From Aptenodytes patagonicus (lineage: Eukaryota > Chordata > Aves > Sphenisciformes > Spheniscidae): DNA of 64,000 bases. The stretch covers positions 819,672-883,671 of the forward strand of contig NC_134975.1 of the NCBI RefSeq assembly GCF_965638725.1. Direction: 5' to 3'. Under the pieces are notes generated by a model. It saw only the letters and a program-made list of their open reading frames with translations, did not search any database and was not told the origin of the DNA. Of the stretch, positions 1 to 64,000 are shown one piece after another (within the stretch, counting starts at the first letter, position 1; each line of letters begins with the position of its first letter). The position numbers and the translations under genes were made by a program.

Positions 1-2250
1 CACGTCCCTAAATAAACACGGCAAATCCTTGGGCTTTGAATTTGGTCAGGAGAAAATCCTGGCACCGGCCGGCCGGCCGGCCGATATTCCTGCCCAAACC
101 TTCAAGAAAAAGCGGATCCTGCCGTTGCAGCAACCTCCTCGGCACCGCATTCGTGAAATCCAAAGGGGGGAAAAAAAAAACAAACCCAAAAACCCCAACC
201 GACCAACTGGATTTAGCCAAAGGCACCTTCAAAATTCGCTGGTGTGACATGGACCCACTTTGGCGTTTGCGGAGACCCTTTAACGCCACCAAGCCCTGGA
301 AATCCCCTTGGAAACACTATCACCCCCCCCCACCCCACCCCCCGAAATGCTCGAAGCACGCGAGAAAGGTCTCTTACCTTCCGCCCGAATAAAAATTCGG
401 GTTCAACATAAACGAAAGCCGAAGCTATAAGAGATTTTAAAAGGAAGCGACAGAAACAGCAGCAAACAAAATCCGCCCCAAAGTGGCTCTGACCCTTTGA
501 AAACACCGCGAACACCACGAAATGCCTTTTGAAACGCGAAAAAAATCTGGGAAACCACGTCTTTCTCCACGCACCCATTTTAAATTTAACATCTGAAGCG
601 CAAGAAAGCCTTTATCTGTATTTATTTCCTTCTTTATTTCCGCCCCAATTACAAATCCAACCCAACATGATCTTTCTTTCGGGTTAAATCCCACCAAAAC
701 CTCTCCTGGCGTGGACGTTGAAGGCGCTTTGTGCGGATAAGTTTGCAGGGGTTTTGATAACCTTGACTTTGCTTTTTTGTGTGTGTGTGCGCGCGTAATT
801 GTAAGTCAACTGCCAGATAATATCATTTCCCTGTGGATGCGGAATGGTAAAAAAAAAAAAAAAAAGGGGGAAAAAGAAAAAAAAAAAAAAAGGGAAACAT
901 AATAATAAAAAAGAAGCGTTTCTGGGTTCCGCTTTTAAAAAGGCCAATTTCGGAGGGGGAAACGCCAGAGGATGGGTTTTGCTGGTGCCACGGACGCGAG
1001 GCGTGTGTGCATGGGGGGTCCACACACGACCCACACGCGTGGAGCCCTGCATGCACATACAACGCCACGTACCCCAGCCATCCTTCTTGCCGCTGGAGCC
1101 CTAATTATAGCACAGATCCTGACACTCGGCGGATATTTTAATCCGCATACCACAGGCAACCCATGCAACCCGCTGCTCCGAGCTGGGCGGTATTTTCTAC
1201 CAAGGCAATTTCGCTCCAACTTTTTCGGGAAATTCAATCCCTCCCTTCACATGATTCCCCACTTATTGACCTGAAAGGAGCCTCTGAATCCTCCCAGCTT
1301 CGAATTAGGAGAGAAACAAACCCGAATATTCACGTACACATAGGTTTCAAGGCGTATGCAGTCTCTACAGTGAAAATAAAATGTGTTCAATGAAAGCCTC
1401 TTTTCAGACAATCCCAGACTTAAAACATCTGCTCAACACACAGAAACATTTTTTTGCCTTCGCAAACAAGACCTCAATTCGCCAGGAAAGGAAAAAAAAA
1501 AAAAAAAAAAGAAAGGAAAAAAAAAAAAGAAAGAAGCTTTTTCCTCTCTGAGTCTCCCAACGAGCTCCCAAGCCATGAAATGAGGCACAGTGCACAACTC
1601 CAGCCTGAGACGTTTGTAACTGCAAATCAGACTCTACGCAGTTTAATTTTTTACCCCACTTCAACACCGAGCAAAGCCAAAGAAGACAAATTCGCTTAGC
1701 ACACGGAAATAAAGCGTTCGCAGAGGAAGCGATAGGAAGGGGAACAACAAAAATCAGGGTTCATCCGCCTTAAAAAACACGACCCCCCCCCTAAAACAAC
1801 CCTCCCCAAACAAACAAACCCCAAGTCTCCGCGATTTCAGAGCAAAGCCCCCGCGCCTTATTGCATTCTGCAGCGGTGATTGCAAGGACCAACATTTTTT
1901 TTTTTGCATAAGCACATGCACTGCACATTTTCTCCACAGAAACAGCGAGAGGACGAGTTCTCAAACAGCTCTCTGCTCCTTTTTCTCAGCTCTAACATAT
2001 ATATTAAAAAAAAAAAAAAAACCAAACCAAACCAAAACCAAAACCAACCGGCAAAACAACCAACATTTCTAGGAAGAATATTTTTTCCCAAAAGACGGCA
2101 ACGATACCGAACATTATTGTGCCAATTTCTGGAGGAGAAGTTGGCAGGGTAGAGAGCACATTACTGCACATTCGCATTACCTTTGCTCTTATTAGCTATG
2201 GATGATTACTAATTGCTGAATTAGCTACTGGTAATGAATGATTCCCTTAC
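1..2250 (-). other. HOXC10: HOXC10 intron (partial) running off the left edge
   Basis: This stretch follows the HOXC10 exon 1 splice donor, so it is intron. No homeobox can be read in it on either strand, so exon 2 with the homeodomain must lie to the left of the window. It holds several A-rich or purine tracts (about 846-896, 1489-1536 and 2007-2045), a short GT/GC run near 778-796, and an inverted repeat near 1000-1030 (CGTGTGTG against CACACACG). I see no gene in it. Confidence 0.8.
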
Positions 2251-3024
2251 CTTTTGCTTCATTGTCAGAATTGTCAGTGCTGGTGTCAGTGTTTTTATTC
2301 GGGTCTTTCTCTGCTTCCGAAGGACTTATTTTGGGTGCTGGGGCGCTTTTTTCTGTTTTAATTTCGTTCGTGGATGTGTTCTGAGTATTATCTGTTTTTG
2401 TGTTTTCGGGGAAACTCACTTTAGCCACCGGGGGCGGCGGCGGAGGTGGCGGTGCTGGTTCCAGATGCTCATTCCTTGGGTTCAGGCTCGCCCTGGATTC
2501 AAAACTTGCCTCAAACTCATTTGGATTGCTGCAGTTTGACGTCTTCTCCATGGAGGGGTAACCTTGGCTTGCTCGGTAGTAGCTAGGAACGGGGACTTCA
2601 TGGTCATTTAGGCAAGACTCAGGCATTTGGTTGGGGTAGAGGGCTGTCTCTGTGGCATTTTTTGCTCTTTTATCAGCGTTATACATACAGCAAACATTCT
2701 CTTCCTTGACATTGGTTGGGAAGGAGCAGGATGGGAGCTGTCTTGCACAGGTTGCTCGATCCTGTACGTATTTTTGGGGTCACACCAAGTGTCTAGCTGA
2801 GAAAGGTAAGATGGATAGGTGCTGAGAGACAAGGTAGCGCTATTCACCTCGTCCCTTTTGGAAAGAGACGGGATGATTCCACAGTTCCTCATGACTCCGC
2901 AGCTGAAATCGCTCCCAGGCTGCATGTACATCCCTTGGCTGGAGGAATAATTCTCCCCTCTACAGGTACCGGCCAACGAGTCCATCAAAAACGAGTTAGA
3001 AGTCACATTGTTGGGACATGACAT
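2251..3024 (-). CDS. HOXC10: HOXC10 exon 1 (N-terminal region; one apparent 1-base deletion)
   Basis: HOXC10 is a nuclear Abd-B-class homeodomain factor for lumbar and hindlimb patterning. The start is ATG at 3024-3022 (MSCPNNVTSNS), matching the family start. Paralogue-10 signatures follow: MYMQPGSDFSCGVMRNCG, SLSKRDE, YPSYLSQLDTW, and later VKEENVCCMYNADKRAK, ESCLNDHEVPVPSYYRAS and DNSDNEAK. The exon ends at 2251 with donor GTAAGG, splitting a codon after its first base as in mammals. The reading frame breaks near 2746: the N-terminal part is in one frame and the part from about CSFPTNVKEEN onward is in another. One missing base at about 2746 would explain it. A run of eight prolines (about 2430-2455) sits where the human protein, as I remember it, has none. 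Exon 2 with the homeodomain is outside the window. I am sure of the gene identity; whether the frameshift is real is not settled. Confidence 0.95.
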
Positions 3025-3210
3025 TTTCAGAGAGGGTTTTTAAGGAGGAATACTCCAGCCAGGGGCTGACATCTTTTTTTTAGGGGGAAAAAATATCAAG
3101 CACCATAATTATCCACGCATCGCTCTCCCCCCCTCCACCCCCCCACGTGATGCCCAGGCCAATGAGGATTGAAAATGGCCTTGATGATTCAGACGGGGAC
3201 GACGTCACGG
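3025..3210 (-). promoter_or_regulatory. HOXC10: HOXC10 proximal promoter region
   Basis: Reading toward the gene, this segment has a CRE-like TGACGTCG (about 3200-3207), an ATTGG/CCAAT box (3159-3163) and an E-box in the context ATCACGTGGG (CACGTG at 3144-3149), then the ATG at 3024. The start of transcription cannot be placed. The E-box plus CCAAT pairing recurs upstream of the other three genes here. Confidence 0.55.
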
Positions 3211-4140
3211 GGGTCAAGTTGTCGGGACCGGGAGCGGCACCGTGGAGCAACAGCGACATCTGCCAGCACCGGGCCGGGACCTTCACGTTGAACAAAGGCC
3301 GAGCCCCGCCGCCCCGCTCCCCGCCCGCCCGTTTGTTTACCAACGGAGCCACGCGTGGGAAGGGGGCAAAGGGGGAGGGGGGGGGGGGACGACGGGGGAC
3401 ACGACTTTAAAAAAAAAAATTTAATTATTTTATTTTATTTTATTTTTAATTTAGGGGGGAGCGGGGCGGCGGGGAAAATTTAAATTAAACAATCTCAACA
3501 CCCACCCCCCCCGTATTCCCCCCCCCCCCATTTCCCCCTCGGAATTGTCTTTTTGCGCCCCCAAAACCGGCTGAGATTTTTAATTGTTGCCTCCCAAGCA
3601 GCGACACCCCCCCCCCCCCTCCCCCCCCCCCCCAACCCCGCTTCTCCTTCCTCCGCTCGGCTGCGCCTTCCTCCCCCTCCCCGGCAAGGCTGGGCACGGG
3701 CGAGCCCCTCCGGGCTCAGCCGGCTGCTGCGCTGCTGCTTCTTGGCGCGATTTTTATGCTTATTACAATTATTTGGGGTTTTTTTTTGGGGGGGTGGGGG
3801 GTGGGTGCTGGATGGGGCTTGGGGGCGCGGCGGGGTGATGCGCCGGGCGCCGCTTTGCTTTTGCTGCCGCGAGAGAGATGTGGGAAGAGAAAGGGGGGGG
3901 GGGGGGGAGAAATTGGGGAATAATTCAGGGACCCTTCGTCCAGGCATTTCCCCGAAACCCCGAAGCTCCTTGGAGCAGGTTGGATATTTCCCAAGCAGCT
4001 TTTTTAATGAAGAAAAAGACAGTGAAAACCTAGTTTTGCTTTATTTTCCCCCCCCCCCCTTTTTTTTTCCCCCCGCAGCAAAGCCGCTTTGCCTTCCCCG
4101 ACTCTGCGAAGACAGCTTTTTTTAATTATCCACTTTCATT
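3211..4140. other. CpG- and homopolymer-rich DNA upstream of HOXC10
   Basis: GC-rich sequence with many CpGs (about 3210-3350 and 3650-3860), broken by an AT-rich patch (3409-3465) and long C runs (for example 3606-3634) and G runs (3893-3907). It probably belongs to the CpG island of HOXC10. The open frames here are translations of C/G runs and look like no known protein. Confidence 0.4.
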
Positions 4141-7100
4141 CCCGAACTGTCTTAAGTTTCTGGGCTAAAATGGCACGTGTGGTGTTGTGCAGGGGGAGAA
4201 AGGACAAAAATTCCTCGTGGAGAGGAAAAAAGGGGTCGAATTTGTGAAAAGGGAGCGACTTTCAGATGGTGAACTGCAACAGTGCGGTGGTGTGGTGGGT
4301 TTTTTTTTCTCCTCCTGTCTGTCTGTCTGTCTCTCCGTCTGCTCCCTCTTTCTCTCCGGGAAATATCTACGGGGGGGGGGGGGGGGGGAAATATCCAACC
4401 TGGGACACACTAAATATCACGCAGAAAGCTTTGCGAACGAAACTGTCCCGGTTTGGTCGGGGTTTATTTGATTTTCATTTTTTCCTGGGGTGATTTCACG
4501 AGGAAAGTTACTTTTCTCTCCAATATTTCCTCTCTCCTCTTCCGTGGCGCAATTCGCTGCGGTGGCAGCTCAAGTTGTTGTTTTCTTTTAAATTTTAAAT
4601 CTCCGAAGCAAGATTTGACGCCTTAAATACGACGGAATTGAAACCTTCGTGGTTATCGTGTCCTCCCCCCCAGCTTCATGTTCTTTATGATTTTCTAAAT
4701 CGTGTAGTAATTAAGCCCTGTAGGGTTTGTGGGGTTTTTTTCATCATTTTCCCCGGCGTGTTGCAGTGCTGGTGGCTGAACTCTGATTTTAGGTGAAGCG
4801 GCGGATCAGGGCAATGGCGAATAAATAAATAAAAAGGGAGATAGCCCGGAGTTTCAAGATCATTACGATTAGAAAGAGACGGGTTCAGAGTCACTTTCAA
4901 GGGAAACAAAAAGAAAACGCCACCTTTCATTAAAAAAAAAAAGAGGGGGGGAAGAAAAAAAGAAAAAGGAGGGGGAAAAAGAAAAAGAACGGGGGGAAGA
5001 AAAAGAAGGGGGAGAAGAAAAAGAAGAGGGGGAAAAAAAGGAAAGGGAGCAAAAGCGTGGAACAAAAAAAAAAAAAAAAAAGAAGTACATTGGAGCAGAG
5101 AAAGTGGAACTTGACCGTTTGGGGTGATTTGTAACGGTTTAGAGCAAAGTCCTGCTTAAATATTCTCACGTCTGCAAACCTGTTTTCCCAAAGATTTTCA
5201 AAAGCGGGGCTGTAAAATTCCCCTCGACTTAACTTTCAAGAGCCTTGCGGGTCTTCTCGCCGCATCAAGTGGGACAAGATTCAATATCTTAGGCCGAAAA
5301 AGCCTAAAAGTGCATAATCCTATTTCGTGTGCCCCCTTCCCCAGCACAGTAAAAGCTTTCGTAGGCTTCAGACGCCATTTGGTTCCCCTGGAAAGCTATT
5401 TGCGACTTTATTGCCTCTATTTGTGTTATCTGCATAGGTCTTTTTAAAACAGTTTGATAGAAATCGTTCAGTTTTATGATATCCAACGAAAATTCCACAT
5501 AATATTTATAAGCAAAGAATAAAACTTTAGTACGGGAGCCAATATTTTCTCATTTATAGGTGACGAAATTAAAGACCGATGCAATTTTGTATTATATTGC
5601 TTTTTTTTTTTTTTTTCCCCCCCGGTTTGATTTTTTTTTTCCCCCCTCTTCTACTTTATTTTTGCAGCTGATGTGGCTGGCCGATAATTTATGCTGCTCA
5701 GTCAAACAGTTACACATGTGCATTTTTGGGGACACAAAAAATTTGACCTCATAGTTTCCTGTATTGTCTGCCTAAAGATTAAATATGTTTTCCTGATTTT
5801 TCTCGCCCTGCATTCTGGTGTGTGCTTTTGTCGAAGGAGATGTGAAGGAGTTGCACGGAGCACATCGAACGTGACGCTAAATAATTTGAATTTGCTTCTC
5901 CGCAGAACCAGGCGCTTCGCAAGAGCATCTCGAGCAAACCTCCCCATCCAGGTTGCTGGAGAGAGAAAAAAACCGGTGCTGGAACCCCCATCTTTTATGA
6001 ATGTGTAAATGTTGTGCGTGTAAAATAAAGATTTACGCCGTTCGCAGGCGTTTTGTTTACCAGTTTTTGCCAGCAGAAGGTACCGATGTAAATGTTTGAA
6101 GGGTTTCAAGCCTGTTCCGCGAGTTGCTAATCACCATCTTCGGGACCGAAGGGGGCTGAGTAAATATAAAATCAGATTGTTCATAAAAATACGACCTGGG
6201 TATATCTCGAAACTTCACCGTGATGGTTTTTTTTTGGCCACGGAGAAAGAAAGTTGACGTTGGGAAGCAGCACAGAGGCGTCTCCAGGAGACCGAATATT
6301 GTTTAAAGTTAAAAATAATTAGAAGTATGATAAACATGGGTCATTAATGGAAAGAGAAATAAAATTCATCAGCCTAAGTGGAACCCCCGTTGGGAAAAAT
6401 GCTTTGCTCTAATTACAGAAAATAAATACGAACAAATGCTATTAAAACTTAAAAGGAGAGAGTCTACCCGTGGTAAGGGCTTTAATAACCTACTTTGAAT
6501 TTTACACACTTTTAGGGGAACCATATAGACGTCCGATGTTCATCCCCCGCCGCCGTCGGGCTGCCACCCCCCGCGTTTCCATCCCCCGGGGCTCAACCTG
6601 GCTTTTTTGGGCCGGTTCAGGGGGTTTTACCCAACAAACTCCGAGGCACACCAAAAAAAAAAAAAAAGCGGGGTTTCGCCCTTCCTTTCACGGGTCCCTT
6701 TCTCCCGGGGGGGGGGGGGGGGGACACGGACACGACGCCGTCTGTCCCCGCGTCCTCCCATTGTCCCCAGCGCCACAGACAGAGCAATTGTCCTAAACCG
6801 TCCCCAAATCGGCGCTCGGGATGCCAGGGAAGCCGGGGACCCTGCTAGGCAGGGACGAGGGGATGGGGGGGGGGGGGGGGGGGGAAGATGCCAGAAAACC
6901 CCCTCTTCTGCCCATCACCCCGAGGAGTGTATAAATGTCTACAATTTCCAAGACAAAGCATGTCTCAGGCTTCCCCGGAATATTTTACCTGTCCCCTTTT
7001 CAATCTAATTATTTAACCGTGAGTTATGTGTAGAAAGCGCTTCTTATGCCCATTGTATTTTTTACCAAGTTTTCTTACGTTTTTATGACAAACATTCATT

Positions 7101-9222
7101 TTCGCTTCGAGGAAGTATTTGGTAGCAACACTTTAATGATTACCTTAAATTTGTATTTCTGCCCGGTATTATGCCCCATGTTGTAGCGGAAATAATTCTG
7201 ATTTATGACAAAGTACACTGGAGTACAATAACAGCGATGCAAAAATAAAACCCACGCCTTTATATGTTGGCTTAGAAACTGTAAACTATCACCACAAGAA
7301 ATCTATCAAACTTTACAATCCCTCTTACCCTGCTTCCTTCTTTCTGAGTAACTTAAGTCAAAGAATTATGGAATGATATTATGTTCCTTGAGGTGGTATT
7401 GAAAACCGCGTTCAGGCTTTTCTACCCCCAACATAGCACCCGGGCGCTGGATGGAGTTTGGACCCTTCTCCTTTCCCTTTGATCACGAAGGCGAAATTTG
7501 GAAAGCGTAATTCATATATAGGCAAGAACAAGCAGGGTGACAGAGCGCAGCGACGTGACGCGGGGATTTTGGAGGGGTTTATTCAGTGCTGAAATGTTGC
7601 CTTCAGCTTTCCAACCGCGTTAACAAACTTAAATATTGCCCCCCTTCCCCCCGCCCAAGGAAAAAAAAAAAAAGAGGGGACAAAAAACAACAAAAAAAAG
7701 AGAATTATTTCTAGCAGAGGTGGGGAAATCCGGGTGGGAGTTCTGGAAATGTGGCTTATTGCACGTTTGGAAAATTAAAGGTGGTTTGTTGTTTTGGGGG
7801 GTTGGTTGGTTGTTTTGGTTTTTTTTTTTTTTTGGTCTGGGAAATGCTGGTGGCTGCCCTGCGGTTTTTAAGCGGCAAAATAACCCCGCGGTTGATGGCG
7901 ATGTGGATTCTGGAGAGCCCCTTTTATAAAGTTTAAAAAAAAAAAAAAGGAAAAAAAAAAAGTGAAGTTGAACGAGGCGAAGAACAACGATGAAAGGTAA
8001 AAATTGACAACAATGAAGGACGTGCTAAAATGTGGGTCTGCCCTGCGAGTTAAGAGCAAACCTCAAAGAATTCCTATTTTTCACATACGACGATAGGAAA
8101 ATGATTTCTTTCAAACTTTGTTAAAACGCTGATAATTTAACAGGCGTCTCTGAGGCGGCAACGCCGGTCTGCTGAGCGCTTCAAAATAAACATTATTGTT
8201 TCAATTACAATTTTAACAGAATATGGAGAGCACCGCGAGGACGGGCGATTAACACTCACGTTTCTCCTTGAAAAAGAAGCGGTTGGGGAAAAGAAAAATC
8301 CGAATAAATGCAAATTTCACACCTACAGCATGGAAATGAGGCAGCGGAGCTAAAGCCTGACGGGGTGGTTTTGCTGTATTTGCCTAAATTTGAGGGTCTC
8401 TACCTTCCAAACACAGACACCGCCGCAGAGGTGGAGAGCACCGAGAAGCACGTGTGCGGGGAGAGAGTTTTATTTAAAAAAAACACGGTAATTCTCTTTT
8501 TTTTTTTAATTTTTTAGGTATTTTTTCCATACCTGCAGCCCTCAGCCTGAGAGAGAACCTCGAGTATCTCCCGCTTGCTTAATCACAGGCTCTTCGCAAA
8601 CCCCGAGGAGTTTCGGCTATTTTAACCGTCATTTGTACGGTCACATACGGTTTATATCAAGCACATCTTTAAAGCAGAGGACTGCAGATTTTCTTGAGCA
8701 TGTATCACTTCATTCAAAGAGAGGAATTAGGCCGCTTTTTAACAATTAAAACGAACGAATTTACTTTGCTACTTGTAGCACATAAACAATTGCAATGTTT
8801 TCATTAAGTCTTCCTCCCCCCCCCTTCTTTTTTTTTTTTTGTTTCCAAAATGAATAAAGTTTTTCATGGGCTCCATCAGCAATACGCTCCAGCCTAATTC
8901 CTCAACTCCAGATTAAAAAAAAAAAGAAAAAAAGAAAAAAAGAAAAAAAAAAAGCCCTTATGAGGTTGCAAACCACATTCTCGTGGTTTCATGTTGTAAT
9001 TTAGAAGTTATCAAAAGCAGAGAAACGTGCTTCCATCTAACATGTGCTGTGCATCCCTGCATCCCCCAACTTTATGAAAGGCAGATAAGCCAGGCCTTAA
9101 TGAGCCGCCATTTTGGGGCAAAATAATATAAAGAAGTCATATTTTTAATATATTCCCGGAGAGCGGAGGGGCAGCGCAGCCCTGAGCCCCCCCCCCCCCC
9201 CCCTCCGCCGCGTCTCCCTTTT
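4141..9222. other. HOXC10-HOXC11 intergenic DNA, proximal half; candidate regulatory blocks
   Basis: No gene recognised. A purine tract lies at about 4930-5085 and a CTGT run at about 4314-4332. Mixed-composition, non-repetitive blocks that read like conserved non-coding DNA occur near 5100-5560, 5660-6210, 6280-6480, 6930-7420, 8040-8350 and 8990-9160. The block at 6930-7420 carries two TTTATGACAAA sites. G runs occur at 6710-6723 and 6866-6883. Conservation itself cannot be judged from one sequence. Confidence 0.35.
7199..7213 (+). promoter_or_regulatory. PBX-HOX composite-like site TGATTTATGACAAAG
   Basis: TGATTTAT is the known preferred composite site for PBX with HOX9/HOX10-class proteins, and TTTATGAC is a posterior-HOX/CDX type core. 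A second TTTTATGACAAAC lies 118 bases to the left at 7081-7093. The sequence is clear; the function is inferred. Confidence 0.35.
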
Positions 9223-9223
9223 T

Positions 9224-9380
9224 GGGGGGCTATTATTTATTTTTAGAGGGCTATTTATTTTTAGGGGGTTATTTGTTCGGGGGGAGCTATTTATTTTTTG
9301 AGGTCTATTTATTTTTGGAGGTCTATTTATTTGGGGGGGGGCGGCTATTTATTTTTAAGGGGCTATTTATATTTCGGGGG
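9224..9380 (+). repeat. Degenerate tandem repeat of CTATTTATTTTT with G-rich spacers
   Basis: About seven copies of a unit close to CTATTTATTTTT, separated by G-rich spacers of 4-12 bases, so the spacing is about 18-25 bases. Some copies (CTATTTATTTTTAG) resemble an extended MEF2-type A/T core flanked by CTA and TAG. Confidence 0.65.
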
Positions 9381-11928
9381 GGGGGTGGTGGTGTTTAAAA
9401 ACTAAACCGCAAGCCTGCAAACGCTTTGCCTCAAATCCGCAATTCCTTCCCCAAAGTTTGATCCCTCTCCCCGCCTCCCTCCCTTCCCCTCCCTCCTCCT
9501 TTTGCCGGTGGCTTTACAATATTTCAGCAGCGAATTCGCCGCCGGTCCCCCCCCTGGGCAGAGCGGCGCTTCAGGAGAACCAATTTAATCGCCTTTCGCC
9601 AAGGTTATGGGCCACCGGGGTCCCTGGGAGAGGGCGCCAGGACTTGGGGATTGCTGCCCGCTTGCCTGGCCCCAGCCCTGCCCCTCCGTCGGGAACAGCT
9701 CTTGCTCCTGTAAAAGTTCCTCGTACACAAATAAATGAATTCACCCTGGGATCCACAGGCGAGGATTAGCTCAATTGATGGTCGATTCGAGTCCACTTGC
9801 CAAAACCACTGGCTTTCTTCTTGGCTTTTGCGAAATCCCAGCTCTGGCCAAGTTGCAAACCAACGTCAAACCCGTGAGGAAAAGTGGAAATGGTCAAAAA
9901 GCTGGATTTTTTTTTTCCCCTCGTGGCTATTGTGTGCCGCTCTTGCTGAGTTGTTCAGCTGAAGTTGTTTATTTACATGCCACCAAGGAGGTTTCGCCTT
10001 ATCACACAGTCAAGTTTACGTGCTCCTGCCCTGGCACCTTCGGGAGAGGCTGCGTGGGGTCGTGGGGCGGTGTGGGTGCAAGTGGGTGCGTGTGCGTGGG
10101 GGTGCGCAGCCCCGTCCAACGCAACGAGAGTCTCTGGACACCCTAATCCAGCATTTGCAGCTCTTACAGATCCCCCCTCCCCAGTCACGCGTCTTTTTTT
10201 TCTTCTTTCTTTTTTCCTTGTTTTTCTTTTTCCTTTTTTCCTTGTTTCCTTTATTTTCCTTTTTCCTTTCTTTTCTTTTTTTTCCTTTCTTTTTTCCTTC
10301 CTTTTTCCCCCTTTTTTTTTTTGGGGGGGGGGGGGTTCCCCCCAAAAATGGAATTAATTTGCTTGGTATGGAAGCCAACATAAGTGAACATCATTATCCC
10401 GCAAGAAGCCAATTAGAAGCCGGCCCCCTCACCTCCTTCCCTCTCTGCACTATTTCCCAACAAAGTCACCCAGAGCTGCTTCCAACATGTTGTGTATGAA
10501 ATCCGGGGAGCAATGGGAAACAGGTTGGGTCGGTGTGTTTGTACGTCACATGGAAAGGGCCTTCGTAATTAGTCTGGGTGTCATTAACGTGGAGCCCAGA
10601 GCGAGCTCCCCAGCCTATGAGGGAGGCTTTATTGTGATGGACATCCGAGGTAGGAATAAAGTTGACGGGAAAAGCCTAAATGCGTGCTGGGAATTTAAAA
10701 AAAAAAAAAAAAAAAGGGGGGGGGGGGAAAGAAGGAAAAACTTGTAAAACTTTTACGCCAAACAAAGTTATAAAAACTTTTCATGCGTTAAGATATCAAA
10801 AGGTTTATAACAATAATAAAGAGTGTGTGCCGCGCGTGTTAAACCTGCTTCGAAATGCATTAAGTGCTGGGCGGCTGAGTTAAATATTAAGCGTCATAAA
10901 CGCCACGCGGGGTTCAAAATTAGAGTTTGGGGTTGGGTTTTTTTTTGGGGGGGGGGGGGGATGTGGGTGTCCCCCCACCCCGACCCACCCCCCCGGCTCC
11001 CTGGAGGCGGGGCGGCCGGGGAGCCGCGACCCTCTCTGATGCCGCTTTATTACAAAAGGGTTAAAGGTGATGGACTTGACTTTATTGAAGTTCAAAGACA
11101 TCATATCTTCACATTTTTCTTCCTGTGGGTCTCACTCCCACCCCCCGCATCCCCCGACCCGCCTCGGAAAACCCCTCGCCGTGGCAATTTTTGGCTTTCT
11201 GCTGTTAAATGGGAGCCGGCCCCAAAAACCCGGCGCCGGACCCTCCCCTCGCCCCGCCGCCTATGTCACCCTCCATATAGGTGCCCGCACGACTAGGCCG
11301 GCGAGATACGTATGTCTCAACCCTGTTCTGCTTGTACGCTCCCCCGTCGTGGTACCCAAAGCATCTTCAGTGACCCCCCCCCCCCCCCCTCCGCCAGCCC
11401 CTTCTCCCCCCCCCCCCCCCCCGCCCTCCCCAGAACATTAACAGCCCTTTTCCTACATGGCACTGATGCTTAATGCTGCTGTAAACTCCCACATGGTCTA
11501 TAAACTTGGATTTTACAACTGGCATTCCATTTTAGCTCGCGAAAACTTTGAACTAGGCCTACAGTTTCATTGTGCTGCAGTTGAACTGGAGCCTTGGAAA
11601 AGGGGGGGGGGGGGGGGGGGAGGGAAGGGAGGGAGGGGGAGAGAGAAGAGGGAAAAAAAAATAAATTCCCTGGGCAAGACTCCCTTATTTGTTTACTATT
11701 TACTGCGGAAGTCTTTTCCTTTAGCCAGACGGGGTAATTAAGAAAAATTAAGCTGTTTAGTGCCGCAGTCTTTATTACAATGTCTAGACTAGCCGCTTTT
11801 GTCCGGACAGCCGCTGCTGTTACGGAGCATTAACTGCCGCTTCTGACCTCCCGATATTCACCTTATTGCACCTCTCTTTAGTTTTCCTAACCTTGGGAAG
11901 GTTTGGCAAACACTCATTAAAGAAAGGT
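9381..11928. other. HOXC10-HOXC11 intergenic DNA, middle part
   Basis: No gene recognised. It contains a pyrimidine tract at 10192-10320, an A-run/G-run junction at 10697-10728, C runs at 11372-11389 and 11407-11422, and a G run at 11601-11620. Mixed-composition stretches near 10340-10680, 10740-10920 and 11440-11600 could be regulatory. The translated frames are low complexity or GC-rich shadows. Confidence 0.3.
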
Positions 11929-12020
11929 GCTTTTTTTTTTTTTTGCCCTTTTTTTTTTTGCCTTTTTTTTTTTTGCCTTTTTTTTTTTTGCCCTTTTTTT
12001 TTTTGCTTTTTTTTTTTTTG
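11929..12020 (+). repeat. Poly-T minisatellite, unit about T(9-13)GCC
   Basis: Six T-runs separated by GCC, GCCC or GC give a tandem array with a period of about 15-17 bases. It ends at a GC-rich segment (12021-12110). Confidence 0.75.
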
Positions 12021-13540
12021 GTGCGCGCCGGGGGAGGGTCAGCCCCCTCCTCGGGCCGGTCCCGGCGCGCAGCTACATCTGCCGGGAAGATGGCTCCTAT
12101 TTTGTCTATTTTACTTTGCAGCCCGCAAAAAAAAAAAAACAAAAACAAACCAACCCCCCCCCCAAAAAAAAACCTTCCTTTACGCCTAGTTTATTCAACG
12201 TAAAGCTTAGGCGAGATTTTAGGCCGGGGACAAGCGTCCTCTCAGCTCGCAGGCTCTGCAAAAAGAAATGGGAGGAAATAAAGAAGCGTTTTGCCATCCA
12301 CCGAGCCCCTTTTTCTTCCCTTTCCCACTCTTTTAATGAGAAACATGCCTCTGAACATCCTTTCAAGATCATATCGCGGCGTAACTAGGACGGGTCTATC
12401 ACGAAAGCTTGGAGTTGGTTCGCATTTAATGGCGCGGGGGGGGTGCGGGGGGGTGCGGGGGGGTGTTTGGACGGGTGCAAACGAAGAGCGTTTTTGCGGG
12501 TTTATCCTTTTCCCCCCCCACCCCCCCGCCGTTGTCAAATAAAATCAGAAGACACCATCAAAGGGGTTTTCATTCAACAGGGTTGTATTTAAAAGCGAGT
12601 ATGAGAATTTTACAAGAACACGCTCAATGGATGGGAAAATAATCTGCTGTTTCTTGGCTGCTGGGGGTTTTATTCCCCCCCCCCTTCCTTGCCCCCCCAC
12701 CCCACCCCGCCCTCGCCCATATGCACAATCCCATCGCTCCACATCAGAAAGCAGGAGAGCATCCAGATCGGAAACCTCAAACGTACCCCCCCCCCCCCCC
12801 AAAAAAAAAAAAAAAGCCAACCCCAAACCCCTTCCGAATTGTTGTATTTACACCAAATACATGCACCACGTCACCAACGGCATCCTCGGGATTTCTTTGT
12901 CCTCGAAAACGGTGTGTTGCTTTCGGACAACTGCGAGAAAAAAAGTCATTGTGCAAACGGGGGGGGCGGGGGTGGGGGGGGGGAAGAAATCACTTTTATG
13001 CCCTGTGCCTGGGAGTTGAACTTGTTTTCCTTAAGCAGGAATTTAAGGACTTGACTTTGCATTTGTGCTTTGTAGGTACGAGGTATCCTTGACTTACGGA
13101 AATGCAGCTCGTTCCTCGGTGTGATCAGAGTTTCATTCGCTTTTGTATTTTCCTTTTTTTTTTTAAAAAAAAAAAAAGCAGGCTAATACACTGTCCTCAT
13201 GAAAATGCAAAAAGATTAACTACAACCGGAAAACAGCGAAAGACATCTGGAGCCAAATTCAGAGTAGGATTACTGGGCCAAGAAAAATCCTATAAATTTC
13301 AGTTCGCTGATGAATACAATGAACTCCACACCAAACGTGTATTCCAAGGTGGAGGGTTCATATTAATCCCGGTCCTATTAGAGCAGATTGCAGTAAGTCC
13401 CATGAATATGGATGATGATATTTCTGATATGCATTCAGGTATTTAAACCCCGATAGAAGAAACCCACACCACAATGACCGCAAAGAGGCTTTTAAGAGGG
13501 GAAATTCTAATAAAATGGTCAAATAAAATCATAATGTAGA
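12021..13540. other. Intergenic DNA downstream of HOXC11
   Basis: No gene recognised. It includes a GC-rich patch (12021-12110) with an AAGATGGC YY1-like site at 12087-12094, a G-tract repeat (12437-12471), C runs near 12676-12708 and 12786-12800, and a mixed-composition block from about 13010 to 13540 that may be HOXC11 distal 3' sequence. Confidence 0.3.
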
Positions 13541-13555
13541 ACAGCTTGCAACGTC

Positions 13556-13561
13556 TTTATT
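13556..13561 (-). terminator. HOXC11: Candidate polyadenylation signal for HOXC11
   Basis: TTTATT on the plus strand reads AATAAA (then G) on the coding strand, about 975 bases past the HOXC11 stop. Other AATAAA hexamers on the same strand lie at 13614-13619, 13745-13750 and 14169-14174. Which one is used cannot be decided from sequence. Confidence 0.35.
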
Positions 13562-14029
13562 TGCCACAGAATTTCACAGAGTATCCCGGGGACTGACTTT
13601 ACATACACAAAGATTTATTTTTTTTTAATTATTATTTTTTTCAGGATTTTTTTTTTCCCCTCTTGTTCTTCGTCTCCCATTTCCAGGAGAAAAAAAAAAA
13701 AAAACAAACAAAAACCAAAAACCAAAAAAACAACCACTACGAAATTTATTTACAAACCATTTCAGAGACAGTTATTGCAAATGTATTTTCGCCCGGATTT
13801 CCCCCCCTCCCGACTCCAAACGTAGAAATGATACTGCAGAGAATATATATATGGATATATAGGCACACGCTCCCATATATATACGCATATATATATTTTG
13901 AGACAGAAAGGGTGGATGGAGGAGGTGGAAATAATGACCTTCCTTCCGCGTGGAGAGCAGAGATGAGCGTGGCGGTTGTGGATGTGCACACACACACACA
14001 CACATAGATGGACACACATGTCTGTGTGT

Positions 14030-14067
<38 letters not shown>

Positions 14068-14534
14068 CCCAGATGAAGTGATTTGATCCTACAGGGAGAC
14101 TTTGGCCGCTCTTGTGATAACACAGCTGCATACTGAAATCACCGGGGTAGTAACACACAGCACTGCGATTTATTCAACTGGACAGGGTGCCTAAATAATA
14201 ATAACAATAAAAATAATAATAAAAATAAAAATAATAATAATAATAATAATAATAAAAAAGGGAATCCCAACCTGTTCAGGCAAAAAAGAAAAAAAAAAAA
14301 AAAAGAAAAAAAAAGTTAAATAAAATGTTCATGGAATCCAAGTCCTTGAAGCGGGAACTGAAAGAAAATCTCACTCCTTTTGTTACTCAGCACTGTCCCA
14401 GACATACAAATATAAGTAACGAAAAGGCTTAAACTTTGAGGTTGCTTTGTCGACTCAAAGGGCAAACCCATGCTCGCAACTGTTCCTCCTCAATACACAT
14501 ACACTTCGCCAGCAGAGGGGATTTCAAAAGATGT
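13562..14534 (-). other. HOXC11: Probable HOXC11 3' UTR with CA/TA and AAT microsatellites
   Basis: It lies between the HOXC11 stop and the candidate poly(A) signals. It contains a TA-rich stretch at 13841-13900, (CA)n at about 13986-14003 and 14035-14062, and (AAT)n-type repeats at about 14196-14255. A CTCF-like CCAGCAGAGGGG lies at 14509-14520, just past the stop codon. Confidence 0.45.
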
Positions 14535-14767
14535 TCACAACAAGGGATTTCCAGAGAAATACTGCAGGCGGTCTCTGCTTAATTTTTTTTCTTTCATTCT
14601 TCTGTTCTGAAACCAAATTTTAACCTGTCGGTCAGTAAGATTTAACATCCTAGACAACTGGAGCCTTTTTTCTTTGTTTATATAGACATTGAAGAAAAAT
14701 TCTCTCTCTAGCTCTCTGATCTGGAATTTCGAATAGGGGCACCTCTTCTTCCTCGTTCTGGGAGCAC
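14535..14767 (-). CDS. HOXC11: HOXC11 exon 2 (homeodomain and C-terminus)
   Basis: This exon encodes the DNA-binding homeodomain of HOXC11, at about residues 230-289 of a 302-residue protein. It starts after an AG acceptor at 14768-14769; its first two bases complete the serine codon begun in exon 1. It then reads [14 protein letters not shown], with helix 3 as [20 protein letters not shown], including the invariant W, F, N and R residues. It ends [13 protein letters not shown] and a stop at 14537-14535, as in the human protein from memory. The two exons total 909 bases, exactly 303 codons. It was found by reading the minus strand directly, since it is too short to stand out as an open frame. 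No defect is visible. Confidence 0.97.
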
Positions 14768-16076
14768 CTTAAAAGAACCAGAAGGCAGGGTAAATATCCT
14801 AAGGAAATGCAAGACACAGACTCATCTTCACGGCTGACCACATAGATAGGAGCAGCTTAATAACTCCGGTTATTAACGCAGGGGGAGATATCTTCCAGCA
14901 GCTCGCCTATTGTTGGGGGGTAGCAGAGGTGAGGTTACACAGGGTCTTAAGGACCGTGGTGTAATTATTTTCCCACTGCACGGAGCTTAACGCAGGCACA
15001 CGCAGACATTTTCGGTGCAGATAGGGTTTTTTTTTTTTCAATAAAGCCTGGGACCGGAGGCAGCAGGGCTGCTGGAGCGGGGTTTAGAGAGGCTGGGGGA
15101 AAAAAAAACCAACCCACCCAAACCCCACGCTCAGCTGCAAATCTGTTATCTGTATAGAAACAGCATGAGCAAGGTTGGAATTAGAGGAACTAGATATTAT
15201 GTTCCGCATAAGTTTTTTATTAACTCCAGTCCTCGCCACACACGCAAAAAGGAATCAAAGTAAAAGGGAACTTAGCATCTGAGCTGCAAAAGGGGACTTG
15301 CATCACGAAAGCAAATAGGAAAACAAAACAACCCTCCCCTCTTCCCAAAAGAGCCCCTCGCTGAACGCTAACTTGCAAAGTTGCCTGGATTCAGCCTTTA
15401 AAAACGCTCCTCTAAGACTGCCCAGAAAATGTGAGTGCATGCAAAAAAAAAAACCCACCCGACCCCAGAAGACCCAAGCGAACAACCACGTAAGTAAAAG
15501 CCCTTCCTGACAAAAGCTAGACGCTCCACTAGGCTTGGAGGAGGAGAAATGCCACTTTAAACAGAAAAGTCGAAGAAAATGCTCAGCTTTGCCTGCAAAT
15601 TCGGCAGATTTCCCCCTTAGCACTGCACCCCCACGAAGAGAAAAGACTCAACATACAGTTTTAATTAAAAAGAGAGGAGAAAAAAAAAAAAAAGGCAGCC
15701 CCAAACATTTTGCATGCATCTTAATGCCTAAAAGAAAGCACAGGCAGCTAAAGTAGTGTTCTGCCCAATTGCCTTTTACCCTCAGCAACCCGGGACCAAA
15801 TCCTTTTAAAATGCTCATGTAACTTCATGATCAAAGTTAATATTTGTCACGATGGTGTGCTTTTAAAATTTCACAGACTCTAAGATACTGTGTCTGCGCC
15901 TAACATCTCCATTTTTTTCAAAGAGCTTTTCCCATCGTAAAAATTCTTCTCGTTGGAAGAAAGAGCTTTGTAGGTTATAATAAAATCCTTTGAATGCTTA
16001 TAAAACTCCACATAAAATTTGACCGACAAAACACACGGGCTAGTCCCTTAACCTTTCCATTTACTGCTCTACCTAC
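14768..16076 (-). other. HOXC11: HOXC11 intron
   Basis: This 1309-base intron has donor GTAGGT at 16076-16071 and acceptor AG at 14769-14768, after a T-rich stretch. It is mostly unique sequence with short A runs (15082-15089, 15441-15451, 15680-15694). I see no gene or recognisable element in it. Confidence 0.85.
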
Positions 16077-16752
16077 TCGAATTGCTGCTTTTGCTTCCTT
16101 CCTTGGTGACAGAAGAGGACGAGGCTGAAGACCCTGGGTTTGTGTTTTCCTCCTCATCTTCCGGGTCTATACCTTGCTCTCCGCGGGATGACAGTGCGTG
16201 GGGTTGGGACTCTGCCTCCACTTTGCCCTCACCCTTCTGCAGGCAGGTCTCGGTCGGATTTTCCGCCCCGCAATAGGCGTTTTCGAAGAAGCGGTCGAAA
16301 CCTTGGGGCAAGACAGTGTTTTTGTTCATGCTGGTGTAGAATCCCGTCGATGCCGGGTGGTTGGAGCTGGGGTGGTGGTGGCTGTACACGCTCTCGTTTT
16401 TCATTAGCATTTCGGTCATGGTGGAAGGCGGGATGCACTCTCTATGCATCAGATCTTCTGCGGAATAACACGAGGCGTAATTGCTTCGGTGGTGCCATTT
16501 ACTCGAGGGGTCTAGACCATAGGAGACCTCTCGCACGGGCTGCACTTGCGAGAGGTTGGTGGAGTAAGGGTAGGAGATTTGGCGAGAGGGGGCCTGTGGC
16601 AAGAAAGATGACACAGTTGAAAATTCAGGGACGTAATAGGTACAGCTGGGGAGGTAGAGGTTAGAAGCGCAACCTGCCCTTTCTCCAAACTCAGCGCTCC
16701 TCTCCTTACGCGACTGGGAGCAGAAGTTGCCCAGGTTCACCGAGTTAAACAT
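16077..16752 (-). CDS. HOXC11: HOXC11 exon 1 (N-terminal region)
   Basis: HOXC11 is an Abd-B-class homeodomain factor of the nucleus acting in posterior axis and hindlimb. Exon 1 gives 225 residues plus one base. The start is ATG at 16752-16750 ([19 protein letters not shown]). The paralogue-11 N-terminal signature is clear: [73 protein letters not shown] and [16 protein letters not shown]. The C-terminal part is acidic and serine-rich ([17 protein letters not shown]). The donor was chosen by phase: ending after the first base of a codon at 16077 joins correctly to exon 2. A nearby GTAGAG four bases further on would put exon 2 out of frame. The predicted protein of 302 residues compares with 304 in human. 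No frameshift or missing segment is visible. Confidence 0.97.
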
Positions 16753-16965
16753 CTTTCTCCTTTTCTTGCTCCTATAGCTAGATGTTTTGGATCCGATGTG
16801 CGGAGGGGAAAAAATTTGGGAAGGCGAGATGACGCGCTATCCGTCTTAGTCGCTCCGGAGGACACGTGATCCAAAGTAGATATTGTCATATATCAGTTTG
16901 GAGCACTTAGATGCGTAGGAGTGGTTCACTTAGGTAAGATCTCAGAGGTTCAAACGATTGGTTTG
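16753..16965 (-). promoter_or_regulatory. HOXC11: HOXC11 proximal promoter region
   Basis: Reading toward the gene, it has a CCAAT box (ATTGG at 16957-16961), TGATATATGACA (TATA-like, also resembling a PBX-HOX site, about 16883-16894), and an E-box in the context GGATCACGTG (CACGTG at 16863-16868), 111 bases above the ATG. Confidence 0.55.
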
Positions 16966-18900
16966 CAAACACCGCAGAAACATTATGAAAATCAATTGCA
17001 GATTTGTATTCATTTTCCCGAAGGCACACCCCTCGTCAGCATTCACAGCAGAACAAGTACAAGGGGCGGCTTGTGAAGTTGCTGGGGTTTCCCCCCCCCC
17101 CTCTTTTTTTTTTTCCCTTTCTTTCTCCCCCCCCCCCCCCCCCCCCCCTCCTCTCCTTCCTATTTGGATTCTGCTTGCTGCTTTTCAGCGGGGTTTGGAG
17201 ACGGGGTGGGGGCGATTTGGGCTGGGGGGGGGGGGGAGGGAGGGTCTTAGGGAGCTCGAACGGTGTTTTTCCACCTTTTTTTCCCAATATTTTAATTGCG
17301 CTGATTATTCTAATTTATTGTTACCGCTATTTCTATCCTTAGAGGTGTTCCTGAGTAGACTTTAGGTAGCTCGGTGAAATAGCCGGAGGTGCAGAAGTAA
17401 GTTTTCCAACATTTCTCCAACCCTCGCTGCAGGCGGGAACGCCCCGCTCTTCCTACAGCTGGGCTGCGAAATTATAAGTAAATCTCTATCTATGGCTCTA
17501 TCTGGGAGTGAGGGGGTTGGTGCTAATTAACAAGCTCCTAACATACGCTAATTACGTTGATCTCTGTGTGCACATCAACTATACATCAACCAAGTTGGCG
17601 TGCTTTATGGACAATATACCATTTAAGCAGTGACAGTGTGCGGGGGATCTGTAAAGTTTCCAACTTTAAAGTTAAAGCAGGCCTGGCTTAATGACTTTTG
17701 ATATCGAATTAGTGATATATCAAGGAATAGAACAAATGAATTAAGTCAATGCCTAATAAATATTCGAAAACCTCCTTTAGTGTTTGGTTAAATATTTATT
17801 ACGTAAGAGTGGCGTATTGAATATTTAATGCAATTGTTTATTGTCAATCAATGAATGTACTTTCAGCAAGACTCTCGTCATTTAGTCTTCCAGCTGAATT
17901 AAAAAAGATATTCTTATTAAAGTCATTTGTCTTCTCTCCCGTGGCCCGGGAGCCTCCTCTTTCCCCGTCCTTCTGCATTTTCATACGAAAAAACCGGGAT
18001 ACCGAAGTGTTGCCGGATATTTTTGCGAGTTTTACGAAGAATTATAAGGCGGGAAAAAAAATTATCTGGGGGGGAAAAAAAAAACCCAACCAAACCAAAC
18101 CTCTTCTGCAAACCCTCGGGAAAGGTGCACCTGAAGGACGCGTAACTTCCGCGGCACCAGGCTCCGAGGGGTTACCCCACCGCCTTTAAATAGCCTTGAA
18201 GGAGCAAAATTGCCTGCAACAATTGGGCGCGGATCGGGTTTTCACCTGGATCAGAAATCATCTGCCCGAGGCGGAAAATATTCCTCTGCCGAGCAGAGGC
18301 GGCTGCTTTCATCCACGTGTGAAAATATTGCAGCGCATCCCCCCCTTTTTTATCCTTTTCTTTACAGGATGCCACTTTTTTTTCTTTACAGGATGGCATT
18401 CCCCCCCCCCCCCCCCCAATTATCCCTTTTAAAACGCCCAGTAAAAGGAAGAATAAATGAAAATACTGAGCTGTCCACACGTAAACCCGAATTAAACCCC
18501 ATCGTGGGATCCCTTGGGTGGTGGGCTGAGTACCCCGAACAAAACTGAGGCACCAGGCGAGAGCCAGAGGCTTTTATGGAGAGGATCTTGTCAAATCGAG
18601 TCGCAGTAAATTCAAGCAACAAGAAGGCAAAAAGGCAAATCTCAGCCTGAGAGCCCTGAGCCTCAGGAGCAGAAAAAGCCGCGAAGGCTGCCGCGTCTTC
18701 GCTTTGCTCCCCGAAAAAAATAATGCATAAACCCACCCGAAAATAACCAATTTACCAAGAAGGAGCATCAGAGGGTCCCAGCCCAGCTCGGGGATGTCCC
18801 CTTTGGAGCTGGACATCCCTGGGCGGCTCCTTTTTCACTTCGCTTTTCTCTATTTCATTTTATTTAATTTCCTAGCACCCAACCTGCTGTTTGCATTTGA
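16966..18900. other. HOXC11 upstream DNA with an AT-rich candidate enhancer
   Basis: No gene recognised. C runs lie at 17091-17150. The block 17480-17860 is non-repetitive and AT-rich, with many TAAT/ATTA cores and TGTCAATCA (17842-17850, the reverse of the PBX-MEIS/PREP type TGATTGACA). A perfect inverted repeat CCTCTGC-CGA-GCAGAGG lies at 18283-18299. Confidence 0.35.
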
Positions 18901-21900
18901 GCCGGGGTCGCGGAGGGGGGTGTGTGTGTGTGTGTTTGCTTAATTCCCGGGCGAGGTGTAGAGAAATGGGGAGGAAAACGCACCTCGAGCAACCGGGCAG
19001 AGGTTGCAGCCTCTGCTAAAAATAGAATTATCCTGCAATTCTGCAGCGATGCGGGGGAAAAAAAGGGGGGGGAAAAAGTTGATTTTCATGGAAGAAAACA
19101 GTCTCGCAGGTCCGTACCTTGCAGCCGAGCGGAGAGCGAAGGATTTCAAGATGCCCGAGCAAAAAATAGTGGGTATTTCAATAGGGCTTTCCAAACTGTA
19201 GTGCTTATTAGGCGGTCTGCCCGGATTTTTATCTATTTATTAGGAAATCTTGAAGGGAAACATGGCGGCTTCACATGCTAAGGTTGTGTGCTCTTCCTCA
19301 CTTTGAGCCTTCTTCACCCCCCTAATGCAACAACGCACTCCTGATCATTTGTTCTCATTAATTTCTGGGTTCCCCCCCCCCCCCCACCTCCCTTCTCTAG
19401 CTTTGGATTTTCCATTGAAAGAGCCGTTCTCATAAAACCCTTTTTATAAGGGATCGGGGCGTGTGAGTCTCTCTGAATGCGTGTGTGTGGGGATAGAGAT
19501 ATACACACATATAAATATGTCTGTAATTCCAAAATGAGCTGTGTTTTCCTCTCCATTGCACCGCTTGGCTGATGAATATATACATATATCTATCTCTCCC
19601 TATATATATATCTAGGGGCAAGGACTCTGGCTGCAGAGATGGATTTCTTCAGGTTTGTAATCTGCCCTATTTTATGACTTGGACGTCGTTTTGGGCAAAA
19701 CTTTTAATTAAAGTGTCAGCGATCTTTTAACTTGGCTTTTTATGGACCAATATTAATACTAACTACAAACTAATAACGTTAAGCTATTGTTTACGAGTGT
19801 AATTATTTTTTCCCCCCAATTCCCTCCTGTTTGCAACCTGCGTGGAGGATCTTCTCCCTCCGACTGAAAGGGGAAAGGCTCTAAAATAGAAATTTGTTTG
19901 TTATATTTGTTCCAACCTAGATCCCATAGGAAGGCTGCAGGCGTGAAGCTTTGCATCCAGGGGAGGAATTAGAGCGTGTTGTTGAAAAACAACAACATCC
20001 GAGCAGCTTTTTAAACCCCAAACAAAGCACATACAGCCCTCAAAAAAAAAAAAAAAACCAACCCCTAACACAACAGCAAACAACAAAAATCCCTGTGGCA
20101 TAAAACTCGCCGTCTCTCCTCTAGGTGCGTGAATAATTTATTGCTCTTCGTAGGTAAATACATCTAAACCAAGCCCTGGTGGCGTTTTGGTTTTTAAACC
20201 CGGTTTAAAGGATAGGATTTGCCTGCTTCCTGCGAGGAAGCGGAGAAGAGGCAGCTGTGGAATCACAGCACTTGAATTTGACCACCAAAGTGACCACCAT
20301 AAAACGGAATGAGGGCTGGCGGCTCGCATTCCTTTTGGCTGCCCTTAAAAAAAAAAAAAAAAAAAAAGGCAAATAACTTTAAGGCGTAGCCTTAAAGCAT
20401 CCAGAGCATTTCGACCCCTTCGGTTTTTAAACCTGCTTCATTTCCTAGCGAGTGGGAAAGGTTAGAGCGTGGAGGGGGAAATTAAAGAAAAGCTGTATTT
20501 GTGCTCCTTAAAGGCAAAAAAAAAATACCTAGGGGAACTTGAGGAGGGGGGAGGAAAGGTCTGATTTTGTTCATTTTGATATGACTGTGTGTATAAGATG
20601 AAACTGCCCCGTCTAGAAGATTTTTCCCCCCCTTTATGCAGTTATTTCTCAGCCAGAGGGCAGGGAAAAGAGGCGGCAGCCCCGAGCCCGTCGCTCCTTG
20701 TGCCTCCTTTGCAATTATATATATAACTACCCGGCTTTATCCTGGCATCTCAGCCGGAGACTTCTCTCCGTCCAGCAGAAAAAGCAAAGCGCAAGGGGGG
20801 GAAAAATTCCACACACACCCCCCCAAACCGCCCCCACCCGCCCTTGCTCCGGAGTCCGCACTCATTTGCCTGATATAATGCAAACACTTAACACATTTAA
20901 CAGCGTTTTCAGCAGGCAAATAGGCTCAAGGCTTGCAAGATGTGTTTTGCGTTACTAACATGAATTTTAAGGGGATGTCAGAGGCATTTCGTGACCAAAA
21001 AACATTGTAGCAATTGTACCAAAATCAAAAACTTGGAGTTGTGAAAGTTGGCTTTAGCTGATCTGTGTAAACATCTGAAGTTATATTTTGATTTAGGTTA
21101 ATCCTGTACTTGAACTCTTCTCAATAAATCATTCCTCTTTTTTTTTTCCCCTTCTCCCATGGAGGAGAGAAGAGATTATTTTCTTTCCTTCCCCCCGAAA
21201 GCTGGAGTTATCTGAACGCGATGTAAGTTCGTTAGCCACCTCCCAACTTGGGTCAAAAACTTTTTTGTAAGTATTGCCATAGAGAAGCCTTTGTCCGAGC
21301 CCGTACAGTAAGGAACCTATTGACTGGGGGAAGAAAAAGGGGAAGGGAAAAAAGAAAAAGAGAAGAAAATAAACAAAAATAGAAGAGAACAGATATTTAT
21401 ACCAACCTGGCTTACCCCGTTACCCATTGCTGCTTACTGTGCTCTCAAGATACCTGGTGCATTATTTAGTCCCTGAATCTTTCCCTATTTCAGACAGTCG
21501 ATCAGAGTTTGCTCTGCCCCCTGCTTTTGGGGAAAAAATAAAGGAGTTTTTCCAACCTGCATCGCTAACCTGGGCTCGCTCGGGGCTGCAAATGCATTGC
21601 GAGTGGGTGCAAAAAGCACTTCTTTAGCAGCTGCATCTCCCAGCAGCTGCAGAGATGCGCTTTGCTTTTGCTAAATAGGCTCCAACTCCTGATGTCTAAT
21701 GACTTTGGCCTATCAGATGTTCTCAAAGTGATTTTTCCCTCCCTTCCACCACGGTGCGGCAATTGCTTCCTCAGATGGACTTCACAGGGGGAAAAAAAAA
21801 AAAAAGAGAGAAAGAGAGGAAAGCCAGGCCAGTAAACAGATTACTAGACACCGCGTATGTGTATAGGAAGTCTGAAGGGAGAGACAATAGCTACAAGTGG

Positions 21901-23699
21901 GAAGCGCTCGGAAAATATTATTGTCCCCAAATGGCAAAGATAAATTTAATTGGATGGACGCCAGGCTGCGAAAGAAAACTATATAAGCTGTGAACAATTC
22001 AAAGGGGAAAAAAATGACTTAGATCTCTCTAGACCTGAGCTGCAAGTTCAAAATCATGTGGACTTAATCAAGATAAAAGCAGATTGAACTATGCTTCCCA
22101 ACCGCAGGCAAGGCTGGGACTGTCTGGGATAAAAATGTGCGGCGGGTGTCGGATTCAAATAGAAGTGATGGCGAAGAGGCGCTAAGAGGAGTTGGGCTTA
22201 ATAATAACCAATATAACTAACACTTTGCCAGTCGGCCTTCCCACTTATTTTTCTTTTCTCATCGGCCACGGGTCCTTCCCCACCTTCTCCGCAGGGAGAG
22301 CTGAGGCCGGGGGAACTTCGATGCCTCTGTGCTTCCCTCTCTTTATTTACTTTCTTTTCCTCCGCGCAGCTCGGTTGCGGGGAGCTGCTGAAGCGTGTGA
22401 AAAGGCGAGGTTTGGGGAATTCGAGCAAAACTTCCCAGCGTGCTAAAGGCGCTCCTAGAGCCGCTGCGAAATTCAGCCTAGAGGAGACAGGAAACCCAGA
22501 GGAGCTCGTTAAGCAACACCTATTTCTATTCCACAGCCTCCCTCTCCCCCACCCCCCCAACCTCTAAAAATACTGATTTAAACACAAAGGAAGACAGATA
22601 AAACACACCCAAACCTTTTAAAAAAAAAAAAATGTCCTTTATTCGCCAGGCATTCCCTCTTGATAACTTTAGCAGCGCCACTAAAATGTGCAAAACCGTG
22701 TAAAAAGTCGGAAATTGTGGCAGGGAAAAGGTGTTTTCTGTCGGGTGACCCATTTCTTCGCCGAATAGCCCCGAAATGCAAAGTTCAGAATAGAAGGTGG
22801 GCGGCTAATCCTCCCCAGCCTTATTAAAACCGCACACACGCCTGCATGCGTGGTATTTAATCCTTAAATACTCAGGAAAACGTTTCCAAGTATTGCGCTT
22901 TAATACTTTGCCTCCCGCATCCCCCCCCCCCCCTTCTTTTTTATTTATTTTTTAAGTATTCTTTTTCCACAGCAGCTAGCACCTGGATGCCTTTCCCTCA
23001 GATAACCGTCGATCAAAGGCGAATCTCAACAGTTGACGGGGATAAACTTCAGCAATTGGCAACCGAGGGCGCGGCGGCGCTGGGCTCTCTCTTCCATCCC
23101 CGCGTTAATCAGAATAAAACGCAAGAAAATCCTTCAGCTGCTTCACGGGGGTGACGTTTTCCAAACCTATGTCCGGCTTGTAGAAGAGAAACGGTGCCGG
23201 CGGAGGAGGGGAAGGTGGAAAACGCCTGTGCCCACCCCCCCCTCCATCTACCTACGGAGCTGATGTAGGTACCTGCCTTTCCCCGTGCGCTCACGGCCCT
23301 TCGCCTGTGAACTGCGCCCCTGCGCGCGTAAAGCGCGCCCATCGCTTATTTTCGGCCGGAGAAGCAGAGGGACCGGGGCGCAAAAAAAAAAAAATCTCTT
23401 GCCAAGAAGTTGCTCTATGCCCTCCGCGAGCAGCGCGGCTCCTCAAGCTCCCCCGCAGAATAAAAAAGTGATATTCGCCTCTTCTTCTTCATCGGGGATG
23501 AGGGTCGAGCATTTTGTTGGTGCCACATTCAGTTGAAATGCATATAGATCTATATAAAAATTAATGCAGCTGGCGTTCTCCTTTAATAAGGTACCGGCTT
23601 TAAAATACCTCGTGTATTGAGAGCAGATAAATTATGAATTAAAAATCGGTCCAATGATCGGACTCTTATGTAAGCCCTCCTTCTGGTCCCTCCCGAATA
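18901..23699. other. HOXC11-HOXC12 intergenic DNA (first part), candidate regulatory blocks
   Basis: No gene recognised. A YY1-type site AAACATGGCGGC lies at 19258-19269. Mixed-composition blocks near 19650-19820 (TTTTATGACTT, TTTTTATGGACCAAT), 20870-21150, 21860-22220 and 23520-23700 read like regulatory DNA. Short GT (18919-18934) and TA (19580-19615) runs are present. In mammals this interval holds HOTAIR; I recognise no HOTAIR exon in this part. Confidence 0.35.
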
Positions 23700-23700
23700 T

Positions 23701-24118
23701 TTTCTTTTTCTTTTATTTTATCTTTTCTTTTCTTTTATCTTTTCTTTTCTTTTCTCTTTTCTCTTTTCTCTTTTCTTTTCTTTTCTTTTCTTTTCTCTTC
23801 TTTTCTCTTCTTTTCTCTTCTTTTCTTTTCTTTTCTTTTATTTTCTCTTCTTTTCTTTTCTTTTCTTTTCTTTTCTTTTCTTTTCTCTTCTTTTCTTTTC
23901 TTTTCTTTTCTTTTCTTTTCTTTTCTTTTCTTTTATTTTATTTTATTTTCTCTTCTCTTCTCTTCTCTTCTCTTCTCTTCTCTTCTCTTCTCTTCTCTTC
24001 TCTTCTCTTCTCTTCTCTTCTCTTCTCTTCTCTTCTCTTCTTCTCTTTCTTTCTTTCTCTCTTTCTTTTTTTTTCTCTCTCTCTCCTCTTCTTTATCTTT
24101 TTTCCCCTCTCTCTCTCT
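23701..24118 (+). repeat. Polypyrimidine array (TTTTC)n to (TCTCT)n
   Basis: About 420 bases of almost pure pyrimidine on the plus strand, built of TTTTC, TCTTC and CTTTT pentamers with occasional ATTTT. The open frames through it are translation artefacts. Confidence 0.95.
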
Positions 24119-25970
24119 GTCCATATTTATTAGAAAATTGTGAGTCTACAGCACGGGCAACTCTGTGCAGAAATATTAAGTTATTTGCTCTTACACCATA
24201 AACGCGCATAGATCTTTGTTCGCTGCTGTATTACACTCATTCCGATTGACTGTTCCTATGGATTTCTATTCCGTACAGCAGAGATTTACCTAGGTAGATA
24301 TATAATTATCTCTTCAGATGAAATGAAGGCTGGTATACGCAAAATTGGCTTCTCCATTGCGCTAATCTCCTTCCACCCTTCCCAGGGCCGGGCATTCAAC
24401 ACACTATTTCTTTTGCCCTTTGAGTAGACTCCGAGGCAGAGGCCGAAAACCAGGGGGAACATTTAATGCTATTTCTTCTCGCGGAAGGGAAAAATAAAGA
24501 AAAGTGGAGCCTTTTTTCCTCCTCTCGGTGTTTTGGGGGGCTGCGGGGAGCTGGGCCGTCCGGGGAAGCCGGGCTGCAGCATCAGGCGATGCTCGGTCCC
24601 CTCGCAGGGTTACGGGGCTTTTCAGACGGTCATTGTCACATCTACGGAGCCCTCTCCGTGACCGGGGAGGGGGGAGGGGGGGGACACGTCCACCCCATCG
24701 CCCCCCACCAGAGATCTGCCTGTTAGAAGAGAAAGAAAGAGCAAAAATCCCCCAAACGGGGAATATCCGCGGTTTGGCGGCTGTCGGCCCCACTCGGGGC
24801 TCGGCTCGGCAGAGGCAGCCCCCGCCGCTCGCAGGGGAGGTGGGAGAGGGGCCGGGGGATTTTGGGGTTGGGGGTGGGGGGAAAGTGGGGTGCAAAGACG
24901 CAAACCTGGACCTGGCGAAAGTCCCCTCCCGGCCAAGCTTTTTCCTCTCTCTGCCGTTTTCCCACGGCCCAAGCGCGGCGGGTTTGGGTGATTTTTGCCG
25001 TCCCGGGTGCGTGGGGTTGGCTTCTCCCCCCTCGATTTTTTTTTTTTTAGCCCCCCTTCCCACCCCCCATTTGGTTGTTTTGGGCTTTTTTTTTCTGGAA
25101 TGCAAAGGCTCAGGGTGAAATCAGCTCCGGGTGGAGTGAGGAGAAAGGGAGACGGGGAAGGACAGCACCACTTATTGCAAGGCAAGGGGTAAAGAGACTC
25201 AGGGATTTTGAAACACCCCCCCCCCCCCTTTTCACCCCTTTCCCGGGGTTATTGCTTATTTATTTATTATTAACGCCTCCCCCCCCCCCCCCCCCCCCGC
25301 TCCGCCCCGGACCAGCCCCTGCTCAGGCCTTTTCCAGGAGTCAAATATGAGCAGAAACCAGCTTTGCCCACGCATTAAAATCCGCATTATTTTATTCAGT
25401 TTATCCCCATCTCCGAGCACCGACAGCAGACGAGCTTGGCTCAACCCCAAATACCTCCTACACCCAGCTAATCCCCCCCCCCTTTTTTATTTAATGATTA
25501 CCCCTCCATGCCCAATATTCCCCCTCTCCGAGACAAAAAAATTCTGCCCCTCTCCCTCCCTCCACCCCCTTTTTCCTTTCTTTCTGCCTCTCTCCTTACC
25601 GAGCGAACTTCATTGTTTTCTGGAGGAAATGGTAACGTTCAGACATTAAACCTTAATTGGGCTTTTCTTTATGATGTTTAATTTCCTCCACGGCAGACGG
25701 GTTTGCATCTTGCTGGGAAAAGGGGAGGGGGAAAAAAAAAAACGAAGAAGAAAAAGGAGAAGGGGGGGAAAGACCTTGTTTGAAGTCTGCAGTCCAGCTT
25801 GGCGGGGGGAGAAAGGATGAAAAAAATCAGGATTAAGAGAAAAAGTCTCCATAAAACCGACCCCCCCCCCCCTTTTGCTATTTCAGCACTTGGCTCATCT
25901 CTCTGCCCCTCACCGGCTGGAGGGGGGGGGGGGGGGGAAAGGGGGTTTAATAAAAATAAGGGTAGCGGTA
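24119..25970. other. Intergenic DNA with a GC-rich CpG-containing stretch
   Basis: No gene recognised. A mixed-composition block (24119-24400) is followed by GC-rich sequence with many CpGs (about 24530-24900), C runs (25217-25230, 25277-25298), and a purine tract (25720-25775). Long frames are open on both strands because of base composition; none resembles a protein family I know. Confidence 0.3.
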
Positions 25971-25974
25971 TTGA

Positions 25975-26175
25975 GCGGGCAGGTCGCCGGCAATGGCATT
26001 GCCCGCGGGGCCGCGGCGGAGCGGCGCGGACGGGCCGCGGAAGGGAGGCGGGAGGCTTAACTTGACCTTCACTTTGCGAGGGCGGCCCCCGCCCACCCAG
26101 ACGGGCAGCCCAGGCGGCTCCTCCCGCAGGCAGAGCGGGCAGCGCGGGCAGGGCAGCGCGGGCAGCCCTCCGCAG
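25975..26175. promoter_or_regulatory. CpG-island-like segment between HOXC11 and HOXC12
   Basis: This is a dense CG cluster far from any HOX start codon, ending in a GCAGCGCGGGCAG-type short repeat. In mammals, CpG-rich DNA in this interval is associated with the HOTAIR promoter and with a Polycomb-responsive region. The assignment is by position and composition only. Confidence 0.4.
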
Positions 26176-26197
26176 CCGCGGGAGTCGAGGGAAAGAA

Positions 26198-26258
26198 TAA
26201 CATAAAATAAAATAAAATAAAATAAAATAAAATAAAATAAAATAAAATAAAATAAAAA
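26198..26258 (+). repeat. (AAAAT)n microsatellite
   Basis: About 12 near-perfect AAAAT units right after the CpG-rich segment. Confidence 0.95.
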
Positions 26259-26612
26259 TAGGGGATGGGGGGTGTGAGGGTGAGTGCGGGGCAGCTCCTG
26301 GCCCGGACCCCCCCCGCCCCAAATTTCCCAAATTTATTTGCAATCTTGGAGGGGGGGGGAGGGTGGTGAAGGCAAGTTTTATCCGCTGCCTAAACAAACA
26401 AAAAAAATAAAATCTCGATTATAGTCGAGCAGAGCCTTTCGTCTCCCTCTGTCCTCACCCCGAGAATTTCACCCTACCGCATCCCCTTCCCCACGACCCC
26501 CCCCCCCCTCCCGTCCTCTAAAGAGGCACCGAAAAATCCCGCAGCACATTTTTTCCCCGACCACCTTTCCTCCTCCCCCCCGCCGAAATCCACCCCAAAA
26601 TCCCTTTTCCCC

Positions 26613-26670
26613 TATAAAAAGGGACAACGCGGAACCGCGGCAGCCAGCGCGGCTCCTCTTTGCAAATAGG
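26613..26670 (+). promoter_or_regulatory. Candidate plus-strand core promoter (TATAAAAA)
   Basis: TATAAAAA at 26613-26620 sits in CpG-containing DNA with a palindromic CGCGGAACCGCG nearby and TTTGCAAAT at about 26659-26667. If it works, transcription would start near 26643 and run rightward, antisense to the HOX genes and toward the HOTAIR-like block at 28.4 kb. This is inference from sequence. Confidence 0.3.
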
Positions 26671-28380
26671 TATTTTTCTTTAGCCCCTTTCAGGAAAGGA
26701 AAAAGAAAGAAAGAAAAAAATAATCCGCGGCAGAGCCGTTTCCTTGGGTTAGGAGGATTTTTTTAAAGTGTGAGGAGAGGTTCCTCGGACTTTGATGAAT
26801 ACATTTTGGGTGAAAAAAAGCCCAGAAAAGAAGTGCCTGTGCAGATGTGTAACTTTGTCGGTGTTCACCCGCCTTTGTGTGTGTCTGAGGGGGGGGGGGG
26901 GAGACAGATGCTTTATTTCACAGTCTCTCTATAAAGAGATAATTATATATCTAGTTATCCACCGGAGCAATAAATACTCTTCATCCACAATTACGGATGA
27001 AGATGGTTGGTTTAAATACCCATAAAGTCAGTGTTCGGGTTCTGGCTGGAAGTTGGAAATGAGGGATGGGGTTTTTTTTTGGGGGGAATGAGGTGTAAAG
27101 AGCCACGGCGGGGGGAAAATCCAAAGGAAAAGCCCTGCGGCCCCGGCAGCCCCCCAAAACCGAGCACGGCCGAGCTAAAAAAGTCATCTCGATATTGCTT
27201 GGGGTGCCCCCCTGGCAGCGGGGTGCCCGCGGGTGCGGAGGGTGAGCTGTGCTGTACTCATACCTTGCTCCACGGTTACGCACCGGAGCTCTGCACGCGT
27301 ATTTCCACTCCGCGGGGTGCCCACATCCACCCACATCCCCCACACCCCCCGCATTTACTCTCGCAGATCCCCGCAACCCCATCCCACCCCCCCCGGGATT
27401 TATTTTTCAGCGAAGAAAAAAAGCCCTGGCCCACACCGCCTATGAAAATATCATTTTTTACATTATTTCTACCTTAAGATATTTTGATTCGAGGTATGTA
27501 CGGCCCGTTATTTTTTTTGCTTTTCCTTTTTTTTGCCCTTCATTTTACTGGACCCGAAGCCTGCCCGACATTCCTCATCGCTACCTTGGGTCTCACACTG
27601 TACTTTTCCATACCTAATTTCTTAAATGCTTTCTCCTTTAGCAGCGTCTCGTCTCACCTCATAATAGTTTACTGGTTAATCATAAAAATAAAATGAATTT
27701 CCACACTCTCTGTAATTATCGACACTTCTCCACCCGACGTGTAGGTTTGGGAGGCGCAGGAGTGCGCTGGCTGCAAAGATGAATATTAATACGCTTTCCC
27801 TTTGAAATAAATGAATTTTGGCAAACGTTTTTATAATGAGATATCCCGACGGTTTATGTGTTCTCTGTGGCAGTGTTCGGCTAACCCAAGCCTAAAATTA
27901 AAGCACAAACTCTCTTAAAAAATTACAGGTAGATTTTTAACGCGGATTTGAGGCACAGGAGCTCGTATTCCAGCTAGACCAAAACACGGGCTAAACGTGA
28001 TTTATTCTGACCGGGGGAGGTATAAGATTTCTGCATTTTTCTGGTACCAGGAAAGCATAGGGGAAAAAATATTGGATTTTCCGCACTGACAAAAGCAGGC
28101 AAAATACTTTCTTTTCAAAAATAGCCTTTTTTTTTTTTTTTTTAATCTGAAATAGGGAGAAGGGAGACACCCCCCCTCCCTTGAAGCTGCAGAGAAGGAT
28201 AGTTAATACGAGATTTATTGGGGGGCGAGGGGCGCCTATCTTTATTTCCTATTTGAGCAGCATGAAAATAAAGTCACTTAATGAAGTCTGACTCTAAAAA
28301 AAAAAAAAGGAGTTTGTGGAGAGTCAACAAGACGCAGCCATTAGAAAATCCGCGCAATTTAGCCGCAGTAAGGAGTACGA
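26671..28380. other. Intergenic DNA left of the HOTAIR-like block
   Basis: No coding gene recognised. AT-rich candidate regulatory sequence lies at about 26930-27010 and 27640-28120, with a GC-rich, low-complexity part at 27100-27400. It may be inside an antisense lncRNA transcription unit. Confidence 0.3.
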
Positions 28381-28399
28381 GCCGGCTGATCTTTTTATC

Positions 28400-28563
28400 T
28401 TTCTTATCCTTTTCATCTTTATTATCACTCTTGTTAACAACACCAATGAGACTGGATACATATATCTCCTTTAAATGCAGTCATCCATGGAGCCATTGTA
28501 GTTGCTAGCTACAGATATATTAATTAATTTATTCTCTCAACAGTAAAATATTGCTGTGTCTAC
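28400..28563 (+). ncRNA. HOTAIR: Conserved HOTAIR-like segment (part of the long 3' exon)
   Basis: HOTAIR is a mammalian lncRNA transcribed antisense to HOXC genes from between HOXC11 and HOXC12. Two pieces here match the long last exon of human HOTAIR as I remember it. The first, 28400-28455, shares TTCTTATC, CATCTTTAT, CTTGTTAACAA, ACCA and GAG..TGG in the same order and near-identical spacing. The second, 28520-28563, shares TAATTAATT, then GTAAAATAT and GTCTAC in order. The strand is plus, opposite to the HOX genes, as expected. A possible splice acceptor (pyrimidine-rich then CAG) ends at 28543, inside the matched region. Transcription, exon bounds and function cannot be shown from sequence, and the match could instead be a conserved DNA element that mammalian HOTAIR happens to include. 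The comparison sequence was recalled, not searched. Confidence 0.6.
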
Positions 28564-30500
28564 TTGCTACCTACCAAGCAATAAAAAAGAGGCTTTTTTT
28601 TTCCCCCCCTCTGCACTTCATTAGGCTTTACCTATAAGTTTCCATTTGAAATGATTTGCTTAAAACTAATTACTTGCAACGTACTTCATTTTCCTCTCGC
28701 GGGGTCTGGAAGGTTTCAAAGTGGGGTGGGTGGCCATATGCTGATAAATGCCGCTAATTATTCCCACTTTGTGTTTATTTTATATTTATGAACCCCCACT
28801 CGGAACCAAACCAAGGCATTCTTCGGCAACAGCGCGCTGGCATATTAATGATAAGGGGGGGGGGGGGGGGGCATGGGCCTGAAAACAGCCCCTATAACAG
28901 CACGGGGGAGGAAAGCAAACAGTTAATATATCACGGAATTAGCCAAAGGACGGAGCCTGAGCCACACGCAGACCGGGAGAAGGAAAACCGGTCCATTCTC
29001 CTCGCTTTAATGGGAATTATTATATTTATTGTTAACGGCCGTAACGCTTTAAGCTGCAGCCCTCTAAACCGCGGCGCTTTTGTCCGGTTTGGGGGACTTA
29101 GAGGGGTGGGTTGAGGCGGGAACGCGAAATATTTCCACGCGTGGACGCGGGCATCTCTCAGATGCTTGGACTGAAGCCCGAATCGTCCTCGCCCCCTGCG
29201 TGTGATGCCCACGTCGCCCGTGTCTGACCCCACCAGCACCGCGGCCCCACGGCAAGGCCCAGCAGTCCAAGGTGCCCCCCACCCTCCGACCACCCCCCCC
29301 CACTCCCCCCCAGCCGCCCCCGGCACCCACGCTCCTTTCACCTCTCTCTTTGTGCAGCTCCTTTTTGGCCAGGTCTGAAGGGCTGGAGCCCGCACAAAGC
29401 CCACGCACACCCGGGGACACCTATATGCACCCACAGCCTATAGCACGGAGTGCTATATAGGCTACGCCTTTACTCTTTATTTTGGGGGGCCTCTAGGAGA
29501 AAAAATAAAGAGTTTCCAGGTCCCTCCCCTCCAGGCAAAAGCACCAACCTGGGTGTCAGCAGCGTGGCCGGGTTTATTTCCTCCTGCACTTTTAATTCTT
29601 CCTATTTTTCCTTCTGCTCAACCACCGCCGGGGCCGCCCGGATTTGGGTGTAAAAAAAACCCCGATGTGGCTCAGAAGAAGGGGGCGGTGAGAAAATGAG
29701 GAGCGGGAGAAGAGGATTTTGGCTGCCTGCCTTGACTTTTCGGTGCTGCTCGCGGACTGCCCGATTAAACTCCGCTTAAAGCGGCTCTTAATGGCTTTGA
29801 AATGAGCCCAGCGCTAAGTCGGGTCGGGTCTTGCGGAGGGAGTTCAAAGAAATCAGAGATTTCTACAGCACAAAGGTGTCAAGGACCTATCTCCTGGCTC
29901 AGGAAAAAAAAATACCCTTTTTGTATTCCAGCTCCGCACATTATATTTCCCATATTAAGTATACGCTGAAAGTACCGAAGCGGGAATAAATCCCCAAAAT
30001 TGATCCTCGCGCATTAATATTTTCTACGATTTTTGCGGTAGCTGTGAAATAGCACCTCGGTCTCTGTCATTAAGGGTAGAAATATTCCTCCCAATTAAAG
30101 AGATGAGGGTTTTCTCCCCTCGCTAACGAATTCATTTTAAGGCCGGAGCAATGAAATACGCTGCTGAATAAAAGAAACCGGCCCAGAAATAATACGGATT
30201 TTATGGCGAAGCAACAATTTGTTCTATCCGCTCGCTGGCAATAAATAAGTTTTATCTATTTTCGTGAGTGTTTGAATGTCTTTGAAATCCAACTATTCCT
30301 GTTCAAGGTGAACCGACTTACAATATATACAATTTATGTCACCCTGTAGCACTCAGACCCGTTAGGCATAATTCCTCCTCTTGCCCATTTTCCTGCCAGA
30401 TTGGCGCAGGGACAGAGGAGGAAGGAAATAAAAGTGTATAAAAGTCAAACCTTGAGTTTGCTTGCACAAGATACGTACACATATATTCTCCTGGAGCAGG
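28564..30500. other. Intergenic DNA right of the HOTAIR-like block
   Basis: No coding gene recognised. Mixed-composition blocks at about 28610-28840, 28930-29060 and 29900-30360 contain posterior-HOX-like cores (TTTTATGG, TTTATGA) and many TAAT sites. A GC-rich stretch lies at 29100-29420. It could continue the antisense lncRNA unit; nothing in it was matched to HOTAIR with confidence. Confidence 0.3.
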
Positions 30501-32054
30501 AGAAACAGAGGGAAAGCGTGTGCGCCCCTGTCAAACAAAATGAAAGACAAAGTTAAAAAAAAAAAAAAAGAAAAAGGAACTACGACAGGAAAAACGTGAG
30601 TTTTCACCCTGCAGAAACCCCAAGCCCTGCGGATTTCCCCAACTACCGCTTCTTCATATCCCCAAACTTAAATCCCTCCGGAGGGGTGGTCGGGGTTTGC
30701 TGCTGGAAGGAGCAGAAGTGGGGCCCGTTCCTACAGAAATATTTGCTTTCCTCCTTCCTCCTCTCCTGTCCAAATCAAGCGTCTCCTGGGAAAAAAAAAA
30801 AATAAAATAAATGAAACTGCTCAGGACTGGATCAATCCTGGTGTAATTTTGGAAGCCCCCAAGTGCACCCACCCTGCGTTGGGGAATCCCGCCTGAGGAA
30901 GCGGGGAGAAATGTATGGATTTATCTTAATTGTGTGTTTTTCGCAGAATTGGCTCCATCAGGCTGAGGCTCGGGGCAGCGGCTCCCAGTGTGCCCAGGCT
31001 GGACGGTGGGCTGAGCTGGGGGCTCCGGGGCTTGGGGCTGGATGCGGCCGGGACTGGGGGAAGGACCACAGCCCCCACCGTGGTTTTCTTCGGCATTTCT
31101 TTAATAAAAATCCCCTTACCGATCTTCTACACGCTTCCCCCCCCCCCCCCCCCCCCGGCCTCTGCGAAGCCTACGGCATCTCACCCCGAAAGGAAAAAGC
31201 AGAAAATCCATTATCTATAAATATCCGCTTGGAGAGAGATCGAGGAAATCATAATCTAATTTATTTAAATTGGCCTGACGGGGTTATTTTTTCCTCTTGT
31301 TAAATGAATTTGCTGCGAATTTACGCCGAAGAAACGCAATAACGCTGGTCCTCATAACCATAACCATAACAATGAGCATCAACGTGCCCGCATCTAAACC
31401 CAGCCTAATATATTCCCAATTTAAGAGCCGCGCTTCCACGTCTCGTTCCCATCTTAAAGTCAGAGCCAGGATTTCTCTGGCGTTCCTCTGGCTCCTGCAT
31501 CTATAAGGAAGCCCATCCACACCCGGCATTCCCATATGTACATAGGGACCGTGGGAGCCCCTTGGGCAGGGCGCTGCTTCCAGGAGAGGTGTAGTCCCCC
31601 TGTACCCTCCACCAGAGACAAAAGAATCCCAATTAGCCCGTATTCGAGCTTCTTTCCCCCCCCAAAAAATAGCCTCTCGGTTGAGTTTTGCTTCCAATTA
31701 ATGCTCCGCGCACGAGTATAACTCATTAAAGCAGCGATTTGGAGATTAACTGAGGCTTCTTGTTTCCCCAGGATTTTTCTAATTATATTTAGAGCGATGC
31801 AGCAAGCGATATTTCTCTCCTTTTACAGCGCGTTTTACACATTCATTTAATTATTTTATATATATTTTTTTTTTACCAAAAGATGATCTGCAAGCCACAG
31901 AAGGCGAGGCTGGCTTTTTGTTGTTGTTGTTGTTGTTGCTGTTATTCTTTTATTAACCTTGCAAGTTAATACTAATTTTAAATAGTAAACAGTAAATCAC
32001 CGAGTAGATGTTTGGTCAATTTTATTTATTATCAAGAAATCACATAATAATACA

Positions 32055-32095
<41 letters not shown>

Positions 32096-33317
32096 GTGAA
32101 GCGACTTTTTACATGACTATATAAAGCCAGAACGTGCTATAACAGACATTTGCATAGCCCCTACATAGAATAGCTTGAGGTAAGAAACATTACATATGGA
32201 CTATACTGCGAAGGATGCATATTAACAACCGCGATAACCTCGACTAGGGGATACAAGCAGAAAAAACGATACCACGTACACGGAGAACAAACACAGAACA
32301 AACAGAAATCTCACCGACCCGCCTTTTTAAAGCAATCTGGAAGAGAATATTGCATATATTTTCATTTTTCTTCGGTATTTTCTCGGGGGGTTGCTGCTGG
32401 TGTCTTGGCCTTTGTGTTGGGGAGGACGGTGGGTTGGTGGTGGGTTGGGTTTTTTTTTTCGGGGGATCCAAGTGCCCCTCGGTGGGTGAAGAATAACGAA
32501 ACGGATCGATTTGTTTTTTGGGGATGGCGGGATTGAAATCCAACACAACATTTCTGACATCTCACCGTAACTCACCCTCATTTCTACCTTCCTCCAAATC
32601 CAGCCTCCGTCCCCACCGCTGCCTCATTGCGGGGGGGGGGGGGGGGAGAGCCGGGGGGGGGGGGGGGGGGGCGCGACTGGGAGCTCAGCTCAGCAAAACC
32701 CGCGTGGATTTGGTCCTTTTTTTCCCCGTGGAATTACCACCCCCCTGGTCCCCACGACACTGCACAGCCCGAAGTCACCCTCCGCAGAGGCAGCTCGGCC
32801 CTGCGACACAGCGACACGAGGTGCTCTGAAAGCACCCAAAGCTACAACTCCCCCCCCCCCCCCCCCAAATCTCCCCCCACAACCGCCCCCCAAAACTCCC
32901 CAAGACATTGCGTTCCTCCACATCGCCTTCCTCTTTTAATTGCACATGGTTGAGCCGGAGCACCTGGAGATATATCTCTATATATGTGTGTTTTAACACA
33001 TCCTAGGCTTTATTGCACAGCATCGCGACAGGCGATACCCTCCGCGGCGGCTCTTTTGTGTGGGAGGAGGGGGCAAAAGGGGACCCTCGCCCAGAAGCCA
33101 GCATTGAAGGAGGAGATGGGGGGTCTTTCTTTGCAAAAACAAGTGGAAGGAAATAAAGCTGTGACATTTCACGGGTTGGGAATTTAAAAAAAAAAAAAAA
33201 AAGGGGGGGGGGAAGAAGGGGAAGCAGCCGGGGAAGGGATGGGGATGAAGGGAGGAGGGTCTGCTGGATGCTCCCGCAGAAATAAAGCTGAAGGAAAAGG
33301 CTCATTTCAGCCCAGGC

Positions 33318-33354
<37 letters not shown>

Positions 33355-35240
33355 GAGTCGGCTCCATCCTTTGCAGCTCGTAAATAAAAGCATTCCTCGG
33401 CGCTGCTGGTCATGACCATGAACGCGGGGAAGCGGGAGCACGTGGTGAGCATCCAGACTTCCCAGAAAACGCTGCTTTGCCATAAAATTAATCCCCCCTC
33501 CGATATAAAACGAATGGAGCAAAGCGCGGCGTGGCAAAGCACCGGGCTGCAGCACCGCCGCCCCCCTCTTCCCCTTCAGCCTGAATTAAAAATGCCTATT
33601 TTTTTTTTCCTTTTTCTCCTGAATTACGATTTCCCATGCAGGCAAAGCTCCCCGGGGCCCTAAACCTGCTGCTCCCCCCGTCCTAACACCCCCCCCCCCC
33701 CGCCCCGACCCTCGCCTCGCTTCCCCCCGACCTAAAAGTGCCTCGAACACGGACCCGACAAGGAATCACAAAAATTGGTGGGTTTTCTCCAGAAAATCCG
33801 GGCGCACGTACAAAGAAAACGTGTCGCATCCTACCAGGCCCCTCTCTACTGCCCTGAAAGGGAAAAAGCCAGGCAGGGTTTTAGGGGGGGGACCCCCCCC
33901 CCCCCTCCACAAAGACCGAAACCTCTTCTTGAAGACGGGGCTGTCTCCGTTTGCAGCCGGCAGGACTTTTTAGGGAGGTAAAGAAAGCGTCGCCCCCGCT
34001 AGAAACCTGCAGGTTTTTACCCTGATGGGCAGCTGGGGAAGGGAGAAACGGGGTGAAGGAGATCTCTTTCCTCTTAAAAACCCCACCATCTCCCCTTTTT
34101 AATTGAGAAAATCGCACCCAGGCGACAAAGCGCATCACCCGCGTTACCCCAGGGAGGAGAGATGCGCCTCGCTCAGACTCCAACAGGCTGTTGTCACCGG
34201 AGGGTACAAAAAAAGGATTTTTTTCTACCTGTTTTCCTACCTTGTCATCAATAAACGCAGCAAAACAGCACACATACTCCGTCAGCAGAGCTGTTGCAAA
34301 GAAACATCTCTTTTTTTTTTCTTTTTTTTCTTTTTTTTCTTTTTTTTTAAGAGGAAGGGTATAATTTTGGGGTAGTGCAGAGAAACTCTGTGAATTCAGA
34401 GAGAGAGAAAAAAAAAAAAATCTCCGAAAGGCTCAGTTTACATAGAAGGAAATTCAGATTTTTTTTTTTCCTGGGAGGGTTTTCTAGGGGGGTGTGCGCG
34501 CGCGTTTTCCTTCTCCTTGTGACATTCTGGCGTTGAGGACAACACCACCGCCTCGTATCTATAGGGACATAGTGTGATACACATACCTCATATATTATAT
34601 AGATATATACCATATACACCGGATATATACACAGCCTTTGTCTCTCGCCTCTTCCTAGAGATCCTGGTTCAGCCTAGAGATACCGATCAGCCGCAAAGCC
34701 TCAATTTAGACTGAGAAAAACACATCTTGGGTCACACCGTGCACCGAAAAAAAAAGCATCTTCCATAAGGATGCGGGGCCGGTCCTTTAAGACGACGTAC
34801 CCCATCCCCGTCCCTAATTTTTTTCCCCTATTCCTTTCTTTTTGCTATTTTTTCCCCTCCCGCCTTCCCGCTAAACACCAAACCAGCCCCAAACCCTGCG
34901 TGGCAGCCCGGGAGAGGGTCCAGGATCCACCCGCATCGCCCCCAACCCCGGTCTCGCCGCCAGCCGAAGCCGGGCGGGGGTGGAGGGCGGGGGGGGGGGG
35001 GGGGGGAGCGGGAGCGGCGGCCCCCGACGGCCCCGACGGTGCCCGGCGCTGCACGGAGACCCTACCTGTGCTGCTGGCAAAGGAAAAGCGGCTAAAGTCG
35101 CGCTCAAAACCTCCCCTTCAGCCCGCCGAGCATCTCTGGAAGCCGTCTGTCCCCCCGCGGTCCCGGCGGAGAAGATGCATCGTTATTATATTTTGTTTTT
35201 TTTTTTCTCGCTGTCGGGTTTCATATTTTAAGGGAAACTG
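30501..35240. other. Intergenic DNA downstream of HOXC12
   Basis: No gene recognised. It has short CATAAC repeats (about 31353-31370), TTG repeats (31918-31937), TTA repeats (32060-32095), two G runs (32631-32647, 32655-32671), a T run of about 29 bases (33323-33351), and C/G runs throughout. A non-repetitive block lies at 32100-32350, next to AATAAA-type hexamers on the minus strand at 32021-32030. CpG-rich DNA lies at about 34890-35090. Confidence 0.3.
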
Positions 35241-35261
35241 GTTATTTAATAATATTATTTC

Positions 35262-35267
35262 TTTATT
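35262..35267 (-). terminator. HOXC12: Candidate polyadenylation signal for HOXC12
   Basis: TTTATT on the plus strand reads AATAAA on the coding strand, about 155 bases past the HOXC12 stop. A short 3' UTR would follow if it is used. Confidence 0.4.
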
Positions 35268-35418
35268 CATTGATTTCTGGGTAGGGAGGGGTGGGGGGGT
35301 TAAGAGTGATCAGGTAAAGTCCTCGGGTGAACGCTAGAAAGTCTATGTGGGGTTTTTTTTGTTGGTTTTTTGTTTGTTTGTTTGTTTTTTAACACCCGAC
35401 ACGGACGCTTTTAAAACT

Positions 35419-35657
35419 TTAAAAGAAAGAAAGGGCTTGCTCTCTCAGAAGGAGTCTTTTCTTTTTCATGCGCCGGTTCTGGAACCAGATCTTCACCTGC
35501 TGGTCGCTCAGGTTTAATCGGTCTGAGAGCTCCCTCCTTCTTTGGCGAGTAATGAATTCATTGACCATAAACTCCCCTTCCAGCTCTGCCAGCTGCAGCT
35601 TGGAATAGGGTTTTCGTTTTTTCCGGGACCGTGTGTGCATCGGGTACCAAGGAGCAC
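35419..35657 (-). CDS. HOXC12: HOXC12 exon 2 (homeodomain and C-terminus)
   Basis: This exon encodes the HOXC12 homeodomain, at about residues 199-258 of 267. It begins after an AG acceptor at 35658-35659 and its first two bases complete a split glycine codon, giving [20 protein letters not shown]. Helix 3 reads [20 protein letters not shown], with the Q-Q pair typical of paralogue group 12. It ends [10 protein letters not shown], the family C-terminus, and a stop at 35421-35419. A tryptophan (W192) lies seven residues before the homeodomain. Exon 1 and exon 2 total 804 bases (268 codons), so the frame is intact. Confidence 0.97.
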
Positions 35658-36204
35658 CTGGCAAAGGGGGAGCGAGAGTTGAGCACTTGGCAAGGGGAGA
35701 AATAATAATAATAATAATAAAAAAAAGCCCTCCTCTTTAAAAAAAGGGGCGCCCCCAGCACCCCTTTCTGCAGCTCTCTGGTGGCCCCCCTGTCCCCAGG
35801 GTCCCCCGCTGTTCTGGCCGTGGGTGCTTAGGGATGCTCCCAGCTGCCTCCCAGGGCCACGGGTGTTGCGTGGGGCGGGCACAGGAGGCAGAGGAAGGGA
35901 AAGGTAGGCGCGTTATAACCGGGGCACGGAGCAAAGGCCGGGCAGGGAACGGGCGACAAACCTGGGACCCCCCCCGGGCAGGGCTCCACCGCCTCTCCGG
36001 CCCTGCTAAGAGCGAGAAACCTCCACCCCAATGCCACCTCTGAAGGCTGCGGGTTGTTTTCTTTTTTTTAAGCATCCTCCCCCCCCCTCTTCTCCCCCCA
36101 TTCCCTCGGGCAGACACACCTCTGCGATGTCCCCAAAAAGCTCCTGGACGCTCCGCCAGCCCTCCGCGCCGGGCAGGGATGCGCAACCACTTCCCTTCTC
36201 TGCG

Positions 36205-36237
<33 letters not shown>

Positions 36238-36505
36238 TTTTTTATGGGATATTTACATGTTTATAGCCTTTTCTTTTAAAAGAAGCACCACCTAATAAAA
36301 CATTAGGGATTTCGGTGCTACCCCTAGTGGTCTCGGCACACATAGACACGCCGCTTCCCATCGCCGAGCCCATGAATTACACCACGGAGGAACCCCAAGC
36401 CGGCAAGTTTCCAAGCAAACCCCCCACACACACCCACCCCCCCAACACGACCGGATCCAGCCCCGAGACACCCCCCCACCCCCCACCCCCTTTCCCGGGT
36501 CTTAC
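35658..36505 (-). other. HOXC12: HOXC12 intron
   Basis: This 848-base intron has donor GTAAGA at 36505-36500 and acceptor CAG ending at 35658. It contains an (AAT)n run at about 35701-35722, a (TC)n run at about 36206-36238, and a CTCF-like TGCTACCCCTAGTGG at 36316-36330. Confidence 0.9.
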
Positions 36506-37070
36506 CACCGGTGCCTAAAGTGCCGCCTTGGTTCAGGGGGGACACCAAACCCCCCGCTTCTCCGGCCGTGCCTTTATTCCCTTCGTTGAGCAAGGAAGAG
36601 CTGGAGTCTGACTCCAAGGACTGGCAGGACGGAGGGTCGTGGGGCACCGCCTCGCTGGTCGGATAGTCATATTTGCTGAAATTGCCCCCCATGCCATTGG
36701 GGAGGCTGGATTCGAGGGGCAGCAAGGCACTGTCCCTGCCCCTCTCCTCCCTCTTCAGCCCGGCGGTTTCGGAGCAGGTTTCCCGGTAATAACATTTGCT
36801 TTCCTCCACCCGGGCGAGGTCGCAGGCTCTACCGAAGGAAGGGTTAATGGAGACGGGGCTGCTCAGGTAGGGTTGAGGGTACCCGTTGCAGGGTTCCGAG
36901 GATGCCCAGGGCAGGGAGCAGACGTTATCCCGTCGGGGGTAGGAGAGGGAAGGCAAACCGGGCAGCTGCCCTCCGGAGGCGCGGAAATTAGGGAAGTAGA
37001 AAGTGTCTCCCGTGTGGATGTTCACCAGAGGTCCCACAAAGCCGGGATTAAGGAGGTTGTGCTCGCCCAT
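36506..37070 (-). CDS. HOXC12: HOXC12 exon 1 (N-terminal region)
   Basis: HOXC12 is a posterior Abd-B-class homeodomain transcription factor. Exon 1 gives 188 residues plus one base. It starts with ATG at 37070-37068 and the near-invariant family start [18 protein letters not shown], then [58 protein letters not shown], and [17 protein letters not shown]. It ends at 36506 with donor GTAAGA, phase 1, matching exon 2. The predicted protein is 267 residues against 282 in human; the difference is in the middle, where the human protein, from memory, has a glycine-rich stretch that is absent here. The frame is intact throughout. Confidence 0.97.
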
Positions 37071-37170
37071 TTCCGCGGGCCTGACCGAAAGCTTCTACTT
37101 TATTGCTATCTGACATTAAACATAGTTAAACCGACGGCTCGGCCCCATTGGTCCGGGGGGGTCACGTGAG
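37071..37170 (-). promoter_or_regulatory. HOXC12: HOXC12 proximal promoter region
   Basis: Reading toward the gene, an E-box in the context CTCACGTGAC (CACGTG at 37163-37168) is followed by a CCAAT box (ATTGG at 37147-37151), then the ATG 77 bases below. This is the tightest of the four E-box/CCAAT pairs in the window. Confidence 0.55.
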
Positions 37171-37346
37171 CCCCAAATTGCGCTGGGAGGGGGGGGGGGG
37201 GCCCTCCCCTCCCCTGGCAGCCGAGACAAAACACAACAGCAAGTTCCGCCTTTTTACGCCTTTTCTCCCCCCCCCCCCCCCCCCCGGGGCCTTCTTCACC
37301 CCCCTCCCAATCATAAAAAATCATAAAAAAATCCCATAAAGCATTT

Positions 37347-37380
<34 letters not shown>

Positions 37381-38104
37381 GACGGCTCCCGGCGCTGGCT
37401 TGAGAACCGCGAAGCGCCCTGAAATGTCATATTTAGCATAAAATAATCGATAGGCGAGGGTTTTGCCCCAAAACCGCTGCGCGCCCCTCCCCCGGCAACA
37501 CTTCGGGGCCCTCCACCATCTGCAAAAGCGAGGCTGATTCTCATTAATTAGCTCCTTTATTAACTAAAACAGTTCGAATTTACAATATCTCCCCAATAAA
37601 TTACTATTAGATATTGTGTCATATAAAGTTTACGGGCTTTTTAAGGAGACGAATGATGGTGCCCGCAACAGGCTCATATTTACACGCGGCGGGATGGGAG
37701 ACTTGGAGGCTATTTGCGACCTTTTCTACTCTTTTTTTTAATTATTATTATTATTATCATCGCTTTTTCCCCCTCCTCTGGGACTAGGTGGCTTTGTCGT
37801 GGGCTGGGGAAGTGCAGCCTCTTCCCAGGCCCTTGCCACTCTCCCAAGAAGGGATGGAAGATTTTTTTTAACTATCCTCAATTGCTTTTATTAATGATCT
37901 GTGTCGAATAAAGCAGCCAGAAGAACACGGCTATATATAGCCTTAATTTACCCGGTATATATTCCATATGCGCCAAGGCGCGCACACACATATAGAATAA
38001 GTGTTCAAACCTTTTTTTTTTTGCTTCCTTTCTGGGAAAGAATACAAATCGATGTCCTCCCCCCCCCATTTCTTTGGTCCCCACCGCTGGAAACAGAAGT
38101 GTAT

Positions 38105-38135
<31 letters not shown>

Positions 38136-41100
38136 CGCGCGGAGCTGGTTCCTCGCCACCTTATAGCAATATATTCTGCCCTCGTAACACTACAGAGCTC
38201 TTCTTCCCTCCCACCCATCGTCTTCTCCTGGTCACACTGAGAAGAGCCGCTGCAAAGGAATACAAGGGACGGGGGAAAAAAAAAAAAAAAATCAATATTG
38301 GCTTCTTTCAGTGCAAAATAAATACGTTGGGGGAAGGAAAAAAAAAAACCCCACACAACTGGAAAAGGTGCATTGTATGGAAACCGGGAACACGCAGAGA
38401 CATTCCAAGGTGTTTTATGTTAGATTATTTTTCTGGGGTGGTTTTTTCCTCTCTTTTTTTTTTCCCCTTGCTCCTCCCCCCCCCCCTTTTTTTTTTTTAT
38501 TTTGTAAGAAGCCAAAATGCCCACCTCGTTTGCTGGATTTTTGCATGGCTTTGCATTCCTCCCTGCCTTAAGCAACTCCCAAGCGCTCCCCTTGCCAGGT
38601 TGACTCTGCAAAGTACCGTAAATATTCCTGTAGAGGTAAAACCCCTGCGCGGGGGCGGAGGCGCTCCGCGGAGGCTGAGCCGGGCGGGTGCAGCCGCACC
38701 TCCCCAACCGCTGCCTTTCCAGCCAGCGGCCAACCTCCCTCTGCAATATTTTATCTATTTCTCAAACACAGAATCATTTTTTCCTCGCCTGGCAAAACAC
38801 TGGGGCTGCAGCTAAGCCCCCTCCCAGCCCCGCAAGAAAAATCCGGCGCCAATAAAACAACTCATTTAGGTGTTTTTTTTCGTCTTCCGTGGACAGCTCC
38901 TGAAGGTGGAAAACCTATTTTCCGTATTTCCCATCCCTCTCTCTCCCTGGCACCTCTGTGGATACGCTACGTACATACCTTGCAGAGATACGTGCATACC
39001 TTCCTACACGCTTTGCCTGCGAAGGAAGAAATACGACTGCCAGAAATATTTTGCTAGAATGAAAGTTTAGCACTCTTTTTTTTTTTTTTTTTTTTCTTTT
39101 TTTTTAAAACCTTGCCAAGGAATTTTTCTCCCTGCAGGTATAAGTGAGAAAGCTGCTCGCGATTTCTCCAGGAGTGTCTTCTCGCTGCAGAAGAAGCGCT
39201 CGCAACGCTGGGCAAGCGTGGAGGGGAATAGTTTATATAAAAATGAGCACGTGATCCCCGGAGGTTGCCATCTGAATTGGCTTTGTTTGCTGTTTTTTTT
39301 TAAAGAAAACCCTTCCTCTACCTTGCTCTTTTCTTTGCAAAATTCCCCATATAAGACGTGCCCGGGTGCCGCACGGCTTTGTTTTCCGCCGGACCTTGGC
39401 AATGTACATTTTTGCTTCCGAGGAGTCGCGGGGTATTTGGGGCTTTCCCTCTTTCTTCAGTTCGATTTTTCGCAGGGCGAAACAAAAGAGAAATTAATAA
39501 CGTTTCACGTTTACCTCCGAGGAAACATTTGGGGAGGCAGCGGCAGGGCTGAGCTGAGGAGCAAGTGAAGCACAAACCGGGCGCTGGAGTCCTGCGGGGA
39601 GGGATAATGTCAGCATGGGAATCACAGCAAGGGAGAGGGAGAAAAGCACCCCCGGTTCCCTTATTTATTCTTTTTTTTTTTCTTCCCCAGAGCTGGGAAA
39701 TGCTACAGCCGTGCTCAGAAATATATTAAGCCACGCACAGCGTGGAGAGCAACTCCCGGCTCTTTGGTGGCCTGGAATGGGGCTCCCCAGCTCAGCGCTG
39801 CTCCCGCTGCAAGCAGGCAGCAGGTCCAAGGAAGGGGAAGAAAAAAATAGAAATCCTAAGGGCCCTCAAGCAAAGCTGCCGCGTTTCCCCGGGAATTTCT
39901 TCCCCGTTAAAAAAAATGCATTTCCCAGTTCAGGTTGAGCGCTCGGGCTTTTCTAATGCTGAGCGCAGGCTGAGCGGTGCTTAAAAATGAAAGCCTGAGC
40001 CGAGTCCTCCTGCTTGGGGCACTGGCACCGCTGGCTTAGGCAGCCTCCTTCGCGCACAACCCACCCCGAGCGCCGGCTCTCCAAAAATACATCCCGATTT
40101 CTACCCTATAATGCTTTGACCTTTTTTTTCCCCCGCGGCGTTCCTTCCCCCCCCAAAAAGTTGCCCAGCCCAGCAAAAAAAAACCCTCTGAGCTTTTCCC
40201 CATTTGCTGGAATCCCAGTTTTCAGGTAGAGAGACCTTTTCGACGCCGATATTTAATAATCCTCGGGGAGGGTTTATTTTTTTCCCACCTCCGCAAGTTA
40301 CAGAGGCAGCCTTCGGGAAATGCTGGTGGGAAGAAGCCGGGAGAAGCTCCCGGCCCACGGGAGCCGGGAAAAAAAACCAGCGCCCGAAAGAAAAAGAGGG
40401 AGAGAAAAAGACGCTGGAAAAGCAAGATTGCAACGTCTCAGTTCAAGGTCACTGTCTAGTGTAGTAAATAGGATCGACATCTTATGCTAATGACTGTCTC
40501 GGATGAGCATCACTCTCTGCACGGGGAAAACAACAACCCCAAGTTTTGGGTTGACTTTTCCGTGCTTCACCCTTTTTCCCCCTCTTTGGGGGATTTATCC
40601 CCGCGCTCCTCCCTTCCTCCTCTTCCCGCTTTGCGCCATCGCAACCCCTCTCTACCAAGCGTGAGAAATAAAATTTCCCCTTCCCCTCCTCCCGCATTTC
40701 ATCTTCCCCCTGCGCAGCCCGCGGGGCTGAGCTCGGCTGGCGGCTCCCACTTGAACAGGCTCTTTTCTCCCCCACCCCTCCAGCCTCGTCTCTTCAAGAA
40801 ATCAAAAATAAAAATAAAAAAAAAACCAAACCCCAAAATCAAATAAAATGGCCCCAGCCTAATGGCCACGGCAAAATATTTGCGTTTCGGATGGGAAAGG
40901 CTTAGCCCCACTTTCAGTTTACTCCCAGAAAAGACCGTGAAATTTAACCCTCATAGGGCAAAACCAGCCCGCAACATGTACATTGCATCTTTCTGCCTGG
41001 AAAAGGGAGGGGGGGAAAAAGCAAATTAAAAGGTCTCCTTGTGCGTGCGCAGGTTGGAAAAACAGATCCCGCCATGGCTCAGCTTTCCTGCTCAACCGAA

Positions 41101-41600
41101 TTTCGCCCCAAATTGGTCGGGAGTTGCAAGGAGTTGCGGTGACTCGAACAAGAAGTTAGCTGCCAGGGTCAAAAAGGAAGTATTGAGAATAAATATATAG
41201 ATACATGACACGGGGAATGAAATATAGACAGGCTTCGGAAAGCCCGCAGAACTTATTTCGGGGTAGCTATATATCATTGAAACCTGCCCCCGGCTACTTC
41301 TGATGTGGGAAATGCACGTCTATAGACACCTTAGAGATAGATAAGTGCACAAGGCACCTTCTGTGTATCTCTATAAGAGGGTAGTAAAACGGGATACGTA
41401 GGAGCTGGGCAAAAAAAAAAAAACCCAAAGCCCAAATCAAACCCTGGAAAAGCGGTAAATGGATGCGAATAAAAATGTCTACGACGCTTCAGCTCATCCA
41501 ATGCACGAATCATCTGGGGCAGCTTTCAGTTTGGACGAAGGCAGGTCCCAGCCTCGGTGCAGGGAATAGTTAAATGCCTGATTATATTTTTCCCCAGCTT
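37171..41600. other. HOXC12-HOXC13 intergenic DNA, first part
   Basis: No gene recognised. C runs (37267-37285), an A run of about 28 bases (37350-37377), (CA)n at 38107-38130, and T and C runs near 38453-38500 and 39077-39107 are present. Mixed-composition blocks lie at about 37520-37700, 38840-39060 and 40900-41520. Confidence 0.3.
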
Positions 41601-42920
41601 TACCAGCAGAGGATCTTCTCCTCCTATTAGGTTAATGTAAACTGATGCCTGCATCCTTTGTAAGGCAAAGGTTTAGTCCCAACTTTAGGGAAGTTCGCTC
41701 TGTCCGCCAGCTCTGTTTTGGGCGAGAAGTGGCGTTTCATACTGTAATTCCCTTGGAGGGCTGAAACCCCCCAACAACTGTAACAACAAACCAGTTAATG
41801 GTCTAGAATTCACGACTCGCGAGCAAATCGCAACTGGAGAGCCCGAAAAGCGTGATCTCACTTACTTAATGTTCCTTGTAAAGGAAGAGAAAGTGGTGGG
41901 GAGGGAAGGGAGTTTATTAAACCCACGGCTGGTCCAACTGCGGGCTGAGCCAGCTGAGCTCCCTGCCAGGCGGCAGCTTCCCCCCGAAGTGGAGGCGACA
42001 GGAGACACGACATTTTGCTGGATGTGATTCTTAAACACCCGTAAACCCGAGGGTTTCCCGAACTGTGCTGAACCACGTAGGCAAGGCAGTTTATAAGCGA
42101 GGAACCAGCAGTGCTTGCTGTAGGAGTTTGTGGGCTGTGTGTACACACACACACACCGTGTGGGCTGTCAGTGTCTTAAGAAATAATTTCTTGGCAAAGC
42201 CTGCAGAAGTCTCTTCTCTTTTGCTGCTAACAAAACAAACAAAAAAATTCGTCTCTTTTTAAGACCAGGCGCTTCCATAACAAATAGAAAGTTAACCAGC
42301 AAGAGTTATACTCACCACTGCACTGAGCACGGGGCTGCGAGAGCAGAATTCCCCCTCCAGATTAGGAAGTGATTCTTTAAAAATGCATTAGGGGGGAAAA
42401 AAAAAAAGCAAATGTGAACGAGGTAAGAAAAACAAAGGAAAAAAAAAAAAAGGGAAAAAAAAAGGGAAGAAAATGGCAGGGGAAAAAAAAAAGAGAAGGG
42501 CGAGGGAAATCCCTCCTCCGGGATTTTACCGTAAAGGCTGCGGTTGGGAAGTTATTCAAAGTCCTCGATACAAAGGAAAGAAAAGGCTAAACTTGGGAAA
42601 CTTCCTTTCCAGGGCTTTATTGTTGGCCATTAGCCCGCCTGTCTAGACTTCAAATAACACCTTGTTTATCTGTAAACAGGAGCGGGAGCTGCTTGGGGCT
42701 GGCTGGTGAGGGGAAGATCAAGGGTGAGGGTCCCCTCGCTTATTATCCCCGCAGCTCGTGATGTCAAGGTCAAACAACGCCTAGTCACGGTCAAGGGTAA
42801 TACAGGAGTGACGTCACGGCCTGCTGACCTAATACCCAGCGAGCTGCGGGCAGGGCGTTAATGGATAAACGAGCAAGGAGAAGAGAAACAAGCGATTCCC
42901 ACTGCCATTTCCTAACGGGG
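41601..42920. promoter_or_regulatory. Candidate regulatory block between HOXC12 and HOXC13
   Basis: Apart from A-rich tracts at 42391-42493, this is non-repetitive sequence with a notable cluster of factor-site matches: a FOX palindrome TGTTTATCTGTAAACA (42663-42678), the ERR/SF-1 type TCAAGGTCA (42764-42772), further GGTCA half-sites (42789-42793; TGACCT at 42825-42830), and a perfect CRE TGACGTCA (42809-42816). Enhancer function is inferred. Confidence 0.35.
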
Positions 42921-45900
42921 GTGTGAAGAAATAAGTGGGAAAAGGTAGAAATTCATTGGATTTGTGTTCCTGGGGGGGGGTCACGCTCCGGGGGAGCTCG
43001 GCTTCCGCGCCCGCGGAACTTCAGCAGGGAAATAACGAGCTGTTCCTCGGGTTTTGGGTGCGCGCGCGCAATTTTTATTTTAATTCCTTCTCCTCCAGGC
43101 AAGTGCCTCCTCCAAAGCTCTTGGAAGAGGATGAGCAAATTTCTTGAGGTGTAGAGTGTATTTTACCCGTCTTCTGGGAAAAACAACCCGAACCCACCGT
43201 ATCGAGGATCGGCAGGAAGGGTTTATCTCAAAAATTCAGTGGCGGTATTATTTTTCGCCGACCGGCCCCGAAAACTTATTTCTTTTCACCCAAACCGGCG
43301 GGATTAAAGGGAGGACCGAGCGCCCGCGGATGTGCGCGGAGGGGAAGGGGAAGGTTTGTCCGTCGGGAGCTCCCGGGTTCCCTCTCTGCCCCCGGGGGTC
43401 CAATCCTGACCTCGCCCCGCCGCCACCCCGACCCGACTCCAACCCCGACGGCGGGGGAAGACTCAGCCCCGCTTTGGGGGGGGGGCTGAACCCCGAGGTC
43501 CTGAGCACGTCGAGGACGGGCTCCCCCCTTCCCTGGGGTCTACATCCCCCCCGCCCCAAATCCCAGCCGGCACCTCAGCATCGCCCGCCCGCATCCGTGC
43601 GCCTTCCCGGCTCTCGGGCGGTGGTCCAGCCCCGAGGGGAGGACGGAGGGGTCGAGCGGCACAGAAAAATCAGGATATTTAAAAATATCGTGGGAAACGT
43701 GGGCAATGGCAGGAGATCGCCCGGTTTCACGGTCTCGCCAATATCTGCCAACCAAGACCGTCAAAAACCCTTCATGCCCTGAAGTGCAATGAATGAATTT
43801 CTTGTTTCTTCTCTGTTTTGGCGTTTGTTTTCTTCCCCCCACCCACCCCCCACCCCCTTTTAATTCTTCCCACACGAGTTGAAAGAGCGACTGACACACA
43901 AACCGACACACAGACAGCCCTCTTCCCCTCCAACAAAATTGAAAACACAATTGACAAAAACTTCCAGAATTGGAAACTCCGTGAATAACTTGGGCTCAAT
44001 TACCCACATCCGTAAAGAGAGGGGGGAAAAAAAAAAGGTATTTATCCATATCCCCTCATTCCCGCCAATAACCCTCTCTCAATAACCTCACTTTCACCAA
44101 TTTTTTTCCCCCCCGGAATTGGTGAAATTCAGGTACAATGGGGAAGAGTGGAGCCACAGCGAAGAGCACACTCGCTGTCGGGATGTCGGATTTGGGCTTG
44201 TCTGGAGTTGCTCCCGGGCGTTGCAGTGTCTGCACACACAGCAAGGTTTTTTTTTTTTTTTAAGAGGAAGAGCTTTTCTTTTTTTTTCTTTTTTTTTTTT
44301 TTTTTTTTTTTTTACACCCAAAACACAGGTTCTCGTGGCTTTCGTGCGTCAGGGCAGGTTTTACCAACGATTTAATCCCGCTATGGCAGCGGCGATGGGC
44401 TTCTCGAGGTATTGCGATATTTCCTAGCTGAGCGTCTTTAAAAACAACAACAACAAATTAAAATAATAAGAATTAAAGCTCTGCCGGTCCTTCCAAACCA
44501 CCCAAGTTCTCCAAAATAAATGCAGAAAACACCGTCAGATCGACCCCGGGTTTCCCCGCTCATCAGCTGCGCACTCGGAGAAATCAGGGACTTGGGGGGG
44601 GGGGAGGGGGGGGGGGAGAAATCAGGGACCCCCTTTTTTTCACCCGCGCCCCCCCCCCCCCCGAAGGGATGGGGAGCTGGGAGGAGAGGATCCAGCCCCC
44701 GGTTCGCCCCATTCCCGCTATTAGACGAAGCCGCGTCCCGCCTTTCCGGAGATTTGGGGAAGCATCCAAATCCATATGGGGCTTTCCCGGCATTTCTGGT
44801 GGTGGTATGGGCTCCATAGGGCACCCTCTGTCACCGCGCTGAGCCCGCGGAGAGACGCTATACGTACCCCCCCCATGTATCTACCCTTTAGACGCACTTA
44901 TGTAGCTATATGTGCACCCATACGCACACACCGGTACAGACCCTCAGCGAGCTCTCCACACCGCTTGGTAGGAGAATATAGAGGGTTGCACTTGCATATG
45001 TATATATAAATTTATATATATAACGTACGTATTATCTACGCACCATTTCGCATCATAATGTAGAGGGGTGGCACTTGCATAGAGAGATATATATATAAAT
45101 TTATATAGAGAGTGTAGACACGTTGTTATATGCGGTATAGGACACGGGAACCTATATCCAGAGGTCCCCAGATCGCCTGAAGACCCAGACTTATATAAAT
45201 TACACGCACAGCGTCCAGCCCCGCACACGTCCGTGTAACGTGTGTATAAACGTTATATATAAAATATATATACACGCACCCCGACGCCCAGATCATCAAA
45301 AGAAACGGACGTGCACGGTCATACGCACACGCCAGCATCTACCCTTGTACAAATGTGGATATATATTATATATATATGCACTTAGGCATGTCAGCCTGAA
45401 CACCCGGCGTAGCCGGGCGCGCGTTTCGGTGGGCGCCAATGCTGATCTTGCTTTTCGTACAGCTTTATATAGCTTGTGCCCGCTCTGTCTGCCCCCGCAC
45501 CATAAATACATGCACGCGCTCGATGCAAATTTAACCCGCAATAACATTGTTTTAGGTCACATCCCTTTAAAAGCCTTCCCCCCCCCCCCCCCTTCCCCTC
45601 CCCTTCCGATCATTTAACGAGGTGATTAAATCGAGCAGATATTAAGGTAGATTGTAATCCGCCTATGGAAACAATTTCCTCTCTCGTATTTCTTTCCGAG
45701 CTGGCCGGCCGGCTCGGGGCCGCGTAAGTTCCGCGGGCGCGGAGCGGGGAGGGCCGCGGCGCTGCTCGGCGGGGCGAGGGCAGGTTGGGAGATTTTTATC
45801 TGGGGCCGGAGCTGGAGTCAAACAGGTTTAGCGAAAACGCGTCCTTTGGGAGGGAGATTTAAAGAGATTAGGAGCGTCTGCGGAAAGTCATCGCGTTTTC

Positions 45901-46290
45901 AGCCGGGTAATTGCTGGGGGGGGGGGGGGGGGGGGAGGAAACTAAGGACAAAATAAGGAAAAAAAAGAAAAAAAAAAAAAAGAAAAAAAAATTAAAAAGC
46001 GCTCCGTTGGCTCAATTTATTTTCTCCGCTTTTTACTCCCCCTGGGAACAACCCTCCTTGGGGACACGCATCTGCCCCTCGCATCTTCCGGGGAAAGCCC
46101 TCATTAAGCGGTTTCTGCCCAAATTTGCCGGGTTTCCCCCCTTTTTTTTTCATCTTTTCCCTGCGGAGGCTCCCGCCCGGGCTGTATTTGCGGCGGTGGG
46201 GAGCGGAGGCGGCTGGAGGGAGGGATGGGAGAGGGCACAAGGGCTACAAAAGAGGTGCACAAAGAGCCTCTCCTCAAGGCAAAACGACAA
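42921..46290. other. HOXC12-HOXC13 intergenic DNA, last part
   Basis: No gene recognised. GC-rich DNA lies at 43310-43640, a T-rich run at 44247-44314, and G/C runs near 44596-44662. TA-rich sequence with TATATA runs occupies about 44995-45380. A CpG-dense patch lies at 45690-45790, a G run at 45917-45934 and an A-rich tract at 45958-45992. The CpG patch lies beyond the HOXC13 3' end, with no gene start near it. Confidence 0.3.
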
Positions 46291-46302
46291 CAAAAAAAGA
46301 TA

Positions 46303-46308
46303 TTTATT
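46303..46308 (-). terminator. HOXC13: Candidate polyadenylation signal for HOXC13
   Basis: TTTATT on the plus strand reads AATAAA on the coding strand, about 885 bases past the stop codon. It is the only clear AATAAA found between the stop and this point. Confidence 0.45.
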
Positions 46309-47189
46309 TTTAAGAAATGTCATCTGCAGTCGGTACATATCATCTGGACACCACAATATTATATACATATACAAGACATTAAAAAAAAAAAAAAAAAAAA
46401 AAGATGCTTTTACATATCCAAAGAACACTGTCGATAATTAGCTGGTTTAGAGAGGGAAAGAAACAAACCCCAAAGACAATATTGTGCATTTTCCATCTTG
46501 TCAGCGGAGAACAGACATTCCAGTTTCATGGCAGAGATACAGAAACCCTCACGAGAACATGCCCCAAAATAGTCTCGTACAGCAACTCGCTTCCATCTGG
46601 GACCTAAAATCAGTGGTTGGGATATTTAAGCGATACGAGCAACGGTTTTCTTCCCACAATAGCAGCCTTATTTCTTATTTTCGGTCCCTAGTGCCGAGAA
46701 AATACGAAGCTGATGCACCTTTGCCATAGGTTCTCCATACATTTATACACCGGTGGGTGAAATGGCCCGAGATACGAAAGACTGGCGCGGGGGTCGGACT
46801 ACACAGCGTTACAGGGCGACATCGGGAGTTCATCCCTCCTTTAGCGGAACTACACTCTTAGCTTATTAGTATTTTCTTTAAAAAATATACACAGTTTAAC
46901 CTTATCGATGAATTTCTCAGAGCAAACCCGGGGTTTTCACAGTCAGAGCGGGGCAGGGGGATAAATCAAAGATGCGCTCGGTGGTTTTTTTTTTTCTTTT
47001 TTTTTTTTTTTGGGGGGGGGGGGGGGGACGCGCGTGGGCATTTGTGAATGTCGAATATTTTTTTTTTTTTTTTAAATAATGAATTGGAATCAGCAGAGTC
47101 CCGATGATGTTATCATACAAACCACCAGATAAATATTTACGCCTCTCGCTTCTTTTCCCGTGCCCCTTCTCCTCCAAAGTCGTCCTCTG
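46309..47189 (-). other. HOXC13: Probable HOXC13 3' UTR
   Basis: Sequence between the HOXC13 stop and the candidate poly(A) signal. It is mostly unique and AT-balanced, with an A run (46380-46402) and T/G homopolymers (46985-47028, 47060-47073). No open frame of interest. Confidence 0.45.
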
Positions 47190-47446
47190 TCAGGTGGCGT
47201 GGAGATGCGCTGTCTTGGATTTGCTCACCACCTTCTTCTCCTTGACCCTCCGGTTCTGGAACCAGATAGTCACTTGGCGCTCGGACAGGTTGGTGGTGGC
47301 CGAAATCCTCCTCCTCTTCTCTTTGGTGATGAATTTGCTGGCCGCGTACTCCTTTTCCAACTCCTTCAGCTGGATTTTGGTGTAAGGGACCCTTTTTTTC
47401 CGTCCCCTCCGGTAGCTGCTGACTTCGGGTTGTAAGGGGACCACGT
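47190..47446 (-). CDS. HOXC13: HOXC13 exon 2 (homeodomain and C-terminus)
   Basis: This exon encodes the group-13 homeodomain. It starts after an AG acceptor at 47447-47448 and its first two bases complete a split aspartate codon, giving [19 protein letters not shown], then [20 protein letters not shown]. Helix 3 is [20 protein letters not shown]; the T in place of K in QVTIW and the V after RR are group-13 marks. It ends [13 protein letters not shown] and a stop at 47192-47190. [10 protein letters not shown] separates HOXC13 from HOXA13 and HOXD13. HOXC13 controls hair, nail and skin keratin genes in mammals; human mutations cause ectodermal dysplasia of hair and nail. The exon is intact. 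Confidence 0.97.
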
Positions 47447-49662
47447 CTGGATCAAAAACAAACAAACCAACAAACCAAACATGAGGAAGAGGGGAAGGGG
47501 GGGGGTGTGTTACTGCATCCCGAGGCGTGGGTGGGGATTTCTGCACGTCGGGGAGGGAAAGAAAGGGGGGAAAAAAAGGAGGATAAAGAGTAGAGGAATG
47601 CGAGTGAAGAGAAAGGGCGAGAAAGAGAGGGGAAAAGAGACCAGGCAGGCAGAAAATGCATCCAGCGAGGGGAATAATACTATAATAAGAGGAATAATAA
47701 CATAATATTCATAATTCACGTGGTGAAAGCCTGTTTTTCTTGGCGACACTGTCCACGCTGATAAACAAGGAGCATCAAGTCAACCCGCAGACTAATGTGC
47801 GCGGATAATCAAAGGGACCTTCCGAACGGACAGATTTTAGGCAATATCTAGAGCTTCTCCCCTATTTCCTTCTTCCTTTTTCCTTCCCCCCTCCTTTCTT
47901 TTTTTTTTTCCACCCAGCAGCAAATCTTCCCGGGGATCCCCGCAGACGCGCACCCCCGAACACCGAGCCCGGTGCAGAGACAAGTGCATCCCCCGCACCC
48001 CAAGCCCCTCCCGCCGGCTTGGTGCAGCCCAGGGAGCCCCTCGGAGAGCGGGGGGTGGGGGAGCAAACCCAGCCAGAATAACCCCAGCCCCCCCCGCCCC
48101 CCCCCCCGTGGACTTTTGCGGGGGGTGGGGAGGGGGAGATGCTCTGTGCTTTGCAAAGGGGCTATTGGGAATGGGTTCAGCAGGGATACGGGGAGCATCT
48201 TCACCCCTGCTCTGTCGGTACTGGGGGGGGGGGGGTGTGTGGAGGGGGCAAAGCTCCCCCCGAGCTTTCGGGCAGCCCCAGCCCCTTCCCAGCCCCCTGT
48301 CAGGGTGGTGGTGGGGGTGACCTGGGCGACGGAGCTCCTCGCCGCAAAGGTGTGACCCAGCTGGCTGGAGCAGGAAGATGGAGGCGAGCTCTCCTCGGCA
48401 GGCAGCGCGGCCCCAATTATGGCTGACAGGAGTGAATTGGGGAGCCCCTGGGGGAGCTTTGGGGGCGATCGGCTCTTTGCGGGGGAAATTGGGGGTGCTG
48501 AGGGTGCCGCAAAGGCCGGTGGTGGTGGTGGTGGGGGGCAGGAATCTCCTTCAGGGGGGTTCACCAGAGCCGCGGGCGATGGGGAGAGGAAGCGGTGGGG
48601 GCGGCAGTTCCTCCAAATACGGCTTGAATGCGAGGAACCCCCCCAAACCCCCCCCCCACACCCATCACGCAGCCAACAATGCATCGCCAAATTCCTCCCC
48701 CTCTCCCCAAAAAGCTCTCGGGTAAAACCCATTCCTCCGTCCCTCTTTGTCCCGAAGAAGGAAAACACATAAACCGATGTGTGCCCCCCCCTCCATTGCC
48801 CCCCCAAAAGGACTAACGCGACCCGTCCCTTCTCTCCATTCAAGATGCTGTAGGGTGCCCCCCCCCCCCCCCCTTTACCGTGGTTATTTCATCCCCCCCC
48901 CCCCCCGCTGGCTCCTGCGTCCTACCCCACCCAGCGCTGGGACGGGGGACGGGGGGAGGCTGGAAGGAGCCTGGGGAGAGGGACCGGGAGGCAGCACCTA
49001 CCATCACCTTCCTCCCCCCGCTGCCGTCGGGTCACGGAGCCGGCCGGGCCCGGTGGGACCAGGAGGGGAAGGGAGCGAGGGATTTGCTGGGCTAAAAGAT
49101 GCTCCAAGGAGGGGTTTTGCCTTCCCGGCTGCCTGCGGCTGTCAGTCGGGCAGGGTGCCCGCCTGCCCCGGAGGAGAAGCCCCGCCGGGTCCTCCCCCCC
49201 CACCCCTCGCCTCCCTCCTTCCTCTCCAAACAGATTAATTTGTCACTTGACACCTATTCCTGTAATTGTGTGTAATTGTGATATGATTTACTGTCCCAGC
49301 CCCCGACACTTCTCATTCGACTGAACCACTAGAGAAGGGTTTTTAAAATTTTGGGTTTTTTTTTGCCTTTTTAAGCTTTCTGCACTTAGAGAAGCGGCAA
49401 GCGGAGGGGAAAATGAAGCGAAAGGCACCGAGAGACGCTCTTTAGGCGAGGCAACAAGAGGGAGGAGAGAAGAAAGGGAAGAATTAAACGGCAAAGTTAC
49501 TTTCCAAGCAAGCTCACGGCGTGTATTTTGATTCAGAAATGATTGCTTCACCTTCTTTCCCCATACATGTTCATACACATTGCCTTGCACAGCAGGCATT
49601 CCAGAGCCATTTCTTTCCCTTTAATTACATATACGGGCATACACGTATCTATCTGTGTATGC

Positions 49663-49696
<34 letters not shown>

Positions 49697-49788
49697 GCAC
49701 ACTCATCCGCACACACGCACATCCGCACCTCCGGTTGGAGCTGGCGGTTGGGAAGCGGGGGAGCACGCCGGTTCCCGGAGCAGCCTAC
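47447..49788 (-). other. HOXC13: HOXC13 intron
   Basis: This 2342-base GC-rich intron has donor GTAGGC at 49788-49783 and acceptor CAG ending at 47447. It holds long C and G runs (48096-48107, 48223-48234, 48860-48874, 48893-48906) and a (TG)n(TA)n microsatellite at about 49665-49697. Long frames open on both strands in 47.85-49.24 kb follow from base composition and match no family I know. Confidence 0.85.
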
Positions 49789-50423
49789 CTGGGAAAGGTG
49801 ATTTCCAGAGGTGCGCGGACTGCGATTGCTCTTTGGAGCAGTACACTTGCCCGTCCCAGCCGTTAGAAAGAGCCCAGTGTTGGTAACCTTCCATGGGAAG
49901 CAAAGCGTCGTGTCTCGGTTCCGGGTGACCACCGAGCCCCGGTACCACCGACACGTCCAAATAGCCAGGGACCGCCTGGTAGGAGCTGGGAAAACCGGGG
50001 TAAAAGGCGAATTCTTTGGCCCTCGACGGCAGCTCCTCGCCGGGCAGGGGCCCGCCGGCCTCGGGGTACTTCTCCCCGGGGTGGTAAGCGCAGGGTTTCT
50101 GCTGCAAGTTGACTCCGTGGGAGTGGGACAACCTGCAGCCGTAGTAGCCCCCACCGAAGGGGTAACCGTAGCTCAGCGCCGCGCTGGGAAGCCGCCCCCG
50201 ACGGGCACTGCCGGGGGGGCTCGGCAGCCGCCAGTTCGGCGTACGCGGCTCCCTGTGGCGGCGGTGGGGGCGGTGGGGCGGTGGGCACGGCGAGTCCCGC
50301 GTGGGGCATCATCTCCCGGCAGTGCCCCAGCCCCTCCATGCGGTTCTTCTCCCGCGGGGCGTCCTCGCAGCGGCAGGCGAGGCCGTCGGGCCAGCGCGGG
50401 GGGAGGCCGAGCGGTGCCGTCAT
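49789..50423 (-). CDS. HOXC13: HOXC13 exon 1 (N-terminal region; one apparent 1-base insertion)
   Basis: Exon 1 of HOXC13. The chosen start is ATG at 50423-50421 (MTAPLGLPPRWPDGL), aligned with the family start MTTSLLLHPRWPESL. Group-13 signatures are read in order: PPRQC, then in a second frame LSYGYPFGGGYYGCRLSHSHG, VNLQQKPCAYHPGEKYPE, SRAKEFAFYPGFPSSYQAVP, GYLDVSVVPGLGGHPEPRHD, GYQHWALSNGWDGQVYCSKE and QSAHLWKSPFP. The exon ends at 49789, donor GTAGGC, phase 1. The frame breaks between about 50175 and 50205; one extra base, most simply in the C run at 50195-50199, would explain it. The two exons total 892 bases, and removing one gives exactly 297 codons, or 296 residues against 330 in human. 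The N-terminus lacks the glycine-rich stretch of the human protein. An in-frame ATG lies 65 codons upstream (see findings). Confidence 0.94.
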
Positions 50424-50710
50424 GTCATGCCGCGCTGCTCCCGCTCCCGCCGCCGCCGCCGCCGCCGCCGCCGCTTCCTCCTCTTCCTCCTCCTCCTCCT
50501 CCTCCTCGGCCGCCGCCGCCGTCGGGGGAAGCTCCGCGCCGCGCCCCGCCGCCCCGCGACCCCCCCAACATATCGGCGCCGCGCGCGCATGCGCCGCCGC
50601 CCCGCCGCCGCCGCTCATTAAGAAATCCGCCGCGGCCACGCCCACCCGGCCCCCCCCCGCCCCGACGTTGTTCCCGCCCACGTGATCCCGCCGCGACGTT
50701 CATTGGTCGG
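50424..50710 (-). promoter_or_regulatory. HOXC13: HOXC13 5' UTR/promoter region
   Basis: CpG-dense DNA. Reading toward the gene: CCAAT box (ATTGG at 50702-50706), E-box in the context GGATCACGTGGG (CACGTG at 50679-50684), GGGCGTGGCC Sp1/KLF-like site (about 50636-50645), then GCC- and CTC-triplet repeats (about 50446-50520) before the ATG. Confidence 0.55.
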
Positions 50711-51480
50711 CGGCTCCCCCCCTTCCCGCCCCCCCACCTCCCCCCCCGCCCCGCGCCCGCCCCGTCGGGGGTTGGCGGGGGGGGGGGGGGGGGGAGGGAG
50801 GAGGGGGGGGCGGCCGGCACAAAGAGCCGCGCGTGGCCGCGCGTGGGGGGGCGGCTCCCCGCCCACGCGTGTCGGCTGCGGCGGGACGACCCGTGTGTCC
50901 TCGCCCCCCCCCCCCCCCCGTGTCCTCCCCGTGTCCTCACGCGCACCCCAAAACACCGCGGGGGGGGGTGTGTGTGGGGGCGGGGACGCGGGACACAGAT
51001 GCTCTCCCTTGAAGGCCCCCCCCCCCGTGTTTCGGCGTGGGGGAAGGATGCTCTAAGCGATATATGCGGGGGGGGGGGGGCACAAGGATGACCACCCCCC
51101 CGCGATATTTCAAGGGGAAACCACGGACAACCACCCCACGATGCTTCGAGGGGCGGCCCACAATCACCCCACCCCACCCCTTTTTTTTTTGGGGGGGGGG
51201 GACACACCCGTTGACTATTTTTTCCTCCGCAAGGTGCTTCCCCCCCCCCCCCCGAAAAAATAATAAAAAAGCAAAACCTTTGCCCAAACGCCCCCCTCCC
51301 ACCTCAATTTTCCTGCCAGGCTCCGAAATAATTTGATTTTCGGCCATTCAGCACGCGGGGGGGGGGGGGGGGGGGCGGTTATTGATGTTTAATAGTTCGG
51401 TGATAAATATTTCAGCGGCGATGCGGGGGGAGTGGGGGGGGGGCAAGGGAGGAAAAAGTGGAAAAAACCTCTATTTTTTT
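50711..51480. other. GC-rich DNA upstream of HOXC13
   Basis: CpG-rich to about 50950, with long G/C runs (50776-50796, 50905-50920, 51358-51375). A degenerate tandem repeat lies at about 51084-51180. No gene recognised. Confidence 0.4.
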
Positions 51481-52752
51481 TAGGATTTTAGTGCCTTAGC
51501 CTACGAGAAGGGAGGCGAGCTCCGCCCGCGCTGCATTTGCCCCCCAGATTTTCCTGGGGGGGGGGGGGGGGAGCCGTGGAGAGTGGAGTCCTCCGAGGGA
51601 ACCTCCAGATGGTCCCGCCTGTCCCTGTCGCCCCCCCCCCCGCACTGTGGGGTGCGTACCCACGCAGGACACCCCTCCCCGCTGCGTGTGACCCTTGAAT
51701 CCTAACACCCACCCCCCCCACCCCTCGGTGCTGCTGGGTTTGGGGGTGACACCCCCCTCGCGGGGCCCTTCCCCTCCCGGCTCATCCTCTTCCAACTCTT
51801 CCCAATAGCAAAAAAAAAAAAAAGAAAAAAGCTGGAAATAAGGAAAAAAACCCACAAAACCCCCAAATCCTGGAGGCGGGGGGTTCCCACCCTGCGAAGG
51901 GAGCCCGTAAAAGGGCGAAGGCGAGTTCTCAATTAACCTGCCCCGCTCCGAGCTGTCGAGGGGGGAATTTTCGGCGTCCTAAAGAGCCGTCGAAGTCCCA
52001 AGTTCAAGGCGAAGGAGCCCAAGCGGGTCCCCCTGAGCCTCGGGGACGGGTTTTGCGGGGATGCGGCCTCGGGGGGCACCTTCCAAGGGCTTCGACCTGG
52101 GTTTGGAAGTGGGATTGGAGAAGGCTGCGGCGGGCGAGGGTGGGGCGGGGGGGAAATGAAAATAAGAAAATAATGACATAAAGCAATGAAATGGAACGAA
52201 ATGAAAATAACAAAATGAAAAATAAAATAAGAATAAAAATAAAATAAGAATAAAAATAAAAATAAAAATAAGAATAAAAATAAGAATAGGAATAAAAATA
52301 AGAATAGGAATAAGAATAAGAATAGGAATAAGAATAACAATTAAAATATATTAAAAAAATAAAAATGATAATAATTAAAAAAGCCGTGCCCGCGCCCTTT
52401 GAATTCCACAAACTGCTGTGAGTCCATCCAGAAATCACCCGGGAGGAACATCCCCCCCCCATCCCAAGAACCACATGGCTCGGAGGGGGTGAGGGAAGAA
52501 GCCGAGCAAGAAACGATACGTAAATTAAAGCCGGGTGTCCGCCACGTCGGGGGGAGCCGAACAAACCCCCCCCCCCCTTCCCTCCCCCCAGCAACCCTTC
52601 ATTTATTTTTTTTGCGCCTTTAATTTTTATGAAGCAGTTAACGTTTCGCAGCATATGTCCCATCCGCGCGGCGTGGGAAGGGGATTAAATGTTAAAAATG
52701 TAAAGATTTACGGTGAGGGTAATAGGGGCGGAACGGGGGGGGGGCCGCGCGG
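51481..52752. repeat. Upstream DNA with an (AAAATAAGAATA)-type array
   Basis: GC-rich, unrecognised sequence to 52150, then an A-rich minisatellite at about 52170-52360 built of AAAATA, AAGAATA and GGAATA units. A small mixed block with TTTTTATGAAG lies at about 52620-52660. No gene recognised. Confidence 0.5.
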
Positions 52753-52797
52753 AGCGGGCAGGCAGCGGGCAGGCAGCGGGCAGGCAGCGGGCAGGGC
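52753..52797 (+). repeat. 11-base tandem repeat GCGGGCAGGCA, about four copies
   Basis: Near-perfect copies of an 11-base G-rich unit, so the plus strand has regularly spaced GGG tracts that could form a G-quadruplex. Confidence 0.85.
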
Positions 52798-54023
52798 TCG
52801 GTGTCGGGGCGCTCGGGGGTTAAGGTGGGAGCCCCTGAGGAAGGCAGGCACCGGGAGAAATTGCACGAAGAAGAGGGAAGGGCGCTGGGCAGGTCTGGGG
52901 AAGGGCTTTTCCACTTCGTCTCCCGGGGAAATAAGCGGTTTGAGGAAACACTGGATTTTGTAATGCGGGGGGTTAGTGCGGGTTGCACGCCGAAAATTAG
53001 GGGAGAGGGTGAAAACGAGGGAAAAAGAGAAGAAAACGAGGGAAAAATAGAAGAGAACAAGAGAAAAAGAGAAAAAATCCAAGAGAAAAATAGACGAAAA
53101 CAAGAGAAAAAGAGAAAAGAACAAGAGAAAAATAAAAAACAAGCGAAAAAGAAAAAAAAAAACAAGAGAAAAAGATAAAAGAACAAGAGAAAAAGAGAAG
53201 AAAACGAGAAGAAAAGAGAAGGAAACAAGAGAAAAAGAGAAGAAAACAGAAAAGAGAAGAAAACAAGAGAAAAAGGTCTTTTTTCTGGAGGTAACGGAAG
53301 AGAAAAATCACATTTAACCGGTGGTTTCCTGGGGAAGGGTCCGTGGCTGGGGAGGGAGGAGGAGGGTCGGTGTGCAAAACAACCCCCAGCTCCGAAATTC
53401 AGGATTTCATTTCGAAAACGCTCCCGGTTTACCGTTTCTTCTCATTTCTTAGCTTCTGAGGGCGGCTCTCCCCGCGATGGCGGGTGGGTTAATGAACCCA
53501 AACCAGCTCGGGGATGTTTACACTTACCAAAATGTGGAACCGCTTAGGAGAGTGGTACCCATAAATAAAAAATTGGAAGAGGAGAAGGAGCAATTAGAAA
53601 TAAGAGCAGATGCGAGACCCGTCCGATAGGTTAGGGTTTGGGTGGGTTGTTTTTTTTTTTTTTTAAATAGCATTTTTTTTTCCCCCCAAGCTCTTTTTAA
53701 AGATATAATATTCCTCTGCCTGTGCCCTTATAGAAAAAGGCTGGAAGAGTCCGCATCGCTCACACACCATCCCCGCAGCATCACGCTTTCCGGATTATTT
53801 TTTAAATTAGGGAAATAAGAGGGAAAATTGACCAATGTCAAATAATATTGCCTTATAAATTCCTCTTCCTCATCCTCGTGCCGGCTCTAGGCTTGCAGAT
53901 TGCTCCGGAAAAGCTTTTACGTGGATATTTCTGCAGGGAGCGGGTTCCCTCTCCCTCTACCAGCGGGCTCCGAGGAGAAAGAAGCTGAATTTCCTTCTTC
54001 TGAAGACAAGTATGGGTTTGCCT
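52798..54023. other. Upstream DNA with an A/G-rich tract
   Basis: A purine tract built of GAGAAAAAGAGAAGA-like units occupies about 53007-53275. Mixed-composition sequence follows (53280-54023), including an AT-rich block at 53800-53880. No gene recognised. Confidence 0.4.
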
Positions 54024-54123
54024 NNNNNNNNNNNNNNNNNNNNNNNNNNNNNNNNNNNNNNNNNNNNNNNNNNNNNNNNNNNNNNNNNNNNNNNNNNNNN
54101 NNNNNNNNNNNNNNNNNNNNNNN
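54024..54123. other. Assembly gap of exactly 100 N
   Basis: One hundred N characters, the conventional placeholder for a gap of unknown size. The true distance across it is not known, and frames that run through it mean nothing. Confidence 1.
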
Positions 54124-57100
54124 AAGAAACCTTCTCTCTTTTGCCAAATATTATTCAGAACCAGTTATGCGAGAGCTGTGTGTCTCTCCCCTTCTCCCCC
54201 CCCCCAAACTATTTACTTCTTGGTCCACTTGATGTCCAAATATTTCATTCCTCGGAGCTGCTTGGAGGGATTGGGGGGGGAAGAGTGGGAGCTCTTGGCC
54301 AAGTTTAGTCGCATTTTCAAAAGCAAAACACTGAAGAGTCTCATTTCCAGAGGTAGAAGCTGAACTTAAATGAACCGCGTTTGCCAAACTGGCGTTTATT
54401 ATATCTTAAATAGAGGAATATAGATGAGGAATAGGCACGACCCGTGCCCGCGCGTTCACACCGAGCGTGAACGAGCGATGCAATCTCCATTTCCAAGCAA
54501 CACCGTGATGGGAGAAGTACAACTCTCTGTGGAAAACCTGGGATTTATTAGGCATTAGCTAGGGAAAATATGTATGCAATAAGCAAAGAAGCAAGAAAAC
54601 GCGGGGGGGGGGGGAAGCAAGCCCGATGTTTCTCGTCGAAAAACATTTTTGGTAAATGGAGAGATCCCAGCCCGTTCCAAAAATTGTTTGCTGGGCTGAA
54701 TTTTAAAGGAGAAGAAATGCTTAGGGAAATAAAGCGATACATGACCCCACCTCGGCAGAGAGGCTGAAACCGCTGTGTTTTCCCCAAAACGTGTGCGGGT
54801 TGCGCGTGGGATGGGCCATTTTGCTTTTTGCAGGATCTTTATCCGCCTGGATGGGAATAACCTGGATTTTCACCAAGGACTGGGACTGTGCCTCCACCTC
54901 AGGTACGGCTATTTATCCCCCATGGCAATTAATAACACTGGTTTCATTTCAATACTCGGAGTCTAGCCTAAACGCCAAGAACCTGATGAAATTCTTCTTT
55001 CACGAAGTTAAACCCAAATGTGGATTTTGGGGTTAAAGATGGGCTGAAAAAGCCCTGGCAGGACGCAGGCAGGGCTGCTGCCTTTCCACCCCTCTCCGAA
55101 GCTGCTCCGAGCGCATCCAGACCGTCAGCAAAACTTTGGCACCAGCAAGAGATGTTTTAATTCTGCGCTCGGTTAAAAAGGGGGTGAAAAAAAGGATTTG
55201 GCTCCATTATTGGCGAAAGAAGAGTGGTTTTCCTCCCTGTCCTCCAAGGCTTTCTCAGGCTCCGGCGTGCCACGAGTGACCCGCACAGCTCCTATGTGCT
55301 TTTCCTCCCCTCAAACACGTGGAAAAATACCCCTCCTCGTGGTTTTTTTCCTCCCTGAGGATGTGCCTTTGCAAGGCGAAAAAAAAAAAACCCCAAAATC
55401 GGCTTTTGTATTGTCACGCAGGGGCTTTTCGGCATTAAACGGCAAGTGCGTAAAGCAGAGTCTTCCTCGGGGACAGCTACAAATGAGCCGGGAAGGCAGC
55501 AGCGGGGGGAGGGGGGGGGGGGTTGGGGGGGGGTTTGTGTCTGCTGAGCTGGAAAAAAAAAGGTTAAATCGGGGATGGCTAAAATGTTGCTCTTGGGGAC
55601 CTCCGAATGCGGAGGTTTCTCTTCAAAACAAGAAAAAATCTTCGAAAGAAATTGCGTCGTTTTTCTCCCGTATAGCGTGTGTTGGGGTGAGGATTCATCC
55701 TGCTCTGCGGGATGGCGGGGGGGGGGGGGGGGGGGGGGCTGGAGGGGGTAAACGGAGTGAAAATATGTTGGGTTTTGTCTCTTTTATATTCATTTTTGGG
55801 GTTGTAGGAGGTTTGGCGTTTAGGTGTGAGCCCCGTTTGCCTGATCCAGTCAAATGTCGGCAAGGGCAGGGCTGGTGTTGGGGTGACGCTGGTCGGAGTC
55901 GCCAGCCCCCACAGGGTCCCCTCCGGGCCACCCCCCCCCCCCCCCCCCGCCCCGCCCCAGCCCCCGCTGCCTTGGGGCTTTCAGACCCGAGTGGGGCCGC
56001 TGCGACCCACGCAGGGACAGGGACCCGCGCAGACACGCAGGGGCTGGGTTCAGGTGAGGGTCCCCTCTGGCTTCGGGGCGGGGATGCCGCCCCCCACCCC
56101 CTCGGGACAGAGGGCTCCGGGGGGGGGGGCCTTTCCCCGCACCCCCCTTTCCCCGCTCCACAGAGCTGCAGCGCGCTTCGGGGGCAGGGAGAAGGAGAGG
56201 TTTCCACGCGTGCGGCTTGGTTCTCCCCGAATTAGCCGAAAGTTCGTATGAAAATCAAAACGAATTTATTCCGCCTCCTCGGCCGCGGTGTGTTCCATCG
56301 GCAAAACTGGGAGCCAAGCGGGATCTGTGCCACACATCCCTCCCTCCCTCCCTCCTGCCCTCCACCCACCCACCCACCCACCCACGTATCTATCCATCCA
56401 CGCATCCAGCTAGCTATGCAATTATTGTGTATCCCGTACCGGTTATATACCCTATATCTATATTTAAGACACTCCCTCACAGCCCTTTTCTCCGGTACCT
56501 CTTCCCCATGTGGCTGTGGCCGTTCCTACGTGTCTATCCCGAAAATAAAATAAACCCCACGAAGTTTCCAGCGCTGCCTGGGAGGGATGCTGAAGCCCTC
56601 GGAGATACCGCACGTTTTATTTACTTTCCAATTAAATCAACGTTACTCCTTTTGTTTAAACAAACAAACAAACAAAAAAGCCAAAACAAACAAACAAACG
56701 CCCCCCCCCCCCAATAAAAAAAAGTGTCGCTTATCAAACCTTTCTGCAAAATAATTGCAGACATCCCGGGTCCTGCTTTGTATTTCGTCTTCCCCCAGCT
56801 CGCTTTGAAAGCCCGACGGCAGGTTGTGTCTTTCCAATGAGGAATATATAATTACGCCCTTTAAATAACGCCTGGTGACTCGCACGGGGACATTTGGGCT
56901 CCTCAGCTCTTTAGGACGGTATTTATCCCCCGTTCCTCCTCGCAGATCAAGCGGAGAGGCAAAGCATTCACGACCCGCTGTCAAGGATTTAATTCTGGAG
57001 CTAAATCGCTCCAAAATATTCGCCGGGTGAGAAATTAGGGGAAGAGAAATGGGGGATTTAATTGGTATTTCGGCACGGCTGCAGGGGACGGAGGTGGGAA

Positions 57101-59042
57101 CTTCGGGCAGCTCTTGGGAGGGTGTTGGCGATGGGAAAGAAAGTGGTTCGGTGGCTTCTGCAGCGGTTACCCCGTGTTATATCAACCTTTCACGATACCG
57201 TATTATTATATGCAAACGCATCTTGTGAGTTGGAGACCCCCTAGAGCTATTTACCGGGGGACCCCCCCCCCCCCCCCGCACCCCTAAAATGTGTGTCGGG
57301 GACCAGCCTCCCCCGATTTCTTCTCTCCGTTCATCTCCTCATGACTTGTGGTAACAACACCTGAAGGTCTGAGGGTGAAACGATCGACCTTTGGAAAAAT
57401 CCCGGCTATAAAGCACTTTTTAGCTCTGCGGATCAATAGATCCAGCGTCTAAAAAAACCCAGAGAACCTGTTCTTGGGCGTTCAAAGAAAAAATGCGCTT
57501 AAGTTTCGCGGAAGAAAGGGATTTTCCCTGGGTGTCATCCCCGCTATTTCTTTGGCATCTTCCTTAAATTAATTCCTCTCTCTCTCTCCTTTCGCCCCTT
57601 GAGAAGAAGTAGTGAAAAAGAACGGGGAAAAAGATATTTTTCCAACTTTTTTTTTTTTTTAAAGAGGGGGCGAGACACATTTCCCTTGGTAGTTTGCAAA
57701 GCTCTTTCAAAGCCAGCTCCTTTCCCGACTTGCAGGCAAAGCCGGGGCGGGGAGGGCGATGTCCCTTCTGCATATCGTGGTTGATTTTTTCTTTTTTTCC
57801 CACGAAATTGGACATTTTTCGAGCCGCCCGTGGGCACGGGATTTATTCCCCGCCGAGCTGCTCCTGCAGCAGCCCTCTTCGCATTGCTGGCTGCCAAATA
57901 CATAAATACCAGTTACCGGCCTGTATCAGTCTTCTCGGCTCCAAATATTTACCGGTAAAATTCCTTTTTTTTCCCCCCTCCAAATCCCACCTAAATATTT
58001 CTGCGTTATTTTCCCAGCCGTGCTTTGAGGTTATCGCAAACTCCCGGGTTTGCGCCTTTTTGCAAAGAGTTTTTTTGCTCATGCAACGCTGCGAAGGCTC
58101 CAGGGATTTGCCAAGCACCTGGGAAAAGCACCGGGATTTTCGGAGGATTTGAGGTTTTCCATAAAAAAAAAAAAAAAAAAAAAAAAAAATCGGAGTTCTT
58201 GAGAGCTGGGCGATTTGAATGCAAACTGGATCGTTAATAAAAATGAAATCAAAATAAGGTTAAACTCCCCGTTTTATGCCACGAGTGCAGATTTAGGAGG
58301 TTAAATACACGGATTCATTTTTCGCCCGAATTATTTTTTACAGCCGGACCGGATTACGGTAAGGAAACCGCGGGTAAAAGTGTTTTATTTCGACAAACCC
58401 GCATTTCGCGTTGGCAGGAGCTTCCCCACGGGCTGGAGCGGTCCCAGGTCAAACAGCGACGTAAAAAGGTGCCTTTTTCTGCCTTGCCTTGGCTGGCCCG
58501 CGGACACCCCAGGGTGGCCACCAGCCCCGGCCCTTTGCACCCCGTCCTTCACCCCACGGCGAAACCGATGGGGGAAGAGGAGGAGGATTACCGGCACTAA
58601 GGAGTTAAAAATCTGCAAGCCTGCCGTCTCCCCCCCCCGGCAAAATAAACTAAAAATAAAGAGTGTGGACCGAGCCTGGGGTCGGGTTTTACCCCTCCGA
58701 GCCCCGTGCAGGGGTGGAGGATGCTCTTGGCTCAAGCCGGGGCTGCTTCTGCCTCCTCGCCCCCCGAGATGGGCAGAGACCCCAGCGGCTGGCTCAGGAG
58801 AGGCTATTTACCCCCCAAATACCACTTGAGATACAAACAGCCCCCCCCAAAAAGACCCAAATCTCCCATGCATTTAACGGTGAACAAGCGCGGACGTCAC
58901 CCCGATTGCTCTTCGTTCCGTGGCAGCAATAATTTTCACGAAGGGGAAGTTAAGCAATTTGAAGACGGTTTGTTCCTCTTTTCCTGCTCCCATATGTGCA
59001 GCCAGAGATTTCAGGATAAAAGGATCTGTGCCTACACAGATG

Positions 59043-59077
<35 letters not shown>

Positions 59078-59375
59078 TTATGGCTATGCCTGTGGTTATG
59101 TGTATATATACATGCATATCCGCATGCAGATATGGATAAATGTTGAGGGAATTTAATTAAGGGCTGTCAAGCTCGTTTAATCGGCTGCCCTGGATTAGCT
59201 GGAGCAGTGCTGTGACTTTGGGGGATACTCGCCTTGGCTTTTTAGGCGCATTTGGCAATTCTGGGGCAGGTTTTGGGGCAGGCAGAGGCCACTGAAGGTG
59301 AAAACCGCGATTATCTCCTTGCAAATTCTGTGGTGCGTTGCGGCCTCTTTGGAGAAGGAAGGAAGGGAGAGAGAG
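54124..59375. other. Distal upstream DNA of HOXC13
   Basis: No gene recognised. G/C runs (55721-55738, 55930-55950), CCCT/CCCA repeats (56337-56384), a CAAA run (56658-56699), an A run of about 29 bases (58161-58189) and (TA)n at 59047-59074 are present. Mixed-composition blocks that could be regulatory lie near 54360-54560, 56740-57060, 57340-57560 and 58200-58400. The 345-codon plus-strand frame at 55.2-56.2 kb starts on TTG and crosses G and C runs. Confidence 0.3.
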
Positions 59376-60367
59376 AAAGGGAGAAATGGGAGAAAGAGGG
59401 AGTGAAAGAGTGTGAGAGGAAAGGAAAGAAAGGAAAGGAAAGGAAAGGAAAGGAAAGGAAAGGAAAGGAAAGGAAAGGAAGGAAAGGAAAGGAAAGGAAA
59501 GGAAAGAAAGGAAAGGAAAGGAAAGGAAAGGAAAGGAAAGGAAAGGAAAGGAAAGGAAAGGAAAGGAAAGGAAAGGAGAAAGGAAAGGAGAAAGGAAAGG
59601 AAAGGAAAGGAAAGGAAAGGAAAGGAAAGGAAAGGAAAGGAAAGGAAAGGAAAGGAAAGGAAAGGAAAGGAAAGGAAAGGAAAGGAAAGGAAAGGAAAGG
59701 AAGGGAAAAAGGAAAGAAAGAAAAGGAAAGGAAAGGAAAGGAAGGAAAGGAAAGGAAAGGAAAAGGAAAGGAGAGGAAAAGGAAAGGAAAGGAAAGGAAA
59801 GGAAGGAAGGAAAGGAAAGGAAAGGAAAGGAAAGGAAAGGAAAGGAAAGGAAGGAAAGGAAAGGAAAGGAAAGGAAAGGAAAGGAAAGGAAAGGAAAGGA
59901 AAGGAAAGGAAAGGAAAGGAACCGGCGGCCCGCGAGGGGGTGAAGAGAGGAGAGGAGGAAAGAAAAGCAAAGAAAGCAAAGAAAAGCAAAGAGAAAGAAA
60001 GAAAAGCAAAGAGAAAAGAAAAGAAAAGCAAAGAGAAAGAAAAGGAAAGAAAGGAAAGGAAAGGAAAGGAAAGGAAAGGAAAGGAAAGGAAAGAAAAGAA
60101 AAGAAAAGAAAAGAAAAGAAAAGAAAAGAAAAGAAAAGAAAAGAAAAGAAAAGAAAAGAAAAGAAAAGAAAAGAAAAGAAAAGAAAAGAAAAGAAAAGAA
60201 AAGAAAAGAAAAGAAAAGAGAAAAGAAAAGAAAAGAAAAGAAAAGAAAAGAAAAGAAAAGAGAAAAGAAAAGAAAAGAAAAGAAAAGAAAAGAAAAGAAA
60301 AGAAAAGAAAAGAAAAGAAAAGAAAAGAAAAGAAAAGAAAAGAAAAGAAAAGAAAAGAAAAGAAAAG

Positions 60368-60398
<31 letters not shown>

Positions 60399-60399
60399 G
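59376..60399 (+). repeat. 1-kb polypurine array, (GGAAA)n then (GAAAA)n
   Basis: Almost pure purine on the plus strand: GGAAA units at about 59418-59920, a GC-rich break at 59921-59942, mixed GAAAG/GCAAA units to about 60040, GGAAA units to about 60090, then AAAAG units to 60399. Very long lysine/glutamate/arginine frames run through it and are artefacts. Confidence 0.97.
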
Positions 60400-62345
60400 C
60401 TGCTATTTCAATCTCCTTTTTTTTTTAAAAGTCAATTGAGATCAAGCGAAGCCAAGAGAAACAAGAGGAAAAATATTACTGGCAAAACTCCAACTTCAGA
60501 TAATTGCAACTGTTTGTCTCTTCCCAACGACAGCTGCTTTTGGCGTCCCTCGTCCTTCGCTTCCTAGAGACAGATTTTCCCATTTGCCCATACTGAGCCA
60601 AATTTGGTCCGGGGATCTGCAGAGCGAACCAGCAAGTCCCGGGGCTGTGGAGGGGTCGTTACGGAGCCGAGGGGAAGGTTTCACCCCAGGGTGCCAGTGG
60701 GGTGCTCGGTGCATCCCACGTGTTGACCCCCAGAGCCGCGAACCCGAGCCCTCACCATGGGCACCTTGTGCCTCCACGAAACGTGTCCTGCTCCTGGAAA
60801 CCTCTTCCAGCTCCCACATTTTTTGTCTTCTCCACCTGGATGGGGATGAGCATGAACTGCAGCTCCAAGGTCTCTTGCTGCTGCAACGCCTCCCTGCCCC
60901 GTCCCCTCCATCTGGGTTTCTCCCACCCTCAGGGGTGGGCTGTAGACTTCAGAGTTAACAGCCCCCAGAGAGGGCTCTCCTCTCCCTCTTCCCTTCCTGC
61001 CCCAACCCCAAATCTGGGACAGATGGTCCTCTTTGTCCAGTTTAGGCCCAAATTTGCTCAAGTCTCAGCATCCCACCCACTCTTCCTGGGGCAATGAAGC
61101 TGTCCCCACTGTCCCCCATGGGGGACAACAGGGAGTTGCTCATGGTTGCCAGACAATGGAGAAGCGCCAGCAGCCACCACGGGTCAGAGCAACCGAGGTC
61201 CCCTCCTGTCCCCCAGGAGAACAATGGGGACATCTCCACCCTCCCAAAAACAATAGGAGGAGCCGGTAGCCAGGGCCTGGCCACATCTGGCCTCTTCCAT
61301 GCCGGGGGCACGCGTCCTCCGTCCTCCCCTCAGCCTTGCAGTATTTGGGGTACGGGTCCATCACGGCTGATCCAGGACTGCTGGGATGCAGGGACCTTCC
61401 CAAACCCCCCTTTTTGTTGTCCTCTTGGCCACCTCCTCGTGCCAGCCCCGAGTGGCACCTTCTGCATGTGCCATCTTGGTTGGTCCATTTTTTCTGGGAC
61501 ACCAGAATGGAGAGATCGCCCCCAAAAAGCTACTCCAGCCCATCCAGCTGCATCCACCTGTGCGTTTCCCACGAAAAATGCACTTCCCCTCTCCCCGTCT
61601 GTCCGCCCTCGACCTGGATGAAATCCCAGCTGACACCAGGAGAGAAAAGGTGTCACCTCCAGGGACAGCAGACCTTGTCCAAGGGGACAGTCTGGGATGG
61701 AGCAACGACCAAGACACACACTCCCACTCCCTCCTGGTACAGGACCATGACAGGGAGCTGCACAGTGGCAACCTCCACTCCCAGCCCAGAGGCAGCCGGA
61801 ACCCAAATCTTCATTTTTTTTTAGCAGTCACCCCATAGGAACATGGATCTCTGTGTCCATCCTCCTATCCGTCTGCATATCCGTCCGTCCGTCCGTCCGC
61901 CCACCCACCCAAAGCCCTACGCGTGCTCGTACACCTCTGCAGCACATCCGCAGGCAAACATATGCCCGCAGAGACGCACGCGTGTGCATTCGCACGTGCG
62001 AGCACACGTGCGCATAAACACACGTGGTCCGTATAGGTGCGTGACGGGACAATCCCCCAGACGCGTCTGCAACGGGATGGGTCAGACTGGGGCAACGAGA
62101 AGCGACGTTTCTTCCAGGCGGCTTTTTCTGCAAAACCTCGGTGCATCTCTGGGCCCGATCCTGCCCTTACTGGGACTCAGCACCACCCAGCCCGTTTCCC
62201 CGTGGGGGTGGGTGTGTGTGTGTCCAGTCAGCTTGTGGCCTCTCCTTGCCTTGGGGTTTGAGGGGAGCGGCAAGCTGAGAGGTGTCATGGGGGAACCCCG
62301 GGATTTGGGGGAGCCCGCAGGAGGCTGGGGAGGCAAAGCGGATCC
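60400..62345. other. Unrecognised GC-rich segment with few stop codons
   Basis: Frames of 120-175 codons are open on both strands between 61.0 and 62.36 kb. None shows a domain I recognise, and the overlap in several frames at once points to composition, not coding. A CCGT/CCCA run lies at 61883-61910. It could be decayed repeat DNA; I cannot assign it. Confidence 0.3.
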
Positions 62346-62600
62346 TCCCGGCTCTAATTAACTGCGATGAACACGTTAATTGAGCATTAGGCTGTGCTAA
62401 TGGACTTGGGGTACGGGAAGGGGGGAGTGGGGGAGCCGCGCTCTTGGACGCCTGGCGTAGATTTTGCACTTTAATTAGTGGAAAAGACGCTCTGGGCGAC
62501 GCTTTTAAAGCGACACTGAAACCCAGACGCTCTGAAATGCCCAAAGAAATGAAAACAGCGACTGTCAGAGAATAATTACACTGGGCCGGGCATTCCCGGA
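62346..62600. promoter_or_regulatory. Cluster of homeodomain core sites
   Basis: TAATTA (62355-62360), TTAATTG (62376-62382), CTAATGG (about 62397-62403), TTAATTAG (62471-62478) and TAATTA (62574-62579) lie within about 230 bases of otherwise GC-balanced sequence. Enhancer function is inferred from the cluster alone. Confidence 0.3.
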
Positions 62601-64000
62601 TGACTTGAGCAACAATTCTCGCTGTTCCCCCCTCCCGCCTCTCCCCACCAAAATAAAATAAAATAAAATAAAAATATATATAAAAATAATTATGTGTCTG
62701 GGCTTAAACCCGGCGAAATCCGCCTCCCACCCGACCAGAGGTGATGAGTTACGGGGAGGCACCGCGATGCACCTTCCCCACTTCATGTTACTCCGGTTTT
62801 CTCCACTTTGGTTGGTTTTTGTTGTTGTTTTTTTTTTTCCCCCGAGATTTTTTTTTTCCCCCAGCAAAGGCCTATTTTTTCCCGTGGTTCCTGCGCTTTC
62901 GGGCTCCCCCAAATCCCCACCTCCGCCCCAATTTCTCTGCATCTTCCCTCACAGCATCCCCCAAAGCCGGGGAGCCCGGTGGGACCGCTCCGGTCACCTC
63001 CCCACGCCTCAACACCCTCCCAAGGTTTTTCCTTTCAATTTGTAAACCGAATTGTTAATTTAGCGTTTTTTTTCTTATTATTTTCTTTTTTTCCCCCCTT
63101 CCTTTTTTTTTCCCTTCCTTTTTTTTTTTTTTTAAATCCAAATCGGTTGTTTTCTGAGCTGCAGGACAAAATGCGGAATATCCTGGGGAACTGATGCTCC
63201 GAAAAAATACCCGCCCTGGGACCAGCGTTTGACGCCACTTTGGGCTCAGGAATTGCACGAAAATCGGTGAAAATGGGCAAAAATGGGAAACCATCACCCT
63301 CCGATGTCCCACCACGCGGTGTCCTGGAGGCTTTTTTCAGCTGGTGCTCTGTGCAGGTCGTTTCTGCAGGCTTTATGTTAAAAAAAAAAATCACAAACCA
63401 GTTAAATAATTTTCTCGGAGATAACGCTAAAAAAGCGAACAAGCCCTCAAATATCCGATTTTTGTGAGGTTTCTCCCTTTTCCCTGCCAAAAAGTTGCCT
63501 TTTTAACTTATAGATAGGTTACCCGATGGACAAAGATCGCAAGTATCGAAGGGAAAAAGCACCGAAAATAAGAAACCCTGTTTTAAAAAGAGCAAAACGA
63601 GGTTCTTGAAAAGGTCCTCGAGGCTTAAAGTTGCGGTTTTCTGTAAGGACACAAACCGCACCAACTCTTAAATAAAAATCGTTATATTTTTTTTTTTTCC
63701 AGGGTATATTTATATATGTCCTTCCTTCGGGAATTTCAATTTAGCATCCAGCCTTGGAAATATCTATTCCTGAGTGAACACACACCTTCCTACCCAGTCC
63801 ATTTAAAAGAAAAAAAAAAAAAAGAATTAAATACCTATTAATTTAGGGAAACAAAGCACTGATAGGAAAAAAAATATCGATCATTACCAGCCGCGAAACC
63901 GCAGCGCCGGTCTTTGAACAGGTAATAATGTATTTAAGGAAAGAAATCGTTTCTTTGGGCTTTATTTCTTTTTCCCTCTAAGTGCTCAGGTCTTTCCTTT
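62601..64000. other. Right-end DNA, no gene recognised
   Basis: It contains an (AAAAT)n run (62650-62672), T and C runs (62827-62862, 63066-63135), and AT-rich mixed sequence to the edge (63480-64000) that could include regulatory DNA. I see no homeobox or other gene here. Confidence 0.35.

Follow-up and report, generated by a model that had tools for sequence, protein, structure and literature searches.

Whether any part of HOTAIR is older than the mammals is the question raised by this locus. He et al. stated in 2011 that 'HOTAIR exists only in mammals' (PMC3103462), and for birds the basis of this statement was the 2006 chicken assembly. The chicken HoxC cluster was left out of a 2015 paper, more than half of its sequence being missing (PMC4470032), and a 2021 review places HOTAIR orthologues in rodents, carnivores, primates and marsupials (PMC8293171). 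An Rfam survey of 48 avian genomes names HOTAIRM1, HOXA11-AS1 and HOTTIP; in the accessible part of its text, HOTAIR occurs only as part of HOTAIRM1 (PMC4378963). Quinn et al. (2016) searched 43 vertebrate genomes and reported HOTAIR sequence elements in every one, down to zebrafish (PMC4719309), and a figure legend in the tammar paper indicates much lower conservation in frog (PMC3541083). The window referred to below is the whole stretch of 64,000 nucleotides of Aptenodytes patagonicus DNA that was analysed.

Homeodomains of the HOXC11, HOXC12 and HOXC13 type, which we take to be the right names, are found on the minus strand of the window near 14615, 35487 and 47264. The first exons of the two genes that border the interval of interest are as follows:

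16069 to 16836, minus strand: exon 1 of HOXC11, a stop-to-stop frame with a Pfam match (PF12045, DUF3528) and a homeodomain exon near 14615.
36324 to 37094, minus strand: exon 1 of HOXC12, a stop-to-stop frame without a Pfam match and with a homeodomain exon near 35487.

DUF3528 is presumably the Hox11 N-terminal family, and Pfam gave no match on three further first-exon frames of the window. Group-11 paralogues are present on two other contigs of the same genome. One of these contigs (C6) carries a group-12 homeodomain beside its group-11 gene and, because of this arrangement, was assigned to HOXD and the window to HOXC by protein sequence comparison.

A sequence-only reading of the window had placed a HOTAIR-like block on the strand antisense to these genes, between HOXC11 and HOXC12. 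Both strand and interval hold, as the HOXC genes are on the minus strand and a HOTAIR siRNA sequence aligns on the plus strand. This sequence, TAACAAGACCAGAGAGCTG, is listed as a HOTAIR target sequence in PMC10073411, is given as a HOTAIR siRNA in PMC6461983 and forms the sense insert of a HOTAIR shRNA in PMC3795022; it reads along the plus strand of the window, opposite to the HOXC genes, and, with the exception of one letter, complements the Rfam model. Both Rfam models, RF01904 and RF01905, hit the minus strand of the window (28403-28550). We conclude that they run antisense to the HOTAIR transcript and that plus is the right strand for the block because the siRNA and shRNA letters complement RF01905, RF01904 being judged by its order. 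A strand-aware annotation using these two models would come out wrong.

The block consists of two conserved parts and a linker:

28401 to 28455, plus strand: conserved block A, homologous to part of exon 6 of human HOTAIR and matched by Rfam HOTAIR_2 (model on the minus strand, 28403-28468).
28456 to 28520, plus strand: linker between blocks A and B, outside both blastn alignments, of 65 nt as against 67 in an approximate human HOTAIR sequence.
28521 to 28563, plus strand: conserved block B, homologous to the part of HOTAIR exon 6 that follows and matched by Rfam HOTAIR_1 (model on the minus strand, 28519-28550).

The sequence-only reading had named words shared with the 3' exon of HOTAIR, and inspection of the window found all of them in the same order: TTCTTATC, CATCTTTAT, CTTGTTAACAA and ACCA, followed by TAATTAATT, GTAAAATAT and GTCTAC. 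Its claim of two ordered stretches is borne out by HOTAIR_2, which does not depend on an approximate human sequence, and by blastn. The RF01905 (HOTAIR_2) match covers 28403-28468 with model positions 1 to 69 and one 3-nt gap (46.5 bits, E=1.1e-8), E-values of this search referring to 9.5 kb and 4227 families. It is adjoined, on the identical strand, by the RF01904 (HOTAIR_1) match at 28519-28550 (21.2 bits), with E=2.2 in the 9.5-kb search and E=0.074 in a 321-bp search. Dinucleotide-shuffled Rfam consensus sequences reached the observed score within 64 kb in 0 of 400 cases for HOTAIR_2 and in 2 of 400 for HOTAIR_1. Neither match reaches the Rfam gathering score (60 bits for HOTAIR_2 and 44 bits for HOTAIR_1), and a default Rfam scan of the whole window is therefore empty; the same cut-off would apply in an Rfam survey of birds.

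An approximate human HOTAIR sequence of about 1.17 kb served as the blastn query against the 64 kb. The best 2 of the 8 hits listed (E<=1) were block A (44/55 identical, E=8e-7) and block B (35/44, E=0.001), both plus/plus, so that an alignment to human HOTAIR above chance, which had been set beforehand as a test, was obtained with this approximate sequence. The spacing of the two blocks is nearly kept by blastn, the block starts being 121 nt apart in approximate human HOTAIR and 120 nt apart in the window. We find the weaker block B convincing because its position and order fit, the spacing figure resting on approximate human letters. When HOTAIR_2 was searched against the host genome (1.35 Gb), the best 2 of the 11 matches listed (E<=10) were the block locus and a second assembled copy of it (E=2.4e-4, 31.3 bits), the next match having E=0.16 and 22.3 bits. 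In this search, scoring was limited to 62 of 159463 first-look candidates, and among 14 prokaryote control genomes 8 also contain matches to the model at E<=10, none of them over the cut-off; for these reasons, we regard the weak genome-wide matches as meaningless. A 201-bp query around the block matched the block locus and the second copy alone, and the two copies are identical. At the level of sequence comparison, then, ordered, same-strand and near-equally spaced homology of 28401-28455 and 28521-28563 to human HOTAIR exon 6 is confirmed. The block is noncoding, syntenic and kept across amniote classes, the comparison being between HOTAIR models and one sauropsid genome. That the host is a sauropsid is borne out by at least 150 matches in its genome to Pfam Keratin (PF02422, E<=1e-10; 150 of 380 candidates scored), the sauropsid beta-keratin family.

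Recognisable HOTAIR sequence in the interval amounts to about 165 nt only. The approximate HOTAIR sequence (nt 1-1167) was cut into fifteen overlapping slices of 100 nt, and these were compared with the plus strand of 16837-35290, with 60 mononucleotide shuffles of each. Three slices, which cover the block, were clearly above all 60 shuffles (scores of 35, 40 and 39; shuffle maxima of 26, 26 and 29). Slice 601-700 was marginally above its shuffles (27 versus a maximum of 25 among 60), with a match to T-rich, low-complexity sequence at 28130-28150 on the plus strand, upstream of the block, where the order of HOTAIR would place it. The other 11 slices were not above their shuffles, the nearest ones being reached by 4 to 6 of the 60. 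HOTAIR nt 1-890, an approximate sequence with unmarked exon borders, thus has no match beyond shuffles in the interval except the marginal T-rich one. HOTAIR exon 4, which was highly conserved in all species of a comparison among mammals (PMC3541083), gave no hit when searched as part of the approximate sequence by blastn and in the slice test. Two Rfam searches over 16500-36000 listed 31 and 25 matches (E<=10), among which HOTAIR_1 and HOTAIR_2 were the only HOTAIR families. HOXA11-AS1_2 adjoins HOXA11 in the same genome (L026:705-881, minus strand; 91.1 bits, over the cut-off), and this match is a good positive control, demonstrating that Rfam lncRNA models work on this genome. He et al. described exon 6 domain B (nt 950-1190) as a possible backbone of HOTAIR (PMC3103462); the block lies at nt 891-1055 in approximate HOTAIR numbering and, by that numbering, would overlap or form the start of this domain.

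Our preferred reading, with a probability of about 0.62, is that the block, lying between HOXC11 and HOXC12, is an ancient cis-regulatory DNA element, later exonised by mammalian HOTAIR. The comparisons above indicate that the block sequence is at least as old as the split between mammals and sauropsids. The survival of one small piece, with nothing clearly recognisable of the transcript sequence that precedes it, looks like the mark of a DNA element. The sequence-only reading had left the choice between an old lncRNA and an old DNA element; its homology, strand and interval all stand, and we lean towards the DNA element by reason of the isolated piece of about 165 nt and of folding at shuffle level. 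The plus strand of the block shows no stronger folding than shuffled sequence (z=0.02, equalled by 92 of 200) and the minus strand only slightly stronger folding (z=-1.06, equalled by 26 of 200), and RNA structure as a conserved feature is unsupported by this folding of one sequence. Against a DNA element, the near-constant length of the linker suits an RNA too. The exons of lncRNAs may lose most of their sequence and yet stay transcribed, and missing exons are therefore no proof of a missing transcript.

As to mechanism, transcription factors may bind the kept words, which we presume to include a homeodomain-type TAATTAATT core, CATCTTTAT and the palindrome TTGTTAACAA, and the bound element would tune HOXC11 and HOXC12 in posterior tissues. 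In mammals, the antisense unit HOTAIR would have grown over the element and taken it into its long last exon. A GATA reading of the kept word CTTATC was rejected, as the word stands here in GGATAAG, which is not a full WGATAR site. In mice with a deletion of the two major Hotair exons, Hoxc11 was raised and Hoxc12 lowered in cis, and the Hoxd genes were unchanged in the embryonic tissues tested (PMC5157951), which contradicts the trans effects on Hoxd reported for an earlier Hotair knock-out. The authors, Amandio et al., argue that the cis effect is DNA-dependent and ascribe it to lost transcription-termination signals, not to a lost enhancer (PMC5157951). A Hotair exon deletion probably removes the old DNA element too, a point of relevance to the disputed mouse knock-outs.

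A second candidate element, 2.3 kb away, perhaps acts jointly with the block:

26058 to 26088, plus strand: candidate HOXC copy of a paralogous HOXC/HOXD conserved noncoding element, 26/31 identical to the HOXD11-HOXD12 element of this genome, its identity being judged by the element described in PMC7139118.

Nepal et al. (2020) described an intronic 32-nt element of HOTAIR, paralogous to a sequence that jawed vertebrates carry between HOXD11 and HOXD12 (PMC7139118). Both copies were reported except in teleosts and birds; for birds, the authors propose that the HoxC cluster had not been assembled and that its copy escaped detection for this reason. The element has enhancer marks in human and mouse, and deletion of the Hoxd copy is reported to give no phenotype (PMC7139118). 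We compared the HOXC interval with 9.9 kb covering HOXD11-HOXD12 of the same genome, in which a run of N lies directly beside the element. Positions 3441-3471 of this locus (L028) match 26058-26088 of the window at 26/31 (blastn, plus/plus), and the two share their orientation relative to the HOX genes; a low-complexity hit (38.3 bits) outranks this match, which becomes first once low-complexity sequence is masked. The 19-letter pattern TAACTTGACCTTNACTTTG occurs in the 1.35 Gb only at the HOXD site and in the two assembled HOXC copies, and its reversed control occurs nowhere. This search shows only that the word is uncommon, and shuffling is the fairer test because the pattern was chosen after the match; shuffles reached the score of the 26/31 match in 15 of 300 cases on either strand and in 4 of 300 on the same strand. 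These statistics are moderate; with the published prior, it is quite probable that 26058-26088 is the bird HOXC copy of the Nepal element. The first 12 letters of 26058-26088, searched in the open-access literature on both strands as DNA and as RNA, returned no HOX paper by title. A counterpart of the block was also sought within HOXD11-HOXD12 and next to HOXA11 in this genome (L026-L028), but Rfam matched no HOTAIR family there. An A-rich HOXD match touching 28391-28413 (22/24, opposite strand) was discarded, its 31.9 bits lying below the 95% level of shuffles (34.6).

The best surviving alternative, unlikely in our view, is that birds transcribe an antisense RNA with an exon that contains the block, which would have been kept for an RNA function, the HOTAIR lncRNA then predating the mammals. 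The strand, the HOXC11-HOXC12 interval and the nearly kept spacing of blocks A and B are consistent with such an RNA, as is the apparent overlap of the block with, or its position at the start of, the well-conserved exon-6 domain B (PMC3103462, the position being inferred). HOTAIR is transcribed in a marsupial, as found by RT-PCR (PMC3541083). Quinn et al. treated syntenic elements as putative orthologues and reported signs of conservation for several experimentally verified HOTAIR RNA structures (PMC4719309). However, no other HOTAIR region was clearly recognised by Rfam, blastn or the slice test, and the plus strand of the block carries no RNA structure signal. An AATAAA at 28580 on the plus strand would suit a transcript, but such words are common here (7 AATAAA/ATTAAA in 28301-30300). 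Chicken RNA-seq models include ncHoxD11 only, though bird HoxC was then unassembled (PMC7139118). That birds transcribe a HOTAIR orthologue with the block in an exon, and that HOTAIR RNA dates to the amniote ancestor, we hold to be a little less likely still. If this were true, and given a HOXC copy of the paralogous element in birds, the proposed pairing of HOTAIR and ncHOXD11 RNAs would be testable in chick.

We consider it improbable that the block is a 3' end or terminator that keeps HOXC12 and HOXC11 apart on both strands and later became common to mammalian Hotair and AntiHotair. Deletion of mouse Hotair does cause transcripts of both strands to run on, and the short AntiHotair normally ends within the deleted region (PMC5157951). 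Polyadenylation-signal words are present for both strands, namely the AATAAA at 28580 (plus) and TTTATT at 28418 and 28528 (for minus). However, such words are frequent near the block (7 TTTATT/TTTAAT in 27301-28700), the HOTAIR_2 consensus has CATAAA, not AATAAA, at the counterpart of 28418, so that the signal there has not been kept, and much of the conservation sits in other words. The least likely explanation by far is a chance likeness of AT-rich sequences, for while block B is weak by itself (HOTAIR_1 E=2.2; 2/400 shuffles reaching its score somewhere in 64 kb), block A is ruled out as a chance match by HOTAIR_2 (E=1.1e-8; 0/400 shuffles) and by the top genome-wide rank of this syntenic locus among the 11 matches listed, and block B follows it in order at 120 nt.

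A CpG-rich stretch (28801-29550) lies just past the block on the HOXC12 side. Mouse AntiHotair has a CpG-island promoter near the 3' end of Hotair (PMC5157951). We give no weight to 28801-29550 as a counterpart of this promoter, there being 23 such islands in the window by a loose criterion.

A DNA element exonised by mammalian HOTAIR, the reading that we favour, can be set against known systems. The block resembles mammalian HOTAIR exon 6 domain B, and the HOTAIR_1 and HOTAIR_2 families, in sequence, order, spacing, strand and HOXC11-HOXC12 interval; it differs in that about 165 nt are recognised, with no other exons and with scores below the gathering cut-offs, and in being known here from DNA alone. 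The elements of Quinn et al. (2016) are likewise short HOTAIR elements in a syntenic locus (PMC4719309). The 32-nt element of Nepal et al. shares with the block its interval and its nature as an ancient element inside the HOTAIR locus, but lies 2.3 kb from it and is intronic in mammalian reference transcripts. The regions of HOXA11-AS1, HOTAIRM1 and HOTTIP are also HOX-cluster lncRNA regions found by Rfam; they differ in having been reported for birds, HOTAIR being unnamed in the relevant part of that survey (PMC4378963).

The sequence-only reading had regarded a HOTAIR block outside the mammals as surprising. The match is real, but the surprise is smaller than was claimed, since pre-mammalian HOTAIR elements have been published (PMC4719309, PMC7139118); that parts of HOTAIR predate the mammals was already on record from Quinn et al. 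(2016) and Nepal et al. (2020), and little is overturned. Neither a bird exon-6 block nor a bird HOXC copy of the paralogous element was found reported among the open-access papers listed. The new contribution is to place a strong match to the core of exon 6 within the HOXC cluster of a sauropsid, and to add what is probably the bird HOXC copy of the paralogous element. As judged by sequence homology, the statement of He et al. (2011) that 'HOTAIR exists only in mammals' is contradicted for part of exon 6. Because the match in a sauropsid is well supported, this part of exon 6 would not have been made de novo in mammals. The block fills a gap: in birds, for which an assembled HOXC cluster was long lacking, it provides a target that is both small and defined.

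The HOXC region is present twice on the same contig in inverted orientation, arm 1 spanning 807021-873694 (and ending at window position 54023) and arm 2 spanning 946641-1013269. The two arms are 98.1-99.2% identical in three long alignments, and N gaps lie at or near the ends of the second copy. Most likely, this second copy is an uncollapsed second haplotype placed by scaffolding and not a real duplication. Long simple-repeat tracts are also found near and inside the HOXC cluster (59200-60430 and 23620-24140), and these are open in several frames, with encoded runs such as KERKG and FLFFS.
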